From positions 1,258,492-1,322,491 of the forward strand of contig NZ_KN150731.1 in the NCBI RefSeq assembly GCF_000754805.1: 64,000 bases of DNA, given 5' to 3'. Shown here piece after piece: positions 1-64,000 of this stretch. The position numbers were made by a program, and so were the translations under genes. Source of the DNA: Yersinia frederiksenii ATCC 33641 (GTDB taxonomy: Bacteria; Pseudomonadota; Gammaproteobacteria; Enterobacterales; Enterobacteriaceae). The notes below the pieces were generated by a model that saw only the letters and a list, made by a program, of their open reading frames with translations, made no database searches and was not told the origin of the DNA. Numbering within the stretch: position 1 is the stretch's first letter; each line of letters starts with the position of its first letter.

Positions 1-2849
1 TGAAATATCTTTCTTCATTTCGCACCACACTAAAAATATCCCGTTACCTATTTCGGGTATTGGCCGTCATGCTATGGTCACTTGGCGCGCTGCTCACTAC
101 CTTTTATATTCTTAACATTCTTAACGAGAAAAAATCTGATATCCGTCAGGAATATAATACTAACTTTGATCAGGCGCAGAGCTATATCCGGCATTCTTCC
201 GATATTATTCGCGATATCAAGTACATGGCGGAGAACCACTTAAACCAGAATTTGGCGAGTAGTGATATTGCAGCGGGTGCTTTTGTCAAAAGTAAGACAA
301 CACCTAAATATTATCCGCTCAACTCACAAGCCGACTGCACCACACTGAATTCATCCCGTCACTCATCATTAGATTCTCTCAGTAGCCTTATTTTGTACTG
401 GAAAGAGAACTTTGCCGCAGCCTATGACCTTAACCGGATATTCTTCATCGGCACTGACACGTTGTGCATGGTGGACTTCGATATTCGTAATGTTCCTATG
501 GAGCATGAGAGTTTACTTAAATCACTGAATGAACATATTTTAAAATATCGTGAGGCCAATAATCAGGATAAAGACGGCCCACTGTATTGGATTGTCCCTG
601 GCGTGCGGCCTGACATTGGTACCTTATATGTCATTAGCCCACTTTATGTCGGCAACAAGTTAGAAGCTTTAGTGGGCACTGAGCAAACTATCCGTTTGGA
701 GGACTTTATCTCGTCAGGGCCGCTGCCCGTGGGTGTGACTCTACTGGGGCAAGACAATGAACCCGTATTACGGTTAGCCACCGGGGAGCGCTCTGCCTCA
801 ATGTTGAATGATTATCCAGACACCCCATCTTATTTTGGCTATGTAGATGATTACAATTATCTTATTCTGAAAAAGAATTTACTGCCATCCACACTCAGCA
901 TTGCTTATTCTTTACCTGTTAAGACCATTATAGAGATATTCAAGCTATTAATTTTTAATGCATTATTGCTCAATGCGCTCTCTGCTGTGGTGATATTCAC
1001 CCTGGCCTGGTTATTTGAGCGGAAAATGTTCCACCCGGCTGAAGATAATGCTTTAAGGTTGGAAGAGCATGAACAATTTAACCGCAAAATTGTGGCTTCT
1101 GCGCCGGTGGGAATTTCCATCCTACGGATTAGTGATGGCACCAATATCCTCAGTAATGAATTAGCACATAACTATATTAACTTACTGACAAATGAGGATC
1201 GCGAGCGAATTACGCGCATTATTTGTGAGCAGCAAGCAAATTTTGTCGATGTGATGACCAGTAATAATAATAATCTGCAAATCAGCTTTGTTCACTCGCG
1301 TTATCGCAATGAAGATGTGGCTATCTGTGTACTGGTCGATGTCAGTTCGCGGGTGAAAATGGAAGAGTCATTGCAAGAAATGGCCGCCGCAGCAGAGCAG
1401 GCCAGTCAATCAAAATCGATGTTTTTGGCGACAGTCAGCCATGAATTGCGAACCCCGCTATATGGCATTATTGGTAACCTCGATTTATTGCAAACCAAAG
1501 AGTTGCCTCAAGGTGTTGACCGGTTAGTCACCGCAATGAATAACTCGTCTGGCCTATTACTGAAAATTATCAGCGACATTCTGGATTTCTCCAAAATAGA
1601 ATCTGAGCAACTAAAAATTGAGCCGAGCGAGTTTTCTACCGTGGAGGTGATAACGCATATTACGGCGAACTATTTACCTCTAGTTGTGAAAAAACGCTTA
1701 GGTCTGTATTGCTTTATTGAGCCAGATGTCCCTCGGTTGATGCAGGGGGATGCGGTTCGCTTGCAACAAGTGATTTCTAACTTGTTGAATAACGCTATTA
1801 AATTTACCGATACTGGCTGCATTATCTTGCAGGTTCGGGTCCGTGGCTATTATCTGGAATTCCGGGTGCGGGATACTGGGGTGGGAATTAATGCGCGCGA
1901 AATAAATCAGCTATTTGATCCTTTCTTCCAGGTGGGGACTGGGGTTCAGCGCCATTTTCAAGGTACGGGATTAGGTTTGGCTATTTGTGAGAAGTTGGTC
2001 AACTTAATGGACGGGGACGTTGAGGTTGTTTCTGAGCTAGGAATGGGCAGTATTTTTGCTATTCGTATTCCGTTGTATCAGGCTAAAAATACGGTATTGC
2101 CACAAAGTGATCGTTGGCAAGGAAAAGTATTGTGGTTGGATATTCGCAATGCGCGCCTCGAAAGCTATTTGTTCGATCTATTAAGTCATTTCGGCGCAAC
2201 CATTCAACGCTATGACAATGAACAGACTTTGCAGGAACAAGTGCTTATTTGTGATCATCGACCACAAATAAACTCGCCGCTGTCGGCTTGGATTCAGCTA
2301 TCCATCGAACATATTGGCTTGCCGCAAGAAACACGGCCAGGATATTGGTTGCTGAGTACATCCACGCTGCTGGAAATCATCCCATTATTAGATAGTATAT
2401 TACTTGAACAACCATTGGTTGATAATACGTCACTGCAATTGCCAGCCCCAAAAGCTAATCAAGATGATAATGCTGACCTGCAAATATTGGTTGTGGATGA
2501 CCATCCTATCAATCGGCGACTATTGGCAGACCAGCTTACAACATTGGGCTATCGAGTAATTACAGCGAATGATGGGTTGGATGCTCTGGCGGTACTGAGT
2601 ACTAATGACGTTGATATTGTGCTGACCGATGTGAATATGCCCAATATGGATGGTTATCGTTTGACGCAGCGCCTGCGGCAATTGAATCAGAATTTCCCGG
2701 TGATTGGCGTCACGGCTAATGCATTGGCAGAAGGCAAACAACTTTGCATTGAAGCGGGTATGGATAACTGTTTATCTAAACCGGTAACTTTGGATACCTT
2801 ACGTCAAATGTTGCGTTATTACAGTGACAAGGTGCGACGCGCACGTTAA
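1..2849 (+). CDS. rcsC: Hybrid sensor histidine kinase RcsC (first base of start codon missing)
   Basis: Membrane sensor kinase of the Rcs envelope-stress phosphorelay; it autophosphorylates on His, passes phosphate to its own receiver, then to the RcsD HPt domain and RcsB. Bases 1-2 are the TG of the start codon, so the gene lacks one base and the full protein is 949 aa, the E. coli length. Seen: N-terminal membrane segment (about residues 20-40), periplasmic region, second membrane segment near 300, H-box SHELRTP with His481, ATPase N/G motifs (NAIKFTDTG, DTGVGI, GTGLGL), and a C-terminal receiver with Asp877 in the TDVNMP motif. It converges on rcsB, as in E. coli. Confidence 0.97.
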   Translation, partial: KYLSSFRTTLKISRYLFRVLAVMLWSLGALLTTFYILNILNEKKSDIRQEYNTNFDQAQSYIRHSSDIIRDIKYMAENHLNQNLASSDIAAGAFVKSKTTPKYYPLNSQADCTTLNSSRHSSLDSLSSLILYWKENFAAAYDLNRIFFIGTDTLCMVDFDIRNVPMEHESLLKSLNEHILKYREANNQDKDGPLYWIVPGVRPDIGTLYVISPLYVGNKLEALVGTEQTIRLEDFISSGPLPVGVTLLGQDNEPVLRLATGERSASMLNDYPDTPSYFGYVDDYNYLILKKNLLPSTLSIAYSLPVKTIIEIFKLLIFNALLLNALSAVVIFTLAWLFERKMFHPAEDNALRLEEHEQFNRKIVASAPVGISILRISDGTNILSNELAHNYINLLTNEDRERITRIICEQQANFVDVMTSNNNNLQISFVHSRYRNEDVAICVLVDVSSRVKMEESLQEMAAAAEQASQSKSMFLATVSHELRTPLYGIIGNLDLLQTKELPQGVDRLVTAMNNSSGLLLKIISDILDFSKIESEQLKIEPSEFSTVEVITHITANYLPLVVKKRLGLYCFIEPDVPRLMQGDAVRLQQVISNLLNNAIKFTDTGCIILQVRVRGYYLEFRVRDTGVGINAREINQLFDPFFQVGTGVQRHFQGTGLGLAICEKLVNLMDGDVEVVSELGMGSIFAIRIPLYQAKNTVLPQSDRWQGKVLWLDIRNARLESYLFDLLSHFGATIQRYDNEQTLQEQVLICDHRPQINSPLSAWIQLSIEHIGLPQETRPGYWLLSTSTLLEIIPLLDSILLEQPLVDNTSLQLPAPKANQDDNADLQILVVDDHPINRRLLADQLTTLGYRVITANDGLDALAVLSTNDVDIVLTDVNMPNMDGYRLTQRLRQLNQNFPVIGVTANALAEGKQLCIEAGMDNCLSKPVTLDTLRQMLRYYSDKVRRAR

Positions 2850-2950
2850 ATCCGTAGAGTTCATTTGCCGCCAATCTGCAACCTCAATGACTTTGGGTAT
2901 AAATTAGGGATAGCTAATACATTGGTAATACTAATGGAATGGGAGAAAAA

Positions 2951-2983
2951 TAAACCCGGCACAGTTGCTTTACACCGGGTTTA
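2951..2983. terminator. Hairpin between converging rcsC and rcsB
   Basis: A 9-bp perfect stem (TAAACCCGG / CCGGGTTTA) with a 15-nt loop sits in the 144-bp gap between the 3' ends of rcsC and rcsB. No strong T-run follows on either strand, so it may be a weak bidirectional terminator. Confidence 0.5.
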
Positions 2984-2993
2984 GGAACGAGAA

Positions 2994-3641
2994 TTATTCT
3001 TTATCTTGGCCGATAGTGACTGACGAAAGATAGTTTAACAACGCAATATCATTATCAACGCCCAGTTTCAGCATCGCCGACTTCTTCTGGCTACTGATGG
3101 TTTTAATGCTGCGATTAAGCTTTCTGGCGATCTCCGTGACCAGAAAACCTTCAGCAAATAACCGTAAAACTTCACTTTCTTTCGGGGATAAACGTTTATC
3201 GCCGTAGCCATTCGCACTGATTTTTTCTAGCAGTTTAGCCACACTTTCCGGCGTGAACTTTTTCCCTTTTTGTAATGCAGCCAAGGCCTTAGGTAAATCA
3301 GCTGGTGCGCCTTGTTTTAATACTATCCCGTCAATATCCAAGTCCAGAACTGAACTGAGAATAGCGGGGTTATTATTCATTGTTAGTACAATTATGGCTA
3401 AATCAGGGTAGTGCCGTTTTATATATTTAATCAACGTGATGCCATCACCGTACTTATCTCCTGGCATAGAGAGGTCAGTGATTAGCACATTAGCATCAAG
3501 TTTAGACAAGCTGTTAATAAGCGCTGTGGAGTCTTCAAACTCGCCAACAACGTTTACCCATTCAATTTGCTCAAGCGACTTTCGGATGCCAAACAACACA
3601 ATTGGATGGTCATCAGCAATAATTACATTAAGGTTGTTCAT
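2994..3641 (-). CDS. rcsB: Response regulator RcsB
   Basis: DNA-binding output regulator of the Rcs system; it controls capsule, motility, envelope and other genes, alone or with auxiliary partners. The 215-aa protein (216 in E. coli) has an N-terminal receiver with acidic pair Asp10-Asp11 and phospho-acceptor Asp56 (ITDLSMP), and a C-terminal LuxR/NarL-type helix-turn-helix (LSPKESEVLRLFAEG, then TEIARKLNRSIKTISS). It starts 2 bp after the rcsD stop, so the two are co-transcribed and probably translationally coupled. Confidence 0.97.
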   Translation of the reverse strand: MNNLNVIIADDHPIVLFGIRKSLEQIEWVNVVGEFEDSTALINSLSKLDANVLITDLSMPGDKYGDGITLIKYIKRHYPDLAIIVLTMNNNPAILSSVLDLDIDGIVLKQGAPADLPKALAALQKGKKFTPESVAKLLEKISANGYGDKRLSPKESEVLRLFAEGFLVTEIARKLNRSIKTISSQKKSAMLKLGVDNDIALLNYLSSVTIGQDKE

Positions 3642-3643
3642 GG

Positions 3644-6337
3644 TTATGGGTTACCTTGCTGCAACAGTCTGGTGATGAAAGAATCAATTTGACTGATGCT
3701 ATTTTCGATCTTCAACCGATCGCCATCTGCGATATGCTGTTCTAATGTTTCACATAGTTGTTTGCCGAGAAGCAGATTCAACATAGCAAATACGCCTTTC
3801 AATCGATGTGCGGTCTGCGAAAGCGATATGAAATCACGTTGCTGAAGTTCAGTATACAGTTTCTTCAGATCTACCGGTACTGTCTCAACAAATAAGGAAT
3901 AATAGTCACTGGATTTTAGCTGTTGCTCGTATGCACTTATATCATCATTAGCTATGGATTCAGACGTTTCAGAGGATTCATCCGATAAAATGCGCTGTTC
4001 AATTAGTAATAATATTGCATCAATGACTGCACTTCCTAAATTATAATTTACCCGAATATAATTATCCTGCAACTGCTGTAAACCCACTTCGTCCGGAGCA
4101 AGTAATAAAGTAAATTTATCATAGTGTTGCGGGTTATCCGTTACCGTTACATCGTAGTCTCTACCGGGTAAACGGTCATCTACGATAATGCAGTTAGCAC
4201 CGAATGAATTCAATAATGTTGTGATGATGGAACGCACTTCTTCAGACGTTATATCTAATAAAGCAGTGACACCGTCCAATAACTTCTCTTGTTCCTCCTG
4301 TTGTTCATTTTGGACAGCAATTGTCACTCGGATAGTATAACGAGTGCCTATATCCACTTTGCTGCGAATCTCTAATTGACCGTTTAATTTTTTACATAAT
4401 TGGTTACATAAAAAGAATGTTAATCCCGAACTGTGATTGTATCTATCGACCAATGTTTGGCTGAGGAAAGGATAATTAAGATTACTGATCTCCTCATCAG
4501 AAATACCTGCACCGGTATCGATTATCTGAATAAGTAGTTGTTCAGGGTGACCCGGTTCGTGGTCAACATTTAGTGTAACTTTGCCATAAGACGTCGTAAT
4601 AATTGAGTAATGCAGCAGCAGTGAAAGTATCTTGCGTAATACTTTTTCATCACCCATATAATTCTGATCAATATTGATACGGTAGTGATTAAACAGAGTT
4701 AGCCCTTTCTGATTAATCGCCGGTAGCATCTCCAGCAACAGTTCATCGATTAATGCTGACAGGGAAAAACTGCGCTGCTCCGGTTGCCAGTCTTGTGTTT
4801 CCAAGCGGGTAAGCAGGGTAATATTGTCAATCAACTCAATGATATCTTCAGATTGTTTGACCAATTTATCCGTCAGTTCATGCTGCAACTGGATATCAGT
4901 GATGTTTTGTAATTCTTTGGCTATCTGGTTGAGGTGGTTCACGGGCTGATTCAGCTCAATACCCAAATTATGCAACATCAGTTTCCGTGCTTGCAGGCTC
5001 TTATCATATTCACGCCTTGCCTGTTGCAGCCTTTTATTGACCAACACTTCTTTATCCTGATCATTTAATAGGAAAAGATAGGTTTCCGGGGAAATCTTGC
5101 TGCGAAACATGCGAATTTCATAAACTTCATTATTCACGGTGCCCTGAATCACCCCATGGTGCTGCTCGGCCATATGGGCAATCTTTTGCAAATTAAGGTG
5201 GGGCATCAAGTTGTCTGCGATCTGATTGCTGGCGACCACGACATTATTGCTGAAATTATAAACCAGTAATCCTTGTGGCAGGTTGGTAATAATTTCTTGG
5301 CTCAATGAACTTTGTGTTTCTAATTGGTCGGCCATATCTGCACTTGGGTGTACGAATTGGCGGCGAATAAAATAGATCCCTAACATCGCCAGTGACAGCA
5401 GCAGAATATTGGCCAGGATCAACCAGAAGTTGTTCCTCAGCAAATCAATGGCCAGCACATTAATAGGCACGCGATAAACAATTTTCAGTGCGGCGTTTGT
5501 CAGCGGGGCGGAGAACTCTACCCAATAACCATTGAGTGTGACGTTGGCCGCGGTAATATCCTCTGGAGCCAGACCTTCATTAATGGGGGTTTTATCTGGT
5601 TGAAGCAGGAAGCCTGAACGCGCCATATTCGGTGGAATTAAATCATTAATCGGCAAATCAAAGGCGATCACTGTCGCCAGATGACCGGGATGATTAAAGG
5701 TGGTTCTGAGCGTAAAATAGTAGGCATTCTGAAAGCGTAATTTTCGCAGTGGCGAGAAACTTTCTCTTTCATCTAAAGTATTGGCCTGCTGCAGCATTTC
5801 CGCGCGTCGGGACTCTGCGGCAACCGTCAGATAACTCTCTTTAAATCGTGAAGTGACTTCTTTTAATGCCTGAGTCGTGATGAGCGACAGGCTATTATCC
5901 TGACCGTTCAGATAATACATTGAGTAGGTATCATTCTGCGAGCCCCAGTGGCTGTCGAGATAATTGGACAACTGCAATGTCATGGTCAGTGTCGCGGGCT
6001 CATGATTACCAAAAATGACCGCGTCAGTTTTTCTGCGCGTTTTTTCAAGATAGTAAATATCAGGGCGCAGACGGATTTCCTGCGCGGCGATCATCGGCTT
6101 GTCAGAGATATCGGGGCTATTGGCTAAGTCATAAATCTGATAAGTATGGTAACGATAGTCATCAATACGTTGTTGCAAACCGGTGGCAATATTGGTTAAT
6201 GCATGCTTTTTCTCGGTCAGGTAAGCATTGGTATAGTTGTAGCCATACAACCCAATGGTGATGAGCAGCAATACAATAAACAGCCAGAAGCCGCGGGTGA
6301 TATTAACTGAACTGGTAGATGACGAGTTATTTTGCAT
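3644..6337 (-). CDS. rcsD: Phosphotransfer intermediate RcsD
   Basis: Inner-membrane histidine phosphotransferase linking RcsC to RcsB. The 897-aa protein has a membrane segment near residues 13-32, a long periplasmic domain, a second membrane segment near 305-325, a kinase-like central region lacking a normal phospho-acceptor H-box, and a C-terminal HPt domain with His844 in SQTAHRLKG. The best Shine-Dalgarno-like stretch (AAGGA) lies unusually far from the ATG, so initiation may be weak or coupled to the upstream MFS gene, whose stop is only 22 bp away. Confidence 0.96.
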   Translation of the reverse strand: MQNNSSSTSSVNITRGFWLFIVLLLITIGLYGYNYTNAYLTEKKHALTNIATGLQQRIDDYRYHTYQIYDLANSPDISDKPMIAAQEIRLRPDIYYLEKTRRKTDAVIFGNHEPATLTMTLQLSNYLDSHWGSQNDTYSMYYLNGQDNSLSLITTQALKEVTSRFKESYLTVAAESRRAEMLQQANTLDERESFSPLRKLRFQNAYYFTLRTTFNHPGHLATVIAFDLPINDLIPPNMARSGFLLQPDKTPINEGLAPEDITAANVTLNGYWVEFSAPLTNAALKIVYRVPINVLAIDLLRNNFWLILANILLLSLAMLGIYFIRRQFVHPSADMADQLETQSSLSQEIITNLPQGLLVYNFSNNVVVASNQIADNLMPHLNLQKIAHMAEQHHGVIQGTVNNEVYEIRMFRSKISPETYLFLLNDQDKEVLVNKRLQQARREYDKSLQARKLMLHNLGIELNQPVNHLNQIAKELQNITDIQLQHELTDKLVKQSEDIIELIDNITLLTRLETQDWQPEQRSFSLSALIDELLLEMLPAINQKGLTLFNHYRINIDQNYMGDEKVLRKILSLLLHYSIITTSYGKVTLNVDHEPGHPEQLLIQIIDTGAGISDEEISNLNYPFLSQTLVDRYNHSSGLTFFLCNQLCKKLNGQLEIRSKVDIGTRYTIRVTIAVQNEQQEEQEKLLDGVTALLDITSEEVRSIITTLLNSFGANCIIVDDRLPGRDYDVTVTDNPQHYDKFTLLLAPDEVGLQQLQDNYIRVNYNLGSAVIDAILLLIEQRILSDESSETSESIANDDISAYEQQLKSSDYYSLFVETVPVDLKKLYTELQQRDFISLSQTAHRLKGVFAMLNLLLGKQLCETLEQHIADGDRLKIENSISQIDSFITRLLQQGNP

Positions 6338-6359
6338 AGAAATAATGCATATTCCTTGG

Positions 6360-7514
6360 TTAGCGTGTGACGGCTCTGGCGCTGGCAGTCACTGTCAGTA
6401 ATAACAGCGCCACGCAGCCAAAAGCGACCGATAAGCTACTTAGTTGGGCGACAAAACCAATTGCCGCAGGGCCAGCCAGAATCCCGGCATAGCCAATAGT
6501 GGTAATAGATGCGACGGCCAAATTGGCTGGCATCACGGTTTGATTGCCAGCGGCAGTGAATAAGATAGGGACCACGTTCGATGCACCCAATCCCACCAGC
6601 ATAAAGCCAATAATCGCAGCCAGTGAATTATCAACACTTATCGCGGTAACTATCCCAATAGCGGCGCACAAACTCCCCCCTAATAATACCTTGTATCGGC
6701 CCAATCCGTTGACAATCCGATCACCATTTAAGCGACCCAGAGTCATCGCGATGGCGAATACCGCATAACCTACACCGGCTTGTGAGGGTTCCATACCCCG
6801 CAATGTGGTGAGGAAGACAGCACTCCAGTCAAGCATGGAACCTTCAGCCAGAAACATGACAAAACATAAAAAGCCGATAAACATCACCCAGCCACGCGGT
6901 AAAACGAATAGCGGGCCATCATGGGGTTCGCCGCTGCCTTGCAACAGGTTTTTATTGGCGGTTAGTAGCAGGATAATCATTAACACCACTGTGGCAATAA
7001 TGGCGGTTAGTGGGCTTAAGCCCAGCCACAATAAAGCACTCACGCCACCCGCGCCGGCAATGCCACCAACACTGAATAATCCGTGGAACCCGGACATCAT
7101 TGCCCGACCACTGGCTTTCTCGACAATGACCGCCTGAATGTTCATCGCAACATCTATTATGCCCATGGCGGCACCGAAGACTAACAAAGCCAGAGCCATG
7201 GTGACAGGGGTGTTCATTAAGACTAACAAGGGGAGGTCGAGACAGAGCACCGCGCCTGCCAGTAAAATCACGGCCCTGCAGCCCCACTTCGCAGTGAGTA
7301 CCCCAGTCAACGGCATGGCGAGCATCGAGCCGACACCAATACATAATAGCAGTAAGCCCAGCGATGCATCATTCAGATCAATACGTTCCTTGGCAAAAGG
7401 CACCAACGGCGCCCATGCGGCCATACCCAGCCCAGCGATGAAAAAAGCCAGACGAGTCGAGATTTGCTGTGCAACACCGGGTTGCACTGTTGATTGGCGT
7501 GTTTTGGTGCTCAT
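6360..7514 (-). CDS. MFS transporter, YbjJ-like
   Basis: Inner-membrane major-facilitator protein of 384 aa with about 12 predicted hydrophobic segments; substrate unknown. It resembles E. coli YbjJ in layout and in motifs such as the FAEGSMLDW segment in the middle and the TTIGYAGILAGP segment near the C-terminus. It lies 22 bp upstream of rcsD on the same strand with no terminator between them, so rcsD-rcsB may be partly transcribed from its promoter. E. coli K-12 has no gene at this position between rcsD and micF/ompC. The family call is firm; orthology to ybjJ is less so. Confidence 0.8.
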   Translation of the reverse strand: MSTKTRQSTVQPGVAQQISTRLAFFIAGLGMAAWAPLVPFAKERIDLNDASLGLLLLCIGVGSMLAMPLTGVLTAKWGCRAVILLAGAVLCLDLPLLVLMNTPVTMALALLVFGAAMGIIDVAMNIQAVIVEKASGRAMMSGFHGLFSVGGIAGAGGVSALLWLGLSPLTAIIATVVLMIILLLTANKNLLQGSGEPHDGPLFVLPRGWVMFIGFLCFVMFLAEGSMLDWSAVFLTTLRGMEPSQAGVGYAVFAIAMTLGRLNGDRIVNGLGRYKVLLGGSLCAAIGIVTAISVDNSLAAIIGFMLVGLGASNVVPILFTAAGNQTVMPANLAVASITTIGYAGILAGPAAIGFVAQLSSLSVAFGCVALLLLTVTASARAVTR

Positions 7515-7536
7515 GAGGTATCAGATCTGCGATTGA

Positions 7537-8150
7537 TATGAATCATAAATATAGACAGACGTTTCTATCACAAAGCGAAATGCGGGTCGAAGGGATTTAT
7601 CCGGATTATCATAATACTTGGCAATAAATGACTTTACTGCAGATAATCACCTTAATGGGGCTGAGTAAAAAGTCAGTCAGACATTGAGCGGCACAACCCG
7701 CCATATTGAAATTGGCCGTCTAGCTATCATCACATTTATGTGCGCACTCATCGGGCTGATTTGACGAATAAAGTTGGGAAGTCATTGCCATATTACCGGG
7801 AATGGTGGTGAGTGTAGAAATTAAAACCGGCCAGAAAACGGTGTTAAACGACCTAATAAAGCCGCTAAATAAAGTGAATTAAGCATTGCGCGAGCGCTAA
7901 TAACTCTGCTTAATTATTTGTCTCTATTGACGTTTTGCTACTGACGCTGAATACCCTTTATTATCTGATAAATATTAAACTATGTTAATAAATAGGTGGC
8001 TGCTAGTTAATCGATTAGGTTAATTATTAGCCCGAGATATTTAAGCTATTCGTGCTAAAATATTATAATGAAACTATATATCTTGCAAATCATTTCATTT
8101 TGAAAATATATCGTCATTGTAAATATACTTCACTATATATTTCAGGCAAT
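7537..8150. other. Intergenic region, nothing recognised
   Basis: About 610 bp between the start of the MFS gene and the 3' end of micF. It is AT-rich, with no credible coding frame on either strand. The MFS promoter should lie near its left end, but no convincing -35/-10 pair was identified. Confidence 0.6.
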
Positions 8151-8242
8151 AAAAAAGCCGGTCAAAGGACCGGCCGTAACGCTAACGAATTATCTGGCCG
8201 CGAAGGCCACAATGAAAGTAATAGTAAAATAATGATGATAGC
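8151..8242 (-). ncRNA. micF: MicF small antisense RNA
   Basis: On the minus strand an RNA would begin GCTATCATCATT at 8242, identical to the conserved 5' end of E. coli MicF that pairs with the ompF leader. It ends in a terminator hairpin (7-bp stem GCCGGTC / GACCGGC, loop CTTT or AAAG by strand) followed by six T residues at 8156-8151. The predicted length of about 92 nt matches the 93-nt E. coli RNA. Its place between rcsD and ompC, divergent from ompC, is the E. coli arrangement. The middle section differs from E. coli, as expected for the less conserved part. Confidence 0.88.
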
Positions 8243-8397
8243 GGATTTATTATAGTTGCTGTTTCTTAGATATTACTTGTCAATTTGTGCGGTGATGGTT
8301 TTATTATAACTAATTGTATTTATTTAAAAAATAATCATTCTTGATTATAGGTGCTATATTTTTTAGTATTTTAAGTTTTTGTGAAAGTTCGCAGTAA

Positions 8398-8437
8398 TTT
8401 ACATTTTGAAATGATTTTTGGAGGTATGAAACATTAT
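8398..8437 (+). promoter_or_regulatory. OmpR boxes upstream of ompC
   Basis: Two tandem 20-bp units, the first reading TTTACATTTTGAAATGATTT and the second containing ATGAAACATT, closely match the C1/C2 OmpR sites of E. coli ompC (recalled TTTACATTTTGAAACATC). A possible -10 (TATAGAT) lies downstream near 8461. The site lies between the divergent micF and ompC and probably serves both. Confidence 0.75.
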
Positions 8438-8566
8438 CCGAGACTTGGTAGCATTTTCTGTATAGATAAATCCTAATCTTATTACCACAATAGAATAACC
8501 CCATTGGGATTATATGCTCGCAAGAGCAGTGGCATAGTTAGATCTAATAATTAGAGGATAATAACG

Positions 8567-9679
8567 ATGAAACTTCGAGTTCTTTCCCTGCTTGTTCCAG
8601 CCTTATTAGTTGCAGGTAGTGCAGGTGCGGCTGAAATTTACAACAAAGACGGCAATAAGCTGGATCTGTACGGCAAAGTCGATGGTTTGCATTATTTTTC
8701 TGATGATAAGAGCAAAGATGGCGACCAGTCTTACATGCGTTTTGGCCTGAAAGGCGAAACTCAGATTAGCGACCAACTGACCGGTTACGGCCAGTGGGAA
8801 TATCAGGCAAATTTAAACAAAGCTGAAGATCAAGACCAAGGTAACTTTACCCGTATTGGCTTCGCTGGTTTGAAGTTCACTGATTTTGGTTCTATTGACT
8901 ATGGTCGTAACTACGGTGTGCTCTACGACGTTACTTCCTGGACTGACGTACTGCCAGAATTCGGTGGCGATACCTACGGTGCGGATAACTTCCTGTCACA
9001 ACGTGGTAATGGTATAGCGACTTACCGCAACACCAACTTCTTTGGCCTAGTTGATGGCTTGAACTTTGCTCTGCAATATCAAGGCAAAAATGGTGACGGT
9101 ACTGAAACCAACAATGGCCGTGATGTAGAAGGTCAGAATGGTGACGGTTACGGTATGTCCGTATCCTACGACCTTGGTTGGGGCGTGAGCGCTTCTGCGG
9201 CGATGGCAAGCTCTAAACGTACCGATGATCAAAATAAGCTGGCCTTTGGTCATGGCGATCGTGCTGATGCTTATACCGGTGGTCTGAAATATGACGCGAA
9301 CAACGTTTATCTGGCCGCAACTTATGCCCAGACTTACAACCTGACTCGCTTTGGTAACTTCAGCAATACCAGTTCTGATGCGGCTTACGGTTTTGCTAAC
9401 AAAGCACAAAACATCGAGTTAGTAGCCCAGTATCAGTTTGATTTCGGTCTGCGCCCATCAGTAGCTTACCTGCAATCTAAAGGTAAAGACCTTGGCAACG
9501 GCGTTGGTGACCAGGATCTGCTGAAATATGTTGATGTCGGTGCCACTTACTTCTTCAACAAAAACATGTCCACCTATGTTGATTACAAAATCAACCTGTT
9601 GGATGAAAACCAGTTCACCAAAAACGCCGGTATCAACACTGATGATATCGTAGCAGTAGGTTTGGTTTACCAGTTCTAA
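8567..9679 (+). CDS. ompC: Outer-membrane porin OmpC
   Basis: General trimeric diffusion porin of the outer membrane. The 370-aa precursor has a 21-residue signal peptide (cleaved before AEIYNKDG), the Gram-negative porin start [15 protein letters not shown], a constriction-loop L3 segment containing PEFGGDT, alternating aromatic beta-strands and a terminal Phe (VYQF) needed for BAM recognition. A strong ribosome site (AGAGGATAATAACG) precedes the ATG. Upstream OmpR boxes and divergent micF identify it as OmpC rather than OmpF or PhoE. Confidence 0.95.
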
Positions 9680-9704
9680 TCCTGATAACAGGGTAGGTTC
9701 TGAT

Positions 9705-9733
9705 AAAACGCGGTCACTTGGCCGCGTTTTTTT
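9705..9733 (+). terminator. ompC terminator
   Basis: 9-bp stem AAAACGCGG / CCGCGTTTT followed by a run of seven or more T residues, 25 bp after the ompC stop. Confidence 0.9.
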
Positions 9734-9870
9734 ATGCCTGCGGTAGCGATAACCGAGCAGTAGTCTAGTTTAAACTAGCTGTGTTTTTGACCAGATTGGT
9801 TTTTTTTGACCAATTTCGGCATGAAGTTTAACCAAACGAATCGAATTTCAATTTTTTCTGAACCAAACAC

Positions 9871-9900
9871 TAGACATATCATCACGCTATAGATGATAAT
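9871..9900 (+). promoter_or_regulatory. Probable promoter of the tRNA-Ser/tRNA-Thr unit
   Basis: TAGACA (9871-9876) and GATAAT (9895-9900) are 18 bp apart and are followed by a GC-rich discriminator (GCCGC) typical of stable-RNA promoters; the tRNA begins 10 bp further on. Confidence 0.5.
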
Positions 9901-9910
9901 GCCGCTCATT

Positions 9911-9998
9911 GGAAGGATGGCCGAGTGGTTTAAGGCAACGGTCTTGAAAACCGTCGACTGTAACAGGTCCTAGAGTTCGAATCTCTATCCTTCCGCCA
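9911..9998 (+). tRNA. tRNA-Ser(TGA)
   Basis: 88-nt tRNA with encoded CCA. Acceptor stem GGAAGGA / TCCTTCC, D-loop GGTTTAAGGC, anticodon TGA at 9945-9947 in loop CTTGAAAA, long class II variable arm and GTTCGAATC T-loop. Confidence 0.97.
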
Positions 9999-10004
9999 AA
10001 TTAC

Positions 10005-10080
<76 letters not shown>

Positions 10081-10083
10081 ATT

Positions 10084-10118
10084 AAAAGCCCGCTATCTGA
10101 ATAAGATAGCGGGCTTTT
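10084..10118 (+). terminator. Terminator of the tRNA unit
   Basis: Long stem AAAAGCCCGCTATCT / AGATAGCGGGCTTTT directly after the tRNA-Thr CCA end. The symmetric A/T ends would also let it act for ampH transcripts from the other strand. Confidence 0.85.
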
Positions 10119-10206
10119 GCTTTGGGCTTTAAATCACTTATCCAACAGGCAGAGTTACTCGCCGCCCTCTAAATGGCGGCAGTTTTTATCTCTGCCGCCG
10201 CTAGAA

Positions 10207-11355
10207 TCAACTGTTCTTGGCTAATTGAGCAACCAGTTGGTTAACGCCATCACTCATATTGGTGAATTTAGTCAATTGAGTGCGTGTTACGACGACGAAA
10301 ACGCCAATGTTTTTTTCTGGGATCATGGCCATGTAGGTGATGAACCCGCCACCGCCACCGGTTTTTTGCATAATACCCGGTAGTTCATCATTGGGTGCCA
10401 TGTAAACCCAGCCTAAACCTAGTGCATCCGCCTGACCGGCTACATCCATTCCTTTTAATGAAACTAAATCGCGACGTTGGAAATACAGAGTTTGTTCACG
10501 TTTGGCTGAATTCTTACGCGCGCTGTTATCTGAAGATAAGAATTGTTGCATCCAGCGCTGCATATCTTCCGGTGTGGAGTAAATCCCGCCACTGCCGGCG
10601 GCGGCTGTGGTATTTTCACAACGGCTACTGCCAACGCCAATCATCAATCGGCTACATTGTTCAGCCGTCGGGGTCAGGGTGGTATTACGCATTCCTAGTG
10701 GGGCGGTGATTTTATCGCGCAATAAGCTGGTATAAGGTTTTCCAGCGGCCCGTGAGAGTGCATCCGCCAGTAAATCGTAGGCCAAGTTGGAATAAGCTGC
10801 TTTTACACCGGGGGGAACAGTGACAGCCGCCTGTTTAAGCCACTGCCAGCGGTTATCTTTAGTTGGCCAGGTAAACACCGGCCTTTTCTGTGGGCCACCC
10901 GGTTGTTCACGCGGCAGGCCGCTGGTATGGCTGGCCAGATTCAGCAGAGTAATGGGCTGCTTACTATTATAAGCCGGAACTTTGGCTCCACTTGGCGCAT
11001 ATTTTCGCAATGGGTCGGTCAATTTTACCGTGCCATCTTCAGCCAGCTTAACCATCACTTCGCTGGTCATCAGCTTGGTGATAGAAGCAATGCGAATCAA
11101 TGAGTCTGGCCGTGGGCGAAGATTATTACCAGGCTTGGTTTCACCAAAACTACGGTTGACCACTTGGTTGTTATCGATAACCACTAATGCCATCCCCATA
11201 GCTCCACTATTATAGAAGATATGTTCGGCATATTGATCAACAACTTGTGATGTCAAAAGCTCAGTATCAGCATAGCTGTGCAAAGAGATCGCGAATAGTG
11301 CAGAGGCCAGCAATGGGGAGGAGAAATGTTTCAGCAATCTTTTATCCATATTCAA
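10207..11355 (-). CDS. ampH: Penicillin-binding protein AmpH (DD-carboxypeptidase/endopeptidase)
   Basis: Periplasmic class-C beta-lactamase-type serine peptidase acting on peptidoglycan peptides. The 382-aa protein has a signal peptide (cleavage near residue 29, SYA-D), SITK with nucleophile Ser91 and Lys94, the YSN motif at 188-190, and a KTGGGGG box near the C-terminus. It is close to E. coli AmpH through motifs such as TSGLPREQPGG and the GGGFITYMAMIP run. It is a single gene converging on the tRNA terminator. An in-frame ATG two codons in is an alternative start. Confidence 0.93.
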   Translation of the reverse strand: MNMDKRLLKHFSSPLLASALFAISLHSYADTELLTSQVVDQYAEHIFYNSGAMGMALVVIDNNQVVNRSFGETKPGNNLRPRPDSLIRIASITKLMTSEVMVKLAEDGTVKLTDPLRKYAPSGAKVPAYNSKQPITLLNLASHTSGLPREQPGGPQKRPVFTWPTKDNRWQWLKQAAVTVPPGVKAAYSNLAYDLLADALSRAAGKPYTSLLRDKITAPLGMRNTTLTPTAEQCSRLMIGVGSSRCENTTAAAGSGGIYSTPEDMQRWMQQFLSSDNSARKNSAKREQTLYFQRRDLVSLKGMDVAGQADALGLGWVYMAPNDELPGIMQKTGGGGGFITYMAMIPEKNIGVFVVVTRTQLTKFTNMSDGVNQLVAQLAKNS

Positions 11356-11719
11356 AAAAATAAATAAGTGGTCGTGGACTTATAGTAATCGGATATTTGT
11401 ATAAAACATGCTGAAATTTTCAGATAGACGAATAATTTACATTGGCGGGCAGAGCTTGCCGGAGCAATAGTTTTATTACGAGTCAACCCAGAAAGACAAT
11501 CAGCAGTATTTTCTCTGCTTTACCTCATGCTGAACTCCTGTGAGCGCCAAATGCCGTCTGAGTCCTGCTGTGTGTCTGACTGGGACACAACCATGCCAGG
11601 CGCTTACAATCATTCTAGCCAGTATCTTGTTGCCGCGAGGGGAGTTAAACAACATAGCATGTTAGAAAAGGAAAACTAGAGAGAGAAAATAGTAAGATTG
11701 TAATGATATCCCCCGAGCT
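11356..11719. other. Intergenic region, nothing recognised
   Basis: About 360 bp between the ampH start and the terminator of the next gene. No open frame with a ribosome site and no clear hairpin was seen; the ampH promoter must lie at its left end. Confidence 0.5.
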
Positions 11720-11754
11720 AAAAAAACCGCACCGAAGTAGGGTCGGTGCGGTTT
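11720..11754 (-). terminator. Terminator of the GPH transporter gene
   Basis: 12-bp stem AAACCGCACCGA / TCGGTGCGGTTT followed on the minus strand by a T-run, 20 bp past the stop codon. Confidence 0.88.
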
Positions 11755-11775
11755 GCGGTGACTATCAGAAAGCAA

Positions 11776-13302
11776 TTAACTTTCAGTGACTGGCTTAGGT
11801 ACTATGCTAGGTGACTCTTTCATGCCTAGTGGGTTATTGCCCCAACACTGTTCGTACTTCCAGCCGGTGAGTTCTTCCGCGACAGCTCTGGCATGGGCCG
11901 GAATATCCGCCATGGCACCGCCACCTTTAATCCGCTCAATTTCTTCCAGCAGGATTTTGTGATTCTTGCGATCCAGTTTCATCTGTGTGGTGTAGTAGAT
12001 AGCCACCAATGCCAGGGCGACCACCCCGATTGCGAAGACACCGACAATGGCTTGCACAGCCACTTCCGGCTGACTCGATTGACCGGAGACAAAGCCAAAG
12101 CGACTTAATGTCCACCCCATGGCGAAGACGATAATCGAACGTACCATTTTACCGGCAAAAGTCATGGCGCCAGCATAAATACCTTCACGGCGACGGCCGG
12201 TCAACACTTCGTCTACATCTGCCAGGAAGGTATAAACCGTCCATGGAATGTAGTAGATGCCACCGGTACTCAAGCCGAAAACAGCGGTGATGCAGAACAG
12301 CACAATTACTGTTGTGCTCTGAGACCAACCGGTGAAATAGAGTGCGGCATAAGCAATTACACTGACAATCACGACTTGCAGCGCAATCCGGAACGGGCGA
12401 GCAAAGCCCATTTTGACGCAGATTCCAATAAAGACGGCAGTAGAAATCAACTGCATGATTGAGCTGAAACTATTGAGCTGGGAGACCAGCGCAGCGTCTT
12501 GGCCTAAACCAAAAATAATAAAGTAGGTAAATGCGGAGGCAAACAACCATTCAGCACCAAAGCCAAACAGATACATCCCTAAATGTTTGCGGAAAATACG
12601 TAGATGGAAGGTTGATGCCATATCCACACACAGTTTTTTTAAGGCCTGCCCTAAGCTGCTCGTGGTTTCTCTAACTACTTCGCTGGCCGGACGTTCCCAG
12701 GATGAACTGTAAAGCCAGATCATGGCGCAGCACATAATCAGGCCATAGGCGATACCGGTATAGAGGAATGGTGTCGCCGAATCTTTACCATAAATGGCAA
12801 TAAACTGGCCGGGAATGAAAGCGGCTAAAAAGTTAGCGACTTTGCCAAAGATAGCTTTAGAACCGGTCAGTTTTGAGCGCTTGGCAAAATCGGTGGTCAT
12901 CTCGGTTGCCAGTGTTTCATAAGGCACCATGATGGAGGTGTAAATCAGTTCAAACAGCGCGTAGGTCAGTAGGTAATACCAGAAACCAAAGCCGCTCATC
13001 CACAGCATCGGATAGACCAATACCAGTGGGATCCCTAGCAAAATAAAGAAGCGACGGCGACCAAATATGCGGCCCAATCGGGTGTTGTAAAAGTTATCTG
13101 TGATATAACCCATTACCGGGTTACTAATAGCATCGAGAATACTGGCGATTGAAAAGATAGTGGCCGCTTCGACGACGGAAAGTCCGCAAAAGGTGGTGTA
13201 GAAATACATCAACCAAGCACCGCTGATTGCCAGTGCTCCGCTCCCTAGTAAGTTGGCACTCCCATACGCCAACGTATGTCTTGTTGTAATAGCTTTACTC
13301 AT
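11776..13302 (-). CDS. GPH-family sugar transporter, oligogalacturonide (TogT)-like
   Basis: Cation-coupled symporter of the glycoside-pentoside-hexuronide family, inner membrane, about 12 hydrophobic segments, 508 aa. The sequence closely resembles TogT oligogalacturonide transporters of pectinolytic enterobacteria as I recall them (WLMYFYTTFCGL, YTSIMVPYETLA, the GIYYIPWTVYTFLAD run, RREGIYAGAMT). The ATG at 13302 is preferred over the in-frame GTG at 13314 because an AGGTGG ribosome site lies 9 bp upstream of it. A KdgR-type box follows immediately upstream, which supports a role in pectin-oligomer uptake. Substrate is inferred, not shown. Confidence 0.78.
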   Translation of the reverse strand: MSKAITTRHTLAYGSANLLGSGALAISGAWLMYFYTTFCGLSVVEAATIFSIASILDAISNPVMGYITDNFYNTRLGRIFGRRRFFILLGIPLVLVYPMLWMSGFGFWYYLLTYALFELIYTSIMVPYETLATEMTTDFAKRSKLTGSKAIFGKVANFLAAFIPGQFIAIYGKDSATPFLYTGIAYGLIMCCAMIWLYSSSWERPASEVVRETTSSLGQALKKLCVDMASTFHLRIFRKHLGMYLFGFGAEWLFASAFTYFIIFGLGQDAALVSQLNSFSSIMQLISTAVFIGICVKMGFARPFRIALQVVIVSVIAYAALYFTGWSQSTTVIVLFCITAVFGLSTGGIYYIPWTVYTFLADVDEVLTGRRREGIYAGAMTFAGKMVRSIIVFAMGWTLSRFGFVSGQSSQPEVAVQAIVGVFAIGVVALALVAIYYTTQMKLDRKNHKILLEEIERIKGGGAMADIPAHARAVAEELTGWKYEQCWGNNPLGMKESPSIVPKPVTES

Positions 13303-13320
13303 TTTTACCGCCACCTCAAA

Positions 13321-13338
13321 TTAAAACAATGTTTCATT
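13321..13338 (-). promoter_or_regulatory. KdgR-type operator
   Basis: TTAAAACAATGTTTCATT matches the palindromic KdgR consensus of pectinolytic enterobacteria (recalled AATGAAACATTGTTTCATT) and lies 19 bp upstream of the transporter ATG. Repression lifted by KDG is the known family logic. A TGTGAATCAAATTCAT half-match to a CRP site at 13450-13465 is weaker. Confidence 0.65.
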
Positions 13339-13711
13339 AATAATGGATAAGCGTTTTCTTTATAAAGGTATGGCGTTCATAAAAATGAGTGTTTGATCAC
13401 GAAAAAGGGTTTTGTGGCCAGAAATGGCGCGTATTACAGTAAAAATTGATGTGAATCAAATTCATGGATGGAGGGAATATTCGGTAAAAAACAAAATATC
13501 CATAAAACGGCTAATGAGTGATAATGCATTTTTATGGCAATCATCACCGTGACAAATGTGGCAAGATTTCGATCAGTGACATGAAATATCCCTATTTGTA
13601 TAAAGTTGGCTGCTTACATTGTGAAAATATCAATGTTTGATATACGTGAGCTGTGACGTAGCATATGAATGTATTCTGGCTGCACCAGTGGCTAGCAGTG
13701 AAGGATGTAAA

Positions 13712-14701
13712 ATGGCGAAGAAAAACCCTTATTATGATGCCAGTAAGCCACACCACACAGAGTTTGGATTTCAGAATCTGGAACCTGTAATCCACCATCC
13801 ACAGGATCTAAAACGTTGGCGCGAAGAGCGTAAACGTCAGTCGTTACCCAAACCGCCACAGCAGGGCTATGCGCAGTTTGTTACTGACTGGTGGCAAGCG
13901 GCTGATTTCAGTGGCCATCAGGATGCTTTATGGTGGCTGGGCCATGCTTCATTATTATTGCGTGTCGGTGGAAAAACTGTTTTGTTTGATCCGGTGCTTT
14001 CTTGCCGAGCTTCGCCCCTCAATTTTTACGGGCCAGTACGCAGAACCCCGGCTCCCGCCAGTGTTAAAGAATTGCCACATATTGATGTGGTCGTGATTTC
14101 TCATAATCACTATGACCATCTGGATGTCACGACCATTAATCAATTGATAGGTCGCTTCCCCGATGTGATTTTTTTGGCCCCACTGGGGCTGCAAAGTTGG
14201 TTTGTGCAGCATGGTGCCCATCATGTTCATGAGTTAGATTGGTGGGATAAGCATCTGGCGGCTGAATTTGAGTTTCATTGTGTCCCGGCGCGTCATTGGA
14301 GTATGCGCACACCGTGGGATCGTAACCAAAGTTTGTGGTCGGGTTGGGTGGTCAAACGCGGCAATATTAACTTCTATTTTACCGGGGATACTGGCTATTG
14401 CCAGCAACTGCTAACCATTGGGGAAAGGTTGGGGCCATTCAACTATGCGGCCTTGCCGATTGGCGCTTATGCGCCACGTTGGTTTATGAATGCACAACAT
14501 ATGGACCCACAACAGTCAGTACAATTGTTTCAACAATTACAGCAGCCGATGACCGTTCCTATTCATTGGGGCGTATTTGAACTGGCAGATGAGTCACTGG
14601 ATGAACCACCGCAACAATTAGAGCAGGCGTTAACTGCAGCGGGTGTGTCACAAGATAATTTTGCCCCGATTAAGATTGGGGCGCGGATAGCGTTAGGGTA
14701 G
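13712..14701 (+). CDS. MBL-fold metallo-hydrolase, RomA/NAPE-PLD-like
   Basis: Soluble metallo-beta-lactamase-fold hydrolase of 329 aa; substrate unknown. The metal-binding motif HNHYDH is at residues 131-136, with further His at PARHW and PIHWG and the acidic FTGDTGY ligand, the pattern of the Lactamase_B_2 family that includes NAPE-hydrolysing phospholipase D and bacterial RomA/UlaG-like enzymes. The ATG at 13712 is chosen over the upstream frame because AAGGA lies 7 bp before it and similarity starts there. It is monocistronic and ends at a hairpin shared with the chemoreceptor gene. Confidence 0.8.
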   Translation: MAKKNPYYDASKPHHTEFGFQNLEPVIHHPQDLKRWREERKRQSLPKPPQQGYAQFVTDWWQAADFSGHQDALWWLGHASLLLRVGGKTVLFDPVLSCRASPLNFYGPVRRTPAPASVKELPHIDVVVISHNHYDHLDVTTINQLIGRFPDVIFLAPLGLQSWFVQHGAHHVHELDWWDKHLAAEFEFHCVPARHWSMRTPWDRNQSLWSGWVVKRGNINFYFTGDTGYCQQLLTIGERLGPFNYAALPIGAYAPRWFMNAQHMDPQQSVQLFQQLQQPMTVPIHWGVFELADESLDEPPQQLEQALTAAGVSQDNFAPIKIGARIALG

Positions 14702-14703
14702 GA

Positions 14704-14740
14704 GAGTTTCAGCGGATTTAATGACCATCCGCTGAAACTC
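14704..14740. terminator. Bidirectional hairpin between two converging genes
   Basis: 14-bp perfect stem GAGTTTCAGCGGAT / ATCCGCTGAAACTC between the hydrolase gene and the convergent chemoreceptor gene; a short T-run (GTTTTT) appears about 10 bp later on the plus strand. Confidence 0.65.
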
Positions 14741-14768
14741 ACTATCAGTTTTTACTGAATTTGATGAG

Positions 14769-16556
14769 TTAGATCCTGAATTGATTTACGGCGCCGGTCA
14801 AATCAGCGGCTTGGGCTTGTAATGCAGCAGAGGCGGCCGTTGATTCCTGCACCAGTGCCGCATTTTGTTGCACCATGGTATCCAATTGAGCTACCGCACT
14901 ATTGATCTCATGAATGCCACGCATCTGTTCATCCGCAGCATTGGTGATTTCTGACATTATAGTGGTGACATCAGATACGCTGCTGACAATCTCGGTCATG
15001 GTGTTACTGGCTTGACGTACCTGACCAGAACCTGATGCTACACTGCTGACGGTTGATTCAATTAATGTTTTTATCTCTTTCGCGGCCTGTGCACTACGTT
15101 GTGCCAGTGTGCGAACTTCACCTGCAACTACGGCAAAACCACGACCTTGTTCACCTGCCCGGGCAGCTTCCACCGCAGCATTCAGTGCCAGAATATTGGT
15201 CTGGAAGGCAATGCCATCAATCACGCTGGTGATATCCCCGATTTTGCCAGATGCTGCCTCAATTGATTCCATGGTAGTGATAACTTTGGCGATAACATCG
15301 CCACCACGTGAGGCATCATTGGCAGCAGAGAGCACTGCCGTGTTAGCTTGCCTTGCTGCACTGGCCGATTGAGCCACAGTTGCCGAAATTTGTTCTAATG
15401 CTGCGGAGGTCTGTTGCAAGCTGGCCGCCGCTGATTCTGTCCGGCCCGACAAGTCCTGATTCCCGGCGGCAATTTCATTGGCTGCAATTCGAACCGACTC
15501 ACTGGTATCACGAATTTGTGCCATTACTGCACTAAGTTTGTCAGCAAAGTTATTGAATGAAAGCGCTATTTTTGCTACTTCATCGCGGCCCTCTACCGGC
15601 AAACGCTGTGTTAAATCTTCGGTACCCGAACTGATGGCATCCATAGCTTTATGCACATGAGTTAGTGGTGTCAGAGCGCGCTGGGTAATAAGACCAATAA
15701 TTATTGCCGCGATGAGAATAATCACGATTAGCGTCACCAGCGAGGTGATTAATAATGAGCGCATTCCGGCGGTGGACTGAGCTTTGTCCAGTGCCACCAC
15801 GGTAAACCATTGGGTGCCAGGTACCGCTTGTGCCAGCAGCAACTTACTGCTGCCACCGATGTCGGCAGTAATAGGCTGAGTGGCGGACAAAAGTGCTTTC
15901 AGATCCAGCGTTGGGGCAATCTCACTCAGTGGTTTTAGGGTTAATTGTGCATCCTGGTGGGCGATAATGGTGCCATCGGCATCAATCAACATACCGAAGC
16001 TATCATCCGCTGGATGTATAGACTTAACGTTTGCAATCACACTGTCCATGGTGACATCGGCAGCTAATACCCCTTTAACAGTGCCATCTTCAATGATAGG
16101 CAAGGCAAAAGTGACCACTAACTGGTTAGTTCCCGCGTCGACGTAAGGTGGTGTAACGACTGGTTTTCCTGCTTTCACTGCCTGCAAATACCATGGGCGC
16201 CCAGTGGGGTCGTAACCTGCGGGAATACCATCCGGATTAGAGAAGATGGCGGTCTTATTTGCATAACCAAGATAAACATTTATGAAATTACCGGCGGCGG
16301 CAACCTGACGAAGTGCGACAGTAGGGTCAGCAGCCAGAGCGGTGTCTTTTAATGACACAATCATTTGTGTTTTAGAAGTGACCCAATCTGCAATCCCAAC
16401 ACCATGGCTGGCAGTCACCGCCGTCAGAGTATTATCAATGGCACTGTTGTTGTATTTGTTAGCAACGGAATAGTTAAAGTAAGTATTAATGGCAAGCGAA
16501 CTCGCCACGATAATGATACAGGCAGCCAAGATACGTGAACGAATGGAATCGAGCAT
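14769..16556 (-). CDS. Methyl-accepting chemotaxis protein with dCache sensor
   Basis: Inner-membrane chemoreceptor of 595 aa. Order: TM1 (about 9-29), periplasmic dCache_1-type domain ([14 protein letters not shown], with [11 protein letters not shown] and the [10 protein letters not shown] strand), TM2 (about 270-293), HAMP, and a cytoplasmic signalling domain with the conserved tip ([37 protein letters not shown]). It ends without a C-terminal CheR-binding pentapeptide. The ATG at 16556 is chosen because AGGA lies 7 bp upstream and it directly precedes TM1; the frame stays open upstream. The ligand is unknown; dCache receptors often bind amino acids or organic acids. Confidence 0.9.
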
Positions 16557-16878
16557 AGAGCGTCCTAAGTAAAGGGGAATGCATGATTCAAGTAACGGCT
16601 TGGCGTGGAAAAACTTGAGCTGGGTCACGGTAACAAAGTGTAATATATGCACCATTGTTAATTATTTTTTATGTAATAGTGACGGCAGTGGTCGATTTTG
16701 TTGATATTGATATCCAATAAAAACATAAACTTGGTTGTTTTTTGATCTTGATTTTATTGGATTGAATAGCGAGAAAGTTGAAAAAAATAGAGATATTTAA
16801 AGTGTAAAATAAGCATCAATCAGGTGAAATGTGGCTATGTATTGAGATTGATGCTGAATATTTGAGCCTATAAGATAA
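16557..16878. other. Intergenic, left border of the phage-derived locus
   Basis: About 320 bp of AT-rich sequence between the chemoreceptor start and the dinI-like stop. I saw no sigma-28 motif, no integrase remnant, and no obvious repeat matching the right border near 33.3 kb. Confidence 0.5.
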
Positions 16879-17121
16879 TCATAATTCACTGACTAACCAT
16901 TGGTCGGCCTCGTCAAACATCTCTTCAACTAAACGATTAAGTACCGATTTTTCTTGTTTGCTGGCATCGGTATTTATGCCGTTAGCTTGCATCGGCTTGA
17001 CCTTAACTTCCGCATTAGGGAAGACCTGATGCACGCGTTTGGTCAACTCTGCTTTAATCAGTTCATTAGCATTTGTCAGGCCGGCGACATTTCGTTTGTC
17101 ATAAATTAATTCAACTCGCAT
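16879..17121 (-). CDS. DinI-like family protein
   Basis: 80-aa protein of the DinI/ImpC family, which bind RecA filaments and modulate SOS co-protease activity. It starts MRVELIYDKRN and ends in the acidic helix EEMFDEADQWLVSEL, both typical. The ATG at 17121 is preferred to the longer frame because the family begins there and an SOS box lies 34 bp upstream. Such genes often accompany lambdoid prophage modules; here it is the leftmost gene of the tail locus and divergent from the tail operons. Confidence 0.85.
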   Translation of the reverse strand: MRVELIYDKRNVAGLTNANELIKAELTKRVHQVFPNAEVKVKPMQANGINTDASKQEKSVLNRLVEEMFDEADQWLVSEL

Positions 17122-17154
17122 CGCTTTTTTCCTAAGATTTTCCCATGTAAAATA

Positions 17155-17170
17155 CTGTGTTAATATACAG
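17155..17170 (-). promoter_or_regulatory. LexA (SOS) box of the dinI-like gene
   Basis: CTGTGTTAATATACAG fits the CTG-N10-CAG consensus with an AT-rich centre and lies 34 bp upstream of the ATG, consistent with DNA-damage induction. Confidence 0.85.
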
Positions 17171-17257
17171 TTATATTGGATGCGAGACAATAATATTTTA
17201 GCTATTTTAGCGGGGAACAGGCGAATAGGCTGTTTTTTTGATGATTTAGTTATATTT

Positions 17258-17304
17258 AAAATAACCGCCAGTGATTTATTGACTAATCACTGGCGGTTAT
17301 TTTT
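17258..17304 (-). terminator. Terminator downstream of the repressor gene
   Basis: Long stem AAATAACCGCCAGTGATT / AATCACTGGCGGTTATTTT with an 8-nt loop and T-rich flanks on both sides, between the repressor stop and the dinI-like promoter; it insulates the two. Confidence 0.85.
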
Positions 17305-17388
17305 TGTTTAATGTCTTAACTGATTGTTTATACAAATGATTTAGATTTTTTACTGGAGTCGTAAAACGATAAGGATAGCTGTATTGGG

Positions 17389-18111
17389 TTAATCTATCTC
17401 TAACCAGCGCGCATCGACCACCACGCCGAGTATCTTGCAGTTACCATTGAGTTCAATTAATCGGTAGGCGGGATTCAAGGGTTTCAAGTACTTAACCCCG
17501 GCATCGACAATTAATTTCTTGAATGTGGCTTCGTTATCATCAGTGAGTTTGGCGACCACAAAATTACCTGGCATCGGTTCTTTTTCCGGATCGACGAGAA
17601 TAATCATGCCTTCGGGAAAACTGATACCTGACGGCGAGGTCATTGAATCGCCTTTTACACTCAACCAAAATGCATTGTCATGCGCATTCTTGGTCGACTC
17701 CGGCCAAATTTCAATATCGCGCAAGGTATAGGGCTCTATTGCTTCATACCAGTTGCCCGCACTGATCCAACTGATGAGTGGATAACTGTTGGCGACGGAT
17801 CCGGCCGGTTTATCATTTAGCCCGCTACGGGTAGAGATAGACAAACTTTCAGCCATCTTTGCCAACTCCTTTGCCAATGAAGGACTAAAGCTGCTGATGG
17901 GTTCATTCAGCACTTTGGCAAAAGCAGCGGCATTGGTCACATTGAGCGGATTTATACCGTTCAGGAATTGGTTAACCGCACTTTGGCCGACGCCTAATTC
18001 ATGCGCAACAGACTCCTGGGATATACCCAGTGCTTTTTTCTTGGCATTAAACAGCTCTTTCAGCCGCTTAGCGTCGTCTAACTGTTCTGGCGTCAATGGC
18101 TTCTTTTTCAT
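17389..18111 (-). CDS. CI-like phage repressor with S24 self-cleavage domain
   Basis: 240-aa LexA/CI-type repressor. N-terminal HTH (SQESVAHELGVGQSAVNQFL, residues 31-50), linker, then an S24 domain: Ala118-Gly119 scissile bond (SAGNW), nucleophile Ser156 in GDSM and general base Lys198 in TFKKL. The intact catalytic set predicts RecA-stimulated cleavage and SOS derepression. It is divergent from the Q-like gene across an operator region with three repeats. Operon control of the lysis and tail genes is inferred from position. Confidence 0.93.
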   Translation of the reverse strand: MKKKPLTPEQLDDAKRLKELFNAKKKALGISQESVAHELGVGQSAVNQFLNGINPLNVTNAAAFAKVLNEPISSFSPSLAKELAKMAESLSISTRSGLNDKPAGSVANSYPLISWISAGNWYEAIEPYTLRDIEIWPESTKNAHDNAFWLSVKGDSMTSPSGISFPEGMIILVDPEKEPMPGNFVVAKLTDDNEATFKKLIVDAGVKYLKPLNPAYRLIELNGNCKILGVVVDARWLEID

Positions 18112-18121
18112 GAGTCAATTT

Positions 18122-18190
18122 TATTACCGTTAGCAATAATATCCAATCACCTGCGGTATTGACTATAAAATCACTTGCGGTAATAATCAA
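18122..18190 (+). promoter_or_regulatory. Repressor operators and PR-like promoter
   Basis: Three related elements: TATTACCGTTAGCAATAATA (18122-18141, carrying an inverted TTATTACCG half-site), and two direct repeats ATCACCTGCGGTATTGA (from 18147) and ATCACTTGCGGTAATAA (from 18170). The TTGACT at 18159-18164 and TAATAA at 18181-18186 form a promoter with 16-bp spacing, directed toward the Q-like gene and overlapped by the last two repeats. Confidence 0.65.
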
Positions 18191-18384
18191 TCAAAATATA
18201 TAAGAGAAACGCATGGAATCGCACCTGCAACACGTACTCTTGGTCGTGTCATCAGCCTTCGTGCCGTGAGTTGCTCTGGTTATCACAAGAAGACGGCAGC
18301 CAGGTGTTTCGGGGCTTCCGTTGCTGAACAATCGATAGGTTGAGGTGTCATCCTGTGGCCCCGCCTTTTGTGGAGTAGCTATAT

Positions 18385-18864
18385 ATGAGTTCAATCAACG
18401 GCCCAAAAGGCATAAGCCATAGTCAGAAGATGCCCGGCATGAGAGACATTCAATTAGTATTAGCACGCTGGGGGGTATGGGCGAGATATAGCTCGGGGTT
18501 GGATTACTCATCGATTGCCGCGGGTTTCAAAGGACTCCTACCTGATACGTCTAAAAGTAAAGCATCATGTTGCGACGATGATGGCTTAGTGGTGGATGGT
18601 TGTGTGGCCCGATTAAAACAATACCGACCAGATGAATATGAATTGATTATTCGTCATTATGTCCTCAATCAATCAAAGCGAGCCATTGCACGCCAGCAAA
18701 AAAGAGATGAAAAGTTAGTGAGAATTAATATGCAAATGGCCGAAGGCTTTGTTGATGGTTGCTTGGCTATGTTGAATATAAAATTAGAAATGGACCCATT
18801 AATTGAAAATTTACATATTTATGAAAAAACATTAACGCGGTCCGCAAAAAGTGTATTAGTCTGA
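18385..18864 (+). CDS. Phage antitermination protein Q-like
   Basis: 159-aa protein resembling the lambdoid Q family of the phage 21/82 type: MRDIQLVLARWGVWAR near the start, and a DNA-binding-like C-terminal half (YELIIRHYVLNQSKRAIARQ). These proteins load on RNA polymerase paused at the late promoter and let it pass terminators. A GGAG ribosome site lies 9 bp upstream of the ATG. Two promoter-like repeats with terminators follow at once, as expected for a Q-controlled late operon. Its stop codon lies inside the first repeat. Confidence 0.85.
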   Translation: MSSINGPKGISHSQKMPGMRDIQLVLARWGVWARYSSGLDYSSIAAGFKGLLPDTSKSKASCCDDDGLVVDGCVARLKQYRPDEYELIIRHYVLNQSKRAIARQQKRDEKLVRINMQMAEGFVDGCLAMLNIKLEMDPLIENLHIYEKTLTRSAKSVLV

Positions 18865-18879
18865 TATTACTGGTTGGTT
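18830..18879 (+). repeat. Direct repeat copy A (candidate late promoter)
   Basis: 50-bp sequence overlapping the 3' end of the Q-like gene, repeated at 18984-19033 with two mismatches. It holds TTAACG and TATTAG at 16-bp spacing, and a second -10-like GATATT just downstream where a sigma-dependent pause would be expected. An intrinsic terminator follows 23 bp after it. Confidence 0.7.
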
Positions 18880-18901
18880 TGTTACGCAAGAATAATATTT
18901 T

Positions 18902-18930
18902 AAGACCCCGCTTAGACGGGGTTTTTCTTT
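18902..18930 (+). terminator. Terminator after repeat A
   Basis: ACCCCGCTTAGACGGGGT hairpin followed by TTTTCTTTT. Confidence 0.88.
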
Positions 18931-18983
18931 TCATAATCCCAACGTTTAGAGTTAATAAATAAATTTAAAATTTTAATAAAAAG

Positions 18984-19033
18984 CATTAACGCGGTCCGCA
19001 AAAAATGTATTAGTCTGATATTACTGGTTAGTT
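18984..19033 (+). repeat. Direct repeat copy B (candidate late promoter)
   Basis: Second copy of the 50-bp repeat, 154 bp after copy A. It still encodes, out of context, the last ten residues of the Q-like protein with one substitution and the stop codon, so it is a duplicated gene 3' end rather than chance similarity. It is followed by its own terminator and then the holin gene. Confidence 0.8.
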
Positions 19034-19046
19034 ACATACTGATTAA

Positions 19047-19087
19047 AAACAGGAAAGCCCCACAATGTTGGGGCTTTCCTGTTTCTG
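19047..19087 (+). terminator. Terminator after repeat B
   Basis: Stem of about 16 bp (AAACAGGAAAGCCCCA / TGGGGCTTTCCTGTTT) just upstream of the holin gene. Without antitermination it should block lysis and tail gene transcription. Confidence 0.9.
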
Positions 19088-19127
19088 TTGGCAATACACG
19101 CCAGTGTATCTGAGTAGGAGGTAATAA

Positions 19128-19406
19128 ATGAATGAACAAAGCCAACTGCCCTATTGGTGGACAGGATCACTGGCACTATTTTCAGCTCTGAGCTTACAGG
19201 ATTACATCTTTATTCTCGGTACAGTGATTAGCGTGATATTCACGATTAAAACTTATTACGTCAATTTACATGAGAAGGCCGAAATAATTAAAGAGGAGCA
19301 GCGTCGAACTGAGATATTACGAGATTTTTTACGTAATAAAACAATAGAAAATATTCCGGCTGCCATTGCGGTATGCAATGACGCATTGCACAAGATGGAG
19401 AGCTGA
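19128..19406 (+). CDS. Phage holin
   Basis: 92-aa inner-membrane protein with one strong hydrophobic segment (about residues 27-45, IFILGTVISVIFTIKTYYV) followed by a charged, helical cytoplasmic tail. A strong GTAGGAGGTAATAA ribosome site precedes it. Position right before the endolysin gene identifies it as the holin or pinholin; sequence alone would not. A single membrane segment and a SAR endolysin partner would fit a pinholin-type system. Confidence 0.75.
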   Translation: MNEQSQLPYWWTGSLALFSALSLQDYIFILGTVISVIFTIKTYYVNLHEKAEIIKEEQRRTEILRDFLRNKTIENIPAAIAVCNDALHKMES

Positions 19407-19407
19407 T

Positions 19408-19923
19408 ATGACGCCCACGTTACGTAACAAAGTGTTGGGCGCTGCTGCTGGAGGGGCTATTGCGATTGCTGGTGCATTACTTGGTGGGCATGGCGGCGTC
19501 GAGGGCCGTGAATATCGTGCTTATTATGATGTCGCAGGTGTTCTGACGGTATGTGATGGTCACACTGGCAGCGACATTATTCGCCATAAGCAATATAGCG
19601 ATCAGGAGTGTGATGCACTGCTACAGCAGGACTTACTGCCTATAAAGGCACGGGTTGATCGTGCCGTACAGGTCCCGGTAGGGGATTACACTCGCGCAGC
19701 ACTCTATTCCTTTACCTACAACATCGGGCAGACCGCATTTATCAACTCAACTTTATTAAAGAAATTGAATAGTGGCGATATAGCAGCTGCGTGTGACGAA
19801 TTGCGGCGCTGGATTATGGCGGGTGGTAAACGGTGGCAAGGCTTGATTAATCGGCGCGAGATTGAACGCGAGCTGTGCATGATGCCAGCGCCGGTTGTAA
19901 AGAAAGTCGCGGAGGATAAATGA
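19408..19923 (+). CDS. SAR endolysin (GH24 lysozyme)
   Basis: 171-aa muramidase. Catalytic triad Glu32-Asp41-Thr47 has exactly the T4 lysozyme spacing (E-x8-D-x5-T). The N-terminus (residues 9-27, Gly/Ala-rich and weakly hydrophobic) is a signal-arrest-release anchor like that of phage 21 R, so the enzyme is exported by Sec and freed when the membrane depolarises. The ATG at 19408 follows the holin stop by 1 bp and is preferred to upstream in-frame starts inside holin. Confidence 0.92.
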   Translation: MTPTLRNKVLGAAAGGAIAIAGALLGGHGGVEGREYRAYYDVAGVLTVCDGHTGSDIIRHKQYSDQECDALLQQDLLPIKARVDRAVQVPVGDYTRAALYSFTYNIGQTAFINSTLLKKLNSGDIAAACDELRRWIMAGGKRWQGLINRREIERELCMMPAPVVKKVAEDK

Positions 19924-20249
19924 AGAGGCGAATGATCAGCATGGTGTTGCTGTTGTTCTTGCTACTTGGCCTTACGGCCAATACTTACCGGCTTAGCACC
20001 AGGCAAAAGCAAGAACATGCCCAGTTACAGGCGGAACTGCTGGTGAATCAAACCTTGGGTAACATCATTGATGCCTACCAGTTAAACGACGCAGCCAATC
20101 GAGCGGCTACCCTCCGACAGTTAGAAAGCGAAAGGGCGTTACGACATGAAACAGAGGATCGCCTCAAGCGCTTTGCGGCTGCGGCAGCAACTGACAACTG
20201 TGCTGTTAGTCGCATGCCTGAGTCTGGCATTAGTATCTTGCGCGAATGA
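19920..20249 (+). CDS. Rz-like inner-membrane spanin
   Basis: 109-aa i-spanin: short cytoplasmic tail, one membrane segment (about residues 6-24), then a charged, helical periplasmic stretch. It overlaps the endolysin stop by 4 bp (ATGA) and contains the start of the Rz1-like gene in another frame, the classical nested Rz/Rz1 layout. Presence of spanins means the module retains full Gram-negative lysis, needed to release particles. Confidence 0.85.
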   Translation: MKRRMISMVLLLFLLLGLTANTYRLSTRQKQEHAQLQAELLVNQTLGNIIDAYQLNDAANRAATLRQLESERALRHETEDRLKRFAAAAATDNCAVSRMPESGISILRE

Positions 20250-20445
20250 ACCGCGTGCTCTGTTAGTCAATTCCCCGCAGTTATTGCCGCCAGAGTCGGC
20301 GATGACTGAATGTGAAATTCCACAGTTTACCGGATCAACATGGGGTGACAGCGCCTTATATGCCCTGAACCTCAAACGGGAGTTACTCATCTGCAAAGGG
20401 CGGTTAGATGAAGTCATTCATTGGCGTAATACCCTCCACCCTTGA
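20146..20445 (+). CDS. Rz1-like outer-membrane lipoprotein spanin
   Basis: 99-aa o-spanin with signal sequence and lipobox LVSC (lipidated Cys32), followed by a Pro-containing periplasmic part. It starts inside the Rz-like gene in a different frame and extends about 200 bp past it. Pairing with the Rz-like protein would fuse inner and outer membranes at lysis. Confidence 0.85.
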   Translation: MKQRIASSALRLRQQLTTVLLVACLSLALVSCANEPRALLVNSPQLLPPESAMTECEIPQFTGSTWGDSALYALNLKRELLICKGRLDEVIHWRNTLHP

Positions 20446-20531
20446 GGTATTCGTTCTATTCCATTACTCGCCCTTAGTGGTCGACCGCGTTTATCCCCCT
20501 AACGGGGCAACTATTCATCAGGAGAATAATC

Positions 20532-20582
20532 ATGGCAGGTATTGATGTCGGAATAGGTATTTTTTATCGGGTGAAATCATGA
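20532..20582 (+). CDS. Possible 16-codon leader or gene remnant
   Basis: ATG with a good CAGGAGAATAATC ribosome site opens a 16-codon frame (MAGIDVGIGIFYRVKS) whose TGA overlaps the next ATG (ATGA), so it could couple translation of the tail-terminator gene. It may be the 5' stub of a deleted gene at the point where Mu-like head genes would join. No homology recognised. Confidence 0.35.
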   Translation: MAGIDVGIGIFYRVKS

Positions 20583-21109
20583 ATGCAGCGCAAATCAGGC
20601 AACTGGCAGCCGCAGCGCTAGTCGGGAAAACCGATGCTGAAGATCGGATCTATTCAACTGACGCATGGCCAGTAACCACTTATCCAGCCATTTTGTTACA
20701 GACACCGGAGGAAGTTAAAGAGTCCATTGGCCGTAATGCGCCACAGTTCAAGACCATGACAACCTTGCGAATCAGTGGGCATATCCAACTCAGTGAGGCG
20801 GAAAGTCGGGTCACGGAAGCTGCATCTGCACTGGAGCGTTTGTGTGAGCAAATTCAACGCGCGGTGATTAACAGCTATGAGCTAACCCGACAGATTCAGC
20901 AATTTGCCAAAGTGCGCACCACCATGGGCATCGACACCAGCAGTGAGCAGCACTTTGCTGAAGTTAAAGTGGAGTTGGATCTTGAGTATTACCAAGGGCC
21001 GGAAGATTTCTTCCCGCATGAAACCACCCCATTAGAGGGCATCGACATCACTATTGATATGCCCGATGGTGCCACGGATCCCCTGATCGCCATTACCTTC
21101 CTGGAGTAA
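20579..21109 (+). CDS. Tail terminator, Mu gp37-like (DUF1834)
   Basis: 176-aa protein resembling Mu gp37 (Gp37/Gp68 family), a tail completion/terminator protein that caps the tube and sheath. It is the first of a run colinear with Mu gp37-gp38-L-M-gp41-gp42-N-P-45-46-47-48-S. In Mu the preceding genes encode head and neck proteins; here the lysis cassette sits in their place. The family call is from order and general resemblance. Confidence 0.72.
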   Translation: MNAAQIRQLAAAALVGKTDAEDRIYSTDAWPVTTYPAILLQTPEEVKESIGRNAPQFKTMTTLRISGHIQLSEAESRVTEAASALERLCEQIQRAVINSYELTRQIQQFAKVRTTMGIDTSSEQHFAEVKVELDLEYYQGPEDFFPHETTPLEGIDITIDMPDGATDPLIAITFLE

Positions 21110-21113
21110 CCCT

Positions 21114-21308
21114 ATGTTCGTGAAACCGATGGCCGGTCGCGCGGTGCGTGACCCGGTCAAGGGCACCCTTTTGCCTGAATCCGGCACCGAGGTTCCTGAT
21201 AACACATTTTGGCGTCGTCGAATTCAAGACGGCGATGTGATGCAGATAGCCGCTAAATCAGTGATATCTGCATTTGAAGTATCAACAACGGAGAGTACAA
21301 CACTATGA
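21114..21308 (+). CDS. Mu gp38-like small tail protein (DUF2635)
   Basis: 64-aa protein beginning MFVKPMAGRAVRDPVKG, typical of the DUF2635 family found just before contractile-tail sheath genes. It overlaps the sheath start by 4 bp (ATGA). Function in tail assembly is unknown. Confidence 0.75.
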   Translation: MFVKPMAGRAVRDPVKGTLLPESGTEVPDNTFWRRRIQDGDVMQIAAKSVISAFEVSTTESTTL

Positions 21309-22813
21309 CCATTCCTTTCACTAATATCCCAAGCAATTTACGCACGCCTTTGTTCTTTGCGGAATTTGATAATTCCCAGGCTAATACGGCGAGTACCACC
21401 CAACGGACATTGATTATCGGGCAAGCATTGCCAGAAAGTAGCTTGCCTGCCAATGTGCCATTACTGGTTTCATCAACGGCAACGGTGGCCGGTTTAGCGG
21501 GGGCCGGTTCGATGCTGCATGGGCAAATGGCTGCTTATTTGGCAAACGACACTGCCGGTGAGGTTTATCTTCTGCCGCTGAGTGACACTGATGCCATGGT
21601 GGCCGCTACGGGTAAAATCACCGTCACCACACCAGCCTCGGCGACTGGGGTTATTTCACTGTACATCGGCGGTATTCGGGTACAAACCACCGTGGTTGCG
21701 ACGGATGACGCGAATGCTGTTGCCACCGCACTGGCCGCGGCCATTGAGGGTAAACCCGAATTGCCCGTGACGGTTGTTCATACTGAAAGTGTGGCGGCGG
21801 AAGATGGCATCATTGTCCTGACGGCGAAAAATAAAGGTGCACATGGCAATAATATTGACTTGCGCTTGAACTATTTAGGCAGTGCCGGTGGGGAAGTGAC
21901 GCCAGACAGCTTAGTTCTAACGATTACCCCGATGGCAGGTGGCGCAGGTACTCCTGAGTTGGCTGGTGGATTGGCGAATTTGCAGGATCGCACCTTCGAT
22001 TTCATTATCAATCCTTATACCGATACGACGTCGTTGGATGCTATCAAAGCTTTCCTTTCCGATAGCACCGGGCGTTGGAGCTACAGCCAACAGTTGTATG
22101 GGCACAGTTTTGCCGCACAATCGGGCACTTATGGCCAACTGACCGCTGCCGGAGAGCTACGTAATGACCAGCATGCTTCACTGCTGGGTATGCATAACTC
22201 ACCGACTCCGGCTTACATCTGGTCAGCAGCTTATGTGGGGGCAATCGCTCAGAGTCTACGCAATGATCCCGGTCGTCCACTGCAAACGCTGACTGTCAGT
22301 GGGGTGTTAGCACCGCCGTTGTCTAGCCGTTTCACACTGACGGAACGTAATAACCTGCTGCACAGCGGTATTTCCACCGTGACCGTGGCGGATGACGGTA
22401 CGGTTCAAGTGGAAAATATCATCACGACCTATCAGACCAATAAATACGGTGCTGAAGATGATAGTTACCTACAAATCGAAACCTTGTTCTTGTTGATGTT
22501 TGTCACCCGCTACCTGCGTACACAAGTGACGTCCAAGTTTGCTCGGATGAAGTTAGCTGCAGATGGCACCCGTTTCGCTGCCGGTTCGGCGATTATTACT
22601 CCAAATGTTATTCGTGCTGAGTTGATTGCCCAGTATCAGACTTTGGAATTTAACGGCTATGTGCAGGATGCCAAAGGCTTCGCCCGTGGGCTGATTGTTG
22701 AGAAGAACGCCAGCAACCCAAATCGCGTCGATGTGCTGTGGACAGGGGTGCTGATTAATCAGCTACGTATCTTTGCGGTACTCAATCAATTCCGTCTGCA
22801 AGCGGCTGTTTAA
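21305..22813 (+). CDS. Contractile tail sheath protein (Mu gpL-like)
   Basis: 502-aa sheath subunit, the surest sign of a contractile tail. It is close to Mu gpL in length (495 aa) and in N-terminal sequence (PSNLRTPLFFAEFDNSQANT) and in the GKITVTTPASATGVISLYIGG-like central region. Many copies would form the sheath whose contraction drives the tube through the target envelope. It is followed by tube and chaperone genes in Mu order. Confidence 0.93.
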   Translation: MTIPFTNIPSNLRTPLFFAEFDNSQANTASTTQRTLIIGQALPESSLPANVPLLVSSTATVAGLAGAGSMLHGQMAAYLANDTAGEVYLLPLSDTDAMVAATGKITVTTPASATGVISLYIGGIRVQTTVVATDDANAVATALAAAIEGKPELPVTVVHTESVAAEDGIIVLTAKNKGAHGNNIDLRLNYLGSAGGEVTPDSLVLTITPMAGGAGTPELAGGLANLQDRTFDFIINPYTDTTSLDAIKAFLSDSTGRWSYSQQLYGHSFAAQSGTYGQLTAAGELRNDQHASLLGMHNSPTPAYIWSAAYVGAIAQSLRNDPGRPLQTLTVSGVLAPPLSSRFTLTERNNLLHSGISTVTVADDGTVQVENIITTYQTNKYGAEDDSYLQIETLFLLMFVTRYLRTQVTSKFARMKLAADGTRFAAGSAIITPNVIRAELIAQYQTLEFNGYVQDAKGFARGLIVEKNASNPNRVDVLWTGVLINQLRIFAVLNQFRLQAAV

Positions 22814-22847
22814 CTCTTAACTTTTTAAAAATAAAAGGAAATAAATT

Positions 22848-23216
22848 ATGAGCGATTCTTCAAACCGCCTGGCGGGCACTGCTTATGTCACTGTTGATGG
22901 CATTACTATCATGGTCGCTGGCCAGTTCAAATACAGCCCGTCAAAAGTCAAACGTGAAACCGTAATGGGGATGGACGGTATTCACGGCTATAAAGAAACC
23001 GTGGTTGCACCGTCAATTTCTTGCACCATCCGCGATAGTGGCGGTGTTTCCATCAGTGACTTCAATGACCAAACCAACGTCAATATCGTGTGTGAATTGG
23101 CAAATGGCAAAACCATTATCGGTAGCGGTATGTGGTCAGTGAGTACTTTGGTGGTGGACAGTACCGAGGGCACGGTTGATGTCAGTTGGGAAGGCGGTTC
23201 GGTGACGGAGAACTGA
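22848..23216 (+). CDS. Tail tube protein (Mu gpM-like)
   Basis: 122-aa inner-tube subunit, directly downstream of the sheath gene with an AAAAGGAAATAAATT ribosome site. Features such as GTAYVTVDG, a KRETVMGMDGIHGYKE segment and the C-terminal beta-rich part fit the Mu M / tube family (about 118 aa). Confidence 0.88.
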   Translation: MSDSSNRLAGTAYVTVDGITIMVAGQFKYSPSKVKRETVMGMDGIHGYKETVVAPSISCTIRDSGGVSISDFNDQTNVNIVCELANGKTIIGSGMWSVSTLVVDSTEGTVDVSWEGGSVTEN

Positions 23217-23217
23217 T

Positions 23218-23517
23218 ATGGCTGAATTGGAGCGCAGTAAAACCATTTCGCTGGTTAAACCCATTTCGCATGAGGCGACCAAGACCACTTATGAGGTGAT
23301 CGAACTTTGCGAGCCAACTCTATTGCAAGTGCAGCAATTTTACGATGAGCAAACCAAGACCGGCTCGCTTAGCGGCATGGGATTGCTGATCGCATTAGTG
23401 TCTGGGGTGCCGCGTGAGGCCATCAAAAAAATGGCTTTCACCGACTACAAAACTTGCGAGGTCTACATGATGGGTTTTTTAGCCTACTCCCCAATGGGGG
23501 ACGATGGCGCGAAATAG
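23218..23517 (+). CDS. Tail assembly chaperone (Mu gp41-like), unshifted form
   Basis: 99-aa chaperone analogous to lambda gpG, P2 gpE and Mu gp41. It starts 1 bp after the tube gene stop. Near its end it carries a slippery run, GGGGG at 23496-23500, where a -1 shift would join the overlapping downstream frame. Such chaperones bind the tape measure during tail assembly and are absent from the mature particle. Confidence 0.8.
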   Translation: MAELERSKTISLVKPISHEATKTTYEVIELCEPTLLQVQQFYDEQTKTGSLSGMGLLIALVSGVPREAIKKMAFTDYKTCEVYMMGFLAYSPMGDDGAK

Positions 23518-23645
23518 TCGCTGACGTCACTTACTACTATAGCTGGGGGCCAGGCGATGCCTGGTCCCTGACCTACAGCAAATTAATGTGGTGGTGCCAG
23601 CAGGCCGAGCGGATTAATAAAATTAAGGCTGGCAAAAATGGCTAA
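23454..23645 (+). CDS. Frameshift extension of the tail assembly chaperone
   Basis: The -1 frame opens upstream of the gp41-like stop and runs to 23645, 8 bp into the tape measure gene. A -1 slip at GGG (23497-23499) gives a 142-aa fusion ending WWCQQAERINKIKAGKNG, the Trp/Gln-rich tail typical of P2 gpE'-like chaperones. An internal ATG at 23454 exists but has no good ribosome site, so the frame is more likely reached by frameshifting, as in most long-tailed phages. Confidence 0.65.
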   Translation: MRGLHDGFFSLLPNGGRWREIVADVTYYYSWGPGDAWSLTYSKLMWWCQQAERINKIKAGKNG

Positions 23646-25233
23646 TAAATTTGATTTTGAATTAACCACTAATGCTCAGATAACTGAGTCAGTTAAGCGT
23701 ATGAATAAGGCAGTAAAAGAATTAGTGCCTCAATTTTATGAGCTACGTAAAAGTGTCGTGGCGGTTGAACAGGTCATTCCTCTACCAATTAAGGAGATCG
23801 AAAAACGTCTTGAAAAATATAATAAGAGTGTAAAAAGCAATGCTGTTAGTGCAGGTTTAGAGAGCCAAGAAGATAAAACCTCAGATAGAGTGAAAAGTAT
23901 TTATAAATTAACTAGACGAGCTAATCTTATTTATACAGCCAGCGCTGAGGTTGCCAGTGGATTAAATAGAGCGGCTGAGCAGGCCCATACTGTAAATACA
24001 GCAGCTCGAAATGTCAGTGCGCCTATTAGCCAATTTAGCCAGGTTAGTGGTGCTATGCGCATTCGCAGTGCTGAGGAAAATGCTTCAATCAAATCGACTG
24101 AGCAACTCTATAGTAAGTTGAATGATATGCTTTGGGGGCATAATGAGCAGGGGTTAGCTCAGCTACGTAACTTCGGTTTTGATATTATCAGTAATAAAAA
24201 TGGCACAGCGGACGTTCCTGCAACTATGGTTAACATTGCCAGTGGTTTTTTACAAATGGATCCCAAAGCACAAAGCATACTGATTAGCACTCTTGGCTTG
24301 GACAGTAATGCTATTGAGTTATTACGAGAGGGGGTACGTCTAAAAGACTTACTGGCTAAATCGACTAGATTTGGGTTAATGATTGATCCTGAACTCAATA
24401 CACAGTTAACGGAATTAGACCGCAAAACTAATGAGTTAAGTGTGGCTTGGGATGGGTTGAAAGATAAAGTATCCAATAAATTATATGGCATTCTAGTTTC
24501 CGATGGCTCTATAGCTGATGGTATAGGAGGAGTCACTGATTTGATGACGTACGGTCTAGATAGCTTCGCTATTATGCGAACCCTTGGGGGAATCAGTGGC
24601 GAAGAATCCGATAAAATGCGTTCGGCATATAATGATGCGGATTTTTATCGACAGCTAAATCGATATGAAAAAGAAATGCTTAAGCTTGGTTTGATGACTG
24701 ATGGTTTTCGCAAAAAGTACCAAGGTTATTCTGAGTTCAAAAGTGCCGAGCCATTAGTCTACAAAGAAGTTATTACAAATGCTATTCCTGGACTTACATC
24801 ATCTCCACCTGAACCTAATCCATTGACGGATATATTTAATCTGGGGAACAAATCTAATTCTGATAACAATACATTTGATCTGGAAACTGAAAATACTTGG
24901 AATAATAACCGAGTCCGTGATCTTACAGTATCGGATCCTTACTCCCTTGAACCATCAATTACTATTTCACCCGATGGTAACTTAGTCACTAGCTCTGAAA
25001 ATATATCACCCAACGACAATATCGTCAGCAACACTGCCAATATATCGCCTATTTATTCTGAGTCGGTGAGCGGCTTTAATGCCGGTGATATTACCGATGT
25101 TATTGCGACTGCTATGCAAAATAACCGAGTGCAGATCGAACTGACATTAATCGACAGCCGAACCGGGGAATCTTCAGTGTTATTGGGGCAGGGGGGCGGG
25201 CGGATTAGCTACGCCATGGCCATGCCAATGTAA
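23638..25233 (+). CDS. Tail tape measure protein
   Basis: 531-aa protein in the tape measure position. It is largely helical, with conserved-looking tape-measure pieces (QFSQVSGAMRIRSAEENASIKS, split here as QFSQVSGAM and RSAEENASIKS; KAQSILISTLGLDSNAIELL) and a C-terminal LTLIDSRTGESSVLL segment. Most of it is visibly AT-richer than neighbouring tail genes, which suggests exchange. It is short for a contractile phage; at the usual 0.15 nm per residue it would set a tail of roughly 80 nm (inference). It overlaps the frameshift frame by 8 bp. Confidence 0.8.
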   Translation: MANKFDFELTTNAQITESVKRMNKAVKELVPQFYELRKSVVAVEQVIPLPIKEIEKRLEKYNKSVKSNAVSAGLESQEDKTSDRVKSIYKLTRRANLIYTASAEVASGLNRAAEQAHTVNTAARNVSAPISQFSQVSGAMRIRSAEENASIKSTEQLYSKLNDMLWGHNEQGLAQLRNFGFDIISNKNGTADVPATMVNIASGFLQMDPKAQSILISTLGLDSNAIELLREGVRLKDLLAKSTRFGLMIDPELNTQLTELDRKTNELSVAWDGLKDKVSNKLYGILVSDGSIADGIGGVTDLMTYGLDSFAIMRTLGGISGEESDKMRSAYNDADFYRQLNRYEKEMLKLGLMTDGFRKKYQGYSEFKSAEPLVYKEVITNAIPGLTSSPPEPNPLTDIFNLGNKSNSDNNTFDLETENTWNNNRVRDLTVSDPYSLEPSITISPDGNLVTSSENISPNDNIVSNTANISPIYSESVSGFNAGDITDVIATAMQNNRVQIELTLIDSRTGESSVLLGQGGGRISYAMAMPM

Positions 25234-25262
25234 TTGCGTGAATTATGTCATTTCGACTCTAT

Positions 25263-25292
25263 AAAAACCCGCTTCGGCGGGTTTTTAACTTT
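25263..25292 (+). terminator. Intrinsic terminator inside the tail operon
   Basis: Perfect 10-bp stem AAAAACCCGC / GCGGGTTTTT with a UUCG tetraloop, between the tape measure and gpN-like genes. A near-ideal terminator within a late operon is expected to be passed only by Q-modified polymerase, or to lower expression of the baseplate genes. Confidence 0.9.
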
Positions 25293-25323
25293 CTATCGTA
25301 AGAATCCTAAACAGGAGAATGCC

Positions 25324-26724
25324 ATGTCACTCATCGGCAATACCTTATCAGCGCTATTAGGCGGCGGTGACAACAGTTGGCAATGGTCGGAACATCTGCA
25401 TCAAGCTTCATTTCGTGGTGTTCCTTTTGTCATTGATAAAAGCACTGGCACCTTTGGCCGCCGTCAGGCAGTACACAGCTACCCTTATCGTGATATCAGT
25501 TATATCGAGGATCTGGGGCGCAATGCCAGAAGTATGACTCTGGACGGTTTTCTGGTGCAAAACAGCCAGATTTATACCGCACCAGATGTAATGACTCAGC
25601 GTGACTCATTGATCGCCGCCTGTGAAATGCCGGGGTCAGGAACCTTAGTGCACCCGACTCTTGGTGAAATGACAGTCAGTGTGAGTGAATTGAAAATTAA
25701 TGAAAGTACCGCCGGTGGGCGGATATTTTCATTCACCTTAACGGCGCATGAATCTGGTTTACGTGCCTTTGCCATCACCGGTGCGACTGAAATGAGTGCA
25801 TCAATTCAATCTTCCTGGCTAGGTTTGAGTGCAAAAGCTGTCGCGGGTTTTATCGCTACAGTGAAAGGGGAAATGCGCTCTACGACTCAGGCGCTAAAAA
25901 CACTGAAAAGCACGGCGGCGTTTTGGGCGCGCATGGTCACGAATACCGCCAATGAAGCCAGTAATCTGGGGAATGCACTGCGCTCAACTTTTGGTCGCAA
26001 GCGCTATGGCCGCTACAACCACGGCACGGTAGGCGGCAGCAGTTCGGGGGCCACAGAGGTCGTCAATCTGGAAAGTGATACTACAGATCTGGCACTTTTG
26101 GTGTCGCAGCGGTTGGCATTAACAGTTGAGGGGCGAGCGGCTGTCGATACAGCGGTAAATGAACTGCTCGAGGTAAACAGCATTGATGCTCATGCCGACA
26201 AGATGTTGGCGCTGGTCAATACACTGCAAAGTAGCGGCGTCAGTATCTTAGATGTTATTCGCATGATGGAAAATCTGGCGATAACTCAAGACGATATATT
26301 TCGTGCCAATGATAACGATGTCGCGGTTGCTGACGCCAGCCAGCATTTAATGACGACATTATGCACGGGCGCCATGGTCCATGCCGCGTCGCAATATCAG
26401 CCGGAAAGTTATGATGATGCTATCGATATTTTAGCGCGAGTGTGTGGGGTCATCGACAGCAGAGCTCTGGCTGCCGCCGACAGTGGCAATGATGAAACCT
26501 ATGGTGCATTGATGCTGATGCGGGAATCTATTGTGCTGAAATTACAGCAAGCTGGCGCAAATTTATCGCGTGTTGGTGAGGTGAATTTTAGCCGCTCACA
26601 ACCCGCCTTAATGTTGGCAAATCGTCTGTATCAGGATGCCTCGCGCACCGATGCCTTGGTGAAAATGGCCAACCCGGTTCACCCGGCATTTATGCCGATC
26701 CGCTTTAAGGCATTGAACTTATGA
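25324..26724 (+). CDS. Mu gpN-like baseplate protein (DNA circularisation N-terminal domain)
   Basis: 466-aa baseplate-hub component with the DNA_circ_N domain at the N-terminus (HQASFRGVPFVIDKS, GRRQAVHSYPYRD, EDLGRNARSMTLDGFLV). In Mu, gpN with gpP forms the hub around the tube tip; the 'circularisation' name is historical. The ATG at 25324 with AGGAGAATGCC is chosen; the frame stays open upstream through the terminator, which is not coding. It overlaps the next gene by 4 bp (ATGA). Confidence 0.85.
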   Translation: MSLIGNTLSALLGGGDNSWQWSEHLHQASFRGVPFVIDKSTGTFGRRQAVHSYPYRDISYIEDLGRNARSMTLDGFLVQNSQIYTAPDVMTQRDSLIAACEMPGSGTLVHPTLGEMTVSVSELKINESTAGGRIFSFTLTAHESGLRAFAITGATEMSASIQSSWLGLSAKAVAGFIATVKGEMRSTTQALKTLKSTAAFWARMVTNTANEASNLGNALRSTFGRKRYGRYNHGTVGGSSSGATEVVNLESDTTDLALLVSQRLALTVEGRAAVDTAVNELLEVNSIDAHADKMLALVNTLQSSGVSILDVIRMMENLAITQDDIFRANDNDVAVADASQHLMTTLCTGAMVHAASQYQPESYDDAIDILARVCGVIDSRALAAADSGNDETYGALMLMRESIVLKLQQAGANLSRVGEVNFSRSQPALMLANRLYQDASRTDALVKMANPVHPAFMPIRFKALNL

Positions 26725-27791
26725 GTGATAAACGAATAAACGATGATCTAACACTCGAGGTGGGCGGCCGGGCAATCACCGGCTGGAGTAAAATTCAGGT
26801 TACCCGAGGCATTGAAAAGTTACCCAGCAGCTTTGAGCTGTCATTGATGGACCGCTATCCCGGCAGTGAAGGGCAGCAATGGATAAATCCCGGTGATCCC
26901 TGTGTGGTTAAACTGGGTAATGATGCCGTCTTGACTGGCTATATCGACAGTTGGGATAGCACCATCACAGCCACCCGCCGCGAGGTTACAGCTAAAGGAC
27001 GCAGCAAATGCCAAGATTTGGTGGATTGCTCCGCTGAATGGCCCAATAGCGTAATCAGTCAGTCTACGGTATTGCAAATTGCACAAAAACTGGCCGAGCC
27101 ATATGGCATTAAGGTGACATCAGACATTAACGACATGGTCGTGGTGCCGAAATTCACCCTTAACTGGGGGGAAACCGCACAGGCGGTTATTGAGCACGTC
27201 ACCCGCTGGGCAGCACTGCTCTATTACGACCAACCCGATGGCAACTTATACCTCACAAGGGTTGGCACGCGCCAAGCTGCCAGCGGCGTGGAGCAGGGAG
27301 TCAATATCTTGAGTGCCAATCTGCATACGGATATCAATCAGCGTTTTATTGACTATACCGGTGTCGCCCTTTCCAGCAATACAGTCGCTCGCCGTTCTGC
27401 TCCGGGCGGCAATAATACCTCGGTTCTGGTGAAAATTCAGGATACGCAACTGGCTGAACAATTTCCGGCTCGCCACCGAAACAAGATAATTATCGTCGAA
27501 AATACCCTTAACTCACCAAACTTAGTCAGGAACAGCCTTGATTGGAGCATGAATCGTAATAATGGTCGTTCCAAAGCCCTCAAGGTACAAGTTGATAACT
27601 GGCGTGATCGCGAACAGCAGCTATGGCAAACCAACTCGTTGATTCCTATCGCTATCCCGTCCTTGGGGCTGAAAGATGAATTGTGGCTGCTATCGGAGGT
27701 GGTTTATCAGAAAGATGCCAGCGGAACGGTGGCGACCATGACGCTGATGCCTCCTGAGGCCTTCGCAGTTCAAACCTATAAAATTAAATGA
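26721..27791 (+). CDS. Baseplate hub protein (Mu gpP / phage late control D family)
   Basis: 356-aa hub protein homologous to Mu gp44(P) and P2 gpD, the T4 gp27-like ring linking tube and spike. Motifs: VGGRAITGWSKIQVTRGIE at the start, GYIDSWDSTI, and the RSKCQDLVDCSAEWP region. It overlaps gpN-like by 4 bp and precedes the spike gene by 13 bp. Confidence 0.87.
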   Translation: MSDKRINDDLTLEVGGRAITGWSKIQVTRGIEKLPSSFELSLMDRYPGSEGQQWINPGDPCVVKLGNDAVLTGYIDSWDSTITATRREVTAKGRSKCQDLVDCSAEWPNSVISQSTVLQIAQKLAEPYGIKVTSDINDMVVVPKFTLNWGETAQAVIEHVTRWAALLYYDQPDGNLYLTRVGTRQAASGVEQGVNILSANLHTDINQRFIDYTGVALSSNTVARRSAPGGNNTSVLVKIQDTQLAEQFPARHRNKIIIVENTLNSPNLVRNSLDWSMNRNNGRSKALKVQVDNWRDREQQLWQTNSLIPIAIPSLGLKDELWLLSEVVYQKDASGTVATMTLMPPEAFAVQTYKIK

Positions 27792-27804
27792 AACCGGGGG
27801 TTAT

Positions 27805-28401
27805 ATGCACGACGTAAGTGGGCAAATCTCAACCTTGTACCGGCAGATAAAAATGCTACTGGGGCTCGGGCGGGCAACAGCTTTCGATGACAGTGACGGG
27901 GTACAAACCGTGCAATATCAGACATCGTTGGAAGTTCACAGCGACACGCCACGGTTAGCTGAGTTTGGTTTTTCGTCAGGATTACCGGCGGGCAGTGATG
28001 TGGTGATAGGGTTTCTGGGGGGTGATCGCTCCAGCGGCATGATCATTGCATCTAACCATCCGTCTTTTCGCCATAAAGAATTAAATCCAGGGGAAACAGT
28101 GATTTACTCCCAATGGGGGCAATTTATCAAATTGACCGAAAGTGGGGTGATCATTGAGGCCAATAACCAGCCAGTGACGGTAAATACTGCCACCGAGGTG
28201 ACCGTCAATGCATCGGTAAAAGTACGGTTAAACACCCCGCTACTGGAGGTCAGCGGCGATATTATGGATAACGCCGACAGCAATGCGACGACGCTAAAAA
28301 CCTTACGTGATACCTACAACAGTCACAATCATCAACTCAAAAATGTACAGTCGGGTAGTGCAACACTCACCAGTGAGACACCCGCTAAGGTGGTGCAATG
28401 A
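27805..28401 (+). CDS. Baseplate assembly/spike protein (Mu gp45, P2 gpV-like)
   Basis: 198-aa central spike protein: an OB-fold-like N-terminal part, then a repetitive beta region (GVIIEANNQPVTVNTATEVTV, ASVKVRLNTPLLEVSGDI) typical of the membrane-piercing needle, ending in an HNHQ segment close to the C-terminus that could contribute metal ligands at the tip. It overlaps the next gene by 4 bp. Confidence 0.87.
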   Translation: MHDVSGQISTLYRQIKMLLGLGRATAFDDSDGVQTVQYQTSLEVHSDTPRLAEFGFSSGLPAGSDVVIGFLGGDRSSGMIIASNHPSFRHKELNPGETVIYSQWGQFIKLTESGVIIEANNQPVTVNTATEVTVNASVKVRLNTPLLEVSGDIMDNADSNATTLKTLRDTYNSHNHQLKNVQSGSATLTSETPAKVVQ

Positions 28402-28835
28402 CAACAGATATTAAAACAGTTTGGGATGTCGATGCTTCGCTGGGGGATTGGCGGACAGGCGGTGGTGGGTTGCTGGATGGTGATGATCTGCATACTGCCA
28501 TTTTGTTGAGTCTATTCACTGACCGTCTGGCCCGCGCTGATGACGATATCGATGGTGATGATCGTCGGGGTTGGTGGGGGGACAGTGGTGCGACATCGGC
28601 TATTGGCTCACGGCTTTGGCTATTGCGGCGGCAAAAGTTGACCACTCAAGTTGCTATTAAAGCTGAAGATTATGCGCGGGAAGCATTGGTCTGGCTGATG
28701 GAGGATGCCGTTGTCACCACTATTAGCACTCAGGCGAAAATCATCTTCCCGAATACATTATTGCTGGTTATTGCTTATCAGCAACCGGGTAAAACTCAAT
28801 CATCCGTTAAATTTTCATGGGTATGGGAGGAGTAA
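28398..28835 (+). CDS. Mu gp46-like baseplate protein
   Basis: 145-aa protein of the GP46 family (T4 gp25-like wedge position). Signature start TVWDVDASLGDW and the ALVWLMEDAV segment. It overlaps the spike gene (ATGA) and precedes gp47-like by 3 bp. Confidence 0.83.
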   Translation: MTTDIKTVWDVDASLGDWRTGGGGLLDGDDLHTAILLSLFTDRLARADDDIDGDDRRGWWGDSGATSAIGSRLWLLRRQKLTTQVAIKAEDYAREALVWLMEDAVVTTISTQAKIIFPNTLLLVIAYQQPGKTQSSVKFSWVWEE

Positions 28836-28838
28836 TTC

Positions 28839-29975
28839 ATGCCATTTAATCGACCCACATTAAGCGAGTTGCGCCAGCGAAATCAGTCCTATATCCAGTC
28901 TGAACTGAAAACCGGTGGCAATTTATTGCGTTTCTCTAACATTGGTGTGATCAGTGACGCGGATGCTGGGATGGCTCATCTGCATTACGGCTATCTTGAT
29001 TATATTGCCCGACAAGCGACACCTTATAATGCCAGCGATGAATACCTTGCGGCTTGGGCGGCACTGAAAGATGTATTTCGCAAAGCCGCCAATCCGGCCC
29101 GCTGTGCAGATGTGCGTTTCAGTGGCATTGTCGGGCAGGTTATTCCTGCTGGCCGACGGCTGAATCGGGCTGATGGTTATCAGTACTTGCTGGACAATAC
29201 AGTAATAATCGGCACCGATGGCAGCGCAATCGGTGAAATTACGGCTATTTTACCCAGCCCGTTGGACGATGCAACTGGCGGAGGAAATCGAGGTAACAGT
29301 GCGCCAGGAACCCTACTGACGCTGGATATCGCCATTGATGGTGTGCAGGCTACGGCCACGGCATTGAGCAAAATTACCGGAGGAGCCGATATTGAATCCG
29401 AAGATGCATTTCGCTCTCGCATGTTATTGGCTTACCAAAATATCCCGCAAGGAGGTAATGATACTGACTATCAATCTTGGGCGTTGTCAGTGCCAGGTGT
29501 TACCCGATGTTGGGTTAAACGGCGCTTGATGGGGGCCGGTACTGTCGGCATCTATATCATGTGTGATGATAATGATTATGCGGGTTTCCCACAGGGCAGT
29601 GATGGGATTTCATCTCTTGAAGAGTGGGGAGCGGTGAAAGCCAGCGGTGACCAACGGCGAGTAGCGGATGCGATTTATCCGCAGCAACCGATTATCGCGT
29701 TGGTTTATGTTTGTGCCCCTGTCGCACAACCCATTGATTTTGTTATTAGTGGTATATCTCATGCCGACAGCGCAACCACCGCGGCCATTAATGCGGCCAT
29801 CGACGAGGTATTTTTCACCGAAGGAGAACCTGGTGGAAAAATTCTATGGTCATCGCTGCTGCTGGCCATCGGCGAGGTCGCCGGCACCGGGGGCTTTATT
29901 ATGCAATCTCCGGCAGCCAATATTGAGCTGCAAACCGGTAAACTCCCCATCAGGGGTACAGTGAGCTACTTATGA
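28839..29975 (+). CDS. Baseplate protein J-like (Mu gp47)
   Basis: 378-aa wedge protein of the Baseplate_J family. Motifs: FNRPTLSELRQRNQSYIQSEL, the HYGYLDYIARQATPYNA segment, and SEDAFRSRMLLAYQNIPQGG. It overlaps the next gene by 4 bp. Together with the gp46- and gp48-like proteins it would form the wedge that triggers sheath contraction. Confidence 0.9.
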   Translation: MPFNRPTLSELRQRNQSYIQSELKTGGNLLRFSNIGVISDADAGMAHLHYGYLDYIARQATPYNASDEYLAAWAALKDVFRKAANPARCADVRFSGIVGQVIPAGRRLNRADGYQYLLDNTVIIGTDGSAIGEITAILPSPLDDATGGGNRGNSAPGTLLTLDIAIDGVQATATALSKITGGADIESEDAFRSRMLLAYQNIPQGGNDTDYQSWALSVPGVTRCWVKRRLMGAGTVGIYIMCDDNDYAGFPQGSDGISSLEEWGAVKASGDQRRVADAIYPQQPIIALVYVCAPVAQPIDFVISGISHADSATTAAINAAIDEVFFTEGEPGGKILWSSLLLAIGEVAGTGGFIMQSPAANIELQTGKLPIRGTVSYL

Positions 29976-30568
29976 GCCGCTATTCTGTCAGTGAATATAC
30001 TGAAGCTTTACAGGCGCTAATGCCAATAGGTTTGGTCTGGCCACGACGGCCTGACGGAGTACAAACCGAAGTTCTACGGGCATTGGCTCATGCTTATCGG
30101 CGCAGTGATGAAGAAGCTCAAGACTTATTGTCTGGCGCTTTTCCGGCAACCGCCACGTCAATGCTACCGGAGTGGGAAGCAACACTCGGGTTACCGGATT
30201 TGTGTGCTATTGGTGAAGTCGACAGCATGATCCAGCGCCAACGCGCGGTGGTGTCGAAGTTATTTGGTATTGGTGGGCAGTCCGCAGCTTATTTTATCCG
30301 GGTAGCAAAGGCGCTAGGTTACTCCATTACGGTGACCCAATACCGACAAGCTTGCGCAGGTATGGCGGTCTGTCGAGATGCCTTGAATGGTGAAGAATGG
30401 CCATTTACCTGGTTAATTACCGCCCCGAAAACCACCATTCATTACGCCCAAAGTGGCTTAACCTATTGCAGTGACCCATTACGTTCATGGGGTAATAAAC
30501 AACTTGAGTGCAGATTAGCAGTATTAAATCCGTCTCATACGATTTTGAAATTCGGCTACGTTAGTTAA
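29972..30568 (+). CDS. Mu gp48-like baseplate protein (DUF2313/YmfQ)
   Basis: 198-aa protein of the DUF2313 family (Mu gp48, E. coli prophage YmfQ): YTEALQALMPIGLVWPRRPDG at the start, an EWEATLGLPD motif, and the CRDALNGEEW and CRLAVLNPSHT parts. It links the baseplate to the tail fibre, whose gene follows after 49 bp. Confidence 0.87.
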   Translation: MSRYSVSEYTEALQALMPIGLVWPRRPDGVQTEVLRALAHAYRRSDEEAQDLLSGAFPATATSMLPEWEATLGLPDLCAIGEVDSMIQRQRAVVSKLFGIGGQSAAYFIRVAKALGYSITVTQYRQACAGMAVCRDALNGEEWPFTWLITAPKTTIHYAQSGLTYCSDPLRSWGNKQLECRLAVLNPSHTILKFGYVS

Positions 30569-30617
30569 CTAATCCCTGTTATTCATTTTTAAGTGCCTTA
30601 ACTGGCGAGGATTTTCT

Positions 30618-31679
30618 ATGCAAAAAATTGGCGATATTCCTAATACACGCGCCGACAATAACGGCGAATTTACTGACGGCAATGTTGCCGCCGGTGTTCC
30701 ACCAACGATATTACCAGCTGAATGGTTTAATACCCTACAGCGGGAATTAATTAAAGTCGTTCAAGAAGGAGGATTAACATTAGATCCCAATGACGATACC
30801 CAGATATTAGCTGCCCTGAATAAACTGTTTTTACAGTCGGGTAATAACCTATCCGAGATAAAAGCCGCCGGCCCAACAGCCGTTGCAGCGGCTCTCGCAA
30901 ACCTTGGTTTGGGCGATGCCGCACATTTACCGCAATTGACCGGCGTGGTGGGTACCTCACGTAATGCTCGAATGAGTGTCACCGCCGCCTCAGCAACAGC
31001 CACATTTACCGCCGATGAATTGATTGTTCAGACAGCATTGGGAGGGTGTCAATACAAATTAAGTAGCTTCAATAAATCAGTTAATCTTGCCATAACCGGT
31101 GCTGGTGGGATGGACACTGGCACGGTGCCGGTAGCCGGATTTGTGGCTCTGTATGCGATTTATAACCCGACAACTCAAGCATCAGCATTACTTGCAGTGA
31201 ATGTCACGTTAATCACCGCCCCAGAGATTTACGGCGGTGCTAATATGCCAGCTGGTTATACAGCATCGGCGCTTGTTTCTGTGTGGGCGACAAACGGTAG
31301 TGGACAATTTATTCCTGGCTTTTTGACGGGTAGAAATTTAATTTTTATGGCTAATGCAGTTATTACGTCATCCTCAATTCCTGCAACCATCACTGCACTC
31401 TCGCTTGCCACAGCAATCCCGTTAAATGCTGTAGACGTCAGGGCTTCAGTCCGATTTACATCTATAACTGGGACTGGGGCCGCAGGGTATGTAGTTGCAT
31501 CTGATGCACAAGAAATTTGTAGGTCTGCTTCAGGTGCTTACGCTTCAAGTTCAGTGATTCCTGAAGCAACACCATTTTCGTTGGGTATCATTACCAAGCA
31601 AATGTGTTATCACCGCATCTCTCTTTCAGGGGTAACCGGATATACATATGTTTTATATATAACGGGGTATTCAATATGA
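30618..31679 (+). CDS. Tail fibre, currently expressed form (constant N-terminus + variable arm 1)
   Basis: 353-aa receptor-binding fibre. Residues 1-101 (MQKIGDIPNTRADNNGEFTDG start) form the constant, baseplate-attached part; the left inversion site lies in codons 94-101 (ANLGLGDAA). The C-terminal 250 residues lie inside the invertible segment and would carry host specificity. Inversion would replace them in frame with the arm now encoded at 32153-32647, giving a predicted 249-aa fibre. Its stop overlaps the next small gene (ATGA). Confidence 0.88.
   Translation: MQKIGDIPNTRADNNGEFTDGNVAAGVPPTILPAEWFNTLQRELIKVVQEGGLTLDPNDDTQILAALNKLFLQSGNNLSEIKAAGPTAVAAALANLGLGDAAHLPQLTGVVGTSRNARMSVTAASATATFTADELIVQTALGGCQYKLSSFNKSVNLAITGAGGMDTGTVPVAGFVALYAIYNPTTQASALLAVNVTLITAPEIYGGANMPAGYTASALVSVWATNGSGQFIPGFLTGRNLIFMANAVITSSSIPATITALSLATAIPLNAVDVRASVRFTSITGTGAAGYVVASDAQEICRSASGAYASSSVIPEATPFSLGIITKQMCYHRISLSGVTGYTYVLYITGYSI
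30898..30922 (+). repeat. Left inversion site (gix/hix-like)
   Basis: 25-bp inverted repeat partner of 32598-32622. The core AAACC-TT-GGTTT (30899-30910) is the canonical Hin/Gin/Cin crossover architecture. The flanking GGGCGATGCCGC is also shared, so identity reaches beyond the usual half-sites and preserves the NLGLGDAA codons. Confidence 0.92.
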
Positions 31680-31861
31680 TATATGTACAATTTCTTGAAG
31701 AAGAAAAGTTAACGATTATCAGCTGGTTCGCTGGACCACAAAACCCTGATGATTACCCTTACTTTGATACTATCACCACAGATGATCCCAAGTGGATTGC
31801 TTATTATGACTCACAAGATGAAGTGGTGAAGGAAATTTTGCCTAAGCCAATATATCCATAA
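31676..31861 (+). CDS. Small fibre-associated protein, arm 1
   Basis: 61-aa protein starting MIYVQFLEEEKLT, overlapping the fibre stop (ATGA). Position corresponds to Mu U, a fibre assembly protein. The DPKWIAYYDSQ motif near its C-terminus is shared with a frame on the opposite strand (DPRWKVFYDMM), so the two arms carry related partner genes. Role as fibre chaperone is inferred. Confidence 0.6.
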   Translation: MIYVQFLEEEKLTIISWFAGPQNPDDYPYFDTITTDDPKWIAYYDSQDEVVKEILPKPIYP

Positions 31862-31867
31862 GTGTAT

Positions 31868-31897
31868 ACCGGGCTTAATTGCCCGGTTTGTATTTGC
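31868..31897 (+). terminator. Hairpin between the two fibre arms
   Basis: ACCGGGC / GCCCGGT stem with a 6-nt loop then TTTGTATTT, just after the arm 1 small gene; it probably ends the late transcript before it runs antisense into arm 2. Confidence 0.7.
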
Positions 31898-32144
31898 TAC
31901 ACAGGTTCAGTCATCCCTGGAACGGATGGCTTCATCATGTCATAAAAAACTTTCCACCGTGGATCGCTGACCTCTACCTCTCCAAGGTTTATTACTCCAT
32001 TTCTGTCTCAGTATTTACCTCTGCCTCAATTTCTAAATGTGCCTTAATTTCAGGCTCAGTTGCTTCTCTTGCCCCTTCTATTTTGTCTCCTGTGTAAATA
32101 AACCCGTCGTTATTGATATAAAATTTAATTTTAATGTTTTCCAT
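31897..32144 (-). pseudogene. Small fibre-associated gene, arm 2, apparently frameshifted
   Basis: An ATG at 32144 with an AGGTGA ribosome site opens a 50-aa frame (MENIKIKFYINNDG start) that stops at 31992-31994. From about there another frame continues without its own start to a stop at 31897-31899 and encodes GEVEVSDPRWKVFYDMM, the part matching the arm 1 partner's C-terminus (DPKWIAYYDSQ). One coding sequence broken by a small indel explains this best; no clear slippery heptamer was seen. Confidence 0.55.
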
Positions 32145-32152
32145 AATTTCAC

Positions 32153-32647
32153 CTAATACCAGACTCTGAATATATAGTGCCAGTTACTCACGGCGGAGTT
32201 AGTTATCAATTCCCCAGTAGTTCTATTTATAAATTCAATGCCTGAAATCCCACTGGCGGGGGCTGGGGTAAATAATCGAATATCTGTTAATGAGATACTA
32301 GGGACAACCGAAAGCGTGTGATATGCAACAGCATTGATCGTAAATGATGCCGAAAGTGCCGTTTCTCCAACTGCATACCCATCACCAGCAATCGCACGTT
32401 TTAAGACGACATCACATTTACATCGCAACAGATCTAACCCAGTTACCCCGTGGGTAACTATGGTTACAGTGTTATTAACTGGTGTGTATTCGTTTGATAC
32501 CCAAAGTCGGGTATTTGGAGCATCAACTTTCATATAGCGGGTATCACCAATAGAAATATCAGGAACATTTGTGCTTCCCGTTCCTATGGTCCTTTTAGCG
32601 GCATCGCCCAAACCAAGGTTTGTTATCCCGCATTCTTTCAAAGCCAT
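32153..32647 (-). CDS. Alternative tail fibre C-terminal arm 2 (silent orientation)
   Basis: 164-aa frame on the minus strand. Residues 10-17 (NLGLGDAA) are encoded by the right inversion site in the same reading frame as the left one; the following 147 residues form a different receptor-binding domain (start KRTIGTGSTNV, end HYIFRVWY). In the present orientation it lacks the baseplate-attachment N-terminus, though an ATG with an AGGA site (at 32647) could allow translation of the isolated arm. After inversion it would be joined to the constant fibre N-terminus. Confidence 0.82.
   Translation of the reverse strand: MALKECGITNLGLGDAAKRTIGTGSTNVPDISIGDTRYMKVDAPNTRLWVSNEYTPVNNTVTIVTHGVTGLDLLRCKCDVVLKRAIAGDGYAVGETALSASFTINAVAYHTLSVVPSISLTDIRLFTPAPASGISGIEFINRTTGELITNSAVSNWHYIFRVWY
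32598..32622 (-). repeat. Right inversion site (gix/hix-like)
   Basis: Inverted partner of 30898-30922, identical over 25 bp; the core AAACC-AA-GGTTT is at 32610-32621. It lies between fibre arm 2 and the invertase gene. Confidence 0.92.
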
Positions 32648-32701
32648 TTTTCCTATAGATTCCTTGTGACAAATTTCGGCTATTTCACAAGGGGAAATAA
32701 G

Positions 32702-33268
32702 GTGCTTATTGGCTATATTAGGGTGTCAACAAATGACCAAAACACAGAGTTGCAACGCAACGCGCTGGTTAGTGCGAATTGTGAGCAGATATTTGAAGAT
32801 AAAATAAGCGGAAAATCATCAGATCGACCGGGTTTAAAACGAGCCATGCGTACAATGTCCGAGGGAGATACTCTAGTTGTGTGGAAACTCGATCGGCTGG
32901 GGCGTAGTGTTCGCCACCTGATTGCTCTGATTGAAGAGCTGAAAAAACGCGGGGTACATTTTCGCAGCCTGACTGATAGCATCGATACTGGTACAGCAAT
33001 GGGCCGATTTTTCTTTCATGTTATGTCGGCACTAGCTGAAATGGAACGTGAATTGATAGTGGAGCGGACCCTTGCCGGATTAGCGGCTGCGAGAGCAGAA
33101 GGACGAATAGGGGGTCGCCGCCGAATAATGACCCCTGAAGTTGTCGAGCGAGCTAAACGTATGTTTACCAACGGGGCAAGTTTACATCAGGTTGCTTTGG
33201 TCATCGATGTCTCACCTAAAACTATCTACAAATACATTTCGGCTGAAGAGCGCCGTAAATTAATATAA
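32702..33268 (+). CDS. Serine DNA invertase (Gin/Hin/Pin family)
   Basis: 188-aa site-specific recombinase very close to Mu Gin. Catalytic Ser9 in IRVSTNDQ, then FEDKISGKSSDRPGLKRA, VVWKLDRLGRS, the FRSLTDSIDTGTAMGRFFFH region, and a C-terminal HTH (VALVIDVSPKTIYKYI). The GTG at 32702 is chosen because the family starts (M/V)LIGY there, with a GGGGAAATAAG leader; the upstream ATG adds non-family residues. It should invert the adjacent fibre segment with Fis bound to an internal enhancer. Confidence 0.94.
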   Translation: MLIGYIRVSTNDQNTELQRNALVSANCEQIFEDKISGKSSDRPGLKRAMRTMSEGDTLVVWKLDRLGRSVRHLIALIEELKKRGVHFRSLTDSIDTGTAMGRFFFHVMSALAEMERELIVERTLAGLAAARAEGRIGGRRRIMTPEVVERAKRMFTNGASLHQVALVIDVSPKTIYKYISAEERRKLI

Positions 33269-33308
33269 AATCCAATGTGAAATGAGAACGGCCAATTAGG
33301 TTTTTAAC

Positions 33309-33347
33309 TATAGATTTAGCGGCTACTTTGTAAGGGCTAAATCTATA
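33309..33347. repeat. 12-bp inverted repeat at the right end of the tail locus
   Basis: TATAGATTTAGC / GCTAAATCTATA separated by 15 bp, 40 bp after the invertase stop. No T-run on either side, so not an obvious terminator; it may mark a border or a protein site. Confidence 0.5.
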
Positions 33348-33452
33348 ACTCTCAATGGCTCATCTCAACCCCACACCAATCCCCCTCGTGACTCTCCCCA
33401 TTTCATGGTAAATTCTCATATCACAGGCTAATGCATCGTTTTAGGTACCAGT

Positions 33453-34190
33453 ATGTTTACATATAAAGAAATATCATCGCTAAACGAACTGGAACTGATT
33501 GTCTATAACTACATCATAAAGAACACTGACAAAGTGATGTATATGACCATCAGAGAACTGGCTGATGCTGCAGGTGTTTCTACCACTACGGTTTTGCGTT
33601 TTTGCAAAAAAATGAATTGTGATGGCTACTCTGAATTCCGCGTTCGTTTTAAATTATACTTAGAGCATGATGAGAAACCGCTAGCTAGCTTTGGTATTAG
33701 TGAAATAATTAGTTATTTTAAAAGTATCAATAATAGTGAGTTTGATGAATTACTTGATATGGCCGCGGCACAAATAGCAGCAACACGGCGAGTTATTTTT
33801 GTTGGAATAGGGACCTCTGGTGCATTAGGTAAATATAGTGCTCGTTTCTTTTCTAATATAGGGAAATATAGCACTTACATTGACGATCCTTATTACCCGA
33901 TCAATAGTGATATGTATCAAGATGCTATTGCGATTATCCTCTCGGTCTCCGGTGAGACGGAAGAAATTATCCGCATTGCCAATCAGTTCAGTTTGCACAA
34001 TTGTAAGATTATCAGCCTGACTAACAGTGATAACTCTACGTTAGCCAAGATGGCCGATTTGAATATCTCTTATCATATGCCGCCGATTGTTTTGGACGGT
34101 CATTATAATATTACGACTCAAATTCCGGTGTTGTATATTATTGAAACTATAGGCAAGAAACTCCCACCATTAAATAATAAAAAAACCTAA
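33453..34190 (+). CDS. RpiR/MurR-family transcriptional regulator
   Basis: 245-aa regulator: N-terminal HTH_6 domain (MTIRELADAAGVSTTTVLRFCKK, here 20-odd residues from about 31) and a C-terminal SIS phosphosugar-binding domain (VIFVGIGTSGALGKYSARF; ILSVSGETEEII). Upstream and co-oriented with a beta-glucoside PTS and 6-phospho-beta-glucosidase, so it likely senses a phosphorylated beta-glucoside and controls that unit. Activator or repressor role cannot be told from sequence. Confidence 0.85.
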   Translation: MFTYKEISSLNELELIVYNYIIKNTDKVMYMTIRELADAAGVSTTTVLRFCKKMNCDGYSEFRVRFKLYLEHDEKPLASFGISEIISYFKSINNSEFDELLDMAAAQIAATRRVIFVGIGTSGALGKYSARFFSNIGKYSTYIDDPYYPINSDMYQDAIAIILSVSGETEEIIRIANQFSLHNCKIISLTNSDNSTLAKMADLNISYHMPPIVLDGHYNITTQIPVLYIIETIGKKLPPLNNKKT

Positions 34191-34359
34191 TAAAACAGGG
34201 TGTTTTTTATCTGTTACATATTCCAAATCACTGTTTTTGTTATATCGTGACTTCACTTCTTTTTTTGTTAAACTCCAGTCTCAATCGACCAAAAATATTA
34301 ATAATAAACCGATAACACTCTGTTTATCTTATACCAGCGTCCGTAGCAGGAGACTCATA

Positions 34360-35889
34360 ATGGCAATTGATTACTCATTAACCGCGCAGGAAATTATAAA
34401 ATATATTGGTGGCGACAATAATGTGATTACCGTCACACATTGTGCGACGCGTTTACGTTTTATATTGAAAGATAATAAAGCGGTCGATAAAGAAAAATTA
34501 AATCGTGTTAAAGGCGTTATTACCGTTATCGAAGCTGGTGGGCAAATGCAGGTGGTGATTGGCAACCATGTCGGTGATGCCTACAAACATGTTACCCACT
34601 TGATTAATATCGATGAAAGTGCGCCAGTAGCCGCTCCTAAAGTCGGTATTGTTAGCCGCTTGATGGATATTATCTCCAGCATTTTTGCCCCTTTTCTTTA
34701 CCCATTGGCGGCATGTGGTATTTTACAGGGGATTATTTCATTCCTCGCGGCTATTGGTTGGATGGATGCCGCCAGCGGTACTTATCGAATTTTGAACTTC
34801 GTTTCCTGGACCGGTTTTACTTTCCTACCAGTTATGGTGGCTTTCACCGCAGCTAAAAAATTCAATGTTAATCCTTTTACTGCCGTCATTACGGCATGTG
34901 CGCTGATCAGCCCCGATTACATGAGTATGCTGACTGCCAATAAGATAGTCACTATCAATTCAGCGGACCCGACGGTTCAGCAACTGATGCATGAAGCCGT
35001 GAATAACCCACAAATTGCTCAGATTTTGAATACGATTGCAGGTATTCCGTTGTCCTCTCCGACATTGGATTTCTTCGGTATTCCCGTGCAATATCTGAGC
35101 TATACCGCCTCGGTTATTCCGATCATTTTGATGGTTTGGGCCATGTCATATGTGCAGAGATTCTTTGAGCGCATCTTGCCGATGGTGGTGCGTAACCTGT
35201 TTACGCCAATGTTCTGTATTGCCATTATGGTGCCATTAACTCTGCTGGTTTTCGGCCCAGTAGGTAACTTGATTGGCGGTGCTATCGGGGGCGTTTACAA
35301 TACACTTTATAATCTTAGCCCAGCGATTGCAGGGTTTATGGTCGGGGCATTCTGGCAACCCTTGGTCACTTTAGGAGTCCATTGGGGCATTACACCGGTG
35401 ACTGTTGGTAACTATGCAACACTGGGTTACGACACCTTTACAGGCTTGCAAGCTTCAGCCGTCTTTGCGATGGCTGGCACCATGTTTGGGGTTTATTTAA
35501 AAACCCGTAACCGAGAAATGAAAGGTATTTCATTGTCGGCTGGCATCACTGCTTTATTCGGTATTACCGAACCAGCCATTTACGGTGTGGCATTACGACT
35601 GAAAAAACCTTTCTTATGCAGCTGTGCCGCTGGTGGGATTGGTGGGGCTATCGCCGGAAGTTTTAATGCGGTGTCCTGGAGCTACTGCCTGCCGGGAATT
35701 GCGGTGTTACCGGTCTTCTTTAAAGAAGGACATATGACTCAATTCCTCGGCTTATTACTGTCTATTACTGTCGCATTCGTATTGGGTGCGGTGTTTACCT
35801 GGTTGGTTGGGTTTACCGATGAGAGCGAAAGTGCAGAGGAAAAAACATCAGCAACACCAATTGCTCAGGCACAAATGAATCAGGGCTAA
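34360..35889 (+). CDS. PTS beta-glucoside transporter, fused EIIBC
   Basis: 509-aa membrane permease that phosphorylates its sugar during uptake. EIIB domain with phospho-acceptor Cys28 (VTHCATRLRF), EIIC domain with about 8-10 membrane segments and GITEPAIYGV. There is no C-terminal EIIA domain, as in AscF, so phosphate must come from another EIIA (Crr or a separate protein). The ATG at 34360 with GCAGGAGAC is chosen; the longer frame adds non-homologous residues. Substrate probably an aryl-beta-glucoside or cellobiose-like sugar. Confidence 0.88.
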   Translation: MAIDYSLTAQEIIKYIGGDNNVITVTHCATRLRFILKDNKAVDKEKLNRVKGVITVIEAGGQMQVVIGNHVGDAYKHVTHLINIDESAPVAAPKVGIVSRLMDIISSIFAPFLYPLAACGILQGIISFLAAIGWMDAASGTYRILNFVSWTGFTFLPVMVAFTAAKKFNVNPFTAVITACALISPDYMSMLTANKIVTINSADPTVQQLMHEAVNNPQIAQILNTIAGIPLSSPTLDFFGIPVQYLSYTASVIPIILMVWAMSYVQRFFERILPMVVRNLFTPMFCIAIMVPLTLLVFGPVGNLIGGAIGGVYNTLYNLSPAIAGFMVGAFWQPLVTLGVHWGITPVTVGNYATLGYDTFTGLQASAVFAMAGTMFGVYLKTRNREMKGISLSAGITALFGITEPAIYGVALRLKKPFLCSCAAGGIGGAIAGSFNAVSWSYCLPGIAVLPVFFKEGHMTQFLGLLLSITVAFVLGAVFTWLVGFTDESESAEEKTSATPIAQAQMNQG

Positions 35890-35951
35890 AATAGTTTTAA
35901 GGTTTAGGCGGGCAATCAACCGCCATTGAATTTCATTTTCAGGGCGAATAG

Positions 35952-37415
<1,464 letters not shown>

Positions 37416-37452
37416 ATCTGTAATGCGTTAGATATATAGCCTGTTATTGGAT

Positions 37453-37484
37453 AAGGCCGTTTAATATAGAACGGCCTTACTTTC
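37453..37484 (+). terminator. Terminator of the beta-glucoside unit
   Basis: AAGGCCGTT / AACGGCCTT stem with an 8-nt loop followed by ACTTTCTT, 37 bp past the glucosidase stop. Confidence 0.75.
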
Positions 37485-37546
37485 TTATCCATCATCTTTT
37501 ATTATTGAAGCAGAGCAAGAGCTCAACTTCAATTTAAAGGATGCCA

Positions 37547-38443
37547 ATGACCTCGTTACCCCCTTCATTGATTGTCAGTGCTTTTTTCCTTGGTTTAATG
37601 TTTTCGTCCTCAATTGCTGTTGCTGAGTCTGGGCTAAGTGCTGAAAGCCGAGAATATAAATTACTGCTGAAACCAGGTCGACTCAGCGATAAACAGCAAG
37701 CAATGGATTATTACGGGCAAGCGATACAACAGGCTGCCATTCAAAGTGGGCTAACAGTCAAACCCGCCAAACATCCTCTAAAACAAAAAACGTCACTCTA
37801 CACTTATCTGGATACAGTGGATCAACAACTCAATGCCAAGCACATTATTTTAAGAGTGGTTCAGCCGCTAAAAAATAATCAGCCAGAAGACAAGAACAAT
37901 GTCACTCTGAAATATCGGGTATCTGGGGATAAAATAGTAAAGGCCTCCGAGCTTAACGTTTCTCCGAGTTATCCTGTAGTGGTTAAGTTTGAGACGGATG
38001 TGGTCGGTTTTATTGATGCAAAAGTAGGGCACAATGAGCAACAAAATTCGTTGTCTGCGCAAATTAAAGGACTACCTGTGATACCGGCGCGTACTGTTCT
38101 AAGCCAATATGCAGAGTTGTTCCCAACTTTGGCGAAACTCGGGATAAAGCCAGATAGCCCACTCAATATTGTTGGTAGCACGATTCTTAATGAAGAGTTG
38201 TCACTTGGCTCGCTGCATTTTACCGATGGCACTAAAACTAAGTTAGCGATGGTCATTTGGTCTGATAATCAAAGTCACAAATTAATTGTTGGTGAGATTT
38301 CTTTTGCTATTAACTTGAAACCAGAAAGTCCTGCACGGGTAGAGCAGAGCCAGAAATTTTTTGATGCGCTACAGCAACAATTAAAAGATGATTTGCTGCC
38401 GGGAGCGACTAAAACCTCTGTGGTTTATCAGCGAGATAACTGA
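37547..38443 (+). CDS. Exported protein with CYTH-like features, function unknown
   Basis: 298-aa precursor with a clear signal peptide (cleavage after AVA, about residue 26). The mature part resembles a CYTH/triphosphate-tunnel domain: REYKLLLKPGRL, then TYLDTVDQQLNAKHIILRVV, then VTLKYRVSG, and a late acidic strand VGEISFAI. These match the usual EVK.. / YFDT / LRVR / TLK pattern, though the first Glu of ExExK is out of register. The second ATG (37547) is chosen because AAAGG lies at proper distance from it. CYTH proteins are normally cytoplasmic, so export is odd. Confidence 0.6.
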   Translation: MTSLPPSLIVSAFFLGLMFSSSIAVAESGLSAESREYKLLLKPGRLSDKQQAMDYYGQAIQQAAIQSGLTVKPAKHPLKQKTSLYTYLDTVDQQLNAKHIILRVVQPLKNNQPEDKNNVTLKYRVSGDKIVKASELNVSPSYPVVVKFETDVVGFIDAKVGHNEQQNSLSAQIKGLPVIPARTVLSQYAELFPTLAKLGIKPDSPLNIVGSTILNEELSLGSLHFTDGTKTKLAMVIWSDNQSHKLIVGEISFAINLKPESPARVEQSQKFFDALQQQLKDDLLPGATKTSVVYQRDN

Positions 38444-38492
38444 AGTATTGCGCGTTTTATTGCGCGTATTTCTGATCCATCCCACAAACAAA

Positions 38493-38518
38493 AAAACCAA
38501 CCCTAACAGGTTGGTTTT
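38493..38518 (-). terminator. Terminator of tRNA-Pro (also faces the exported-protein gene)
   Basis: AAAACCAACC / GGTTGGTTTT stem with a 6-nt loop; on the minus strand it is followed by a T-run (T7), 13 bp beyond the tRNA 3' end. Confidence 0.85.
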
Positions 38519-38530
38519 CTTAAGGTATTT

Positions 38531-38607
38531 TGGTCGGCATGAAAGGATTTGAACCTTCGACCCCCGACACCCCATGACGGTGCGCTACCAGGCTGCGCTA
38601 CATGCCG
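38531..38607 (-). tRNA. proL: tRNA-Pro(GGG)
   Basis: 77-nt tRNA with encoded CCA, on the minus strand. Acceptor stem CGGCATG / CATGCCG, anticodon GGG at 38573-38571, GTTCAAATC T-loop, nearly identical to E. coli proL, and in the same place next to yejM. Confidence 0.95.
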
Positions 38608-38704
38608 ATGCTCTGGCATTTATACTACATTTTACAGTGGGTAATGCAATACCGGATAAAAACAGTTGCCGGTTTTTTAAGCGCATCATGCTTGGTTTTT
38701 AGAG

Positions 38705-40498
38705 CTAGTTCGCAATAAAACGTTTTATATCCGTCAGCACTTGCAATAGTAATGGGAGCTGAGGCTTTTCATCTTTAATTTCATTGCCTTGCTGATCATA
38801 GGTTCGATATTCACCATTATTATCTAACACGATCGTTTGTGTTGGTGTCGTAATAACCAACATGCCGTTATCGCCGGTAGCCACCCAGTTATGATTACGT
38901 TGCGCTGCGAATAAATCTTCCCCTTGCGAGTAATCCTCTGATGCCGTTTTGACGTGTAATAACCGCTGCATCAGGGTTGTCATGATGTCTTCGTGGTTAG
39001 TTAGCTTATTAACGGTTTGTGCCGGTGTACCAGGCCAATGAACGATGAGTGGCACTTGTAGCTGTTGGCGATTGAAATTGCTGCCTGAGCCCCAATTATC
39101 ATTGCCGTAGTCATTAAATTCAACACCATGGGTAGCCGTAATAACAACCACAGTTTTATCGAGTTGCCCACGTTGCTTCAGAGTGTCCAGGATGGCGGCA
39201 ATCTGCTGATCCACATCTTGTGCTCCCGCCTTATAGTGGCGGATAAAATCGGTGGGTAAGGCAATTTTATTACCTTTGATGGGATCTTGTGCTTCAACTG
39301 CGCCATTGAGATTAATGTATGAGAACCACGGCGCACTGCTGGTCAGGGTTGATAACCATTGTTGCCATTGTGCGGTCGTTTCACGGTCCATCTGCTCGGT
39401 CGGCGCAGGTAAGGTGAAATCAGATAATAACGCTTGGCGGTAGAGTGGCGATGCAAAGCCATCAGATGAGAACAGACCAAACTGGTAGCCTTGTGCACTT
39501 AATGCGGTAATGAATGCAGACGGTTTCCGGGCAGAGAGAACACCGTCCAGATAAGTTGGAGATATACCATAAAACAGGCCAAACAAACCGGTATCTTGGC
39601 GGTTACCCGAGCTGTAATGCCGGTCAAACTGAATGTTTGAGCGACTAAACTCGGCTAATGCTGGCATATCTTTTTGCAGGCTATCGGCGCGGATACCATC
39701 AACCACAATCAATAGCAGATTATAGCCACTACCTTTATCACTAAAAGTTATCGGGCTGAGGGGATATTCAACCGTCAATGCATCTGGATTCCCTTGTTCC
39801 ACCAAGCGGCGCTGATATTCCTGTTGGTCAAGCAGGCCATGCTTTTCAAGGAATTTACGCGCGGTCATTGGGTATGACAGCGGCAAGTTGGCGCGTTGCA
39901 TACTGATCGGGCGATAGAAATTAGCATCGGCCCAGATATAGATCAGGTGTGAAGCAAAGAATGCGGAAATAAACACTGCAACCAATGGCTTAACAAAGCG
40001 TTGTCGATTGAGACTGCGCAGTTTTTGCCATGCCCAGGTGCCGAAAAGCATCTCGACCAGAAAAATGACTGGCACGGCAATAAACATCAGTTGCCAATCA
40101 CGCGCCAGCTCAGTTTGGTCTGGGTTAATCACTAACTCCCATACTACGGAGTTAAGATGCAAGTGGAAACGGGTGAAAACTTCAGTATCGACCAAGAGCA
40201 GGGTTAAACCCGCAGTGGCAAAAGCCGCGGAAAGGAAGCGCAGCAATCGTTGTGACATCACCACAAAGGTTAGTGGGAATATAACCAATAAATAGGCGGC
40301 AAAAACGATAAAACTAAAGTGCCCGAGCCAACTGACAAGGGCATAGATACGGCCAATTAGCGATGACGGCCAATCGGAAACAAACAAATAGCGACTACCC
40401 AGCACCAGGCTGAACAGGATATTAAACAAGGCGAACCAGTGCCCCCAGCTAATCATCTGGGAGACTTTTTCACGATAGCGCTGACGATTTGTCACCAT
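38705..40498 (-). CDS. yejM: Cardiolipin-binding LPS regulator YejM/PbgA
   Basis: Essential inner-membrane protein that restrains LapB-FtsH degradation of LpxC and so couples lipid A synthesis to demand. 597 aa (586 in E. coli): five N-terminal membrane segments (within about 1-190), a basic linker, and a periplasmic sulfatase/alkaline-phosphatase-like domain lacking a functional metal site. Many stretches equal E. coli (the VTxRQRYREKVSQM start, LSYPMTARKFLEKHGLLD, QVPLIVHWPGTPAQ). It is downstream of yejL by 27 bp. Confidence 0.95.
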   Translation of the reverse strand: MVTNRQRYREKVSQMISWGHWFALFNILFSLVLGSRYLFVSDWPSSLIGRIYALVSWLGHFSFIVFAAYLLVIFPLTFVVMSQRLLRFLSAAFATAGLTLLLVDTEVFTRFHLHLNSVVWELVINPDQTELARDWQLMFIAVPVIFLVEMLFGTWAWQKLRSLNRQRFVKPLVAVFISAFFASHLIYIWADANFYRPISMQRANLPLSYPMTARKFLEKHGLLDQQEYQRRLVEQGNPDALTVEYPLSPITFSDKGSGYNLLLIVVDGIRADSLQKDMPALAEFSRSNIQFDRHYSSGNRQDTGLFGLFYGISPTYLDGVLSARKPSAFITALSAQGYQFGLFSSDGFASPLYRQALLSDFTLPAPTEQMDRETTAQWQQWLSTLTSSAPWFSYINLNGAVEAQDPIKGNKIALPTDFIRHYKAGAQDVDQQIAAILDTLKQRGQLDKTVVVITATHGVEFNDYGNDNWGSGSNFNRQQLQVPLIVHWPGTPAQTVNKLTNHEDIMTTLMQRLLHVKTASEDYSQGEDLFAAQRNHNWVATGDNGMLVITTPTQTIVLDNNGEYRTYDQQGNEIKDEKPQLPLLLQVLTDIKRFIAN

Positions 40499-40525
40499 AT
40501 TGAGATTGCAGTCTTGGCCGATAAA

Positions 40526-40753
40526 TTAATGAGCTTTATCTTCACGTACTGAAGCTTGAAGGGCTTCAGCGAAAGAACGAGCCAATACTTTGCGTTGCGC
40601 AGGGGCGACGCTGGTATTGATCAGATTTGTTACCATATTTCCCAAAACCATCAAAGAAAGATCGGTTGGGGTACGATGTTTTTCCAGTACGCTGACCAGT
40701 TCAGACAGCAATTTTTCAACGTGTTCGTCGCTATAACGGGATGACTGTGGCAT
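40526..40753 (-). CDS. yejL: YejL family protein (UPF0352)
   Basis: 75-aa small soluble protein of unknown function, same length as E. coli YejL and with the conserved [19 protein letters not shown] core. The start [10 protein letters not shown] at 40753 is chosen from family length over an upstream in-frame ATG. It is in an operon with yejM and divergent from yejK. Confidence 0.94.
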
Positions 40754-40930
40754 AAAAATTGTGCTCAACACCTGACAAAGTCCCATATCTTACCGTATAG
40801 AGTCGCGCTTTTCCGCTATTTTATAGCATTAAGAATCATTAGCCATTAATTGAGGGCGGCGATAGCTTTTGGGTTGCAGCTCTCAGGTATCAGTGATTGA
40901 ATACGCCCCTAGCCAAAAGGAGTATTTATC

Positions 40931-41932
40931 ATGAGTCTGGATATTGACCAGATAGCCTTACATCAGCTTATCAAACGTGATGAACAAACGCTTGATGTGG
41001 TGTTGCGCGATTCGCTGTTACCTGCCAATGCTGTAGTTGAAGAAATGATGGCCGAGCTGCATCGGGTCTACAGTGCCAAAAGCAAAGCTTACGGCTTGTT
41101 TAATGAGCAAAGTGAGCTGGCTGAAGCACTGAAACGAAGCCGTAAGGGTGATGAAGACTTCCTCAGCTTTAGTCGTGCGGCAACCGGGCGTTTACGTGAT
41201 GAGTTAGCCAAGTATCCCTTTGCTGAAGGCGGGGTGGTGCTATTTTGCCAATACCGTTATCTGGCGGTGGAGTATTTGCTGATTTCGGTACTGAGTAGCT
41301 GTAATAGTATGCGAGTAAACGAGCAGTTGGATCTGAGTACCACCCATTATCTTGATATAAATCGCGCTGATATTGTGGCTCGTATTGATTTAACTGAATG
41401 GGAGAATAACCCGGAATCAACCCGTTATCTGACATTCCTGAAAGGGCGAGTCGGGCGTAAAGTGTCTGACTTCTTTATGGATTTCCTGTCCGCAGCAGAA
41501 GGGTTGGATACCAAAGCGCAGAATCGTGGATTATTACAGGCGGTCGATGACTATTGTGCTGATGCTGAGCTGGGTAAAAATGAACGTCAAGCCTATCGTC
41601 AGCAAGTTTATAGTTATTGTAATGAGCAGTTGCAGGCCGGTGAGGAGATTGCTTTACAAGAGCTTGCACAAGAGTTACCGAAGTTGGGTGAAAAAGATTT
41701 CCAACAGTTCTCTGCTGAGCAGGGTTATGCATTGGAAGAGAGCTTCCCGGCAGATCGCGGTACTCTACGTCAGTTGACCAAATTCGCGGGTAGCGGCGGC
41801 GGGTTGAGCATCAATTTTGACGCGCTATTACTGGGTGAGCGTATTTTCTGGGATGCCGCAACAGATACGTTGACCATTAAAGGCACTCCGCCGAATTTGC
41901 GCGATCAGTTGCAGCGCAATGCAGGGAAGTAG
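40931..41932 (+). CDS. yejK: Nucleoid-associated protein NdpA/YejK
   Basis: 333-aa nucleoid-associated protein (335 in E. coli), spermidine-nucleoid fraction component. Matches include the [19 protein letters not shown] start and the [22 protein letters not shown] C-terminal end. It has an AAAGGAG ribosome site and is divergent from yejLM across 177 bp. Confidence 0.94.
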
Positions 41933-41971
41933 AATGGGGCGAGTGATGAGTAAATCACTTGATTAGCCAAT

Positions 41972-42002
41972 AAAAAACGCCGCATAAGCGGCGTTTTTTA
42001 TT
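41972..42002. terminator. Bidirectional terminator between yejK and rplY
   Basis: AAAAAACGCCGC / GCGGCGTTTTTT stem with ATAA loop; strong in both directions. Confidence 0.92.
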
Positions 42003-42032
42003 TCGGCGTCCCGAATATCGAAAGCGACGCGA

Positions 42033-42317
42033 TTAAACGCGAACGAAGTCGATATGAGTCAGTTTTGGCTTGAAAGCGTGACGCTGAACAGCCTGTACTT
42101 TAACTTTGGTTTCTTTACCGTCAACAACCAGAGTCAGTACTGAATCATAAAAGCCCGGTTTCAATTCAAGGTTCTTGGTGGTGTCATGATCAAGAGCAAT
42201 AGAAATTGCTGCTTCAGAACCACCGTAAATGATTGCCGGAAATTTATTTGCTGCACGCAGGCGGCGGCTCGCACCCTTACCCTGGTCGTTACGTACTTCT
42301 ACATTGATAGTGGTCAT
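42033..42317 (-). CDS. rplY: 50S ribosomal protein L25
   Basis: 94-aa ribosomal protein that binds 5S rRNA; short (non-Ctc) enterobacterial form, equal in length to E. coli L25. Recognised by [20 protein letters not shown] and [19 protein letters not shown] 226-bp leader separates it from radD upstream and should contain its own promoter. Confidence 0.97.
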
Positions 42318-42543
42318 TTTGTTTTCTCTTAAAGAAAATTTACCCTGCTACAGGCGACCCAGCAACAGGTTCGATACTCGGCTTTGATTGGGTAAACCCA
42401 GAGCAAAGCGGGCGATATTCTAGCGAAGTATCAACCAGACAGCAAACAATACCGCATATAACCTACTTACTTGACGCCGCGGCAGTGTTGGCAGCGCGTG
42501 CTCGCCCGAATCACTTACTGGCCTGAAGTTGTCGTGGTATCCA

Positions 42544-44301
42544 TTAAGCCAGTGAGTCTGCTTTTCTAAAACGCCCCTGATAGTCAAAGATCTTTTCTCG
42601 GATTTGCCACCATTGCCCACGAGGACGAGCGACAACAAAATCCGGGTAACGCAATAATGCCTGTTGCGCGATAATATCTGCGGCATTTTGCCATTTGAGG
42701 GGAATACCTGGCGCCCGCTGGTGGGGGCGCAGGAAAATTTGTTCAAATGCCATCCGCTGGGCTGGCGTGGTTAAACGAAAACGTTCAGTGGTATTGGTAC
42801 CCTCTTCATCGTAATAAGTGATTTTTAACCATTCACCTTTCGCATCATTCCCAGCTTCCAAACTCATTCCGCCGCAACGCAGTACCAGAGCATCTTTCAA
42901 TTTCAGTGCAGCTTTTAGCATATCATCGGGGTCGACCAGCACTTCCTGACACTGATGACAGCGACGCGCAGCAATATCATTCTCAGCGCCACAATGTGGG
43001 CAGGATTTAAAGCGAAAGCGGTAGTCACATTGTGCTCGAGCCCCCGCATCATCTTCAAACCAGCCCTGACAGCGACGACCATAGTGTTCGATAATCTCGC
43101 CAGCTTCAGTACATTTTCCCCAGAAAATATTGGCAAAGCCGCAGTCAGGGCAGAAGACTTGCACTGGTTGGCTATCACTGTGAGGTTTGCTGGTACCCAC
43201 TTCTGGCGTGAATAGGTCGTGGGGATTGCCAGCATAATCCAGAATCAGACAATCTTTTTTACCCGGTGAGAGTCGCAAGCCACGGCCGACAATTTGTTGA
43301 TATAAGCTGACCGATTCAGTCGGGCGCAGAATCGCAATCAAATCAACATGTGGGGCATCAAAGCCGGTCGTCAGCACGGCAACATTGACCAAGTAACGTA
43401 GTTGCTGCTGCTTAAAAGCGCTAATAAGGGCATCGCGCTCTGCTGGTGGCGTTCCGGCACTGACCAGTGCGGCCTCACCTTTGGGCAGAAGCCCGTAAAC
43501 CTCTTTCGCATGTTCAACTGTGGCGGCGAAAATCATCACCCCACGACGATGAGCGGCATACTCAATTATCTGGCTAACAATATGTGGAGTAATTCTTTGC
43601 TGTTGTTTAAGCTCGCGGTCTAGATCGGCCTCACGGAACATGCCGTCACTGTTGCTGGTCAAGCGGCTGAAATCATATTGTACCACGGGCATATCCAGCC
43701 GCTCTGGTGGCACCAGAAAGCCGTGCTTAATCATGTAGCGCAGGGGTAATTCATAAATACAGTCGCGGAACAGCGATTGTCCATCACCACGGGTGATACC
43801 GTGATAGTGGAATTGATAAATCCAGCCCTTACCTAGACGATAAGGTGTGGCTGTTAGTCCCAGCAGCCGTAAGCGTGGATTAGTGCTACGTAAATGCTGA
43901 ATAATTTGCTGATATTGGCTGTCATCATCGTCACTAATACGATGACACTCATCAATAATCAGTAACGAAAAAGCACTATCAAACAAAGCAAGATTGCGTG
44001 CCACAGATTGCACACTACCGAAGACCACTTTCCCTTCACTTTGACGTTGTTGCAGGCCAGCGGCGAAGATATCTGCCTCTAAACCATAGGCACAGTATTT
44101 GGCGTGATTCTGTGCCACCAGTTCTTTAACATGAGCCAGCACCAAAACGCGTCCACGTGCCAGTTTTGCCAGTTCGGCAATGACCAGACTTTTCCCAGCA
44201 CCAGTGGGTAAGACAATCAATGCGGGTTCGGCATGGCGACGAAAATGGGCAAGAGTCGCATCCACGGCTTCTTGCTGATAGGGGCGTAATGTGAATGCCA
44301 T
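42544..44301 (-). CDS. radD: DEAD/DEAH-family ATPase RadD (YejH)
   Basis: 585-aa superfamily 2 helicase-like ATPase that aids RecA-dependent strand exchange and double-strand break repair (586 aa in E. coli). Walker A PTGAGKS with Lys37, DECH at 117-120, TATP, helicase C motif with [10 protein letters not shown], then Cys-rich zinc-binding clusters ([32 protein letters not shown]) and a C-terminal domain. It converges away from rsuA, sharing a 375-bp upstream region. Confidence 0.95.
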
Positions 44302-44676
44302 TACACTGCGTGACCATTGGCTGGATACATGATTTGCAACACTCTTTTACTGGGTATAAACAACATTTATCTCTACGAATAGTGAAAAAATTTCTACTCT
44401 ATTATGCCCATGGGTGGGGATTGGGGCGATAACTGAATTTTACCACGATACGCTTTCTAAATAAGGGCTTTACTGCAACTGTTCCTAGGATGATAGGACA
44501 ACCGCCGCTATACTGGTGGATTAGGTTGGTTAGGCAACAAATTATTTTCCCCTATACCACGTTACTGTTTCATTCATTCCACACCGTATCATCTCCCGTA
44601 TCTTTTAAGATGCAGGCGTGATTGCGGGTATCGTGCCCATCACTGGCACGACAATACAACAGGCAAAGTAGATTCA
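44302..44676. other. Divergent promoter region radD / rsuA
   Basis: 375 bp with no coding frame. Only a 7-bp inverted repeat TCGTGCC / GGCACGA (44631-44651), 25 bp before the rsuA ATG, stands out; no T-run follows. Confidence 0.5.
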
Positions 44677-45384
44677 ATGCGATTGGACAAGTTTTTATCT
44701 CAGCAATTAGGTGTTAGCCGGGCGTTAGTCGCGCGCGAGCTACGGGCAAAACGCGTGACCATCGATGGTGAAGTGGTCAAAAGTGGTGCCATTAAGCTGA
44801 CGCCAGAGCAAGACGTGAGATTTGATGGCAACCCATTACAACAAACGGTTGGCCCACGTTACTTCATGCTGAACAAACCGCAGGGCTATGTGTGTTCTAC
44901 CGAAGATCCCGATCATCCGACGGTGCTATATTTCCTCGATGAACCTGTAGCATACAAACTTCATGCCGCGGGCCGGTTAGATATTGATACCACCGGGTTA
45001 GTCCTGATGACTGATGATGGTCAGTGGTCACACCGCATCACTTCTCCGCGCCACCATTGTGAAAAAACCTATCTGGTGACCTTGGAGCATCCGCTGGCGG
45101 AGGATACGGCGCAGCAATTTGCTGATGGTGTACAGTTACATAATGAACAGTCCCTGACCAAACCGGCACAGCTTGAGGTTATTGAGCCGCAGGTTGTGCG
45201 TCTGACCATTAGCGAAGGGCGTTATCATCAAGTTAAACGGATGTTTGCCGCCGTCGGGAATCGGGTGTTAGAACTGCATCGCGAACGCATTGGCGAAATC
45301 AAGTTAGATGATGATTTGGCTCCAGGCGAATATCGTCCACTGACGGCAGAAGAGATAGCGAGTGTCGGCGCTCCCCATCTGTAA
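44677..45384 (+). CDS. rsuA: 16S rRNA pseudouridine(516) synthase RsuA
   Basis: 235-aa enzyme (231 in E. coli) with an N-terminal S4 RNA-binding domain ([20 protein letters not shown]) and a catalytic domain carrying [10 protein letters not shown], with nucleophile Asp102. It makes pseudouridine 516 on nascent small subunits. Position between radD and bcr is the E. coli order. Confidence 0.95.
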
Positions 45385-45473
45385 ATGATTTTCTATTGCA
45401 GCGTGGCGAGCTGTTTCCACGCTGTTTTGCCGTTGATATAACCTGCAGTCGGTTATGGAAGGAGTTGTTGAAC

Positions 45474-46694
45474 GTGCATGCCAGTAATCAAAATGACGGG
45501 AAGACCCGGACATCCCACTTTGGCTTAATCTTTATCCTGGGCCTGCTGTCGATGTTGATGCCCCTGGCGATTGATATGTATCTGCCTGCCATGCCCACCA
45601 TTGCGCAAGAGTTTGGCGTAGAGAGTGGCGCGGTGCAGATGACTTTGAGTGCGTATGTGTTGGGGTTTGCCATCGGGCAGATGTTCTATGGGCCGATGGC
45701 TGATAGTATCGGGCGCAAGCCGGTCATCTTCTGGGGGGCGCTAATCTTCGCACTGGCGGGTATGGCCTGTGCTATGGCGCAGTCGATTGAGCAATTGATT
45801 AACATGCGTTTTTTGCATGGTTTGTCCGCCGCCGCCGCCAGCGTAGTGATTAATGCATTGATGCGAGATATGTTCACCAAAGATGACTTCTCCCGCATGA
45901 TGTCTTTTGTTGTCTTGGTGATGACTATTGCGCCACTATTGGCCCCAATTATTGGTGGTGCACTACTGGTGTGGTTTAGCTGGCATGCTATTTTCTGGAC
46001 TATGGCGGGTGCCGCTTTGGTCGCGGCGATACTGGTTTCACTGTTTATCAAAGAAACCTTACCGCAAGAGAAGCGACAGCGGTTTCATTTGCGCACCACT
46101 ATCGGCAATTTCGCGACCTTATTCCGTCATAAGCGGGTACTGAGCTATATGCTGGCCAGCGGCTTCTCTTTTGCCGGAATGTTTTCATTCTTAAGTGCCG
46201 GTCCCTTTGTTTATATTGAGTTAAACGGCGTTTCTCCGCAGAACTTTGGCTATTATTTTGCGTTGAATATTGTCTTTTTATTCTTGATGACATTGATAAA
46301 TAGTCGCAATGTTCGCCGCTTCGGCGCACTGAAAATGTTCCGCTTTGGCATGTTAGTCCAACTGGTGATGGGTGTCTGGTTGCTGGTGGTATGTGCAACC
46401 GGGCTGGGGTTCTGGGCGCTGGTATTGGGCGTGGCGGCTTATGTCGGCTGTATCGCGATGATCACCTCAAATGCCATGGCCGTTATCTTGGATGATTTCC
46501 CACATATGGCGGGTACGGCTTCTTCTTTGGCCGGAACGTTGCGCTTTGGTATCGGCGCAATAGTGGGAACGCTATTGTCGATGGCACCATCACGTAGTGC
46601 CTGGCCAATGGTGAGCTCAATGGCCTTTTGCATAATTGTCGCCATGCTGCTGTATCTTTATGCCAGCCGTCCACGCAAGTGTGCGGTAAAATAA
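45474..46694 (+). CDS. bcr: Bcr/CflA-family multidrug efflux MFS transporter
   Basis: 12-TM drug:H+ antiporter, 406 aa from the chosen start. Motif [13 protein letters not shown] and the [20 protein letters not shown] first helix are typical of Bcr. The GTG at 45474 is preferred because AAGGAG (45459-45464) lies 9 bp before it; the longer frame begins at a TTG without such a site. In E. coli Bcr confers bicyclomycin and sulfonamide tolerance when overexpressed. Confidence 0.92.
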
Positions 46695-47399
46695 GGAATA
46701 AAGAGATATAAAGAGGAGGGGCTCCCGAGAGCTCCTTTCATACCTCTTATTTATTGATTAACATTTTGCTCATATTTCCTTTCTGCTTTTCCCGTCACTT
46801 CATTAAATATCACTCTAATAGTCACTAAAAAGCACACAATTATTGCGCCTCATCAATATAATAAGCATGCATATCATTATTTATTGCATAGTTATGTTTG
46901 ACGCCATATTGTTAACTTTTTGAGCGATGAAATAAAAAAGTTGAAGCTGTCATAACATGATTTTTATCTGTTATGCGTACTCATAAAAGAGTGATTGATA
47001 TCATTGAATATATATATTTATCAATTAATTAAATGGATTTTGTTTGCGTATGTTAACCTTGCTTTGTTCTTGAAATGTAAAATGTTGATTGGTATTAAGT
47101 AACATCTTTGCAAGAAAAATGGTTGAGATAGCCGCCATAAAGGTATAAATATAACAAAAAATGGGATCTAAATCCCAAACCAGCAGTCCCGTGCTTGGCA
47201 TTGGTGGCTGAATCAAGGTTAGAGACAGCACAAAAAATAGCATTGTGAATTTTTAGTTTCTAAATTGTTATCAATGTTGTGTTTTGATAGAGGTTGAATC
47301 AGGCACAATGGCAACTTAGCAGCTATAACTTTAGTAAGTGTGAGTCATTGTGGTGCTTTTATGATTTCTTGAATTTTTATTTTTGACTAGGAAAAACAC
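46695..47399. other. 705-bp AT-rich intergenic region
   Basis: Between bcr and yejG. A hairpin GGGGCTC / GAGCTCC near 46716-46734 may end bcr. The rest is AT-rich; one 72-codon minus-strand frame (listed separately) is the only candidate gene. E. coli has a much shorter gap here. Confidence 0.5.
47025..47243 (-). CDS. Hypothetical small membrane protein (uncertain)
   Basis: 72-codon frame with two hydrophobic stretches (about 1-14 and 28-46, FCYIYTFMAAISTIFLAKM) and a polar C-terminus, in an otherwise empty AT-rich gap. No convincing ribosome site was seen before the ATG and I recognise no relative, so it may be chance. Confidence 0.25.
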   Translation of the reverse strand: MLFFVLSLTLIQPPMPSTGLLVWDLDPIFCYIYTFMAAISTIFLAKMLLNTNQHFTFQEQSKVNIRKQNPFN

Positions 47400-47747
47400 G
47401 TGAATAATATCCAACTTTCGGTAGTACATCGTCTGCCGCAAAGTTACCGTTGGTTATCTGGATTTATTGGTGTGAAAGTTGAACCGATACCGCTGACGGC
47501 GATAGACGAGACCAATAATGACCTCATGGGGCTGAAATTACTTAGCCACGATGGTAAACACGCGCAAATTATCATGCAGCGGTTACATCTCTCGTTACAA
47601 GAGATACAGGTAGATTCTGCGATTGTTGAGTGGGAAGGCGAGCCTTGCTTATTTGTTCACAATCAAGATGAAAGTGCCACCATATGCCGCCTGAAAGATG
47701 TTGGTGTGGCTATTGCTGAAACCATGACGGCACTTTATCCCTTCTGA
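47400..47747 (+). CDS. yejG: YejG family protein
   Basis: 115-aa protein of unknown function (114 in E. coli), recognised by LSVVHRLPQSYRW, GEPCLFVHNQDE and CRLKDVGVAIAE. It starts with GTG; no upstream ATG in frame fits. It is convergent with yejF. Confidence 0.9.
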   Translation: MNNIQLSVVHRLPQSYRWLSGFIGVKVEPIPLTAIDETNNDLMGLKLLSHDGKHAQIIMQRLHLSLQEIQVDSAIVEWEGEPCLFVHNQDESATICRLKDVGVAIAETMTALYPF

Positions 47748-47845
47748 TACGCTATCGAGCACTCGTTAGCGGTCTTTCGTCAGCGCAGTTTGTCACGCAA
47801 ATATGCTGGCGCTTTTTTATGTCTTACTACCTGATTTACAAAGGA

Positions 47846-49438
47846 TCAATCTGCAAATTGTAGCAGTTGCTGGGTATATTGCTGCTTGGGCGCGGCAAAT
47901 ATTGCCTGGCAGTCACCTTGCTCCACCACCTCACCTTGTTTTAACACAATCACCTGATGACAGAGCGAACGAACGACTTGTAAGTCATGGCTGATAAACA
48001 GGTAACTGAGTTGGTAACGTTGCTGCAGGGATTTCAGCAAAGCCAGAATTTGCGCCTGTACTGATTTATCCAGTGATGAGGTCGGCTCATCCAGAATCAG
48101 CAATTGAGGTTGCAAAATGAGTGCTCGCGCAATAGCAATGCGCTGGCGCTGCCCACCAGAGAACTCGGTTGGGTAGCGGTAGCGGCTCACCGGATCCAGC
48201 CCAACTTCTTCCATTGCCTTAATTACCCGCTGCTCACGGTGTACTGCACTGAGTTTCTGATGCACTTCCAGCCCTTCAGCAATGATTTGCTGCACATTTA
48301 AACGTGGGTTTAGTGCCGAGTAAGGGTCCTGAAATACCACCTGAATGCGGCTACGATAAGGCAGCATCTGTTTTGGCGAAAAACTGTGTAGCGGCTGACC
48401 GTTAAACCATATCTCCCCTTTAGAGGGCAGTAAGCGCAGCAATGCCAGCCCGGTAGTGCTTTTTCCTGAGCCAGATTCTCCCACCAGACCTAAACTTTCA
48501 CCGGGCTTTAAATCAAAGCTGAGATCTTTCAGCGCATAGTGATGAGAAACCGTCCGGCGCAGTAAGCCACGCTTAATGGGAAAAGCCACTTGCAACCCTT
48601 TAACTTGCAATAAGGGTTGCAGGTTCATGGGCAGTGGCAATGGGTCGCCCTGTGGCTCGGCATCCAATAATTGGCGGGTATAGGGGTGCTGTGGGGTGTT
48701 GAACAGTGTCTGCCGGTTATTTTGCTCAACAATACGACCTTCACGCATCACAGCAACGTTATCTGCCAGACGGCGCACAATATTCAGGTTATGAGTGATA
48801 AACAGTAAACTCATGCCCATCTCTTGCTTTAATTCTTTCAGCAAACTCAAAATCTGAGCCTGAACCGACACATCCAGCGCGGTGGTCGGTTCATCGGCAA
48901 TCAGCAATTTGGGTTGGGTCAACACCGCCATGGCAATCATGACGCGCTGACGTTCCCCACCAGATAACTGATGCGGGAAATCAGCCAGCCGGCCTTTGGC
49001 ATTACGAATTCCCACCCGGTCAAGGCACTGAATAATCTCCGCTCGAGCTGCTTCCTGACGCATTCCTCGATGCAGGGACAGAACTTCAGCCAACTGTTTC
49101 TCAATGGTATGCAATGGATTCAGTGAGACCATAGGTTCTTGAAATATCATTGAAACCTGGTCGCCACGGATACTGCGTAATGTCGGCTCATCAGCATGTA
49201 GCAGTGATTTTCCGGCAAACAGAATATCACCCGTTGGGTAGACCACTGGCGGTGAGGGCAATAAACGCAATATTGATAAGGCGGTAACACTCTTGCCGGA
49301 GCCCGATTCCCCCACCAAGGCCATTGTTTCGCCCGGCGCGACCTGCAATGACAGTTCGCTGACCACTTGACGTTCAACACCTGCCTGACGAAATGCAACG
49401 CTGAGATTCTGAATATCCAGGAGTGGAGAGGTTGCCAT
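47846..49438 (-). CDS. yejF: Peptide ABC transporter ATPase YejF
   Basis: 530-aa double ATPase of the YejABEF peptide importer. Two nucleotide-binding domains, each with Walker A GESGSGKS, signature LSGGERQRVMIA or FSGGQRQRIAIA, and Walker B (LLIADEPTTALD, LLILDEPTSSLD). The ATG at 49438, 1 bp after the yejE stop codon, is chosen by operon packing and E. coli length; 11 codons of upstream frame lie in yejE. The system takes up peptides and microcin C in E. coli. Confidence 0.95.
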   Translation of the reverse strand: MATSPLLDIQNLSVAFRQAGVERQVVSELSLQVAPGETMALVGESGSGKSVTALSILRLLPSPPVVYPTGDILFAGKSLLHADEPTLRSIRGDQVSMIFQEPMVSLNPLHTIEKQLAEVLSLHRGMRQEAARAEIIQCLDRVGIRNAKGRLADFPHQLSGGERQRVMIAMAVLTQPKLLIADEPTTALDVSVQAQILSLLKELKQEMGMSLLFITHNLNIVRRLADNVAVMREGRIVEQNNRQTLFNTPQHPYTRQLLDAEPQGDPLPLPMNLQPLLQVKGLQVAFPIKRGLLRRTVSHHYALKDLSFDLKPGESLGLVGESGSGKSTTGLALLRLLPSKGEIWFNGQPLHSFSPKQMLPYRSRIQVVFQDPYSALNPRLNVQQIIAEGLEVHQKLSAVHREQRVIKAMEEVGLDPVSRYRYPTEFSGGQRQRIAIARALILQPQLLILDEPTSSLDKSVQAQILALLKSLQQRYQLSYLFISHDLQVVRSLCHQVIVLKQGEVVEQGDCQAIFAAPKQQYTQQLLQFAD

Positions 49439-49439
49439 A

Positions 49440-50465
49440 TCAGTACACCTTACTTGGGTCAAAGGCGTCACGCACTGCTTCGCCGATAAAGATCAACAGA
49501 GATAACAGCACGGCCAATACCAGGAATGCGGTGATCCCAAGCCAGGGCGCTTGCAGGTTATTTTTGCCTTCCAATAACAGCCCACCCAATGAGGGAGAAC
49601 CCATTGGCAAGCCAAAACCAAGGAAATCCAGTGAGGTTAGAGTGGTAATAGAACCACACAGAATGAAGGGTAAGAAGGTCAGCGTGGCCACCATGGCATT
49701 AGGTAGCATATGCCGCGACATAATAACCCGGTCACGTACCCCCATGGCACGAGCCGCACGGATATAGTCATAATTTCGCGTACGCAGAAACTCTGCCCGC
49801 ACCACACCCACCAAGCCCATCCAGCCGAATATCACGGTAATACCTAATAACCACCAGAAATTTGGTTGCACGATGCTGGACAGTAAAATCACTAAAAATA
49901 GGGTTGGCATACCCGACCACACTTCAATAAATCTCTGACCCCATAGGTCAACTCGGCCACCGTAATAGCCTTGTACTGCTCCAGCGCAAATCCCAATCAC
50001 GCTGGAAAACAGCGTCAACGTCAGGCCAAATAACAGCGAAATACGGAATCCATAAATGATTTTCGCTAACACGTCGCCACCGGTGCTGTCCGTCCCCAAT
50101 AAATTGGTACGGCTAGGGGGCGAAGGGAAGGGCACATCAGTGGCAAAATTAATGGTGTTATTGCTAAAACGGATAGGCGCCCAGATGGCCCAGCCATTAT
50201 CTTTAATTCGATCAATGACATAGGGGTCTTGATAATCGGCGGCAGTGGTTAAAATGCCGCCAAAGGTCGACTCACTGTAATTAGTCATAAAGGGCATATA
50301 AATTCGCCCTTGATAGCTCACCAGCAGCGGTTTGTCATTGGCGATAAGCTCGGCAAACAAGCTAATAATAAACAGTGTCAGAAAAATCCACAGCGACCAG
50401 TAGCCACGGCGGTTCTGACGAAATCGCCCCCAGCGGGCCTGATTAATAGCACTTAGCCGTATCAT
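49440..50465 (-). CDS. yejE: Peptide ABC transporter permease YejE
   Basis: 341-aa inner-membrane permease of the DppC type with about six membrane segments, the EAA motif region (RAARAMGVRDRVIMSRHMLPNA, from residue 246 onward) and a large periplasmic loop after TM1 containing GTDSTGGDV. It overlaps the yejB stop by 1 nt. Confidence 0.95.
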   Translation of the reverse strand: MIRLSAINQARWGRFRQNRRGYWSLWIFLTLFIISLFAELIANDKPLLVSYQGRIYMPFMTNYSESTFGGILTTAADYQDPYVIDRIKDNGWAIWAPIRFSNNTINFATDVPFPSPPSRTNLLGTDSTGGDVLAKIIYGFRISLLFGLTLTLFSSVIGICAGAVQGYYGGRVDLWGQRFIEVWSGMPTLFLVILLSSIVQPNFWWLLGITVIFGWMGLVGVVRAEFLRTRNYDYIRAARAMGVRDRVIMSRHMLPNAMVATLTFLPFILCGSITTLTSLDFLGFGLPMGSPSLGGLLLEGKNNLQAPWLGITAFLVLAVLLSLLIFIGEAVRDAFDPSKVY

Positions 50466-51565
50466 TATTGCCGGCCCTCAAAATCAATCCGTGGGTCAAC
50501 CAAGGTGTAGGTGATATCGCTGAGAATATTCAGCAGCAAACCAATTAGGGTGAAAATATAAAGAGTGCCAAACATTACCGGGTAATCGCGCTGTAAGGTG
50601 GCGTCATAGCCCAGTAACCCTAAGCCATTCAATGAAAACATCACCTCGATCAACAGTGAGCCGGTGAAAAACATACTGATAAAGGTGGCGGGGAAACCGG
50701 CGATCACCAGCAACATGGCATTGCGAAAGACATGGCGATAGAGAATTTTTTCTTCGGGTAGCCCTTTGGCGCGCGCGGTGACGACATACTGCTTGCGGAT
50801 TTCGTCGAGAAAGGAGTTTTTAGTCAGCATGGTCAATGTGGCAAAGCCACCAATCACTGTGGCCAATACCGGTAAAGTGATATGCCACAAATAGTCGGTT
50901 ATTTTGCTGTACCACGGCAGAGTATCCCAATTACTGGAAACCAGTCCGCGCAGCGGGAATAAATCGAAATAGCTGCCGCCGGAAAACAGCACTACCAGCA
51001 AAATAGCAAACAAAAACGAAGGGATAGCATAGCCGATAATAATTAAGGTGCTGCTCCATGTATCAAAAGCAGTACCACTTCGCACCGCTTTTTTAATCCC
51101 CAGAGGAATGGAAACGATATAAATTATCAGCGTGCTCCATAGTCCGAGAGAGATGGACACCGGTAGACTGTGCTTAATCAATGACATGACCGATTCGCCA
51201 CGAAACAGACTGTCGCCAAAATCAAAGCGCACATAGCTCCATAACATATCGAAATAGCGTTGGTGCAGTGGTTTGTCGAAACCAAAGCGCTGTTTGATTT
51301 CAGCAATGACTTCCGGGTCTAATCCGCGTGAGCCGCGATAGTTACTGTCGCCTACTTGGGCTGCATTCAAGCCCACCTTCGCGCCGCCTAAACCGGCATC
51401 ACCGCCACCGGCGGTATAGCCACTGGAATGGCCCAGTTCAATGTTGGCTATCGCCTGATCAACTGGCCCGCCAGGGGCGATTTGCACAATAAAAAAGTTA
51501 ATAGTAATAATCGCCCACAAGGTGGGAATGACCAGCAATAACCGCCGTAACAGATATACGCCCAC
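50465..51565 (-). CDS. yejB: Peptide ABC transporter permease YejB
   Basis: 366-aa DppB-type permease: first [21 protein letters not shown], the family PGGPVDQ motif, a Gly-rich periplasmic insert ([18 protein letters not shown]) also present in E. coli in a different form, and EAA loop [21 protein letters not shown] (in halves either side of GLPE). It is 9 bp after yejA. Confidence 0.95.
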
Positions 51566-51574
51566 AACTGCCCC

Positions 51575-53383
51575 CTAGTGACGTTCTGCTGGCAGGCGAG
51601 CTGCCTTGTTGACATCAAGCCACCAGCTATCAAACCCTAGCGAATAAGTGGGGCGTTCCGCAGGCATTGAGAACTTATCCCAGTACGCAAAGCGGGTATG
51701 ATTGGAATACCACATCGGAATCATCAAGTAATTCCAAGTCAATACGCGATCAAGGGCACGCCCCAGAGACCGCAAGGCCTCGGGCTGTTCCTGGTGTTTG
51801 ATAATCTGTTCAATCAAGTGGTCAATAGCCGGATCTTTAATGCCGGAAGCATTATAACTGGAATCAATATAGGCCGAGCTCCACAAGATTTGTAGATTTG
51901 GACTAGGGTACGGGAATGCACTGTAAACGGTCGGGATCATATCGTAATCACGACTGCGTAGGCGGTTAACAAATTGTGAGCTGTCAACCTCACGGATATT
52001 CATGGTGATGCCCAAACGCTGCAAATTATGTTTGAACGGCTGAACATATTGGAAGTTACTGCCACTGAGTAACAGTAATTCAAACTCAAAAGGTTTGCCG
52101 GTTTTGCTATTAACCAATTGCTGATTTTTCACTTCCCAGCCAGCCTCACTCAGTAATTCGCGCGCTTTTAACAGATTATCCCGCGAATCACCGCTGCCAT
52201 CGGTTTGTGGTGGCTGATATATTTGTGTAAATACCTCTGGCGGTATTTTGCCTTTAAGCGGCGCTAACCAAGCTAATTCAGCACTGTCCGGATAACCTGT
52301 TGCGGCATATTCGGTATTCTGGAAGAAGCTATTAGTACGCTGATAGCTGTTGAAATAGAAGGCTTTATTCATCCAATCAAAGTCAAACGCCAATGTGAGT
52401 GCCTGACGAACTCGGCGGTCACTAAAAATAGGGCGTTGGACATTAAAAGCCAACCAGCGGGTATTTTGCGCCGAGTTATCAACGATATCCTGTTTCACGA
52501 TATAGTTTTTTGCAAAGTTGCCCCCCACATACTGTGTCGCCCAACTTTTTGGTGAGGTCTCTTCACGGAAATCAAACGCTCCGGCTTTAAAGGCTTCCAG
52601 CGCGACTTTATCGTCTAAATAATAATCATAGCGGATGGTATCAAAATTATACTGACCGCGATTGACGGGTAAGTTAGCCGCCCAATAATCTCTGACCCGC
52701 TCATAGGTAATAAACTGACCCATTTTATATTTACCAATACGATAAGGGCCGCTGCTGATGGGCGGTTTACTCAGTGGATCACTGAGTTTATGGTTTTTCC
52801 AAAAATGCTCAGGCATCACCGGTAAACCAAATAGACCCAGCATTTTATCTTTATTAGGTTCCGGGAATTCAAAACGTACAGTCAGACGAGAAATAGCTTT
52901 TACCTGCACGCCTTTATAGACGATGCGAAATTGCGGTACACCCTCGGTCATGAATTTATTGAAAGTGAAAGCGACATCTTGCGCGGTAATGGGGGTGCCA
53001 TCATGGAAACGGGCATGGGGATTGATATCAACTTCAATCCAGTGAAAGTCCGGGGCAAAACGCGCTGACTCGGCAATTAATGGGTAATAGCTACCAATCT
53101 CGTCATCCGAGGTCGTAAATAGTGAGTCATATAGCCGCTCAGTCCGCATCGCTGGATTGCCACGCAAGGCATAACGGTTAAAGTTATCAAAGGTACCAAT
53201 AGCAGATAGTGTGATATCACCGCCTTTAGGAGCGGCCGGATTAACATAATCAAAATGGCTAAAATCTGATGAGTATTTAGGTTCGCCCAGTATGGCAAAA
53301 GAGCTGCCTTCTTTAATAGTTTCAGCCTGTAGGCCAAAACTTAGGGCCGAAAGTGCTAAGGCAGCAAGTAGGCGTAACAACAT
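51575..53383 (-). CDS. yejA: Peptide-binding periplasmic protein YejA
   Basis: 602-aa SBP_bac_5 family solute-binding protein; signal peptide about residues 1-20 (cleavage LQA-ETIKEG). Conserved stretches include AILGEPKYSSDFSHFDYVNP, PHARFHDGTPITAQDVAF and YLMIPMWYSNHTRFAYWD. It is the first gene of yejABEF, with an AGGAG site before its ATG. Confidence 0.94.
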   Translation of the reverse strand: MLLRLLAALALSALSFGLQAETIKEGSSFAILGEPKYSSDFSHFDYVNPAAPKGGDITLSAIGTFDNFNRYALRGNPAMRTERLYDSLFTTSDDEIGSYYPLIAESARFAPDFHWIEVDINPHARFHDGTPITAQDVAFTFNKFMTEGVPQFRIVYKGVQVKAISRLTVRFEFPEPNKDKMLGLFGLPVMPEHFWKNHKLSDPLSKPPISSGPYRIGKYKMGQFITYERVRDYWAANLPVNRGQYNFDTIRYDYYLDDKVALEAFKAGAFDFREETSPKSWATQYVGGNFAKNYIVKQDIVDNSAQNTRWLAFNVQRPIFSDRRVRQALTLAFDFDWMNKAFYFNSYQRTNSFFQNTEYAATGYPDSAELAWLAPLKGKIPPEVFTQIYQPPQTDGSGDSRDNLLKARELLSEAGWEVKNQQLVNSKTGKPFEFELLLLSGSNFQYVQPFKHNLQRLGITMNIREVDSSQFVNRLRSRDYDMIPTVYSAFPYPSPNLQILWSSAYIDSSYNASGIKDPAIDHLIEQIIKHQEQPEALRSLGRALDRVLTWNYLMIPMWYSNHTRFAYWDKFSMPAERPTYSLGFDSWWLDVNKAARLPAERH

Positions 53384-53480
53384 ATTGGTGGTGATCTCCT
53401 GCTGTTATTCGAATTGTTATACTCTAAATGAAATTACCAGTTTGCAAGGGTAAAGCAAACATTAAGCCAATGAGTTTTTG

Positions 53481-55043
53481 TTACGAATTCTGTTTATTAC
53501 AAAACTTGGCTAAATCCTCAACAGACAACGGCTTGCTAAGTAAATAGCCTTGCAAGTAGTTAACCCCATGTTGGGCCAAATACTGTAGTTGTTGCTCCGT
53601 TTCAACGCCTTCAGCAACAGTCTCAATATTGAGGTTTTGCGCCAACATTAATACAGCATCTAATACCGGTGCCGCGACCGTATTAATGCCGATGGTGCTC
53701 ACAAAGCCACGATCAATTTTAATATAATCTAATGTAAAACGTTCTAAATAGATCAGCGCACTGTGCCCGGTACCAAAGTCATCTACCGCGATTTGTACCC
53801 CTTGGGAACGTAACCAGGCGAATTGCTTAATAGCTAATTCTTCTTCAACCATGCCACGTTCGGTAATCTCGAATACCGGAGAAAAAATATCGGTATTTAA
53901 TTGCTGCAACATGTGTGAGACATCTTTACGGAAGCCATCATCAGCAAGATGCACTGGGGAAATATTGAAGGCAAGCTTTGTTCCAGCAGGAACGTAATCT
54001 TCCATTAATTTACTGTCATTGATGATTAATTCAAATAAATGTCGAGTCAGTGGCTGAATCAAATGCTGAGCTTCTGCATACGGAATAAAGAGATCCGGGG
54101 AAATTATCCCTTCAATGGGATGTTTCCAACGAATAAGTGCCTCGAGGCCTGACATAGTGCGTTGATGTGAACGAAATACTGGCTGATACACAATGAAGAA
54201 CTCACCACGCCGAATACCGCGCAGAATTTCAGCTTCAGCACTTTGACGGGTAATCAAAATATAATATGCCAAGATACCGACTAAACCTGAAAGTAGCAGG
54301 CCGCCTAATAGGCTCATGCGAATATCATCCGCAGTTAGGCTCGTGTGATAAATCAATATTTTGATTGGGTAGCCGGGTAATTGTACCTCATGTGAGGATC
54401 TGGACGGTAATTGGCTGACTGGTATGACTTTAGAGCCAAAGGTAGTTATCGCCAAATCATCAATAACAATAGCTAAGTTATTAACTTGGTTTTCAGCTGA
54501 GTTCAGCAAGAAATAAGGATGCAAGGTTAATTCTAGTGTTGCTAATACCCCGGAGTTACCCCGCCCAGCCTCACGCAACCAAACTCCAATTGCCGGCTTA
54601 CTCGGCATCATGGGAGTACCTTGCTGAATTTTAAAATCTAAAGGTTGGTATAAGTTAATTTTAGGATATAACGCACTGACTGGTGAGTGCATTTCACCCG
54701 TAGCTGAAGAACAATAAGTAATATCGTCATGAACCAATAAGAAAGCTCTGACGCCATTGGTAAATGCAGCTCGGTAGTGCAGTGCTGAACTGGCTTGTTC
54801 ACATGTCTTTGTGCTTTGTGGGATAAGCTGAGACATCGTTGTCGTCAGTTCATTAAGGAACTTAGATGAATAGGATATAATATGTTCACTTTGTGTTGTT
54901 AATTTACGCTCGCTGCTGCGATAAAGTAATGACAACGTAATAACAACAAAACAAATAAAGAAACAGAGTGCGAGGATGACACTTTTTTTTACAAGGTGGC
55001 GTCTGGATAAAATATTGCGGGAGAACGTACTGTTTGAACCCAT
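53481..55043 (-). CDS. pdeN: Cyclic-di-GMP phosphodiesterase PdeN/Rtn (CSS motif-EAL)
   Basis: 520-aa inner-membrane protein (518 in E. coli). TM1 about 20-40, periplasmic CSS-motif domain with Cys81 and Cys111-Ser-Ser, TM2 about 244-264, then an EAL domain with the EAL signature at 301-303, and FNISPVHLAD, DDFGTGHSAL and KIDRGFV catalytic motifs intact. In this family the periplasmic cysteines form a redox-sensitive disulfide controlling activity. Positioned between yejA and mepS as in E. coli (older name rtn). Confidence 0.92.
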   Translation of the reverse strand: MGSNSTFSRNILSRRHLVKKSVILALCFFICFVVITLSLLYRSSERKLTTQSEHIISYSSKFLNELTTTMSQLIPQSTKTCEQASSALHYRAAFTNGVRAFLLVHDDITYCSSATGEMHSPVSALYPKINLYQPLDFKIQQGTPMMPSKPAIGVWLREAGRGNSGVLATLELTLHPYFLLNSAENQVNNLAIVIDDLAITTFGSKVIPVSQLPSRSSHEVQLPGYPIKILIYHTSLTADDIRMSLLGGLLLSGLVGILAYYILITRQSAEAEILRGIRRGEFFIVYQPVFRSHQRTMSGLEALIRWKHPIEGIISPDLFIPYAEAQHLIQPLTRHLFELIINDSKLMEDYVPAGTKLAFNISPVHLADDGFRKDVSHMLQQLNTDIFSPVFEITERGMVEEELAIKQFAWLRSQGVQIAVDDFGTGHSALIYLERFTLDYIKIDRGFVSTIGINTVAAPVLDAVLMLAQNLNIETVAEGVETEQQLQYLAQHGVNYLQGYLLSKPLSVEDLAKFCNKQNS

Positions 55044-55466
55044 GTTACGTCGCTCCTCAGCATGATTGATATAGTGTTATGAGTATAAGTAAGTTGGCAG
55101 CACAGCGCTACCGGTTTGCTAGTCCGCAATATTGGCATTAATAAGCTTATCGATTTGAAATCCATCCAAATATAAAGAATAAAGGTGCATGTAAAATGCA
55201 TCAAATAAGTGGTTCAGGCATTCAAATTTGTACTGATGTGTATATTCAGGAATATATATATCAGTAAAACAAATTTTCAGCTTATTAACACAATCTACTT
55301 AATTCTAGAAAGGAGAATCGTTGGTTGATATGTCTTAGTGCCAGAAAACTCTTGGTCAAGCAGGGCGAATTTTACACAGAAATTTCTTGAATTTCGCGGT
55401 TCTTAAAAAAAAAAGACATTTCCTACAAATGGGAAGGAGAAAGAGGTAGTCATAGAAAGCAGATAT
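55044..55466. other. Intergenic region pdeN / mepS, nothing recognised
   Basis: About 420 bp upstream of pdeN and downstream of mepS. AT-rich with long A-runs; no coding frame supported. It must contain the pdeN promoter. Confidence 0.5.
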
Positions 55467-55491
55467 AAAAAACGCCGCTAATGCGGCGTTT
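55467..55491 (-). terminator. mepS terminator
   Basis: AACGCCGC / GCGGCGTT stem with a four-base loop, followed on the minus strand by T6, 44 bp past the mepS stop. Confidence 0.9.
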
Positions 55492-55534
55492 CATAGTTTC
55501 GTTTGGCATCTCGAACAACAGGAATAAAAATCAG

Positions 55535-56119
55535 TTAGCTGCGCGAACCGCTACTTAGTACTCGGCGTCCATCGCGATAACGCTTATTCCAATAATCTTC
55601 ATTAAGGCTCGATATAGTCACACCGACACTGGTCGATGCATGAACAAATTTATCGTTACCTAGGTAGATACCAACATGGCGTCCAGTCGAACCCGCTCGG
55701 AACAGTACTAAATCACCGGGACGTAACTTGGTACGTTGAATTTTCTTGCCAAGATCCTGCTGCTCAGATGTCGAGCGTGGCAAATCCATACCAAATTGTT
55801 CACGGAAAGTGGTTTGTACAAATGCGGAACAATCAATACCGCGTTTGGTGCTACCGCCTAAACGATAACGAACGCCTTTCCACCCTGCATACTGTTCTAA
55901 AATTTTTGACTTGACGTCAACGTTGCGCACCATCGCTTCGAATTCATCCTGAGAGGCTTGCAGTAAAAGCCCATCTTTGTCATTAACTGCACGCATCTCA
56001 GCTTGCGTATTATGTAAGTTCGAAGTCTGTGGTGAACTACACGCGGATAACATTACCGCTGCTGCAACTGCAGGAATGACCCGCAGAATATATCTCATAA
56101 TAGGTTGAGACTTGACCAT
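55535..56119 (-). CDS. mepS: Murein DD-endopeptidase MepS (Spr)
   Basis: Outer-membrane lipoprotein that cleaves peptide cross-links for cell-wall expansion. 194 aa; lipobox LSAC with Cys27; NlpC/P60 domain with catalytic Cys97 (GIDCSAF), His148 (GRHVGIY) and His160 (FVHAST). Start MVKSQPI as in E. coli. In E. coli MepS is a substrate of the NlpI-Prc protease. Confidence 0.96.
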
Positions 56120-56491
56120 TGTTGTTGTTTTCCCTTGCTGTCCTTACGACGGATGTCGCTACCAAAAATGCCAAACGAATCGAGATTATTGATTGTGGTC
56201 TGATGAGACAATCACTTAACCAAATAAATGTGCAGGAACGCACAATATTAATCAGGACAGTGGTGAAATGCCGGTATCCGAGCACAAACGTTTTTGAGAC
56301 TACCGTAATAGTTAATAAAAGGCGAGAGCTTTTATAACCATTACTTTACCAAATGTTAATGAAACTTAATGTGTGATATTAAAAACGAGATGGTTAATTT
56401 TGTTGCCGCGTGGTGATCGTAAAGGAAGGAACACGTTAATGGTCGTTGGAGCAAAAAATAGACTTTTGCCCCAACATAAAAGGGGGGCAAA
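56120..56491. other. Intergenic region mepS / lpxT, nothing recognised
   Basis: 372 bp containing the mepS promoter at its left end. No supported frame and no clear lpxT terminator beyond a C/T-rich stretch near 56465. Confidence 0.45.
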
Positions 56492-57193
56492 TTACTTCTT
56501 TATGAATCCAGGCAGATTCCGATTAATGAAATCAATGGCTTTATCGCCGAGCGGTGTCAGCAGTACCCAGCTTGTCCCAACCAGAACTACCGAAAGAGAG
56601 CCAACCGCAATATCAGTAAACCAATGCGCGCCAATCATCACTCGCGGCATCGAGAAGACAATCATAATCAATAAGGCGATGGCAAAAGCACGGCAGGAAA
56701 AATAGCGCAACATAAAGCAGGCAAAGATCATCAACATCATGCCATGATCGCCAGGGAAACTGTCACCAGAGGCGTCTTTGGTTGGAATACCGGTTAACTC
56801 ACTGACGCGATTAATATTCTCAAACACCAGTGTTGGGCTGGGATGTGAAACGGGCAACATGTGGCCTAACTGGTTGAGAATAACCGCAGTCAACAACATG
56901 ACAAACCCGGTGACTATCAATCGACGACGACCTGCGGGGGCTTCTTTTATATAAAAGTATAAATAAAGCAGGCCCATACACATTAGGGAAATAACATCAA
57001 AAGCTCGATTGTTGGTGAGCGCCACTAAATGCAGAAAGGCAGGGCTAGAGAGCAGATGCTGGTTAAAATAGAAGAATATTGCCGAATCTATCTTAAACCA
57101 AAAACCGTGGTTTTCCGGGATGTACCAAGACAAGAACAGAGCAATCCCAAGTAAGTTGAGCAGTAAAATTGTCGGTAAATTACGACGGGTCAT
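56492..57193 (-). CDS. lpxT: Lipid A 1-diphosphate synthase LpxT (YeiU)
   Basis: 233-aa inner-membrane PAP2-family phosphotransferase that moves a phosphate from undecaprenyl diphosphate to lipid A on the periplasmic side. About six membrane segments; PAP2 motifs SFPGDH (145-150) and R184-x5-H190-x3-D194. Gene order mepS-lpxT-yeiR is that of E. coli. Confidence 0.92.
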   Translation of the reverse strand: MTRRNLPTILLLNLLGIALFLSWYIPENHGFWFKIDSAIFFYFNQHLLSSPAFLHLVALTNNRAFDVISLMCMGLLYLYFYIKEAPAGRRRLIVTGFVMLLTAVILNQLGHMLPVSHPSPTLVFENINRVSELTGIPTKDASGDSFPGDHGMMLMIFACFMLRYFSCRAFAIALLIMIVFSMPRVMIGAHWFTDIAVGSLSVVLVGTSWVLLTPLGDKAIDFINRNLPGFIKK

Positions 57194-57241
57194 GCGGCGG
57201 CCTATACTATAAATTGTGTAATGAATAAAAATCGGGGCATA

Positions 57242-58225
57242 TCATACCCCTTTATTTAACCGGATATTCAGTAATTCATGCTGTAGTGCATTCCAATCAG
57301 CTTCATGCGCGCTAATCAGTTCAATCCGGCTATCTAGCGGGGGGATTTGACGAGTTTCTATTTGTAGGTCATTCCCTTGTTTGTTAATCACTAATGTTCC
57401 CTCGGTGATACGCATCACTCCCTTTACCCGCTCGACTGGATTTAATCGTACCCATTCCAATAGTGGAACTGTATCAAATACGGTATTGGCATTAAATACC
57501 CAGCCACAGCTAAGATAACCTTGACCTTTATTCAGTGCACGACGCCAAGGTTCTACCCCTTTCAAACTTAATGCTGCCAACCCATGTTGTCGGGTTGATC
57601 CGTGGTGATGTGCGCCGTTAGGTAATTCATCATTATTACTGTGTGGTATATCGAGCAGGGCAACATCAATTTTCCCTTGTTCCGCATAATAGAGTGGGCG
57701 TGATGTGGGTTGCTGCTCATGCCATTGTTGCAATGTGGCGTAATCTGTTGTGCTGTAAGTATCCTGTTTATTCGCCACCAGGATATCTGCGGCAGCCAAT
57801 TGGTCGCGGAAATTTTCATTCTTGGTATAGCGAGACTCACTCAATTGGCGAGCATCCAGCAAGCTCAAGGTGGCTCGCAGATCAATCCATGGTTGATAAA
57901 TATCCGAGGTCAATAAAGAGAGAATTTGTTTGGGGTGGCCTAATCCGGTTGGCTCAATCAGCAAACGATCAGGTTTTGCCTGTTGTAGCAACATATTCAA
58001 ACCAACTTGCATTGGCAGACCATTAACACAACACATACACCCACCAGGTATTTCTTTTAATACTGCTCCGCTCTGCGCTAATAGCGCACCATCAATACCT
58101 ATTTCGCCAAATTCGTTTACCAACACAGCCCACTTTTCATGTTCCGGCTTTTGTGCCAACAAATGACGAATAGTGGTGGTTTTTCCACACCCCAAAAATC
58201 CGGTAATCAAGTTGGTTTTTGTCAT
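57242..58225 (-). CDS. yeiR: Zinc-binding COG0523 GTPase YeiR
   Basis: 327-aa P-loop GTPase of the CobW/COG0523 metallochaperone group. Walker A GFLGCGKTT with Lys15, metal motif GCMCC (Cys63, 65, 66), NKQD base-recognition motif, and a His-rich stretch (GAHHHG) before the C-terminal CobW domain. E. coli YeiR binds zinc. The start MTKTNLITGF (58225) is chosen by family alignment over an ATG five codons upstream. Confidence 0.92.
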   Translation of the reverse strand: MTKTNLITGFLGCGKTTTIRHLLAQKPEHEKWAVLVNEFGEIGIDGALLAQSGAVLKEIPGGCMCCVNGLPMQVGLNMLLQQAKPDRLLIEPTGLGHPKQILSLLTSDIYQPWIDLRATLSLLDARQLSESRYTKNENFRDQLAAADILVANKQDTYSTTDYATLQQWHEQQPTSRPLYYAEQGKIDVALLDIPHSNNDELPNGAHHHGSTRQHGLAALSLKGVEPWRRALNKGQGYLSCGWVFNANTVFDTVPLLEWVRLNPVERVKGVMRITEGTLVINKQGNDLQIETRQIPPLDSRIELISAHEADWNALQHELLNIRLNKGV

Positions 58226-58538
58226 ATGGATTCTCCGCAATGAAATTTTTTTTTAATTAGCTATTAAGTTAATGGAATTTTAGCCGTTGTTATTAGAGGA
58301 GGATAGAACCACACATAGGCTAATTATTAAACGCAAAATGCCAAAATTAAGAGTATTTCCTAGGAAATTTCAGATCATCGCCTAATGGCGGCCCTGAGAG
58401 ACGAAATATAATTAGCTTATTCCGAGGATTTTAGTGAGTTATAGACGGGATAGGGCAATAAAAAAAGCTCTACCATTCCTATTGCTTACGCTGAAATCCT
58501 CTATCTTTAAAATGACAGATATGAAAGTCGAGGTGTTT
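58226..58538. other. Divergent intergenic region yeiR / fimbrial-like gene
   Basis: 313 bp, AT-rich. A perfect TTCCTAGGAA palindrome lies at about 58357-58366. No other element was recognised; the plus-strand frame open from 58434 is not convincing as coding before 58539. Confidence 0.4.
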
Positions 58539-58865
58539 ATGAGCAATTATCGAGTACTAATTATCTTAGCGATAATGTTTTCGTGGGTAATATCTTTTTC
58601 TGCAAGTAGTGCGCAATCTACCCTGTCTGTTTCAGGAACAATCACCTTTTCCGGAGCCATTGTAGACAGTCCATGTGATACCGCATTAGAAGACCAAACA
58701 ATAACAACTCGCTGTTATCGTAATGGTGAAACACTGACTCAACGACAAACTCTCTCACATAATATGCCTCTGACTTCCCGATTACCCGGTAATTTAGCCT
58801 CTTCCCGTCTGGAATGGTTGAATTCACAACGTAGTCTGGGAATTTTAACCTTCACTTATCTCTAA
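58539..58865 (+). CDS. Orphan secreted fimbrial-subunit-like protein
   Basis: 108-aa precursor with a signal peptide (about 1-25, cleavage SSA-QS) and the start of a type 1 pilin domain: GTITFSGAIVDSPC followed by Cys59 that could pair with Cys46. It then ends after only about 50 more residues, shorter than the usual 150-180-aa pilin, and no chaperone or usher gene is nearby. The ATG at 58539 with GAGGTG is preferred to in-frame upstream ATGs. It may be a stand-alone secreted protein or a truncated pilin. Confidence 0.6.
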   Translation: MSNYRVLIILAIMFSWVISFSASSAQSTLSVSGTITFSGAIVDSPCDTALEDQTITTRCYRNGETLTQRQTLSHNMPLTSRLPGNLASSRLEWLNSQRSLGILTFTYL

Positions 58866-59047
58866 TACATCAGTTTGTGTTGTTTATATCTGTGAATATT
58901 TACCTCTGTAGAAACCTACTTCTATAAACACGACTTATCTTGGTGATAAGTCGTGTTAGCTCACCAGATTTTTTACCCTCAAGAAGTTATTTGACCACAA
59001 TGAAATTGTGTGACCACATGATATACTCAGTGCTATTCAGATACTCT

Positions 59048-59060
59048 TTGGTCAGGCCAA
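59048..59060 (+). promoter_or_regulatory. Possible UxuR/ExuR operator (autoregulation)
   Basis: TTGGTCAGGCCAA palindrome just upstream of uxuR, similar to the ATTGGTnnnnCCAAT motif between uxuB and uxuA. Confidence 0.5.
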
Positions 59061-59079
59061 TTTGGTATTATCAACGCCA

Positions 59080-59847
59080 ATGCCCGATGCAGGAAATAAG
59101 GCTATGCGGTTATATCAGGAAGTGGGCAGTCAACTGCGTGCAGCGATTGTCAGTGGTCAATATAACGTAGGCGATCGTTTACCGCCTGAGCGCGATATTG
59201 CCGAAAATTTCAGTGTCAGCCGTAGTGTAGTGCGTGAAGCGCTGATTATGTTGGAACTGGAAAAATTGGTAGAAGTGCGTAAAGGCTCTGGTGTTTATGT
59301 GGTCAATGTCCCTGAGATGTTGGCAGGGGGAGAGTCTGCCGCTTCAACCGACAGCGGTTTTGGCCCGTTTGAGCTATTGCAAGCTCGTCAGTTACTGGAA
59401 AGTGAAGTTGCTGCTTTTGCTGCTATGCAAGCCACTAAAGCCGATATCATCAAAATGCGCCATGCCATCGAGCAAGAAAAAACCGCTTTAGAAGCGGGGG
59501 CGGTGGATGAAAGTGCGGATGAACTGTTTCATTGCCTACTGGCTCAATCGACACAAAATAGCGTGCTGGCCAATATGGTTGCAGAGGCTTGGCAGGCGCG
59601 GAAAACCAGCGCAATGTGGCTAGGAGCTCATGGTCATACTGTTGATTTCAGCTACCGCTGGCAGTGGCTGGAAGATCATCAGAAAATCTTGCAAGCTGTG
59701 TTGCGCCGTGACGGTAAGGCAGCTAAGCAAGCTATGTGGCAGCATTTGGAAAATGTAAAACTGAAATTGTTGGAGCTTTCTGATGCTGACCATCCAGATT
59801 TCGATGGCTATTTATTTGAGTCTGCACCGTATCAGTTGGAAGAGTAA
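59080..59847 (+). CDS. uxuR: GntR-family hexuronate regulator UxuR/ExuR
   Basis: 255-aa FadR-subfamily GntR regulator. N-terminal winged HTH (RLPPERDIAENFSVSRSVVR region, REALIMLELEKLVEVRKGSG wing) and C-terminal FCD ligand domain (GPFELLQARQLLESEVAAFA; the AMWQHLENVKLKLLE end). It closely matches E. coli UxuR and ExuR, which respond to fructuronate or galacturonate; adjacency to uxuB-uxuA favours UxuR. ATG at 59080 is one of two candidates; the ATG at 59104 has AGGA nearer. Confidence 0.8.
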   Translation: MPDAGNKAMRLYQEVGSQLRAAIVSGQYNVGDRLPPERDIAENFSVSRSVVREALIMLELEKLVEVRKGSGVYVVNVPEMLAGGESAASTDSGFGPFELLQARQLLESEVAAFAAMQATKADIIKMRHAIEQEKTALEAGAVDESADELFHCLLAQSTQNSVLANMVAEAWQARKTSAMWLGAHGHTVDFSYRWQWLEDHQKILQAVLRRDGKAAKQAMWQHLENVKLKLLELSDADHPDFDGYLFESAPYQLEE

Positions 59848-59869
59848 ACGCTCATTGAGTCATTAGAAT

Positions 59870-59907
59870 ATTGGCTGGATAACAAGCATAAATGTCATCC
59901 AGCCAAT
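59870..59907. terminator. Terminator between converging uxuR and uxuB
   Basis: 11-bp stem ATTGGCTGGAT / ATCCAGCCAAT with a 16-nt loop; no long T-run. Confidence 0.5.
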
Positions 59908-59921
59908 AGTAAGTTATGATA

Positions 59922-61394
59922 TTAAGCTTGTTCAGCTAAACGTTTCACACTTTCTTTCGCGCCCAATTGTTGCAGGCTGAGATAGGCCTCGGTGACGGCT
60001 TGGACGAAAGTTTGCTGTTGTGGCAAGGACTCGCTAAATAGTGCTTTCAGCGCTAGCAAACTCTGTACTCTGGCAACACCATCTTCACTGTTAGCGACAC
60101 ATTTTTTAAAGTTGTCGACCATAGGGTCACGAATATCAATAGGCTGACCGTTATCATCTACCCCACTGACATAACGCATCCAACCGGCAATACCTAATGC
60201 CAGACAGCGGTAGTTTCCGCCATGCTGTAAATGCCAGCGCACGGAATCTAACATTCGCTGTGGTAATTTCTGGCTCCCGTCCATAGCAATCTGCCAAGTC
60301 CGATGTTTTAACGATGGATTGGTATAACGTTCGATCAACTGATCTGCATAGGCATTAAGGTCAACACCGGTGACGCGCAGAGTAGGCGCTTGCTCATCTA
60401 TCATCAAGCGGCGAGCGGTAATACGGTAATTTTCATCAGCCATACAGTCATTAATATGCTGATAACCGGCCAGATAACCCAGATATGCGAGGTAGGAATG
60501 GCTGCCGTTCAACATCCGTAGTTTCATTTCTTCAAAGGGTAATACGTCATCCACCAACTGCGCCCCGGCGATCTCCCAATCAGGACGACCAGCGACAAAT
60601 TTGTCTTCAACAACCCATTGAATGAATGGCTCACAGGCAATTCCGCATGAATCTATTACGCCAAGTTCATCGGCAATCTCTTGTAAGGTTTCTGCAGTTG
60701 CGGCCGGCACAATGCGGTCAACCATGGTGTTTGGGAAGGTGACGTTCTGGCTAATCCAGTTGGCCAGTTCAGGATCACGGGCCGTTGCCAGACCCAGCAC
60801 TGCATTTTTCACCACATGGCCATTTTCTGGAATGTTGTCGCAGGAAAGCACGGTAAAAGGAGGTAAACCGCGCAAGCGGCGTAAACGGAGGGCTTCAACC
60901 AGCACACCCGGTGCGGAAGTCGGAGCATCAGGTATTAACAAGTCGGCACGAATAAACTCATGTTGTAAATCCAATTGGCCGGTACCCGGTTCGATGCAAT
61001 AACCTTTTTCAGTAATGGTCAACGAGACAATCGCCACTTGTGGTTCGGCCAATTTCTCCAGTACTTGCATGATGCCGTCTAGCCGGGCATGTACGGACTC
61101 ACAAACAGAACCGACGATAATTGCCTGATTGCTTTGTGCGCCTTTTTCCAGAACAGAGAAAAGATGGTCTTGCTGGCGTAAATTTTGAATCAATGCGTCG
61201 CCACCTAATAAGCTGATTTCGCAAATACCCCAGTCTCCCCCTTGCTGATTTAATACTCGGTCAGTGAGCAATGCCTGATGAGCGCGATGAAATGCGCCAA
61301 AACCAATGTGAACAATACGGCTTTTCAGCGCTGTTCTATCATAAGTAGGCTGCTGTACGGTTGAGGGGAGAGTGCTGTTGGCTATGGTGTTCAT
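59922..61394 (-). CDS. uxuB: Fructuronate reductase / mannitol dehydrogenase family (UxuB, YeiQ orthologue)
   Basis: 490-aa NAD-dependent polyol dehydrogenase converting fructuronate to D-mannonate. N-terminal Rossmann motif VHIGFGAFHRAHQA, catalytic region VLSCDNIPENGHVVKNAVLG, DRIVPAAT, and KLRMLNGSHS with Lys. Both sequence (MNTIA start) and place between yeiR and efpL point to the orthologue of E. coli yeiQ, while the pairing with uxuA and uxuR suggests it serves as UxuB here. The ATG at 61394 has GGAG at 6 bp. Confidence 0.88.
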   Translation of the reverse strand: MNTIANSTLPSTVQQPTYDRTALKSRIVHIGFGAFHRAHQALLTDRVLNQQGGDWGICEISLLGGDALIQNLRQQDHLFSVLEKGAQSNQAIIVGSVCESVHARLDGIMQVLEKLAEPQVAIVSLTITEKGYCIEPGTGQLDLQHEFIRADLLIPDAPTSAPGVLVEALRLRRLRGLPPFTVLSCDNIPENGHVVKNAVLGLATARDPELANWISQNVTFPNTMVDRIVPAATAETLQEIADELGVIDSCGIACEPFIQWVVEDKFVAGRPDWEIAGAQLVDDVLPFEEMKLRMLNGSHSYLAYLGYLAGYQHINDCMADENYRITARRLMIDEQAPTLRVTGVDLNAYADQLIERYTNPSLKHRTWQIAMDGSQKLPQRMLDSVRWHLQHGGNYRCLALGIAGWMRYVSGVDDNGQPIDIRDPMVDNFKKCVANSEDGVARVQSLLALKALFSESLPQQQTFVQAVTEAYLSLQQLGAKESVKRLAEQA

Positions 61395-61583
61395 ACGTGG
61401 CTCCAAAATCATTCACCCCAAGGGTTCACCGGGGGAGTTGACATAAAAGGTGGCAAATAAAAAGTTGTTAGACCAGTTTTTATAGGTTGATTGTAGGAAA
61501 AACCCACACCACACCGATCGTTTTCTTTTGCTCGTTGCCATGAATATCGGCTTGCAGTGTAAGGCCATATGACAGAAAATAAA

Positions 61584-61603
61584 ATTGGTAAGTCCAATAT
61601 TGG
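61584..61603. promoter_or_regulatory. UxuR/ExuR-type operator in the uxuB-uxuA divergent region
   Basis: ATTGGTAAGTCCAAT (61584-61598) overlaps a second palindrome CCAATATTGG (61594-61603), resembling the enterobacterial hexuronate operator (recalled ATTGGTATACCAAT). It lies midway in the 361-bp gap between the divergent uxuB and uxuA starts; the rest of the gap shows nothing else certain. Confidence 0.6.
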
Positions 61604-61755
61604 TTATATTCGTGAAGTGGATCAACCAATGAGGTTTTGCTTTTTGACTCTTAGCGCTGAAAGAGTAAGGATAAAGCTGAGTGATACCTCTTGGAAATCT
61701 GTATAACAGCATTTTTAGCACACCTGAATAGTTTACATAGAAGGTAAAAAAATAA

Positions 61756-62946
61756 ATGGAACAAACATGGCGTTGGTATGGCCCGAATGATCCGGTGTCC
61801 TTAGATGATATCCGTCAGGCTGGCGCAACTGGAGTAGTGACCGCGTTACACCATATCCCGAATGGCGAAGTTTGGCCGGTGAGTGAGATCAAACAACGTC
61901 AGGCTGAATTGGCGGCGAAGGGTTTGGTCTGGTCGGTGGTGGAAAGTGTCCCGATTCATGAAGAGATCAAAACACACAGCGGAAATTATCAGCAACACAT
62001 TGAAAATTATCAGCAAACGCTACGCAATCTGGCCGCCTGTGGTATTGATACCGTGTGCTACAACTTTATGCCAGTGTTGGACTGGACGCGCACTGATCTG
62101 GAATATCAATTGCCTGATGGTTCCAAAGCATTGCGTTTCGACCAGATAGCTTTTGCGACCTTCGAATTGCATATTTTGAAACGCCCTGGTGCTGTGAATG
62201 ATTACACCGCTGAAGAGCAGTCTCAGGCGGCTGACTATTTCGCTGCTATGTCTGAAGCTGATATTGCCAAGCTGACAGGCAATATTATCGCCGGTCTACC
62301 GGGGGCGGAAGAGGGCTATACGCTGGACCAGTTCCGCGCGCGTCTGGCCGAATATGACGGTATTGATAAAGCGCAACTGCGTGAAAATATGGCTTATTTC
62401 CTGCGTGCGATTATACCTGTTGCTGAGCAGGTAGGATTACGTATGGCGGTACATCCAGATGATCCACCGCGCCCAATTCTTGGCCTGCCGCGTATAGTTT
62501 CAACGATTGAAGATATGCAGTGGCTGAAAGAAACTGTTGATAGTATTCATAACGGTTTTACGATGTGCACCGGTTCTTATGGCGTACGTGCTGACAATGA
62601 CTTGGTGAAAATGATCGAAACCTTTGGTGATCGCATTCACTTTACGCATCTGCGTTCAACCTGCCGTGAAGGGAACCCAAAAACCTTCCATGAAGGTGGT
62701 CATTTGCAGGGTGATGTTGATATGTACTCTGTCGTTAAGGCTATCTTAACCGAGGAACAGCGTCGTCAGGCTGCTGGAGATATGCGCCCAATCCCGATGC
62801 GACCAGACCATGGTCACCAGATGTTGGATGACTTGCATAAGAAGACCAATCCGGGTTATTCCGCCATTGGTCGCCTAAAAGGATTGGCAGAAGTGCGTGG
62901 TGTGGAGTTGGCACTGAAGCGAGCGTTTTTCCCTGAGCTAAAATAG
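61756..62946 (+). CDS. uxuA: D-mannonate dehydratase
   Basis: 396-aa enzyme (394 in E. coli) that converts D-mannonate to 2-keto-3-deoxygluconate, feeding the Entner-Doroudoglu-type KDG route and generating the KdgR inducer. Seen: [20 protein letters not shown], metal-site segments AVHPDDPP and [21 protein letters not shown]. Divergent from uxuB with a shared operator region, ending at a strong terminator. Confidence 0.95.
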
Positions 62947-63000
62947 CCATCCATACCCGTCATCTTTCATGTTACAGCGGTATTTTAGGATAAAAAAGCA

Positions 63001-63027
63001 AAAAGGGCCGAGAAATCGGCCCTTTAT
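63001..63027 (+). terminator. uxuA terminator
   Basis: AAAGGGCCGA / TCGGCCCTTT stem with a short loop followed by ATT; A-rich on the other side. Confidence 0.8.
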
Positions 63028-63032
63028 TGTAG

Positions 63033-63160
63033 GTATACCCAATAGATTTCACGATGCAGGAAGGCGGCAAACGAACTCATCCCGATGAGCTTACATGAGT
63101 AAGTGATTCGGGTGAGTAAGAGCAGTCAACACACCTGTATCGTGAAAGATGATGGGGATA
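63033..63160. repeat. ERIC-type intergenic palindromic repeat
   Basis: About 127-bp imperfect palindrome matching the enterobacterial repetitive intergenic consensus: GATGAGCTTACATGAGTAAG, then GTGATTCGGGTGAG, the AGCAGTCAACACACCTG part, and terminal arms ATTTCACGATGCAGG / CCTGTATCGTGAAAGAT. Located between uxuA and efpL 3' ends, where it would be transcribed into both mRNAs. Common in Yersinia. Confidence 0.88.
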
Positions 63161-63733
63161 TTATTCGGCGCGTCCCATATAGCGACGCTCCGCAATATGA
63201 ATACGAATTTTCTCACCAGGGCTGATATATTCTGGTACCTGAATGGACAAACCGGTGCTCATCACAGCCGGTTTGTTACGGGCACTGGCGGATGCACCTT
63301 TGATGCTAGGTGCGGTCTCGACAATTTCCATATCAACGGTTTGTGGCAATTCCAGCGCTAACAATTGGCCGTCCATCGTCAGCACCTGCATGCCCGGCAT
63401 ACCGCCTTCAGGAATAAACAGCAGCTCGTCTTCAATCTGCTCTTTCTTGAAGTTGTATGGCGTAAAATCTTCATCATCCATAAAGACGTATTCGTCGCCA
63501 TCAATGTAGGAAAAGTTCACGGAACGACGGGTTAAAGTGATGGTGTCGAGGATCTCATCGCCTTTAAAACGCTCTTCAACTTTCAAACCGGTACGTACAT
63601 CAGAAAAACGCATTTTATACAGGGTACTCGCGCCACGGGCACTTGGGCTTTGCACGTCAATATCTTTCACCAGCAGTAATTTGCCGTTGAGGTTGACCGC
63701 CATACCGCGTTTTATTTCGTTAGCTCTTGCCAT
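63161..63733 (-). CDS. yeiP: Elongation factor P-like protein EfpL (YeiP)
   Basis: 190-aa EF-P paralogue, same length as E. coli YeiP. KOW domain with unmodified tip Arg33 (SPSARGAS) instead of the modified Lys of EF-P, then two OB domains ([15 protein letters not shown]; the [14 protein letters not shown] and [17 protein letters not shown]-terminal parts). EfpL rescues ribosomes stalled on polyproline and some other motifs without lysylation. Its stop abuts the ERIC element. Confidence 0.95.
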
Positions 63734-63845
63734 TTATTAACCGCCAATCAGAATTGAAGATAAGTTGCGACAAGTTACTCGTGCCGCGTGTTTCAGGCAA
63801 GCAGATAGCGCAAAAAAGAGTGATATTTTCGCTATAAAATCGGCC

Positions 63846-64000
63846 CTATTGATAGACCGGTAAAAGACCAAATAAAGCGGCAATATGGGTGACGGCATTG
63901 ATCAGGCCAAACAGGATAATAAAGCCAATCATCATGCGCCCACCGGGAGCCCGATAAACCGCTTGTGGGAAGCGCTTGCGGCTGGCTCGCGCCATCAATG
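63846..64000 (-). CDS. C-terminal end of an amino-acid permease-like transporter (partial)
   Basis: The last 50 codons of a minus-strand gene running off the window end: LMARASRKRFPQAVYRAPGG, then a hydrophobic helix (MMIGFIILFGLINAVTHIAA) and LFGLLPVYQ. The basic loop followed by a last membrane segment is typical of APC-superfamily permeases. No symbol can be given from this fragment. Confidence 0.55.
   Translation of the reverse strand, partial: LMARASRKRFPQAVYRAPGGRMMIGFIILFGLINAVTHIAALFGLLPVYQ

Follow-up and report, generated by a model that had tools for sequence, protein, structure and literature searches.

Can the particles specified by a contractile tail locus of Yersinia frederiksenii ATCC 33641 change the tip of their fiber? 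The question arises from an arrangement within the window, by which we mean the whole 64,000-nucleotide stretch of DNA that was analyzed and whose positions are used throughout: a fiber gene, a second fiber tip facing it, and an invertase gene. The initial annotation saw here an in-frame switch on the plan of the Mu G segment, and our comparisons bear this out, with sites in one codon phase, a recorded 249-aa product, and relatives present in both orientations. As anatomy the switch is real, and sequence data contain its flipped product. By DNA inversion, one headless contractile tail particle of the Mu type, predicted to be a tailocin, can very likely carry one or the other of two fiber tips.

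The locus extends from 16879 to 33268 and opens with a DinI-like gene (16879-17190, minus strand; Pfam DinI, 1.8e-20), a gene for a CI-type repressor with an S24 peptidase domain (17389-18111, minus strand; Pfam Peptidase_S24, 3.9e-27, and HTH_3), and a Q-type antiterminator gene (18385-18864, plus strand; Pfam Phage_antitermQ, 8.3e-51). The S24 repressor adjoining a DinI-like gene suggests SOS control. Lysis genes matching PHROGs for holin, endolysin, and Rz-like spanin follow (19128-20445, plus strand), the small ORF at 20146-20445 being Rz1-like in our reading. Beyond them lie contractile tail and Mu-type baseplate genes recognized by PHROGs and Pfam (21305-30568, plus strand), in the order sheath, tube, tail chaperone, tape measure, and gp43 to gp48 types, and then the fiber, the inversion segment, and the invertase. 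The ORF at 20579-21109 has a PHROG of unknown function as its sole match.

Among the ORFs profiled with PHROGs and Pfam between the repressor and the fiber, there are no head, portal, or terminase genes. The Mu major head family, PF10124, is absent from the genome and from three records, which says little, as headed relatives have another head family. Contractile tail, lysis, and regulatory genes without genes for head or packaging are the gene content of an R-type tailocin of the enterocoliticin type, and by anatomy the locus is a predicted tailocin, from which particles would presumably be produced and would kill. Enterocoliticin of Y. enterocolitica 29930 is an R-type tailocin whose published gene order, the basis of our comparison, likewise runs CI, Q, Mu-type tail genes, and fiber, with no head genes (PMC13030884). 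The first description of this stretch as a headless tail locus stands. Unlike the window locus, enterocoliticin is presented in that paper's text with no mention of an invertase or inversion; the same source cites phage-tail-like bacteriocins for Y. frederiksenii and others, though not this locus.

The fiber gene and the invertase gene are joined by a segment bounded by a perfect inverted repeat, its left arm at 30898-30922 (plus strand) and its right arm at 32598-32622 (minus strand), the two being 100% complementary over 25 bp. When 30618-33268 was shuffled 200 times with dinucleotides preserved, the longest perfect repeat of this kind was 15 bp (mean, 10.7 bp). Both arms contain the core AAACC-TT-GGTTT, and the two Mu gix sites compared read AAACC-TC-GGTTT. 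The arms thus agree with the gix/hix-type repeats first annotated, as does their placement, since each lies in frame within a stretch coding for NLGLGDAA and in the same codon phase (30898-30618=280 and 32647-32622=25, each 1 mod 3). The central TT falls inside codon 96, which is CTT in either copy. Two inverted sites, a core with dyad symmetry, and a matching central dinucleotide are what a Gin/Hin-type invertase acts on, and all are present at the locus. Searched without its surroundings, the core pattern AAACCNNGGTTT has 15 occurrences in the 4.94-Mb genome and a reversed control pattern has 6, so the core by itself is not rare.

Around these sites the fiber is built as in the Mu G segment, with a constant N-terminal part, two convergent alternative tips, and a reading frame kept across both sites. 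Codons 1 to 96 (30618-30905, plus strand) form the constant part. In the assembly it is fused to tip A (30906-31679, plus strand), which is therefore ON; the frame is open to 353 aa and has PHROGs tail fiber matches. A small partner ORF of 61 aa follows (31676-31861, plus strand), chaperone-like by position and matching phrog_20339, of unknown function. The silent, or OFF, tip B lies on the opposite strand (32153-32614, minus strand) in an ORF extending to 32647, and it too has a small partner ORF, of 50 aa (31992-32144, minus strand), 72 to 82% identical in two other records, L034 and L038. We considered whether tip B might have its own start, an ATG at 32647 preceded by a stretch resembling a ribosome binding site. 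The start appears incidental, as a stop lies directly after it in one related locus (L070) and the ATG is out of frame in another (L063), both frames having been read by eye.

Inversion was predicted at the outset to replace the 353-aa fiber with one of 249 aa, 95 residues constant and 154 new, and the crossover in codon 96 fits that arithmetic. A search of public proteins with the silent tip returned a protein of this very form, P0002, of 249 aa. Its first 102 residues, the constant part included, are those of the window fiber and its last 155 are those of the window's silent ORF, with the 8 residues of NLGLGDAA common to both; on each side of this joint, the match to the window is letter for letter. 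P0002 stands for a cluster of five member sequences on two contigs, the longest of 7,216 bases, with the contig source not stated. Other records hold the A form (P0007, with 1 difference, and P0008, with 10) and the silent form of B (P0001, with 6 differences).

The two tips have no detectable similarity to each other (best BLASTP match, 13 bits, E of 3.1). They may bind different receptors, in line with the initial idea of a population of killing particles with two specificities. When modeled with AlphaFold2 (mean pLDDT, 84.3), the A form has helices up to residue 95, a stretch of low confidence at residues 101 to 108, and a beta-rich tip beyond. With the crossover in codon 96 and the modeled helices ending at residue 95, the switch is placed at a domain joint of the fiber, and in the model the inversion joint coincides with the domain border. 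The model of P0002 is weak overall (65.7), yet most of its tip from residue 131 exceeds 80. Fold searches gave weak matches only for the A form, with TM-scores mostly near 0.2 to unrelated toxins, capsids, and one Bdellovibrio fiber, and zero matches at an E value of 0.001 or below for the B form.

What could turn the segment? A gene for a Gin-type serine DNA invertase occupies 32702-33268 on the plus strand. The GTG at 32702 matches the start of Gin and lies 79 bp past the right arm, in keeping with the 80 bp originally noted for a Gin-family gene; the longer listed frame begins at 32666. The protein shares 67.6% of 182 residues with Mu Gin, aligns with the Gin structure 4m6f over 181 residues (2.8e-77), and matches Pfam Resolvase (6.9e-49) and HTH_7. 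Its residue 9 is a serine, which we take to be the catalytic serine of Gin-type invertases; a second Gin chain (3uj3) has alanine there. The protein accordingly has the Resolvase-type catalytic domain, the helix-turn-helix near that of Gin, and the serine that characterize a Gin/Hin-type invertase.

The invertase gene may also contain a recombinational enhancer. Scored with a Fis consensus and a spacing that we assume to be appropriate, the best pair of Fis-like 15-mers begins at gene position 23 with a 48-bp spacing in every one of 11 invertase genes, that of Mu among them, these genes being related and not 11 separate tests. In the window, the predicted sites are at 32724-32738 and 32772-32786, both on the plus strand. 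Shuffling produced a pair as good in 3 of 300 trials for the window gene and in 1 to 34 of 300 for the others. A published enhancer is 65 bp long, is flanked by two Fis sites at its ends, and lies roughly 100 bp away from one of the hix sites (PMC3798978).

From these parts, the predicted invertase would bind both 25-bp sites, helped by a predicted Fis-bound enhancer within its own gene, and strand exchange at the central TT would turn the 1.7-kb segment round. The constant part would then continue either into tip A, as in the assembly, for a fiber of 353 aa, or into tip B, for one of 249 aa, each tip being followed by its own partner ORF. We infer that the enzyme catalyzes this exchange and that it is reversible within one culture.

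Evidence that such segments do invert comes from records of relatives. A contig of 4,603,534 bases (L034), its fiber annotated as Y. mollaretii, and an IMG/VR record (L063) share one prophage, which we read as P2-like because its gene order matches a Peduoviridae phage. The two are collinear over blocks of 4,683 and 3,761 bp at 99.95% identity, and the intervening 2,093 bp is inverted at 99.90%. One site of this prophage differs from the core by two letters; the segment is nonetheless recorded in both orientations, and the difference places the crossover within 5 bp, TTGGT, that include the central TT. The invertase of this prophage shares 95.7% identity with that of the window, and its switching tip shares 77% with tip B. 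Likewise, 1,431 bp is inverted at 99.86% identity between the phages vB_YenM_201.16 and vB_YenM_56.17, with flanks of 98.4% and 96.7%, an invertase 91% identical to the window's, and the same core. More broadly, an IMG/VR scan with the invertase gave 219 relatives, the best 80 of which represent 79 distinct loci, and six added records brought the set to 85, among which at least eight pairs in four record groups, these two systems included, have an inverted block beside a collinear flank.

Inverted repeats can mislead assemblers, and P0002 comes from short contigs of unstated source, so the inverted forms might be wrong joins at the repeat. Repeats of 25 bp are, however, shorter than ordinary reads, and several separate systems show an identical flip at this core, among them a pair of phage genome records with 2 to 3% divergence in the flanks. 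We regard such misassembly as the least likely of the explanations considered. Inversion of the segment is what the records describe: a flipped-form protein for the window locus and both orientations as DNA in two relatives whose invertases are 91 to 96% identical to its own.

For the window locus itself, the flipped form was not found as DNA in two viral-contig scans using both fibers. The sole other DNA record of the locus, IMG/VR 638341239, shares its orientation and, over 4,430 bp, matches it at 100% identity. The expectation that both orientations would be seen among Yersinia is thus borne out in close relatives, whereas DNA records of the window locus are in one orientation only. This uniformity invites the thought that the segment flipped at some earlier time, leaving P0002 and the present state, and is now frozen, with tip B as a silent archive; decayed switches do occur in relatives, with invertase pieces in three of them (L037, L094, and L095). 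Against a relic stand the intact invertase frame, 97% identical to that of the related locus L070, the identity of both sites over 25 bp, and the retention of the enhancer motif, and we judge a frozen switch improbable. Mutated sites beside an intact invertase had been named as evidence that would count against switching. Among the 15 scan loci, drawn from the best 80 of 219, with an invertase of at least 86% identity and at least 3 kb of upstream sequence, 12 have two or more cores, and the remaining 3 (L146, L155, and L156) have a single recognizable core.

A gp48 match is present in 18 of 25 Yersinia genomes, this genome included, and reaches at least 89% in 9 of these; the other eight of the nine have the fiber locus and then the same RpiR-type gene, with the invertase absent from the locus. 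An invertase of at least 85% identity occurs in 5 of the 25, one of them broken (G016). Records named Y. alsatica, Y. vastinensis, Y. pekkanenii, and Y. similis also hold the same locus. A scan of genome contigs gave eight loci, none with a second switch, and two further headless switch loci, L070 and L152, come from IMG/VR. L070 agrees with the window at 91% in flanking DNA and 100% in repressor and has the same order from DinI to tube. L152 is 93% identical in gp48 and 92% in invertase, with the RpiR gene directly after the invertase; its repressor gene lies 11.8 kb upstream of the fiber, against 12.5 kb in the window, leaving no room for head genes. Two other candidates with an invertase, both with related gp47 and gp48, were set aside and are treated as headed prophages. 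Upstream in G021 (L035) lie genes for terminase, portal, protease, and major head, and the ORFs of G009 (L036) agree with those of G021 in order and, exactly or nearly so, in length.

The invertase-free loci offered a place to look for selection on the site itself. From 42 distinct N-termini in 33 clusters, we kept one representative per cluster and dropped clusters without an NL[GD]L joint. Of the invertase-free representatives, 14 had at least 4 kb of downstream sequence, and 8 of these have the exact core at the fiber joint. In these 14, synonymous codon identity is 0.573 at the joint and 0.545 in the rest of the N-terminus, leaving selection on the site without an invertase unsupported, and across all 27 representatives with the joint, it is 0.612 versus 0.524 elsewhere in the N-terminus, with no clear sign of selection.

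Where did the tips and the invertase come from? A-type tips occur without an invertase in the orthologous loci of two genomes (G002 and G008). The window has such a tip ON and L070 and L152 keep theirs in the silent arm, so that tips of one kind can be ON or OFF depending on the locus. The B unit has 80.5% identity across 642 bp to a part of L038, a contig that looks P2-like and has a fiber annotated as Y. alsatica. In a DNA tree, the window and L070 invertases group with those of P2-like phages (96/95), apart from those of L035 and L036, the two headed prophages for which the label of tailocin is wrong. An AU test forcing these four invertases together was not rejected (p 0.066), so the grouping with P2-like phages is not firm. 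The silent tip thus appears closest to P2-like phages, and the invertase may be as well, less firmly.

The far end of the B unit carries traces of how it may have arrived. In L034 and L038, the unit ends with AAACGTTGGTTT just past the stop codon of its small ORF. In the window, a third, broken core, AAACCTTGGAGA (31979-31990, minus strand), sits at the same place, just past the small ORF of silent tip B, and runs straight into the remnant of an older small partner ORF (31869-31990, minus strand), which is 81% identical over 125 columns to L070 1517-1640, where the ORF is intact. The abutting remnant makes it appear that the B unit replaced an older silent tip, with its far end at the site core; three copies of one descent make this suggestive only. 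A 2.7-kb cassette with its invertase is 99.6% identical between two headed prophages with different tails (L035 and L103).

This history, together with the different tip pairs of the three headless switch loci and the resemblance of the B unit to a P2-like prophage fiber, would also suit an invertase that served mainly for rare uptake or replacement of tips, with flipping back and forth having no role. Replacement does not explain an otherwise identical segment recorded in both orientations in at least two related systems, and we consider such a purpose very unlikely. A switch between two tips remains our preferred reading, and a more speculative addition to it is that the inversion sites double as docking ends of a mobile tip unit. 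Tentatively, the invertase, working at true and quasi sites, might bring a tip and its partner ORF, with a core on each side, out of P2-like phages and place them in the silent arm of the tailocin. One enzyme would then both restock and flip the aiming parts, in phages and tailocins alike; we hold this to be possible, if rather doubtful.

A fiber switch of the Mu G type, operated by a Gin-type enzyme in a tailocin, is already known. Carotovoricin Er of Pectobacterium has a phase-variable tailocin fiber (Nguyen et al. 2001, as cited in PMC13195805, PMC13280938, and PMC12090994), and the ein invertase is present in 172 of 365 Pectobacterium clusters (PMC13195805). According to these sources, carotovoricin Er is, like the window locus, headless, with a constant N-terminal part and a tip changed by an invertase encoded beside the fiber genes, although genus and tail differ, and inversion is shown there to change killing, whereas the window locus is known from its genes. 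With Mu, the locus shares a layout of fiber, assembly gene, opposed second pair, and invertase, and also the core half-sites; unlike it, Mu is a complete phage with a longer constant part and full-size U and U' in place of ORFs of 50 to 61 aa. In the open-access literature searched, we found no report of a tailocin fiber switch in Yersinia. What appears new, as judged from sequence comparison, is the occurrence in Yersinia, the finding that P2-like phages probably hold the nearest relatives of both the silent tip and the invertase, and the presence of site-like cores at both ends of the silent-tip unit.

A published parallel for a change of target is found in vB_YenM_201.16 and vB_YenM_56.17, which, unlike the window locus, are plaque-forming temperate phages with other tips (PMC9224151). 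By our count from Table 3 of that paper, 8 of the 50 Y. enterocolitica strains distinguish the two phages, five being lysed by 56.17 only and three by 201.16 only; one of the latter three is a lysogen of 56.17, in which immunity may act. The authors note diverging fiber C-termini, and the words "invertase," "inversion," and "inverted" are absent from the main text. Inversion may offer a simple reading of this published difference between two nearly identical Yersinia phages, as a parallel and not as proof, the phages differing elsewhere and lysates possibly being mixed.

Our data place a predicted reversible aiming switch, with its exact flipped product on record, in an enterocoliticin-type tail locus of Yersinia. 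If the switch operates, the bacterium likely changes which rival bacteria its tail particles would kill.

The fibre segments of two Yersinia phages, vB_YenM_201.16 (locus L126) and vB_YenM_56.17 (L127), differ by an exact inversion of 1.43 kb, and an invertase gene adjoins the segment. In the phage paper, the two have unlike host ranges on 8 of 50 strains, and its main text makes no mention of inversion (PMC9224151). Two headed prophages, whose tail genes differ, carry a 2.7-kb switch cassette, invertase included, that is 99.6% identical between them (L035, 3159-5867; L103, 7235-9943).

At L151 (2471-5564), an A-type tip, the type joined to the constant part of the fibre in the window's assembly, lies between two invertase copies of opposite direction, an arrangement that is either a true double switch or an artefact of assembly. 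In genome G016, the invertase is split into two overlapping pieces in different frames (L037, 4103-5358), which lie apart from any tail locus among the DNA compared and adjoin a fibre-like ORF that starts close to a site core. In the related tail locus of L094 (5464-10143) and L095, a baseplate gene is broken and the invertase is reduced to its last half, but the left core is intact; this is a switch in decay.

On a 41.7-kb replicon, the window's genome holds another fibre, whose tip is of the A type at 55% identity (L052, 6516-7739). This fibre gene adjoins baseplate genes, with integrase and exonuclease genes close by; the replicon, in the same cell as the window's locus, is phage-like.

In the Y. 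mollaretii prophage, recorded with its segment in opposite orientations (L034, 4666-6758; L063, 7006-9098), a third site core (L034, 6112; L063, 7641) lies past the B unit, made up of a tip of the kind that is silent in the window and its small partner ORF, and behind this core is what looks like an additional tip. Given this core and apparent tip, the prophage may switch among three tips.
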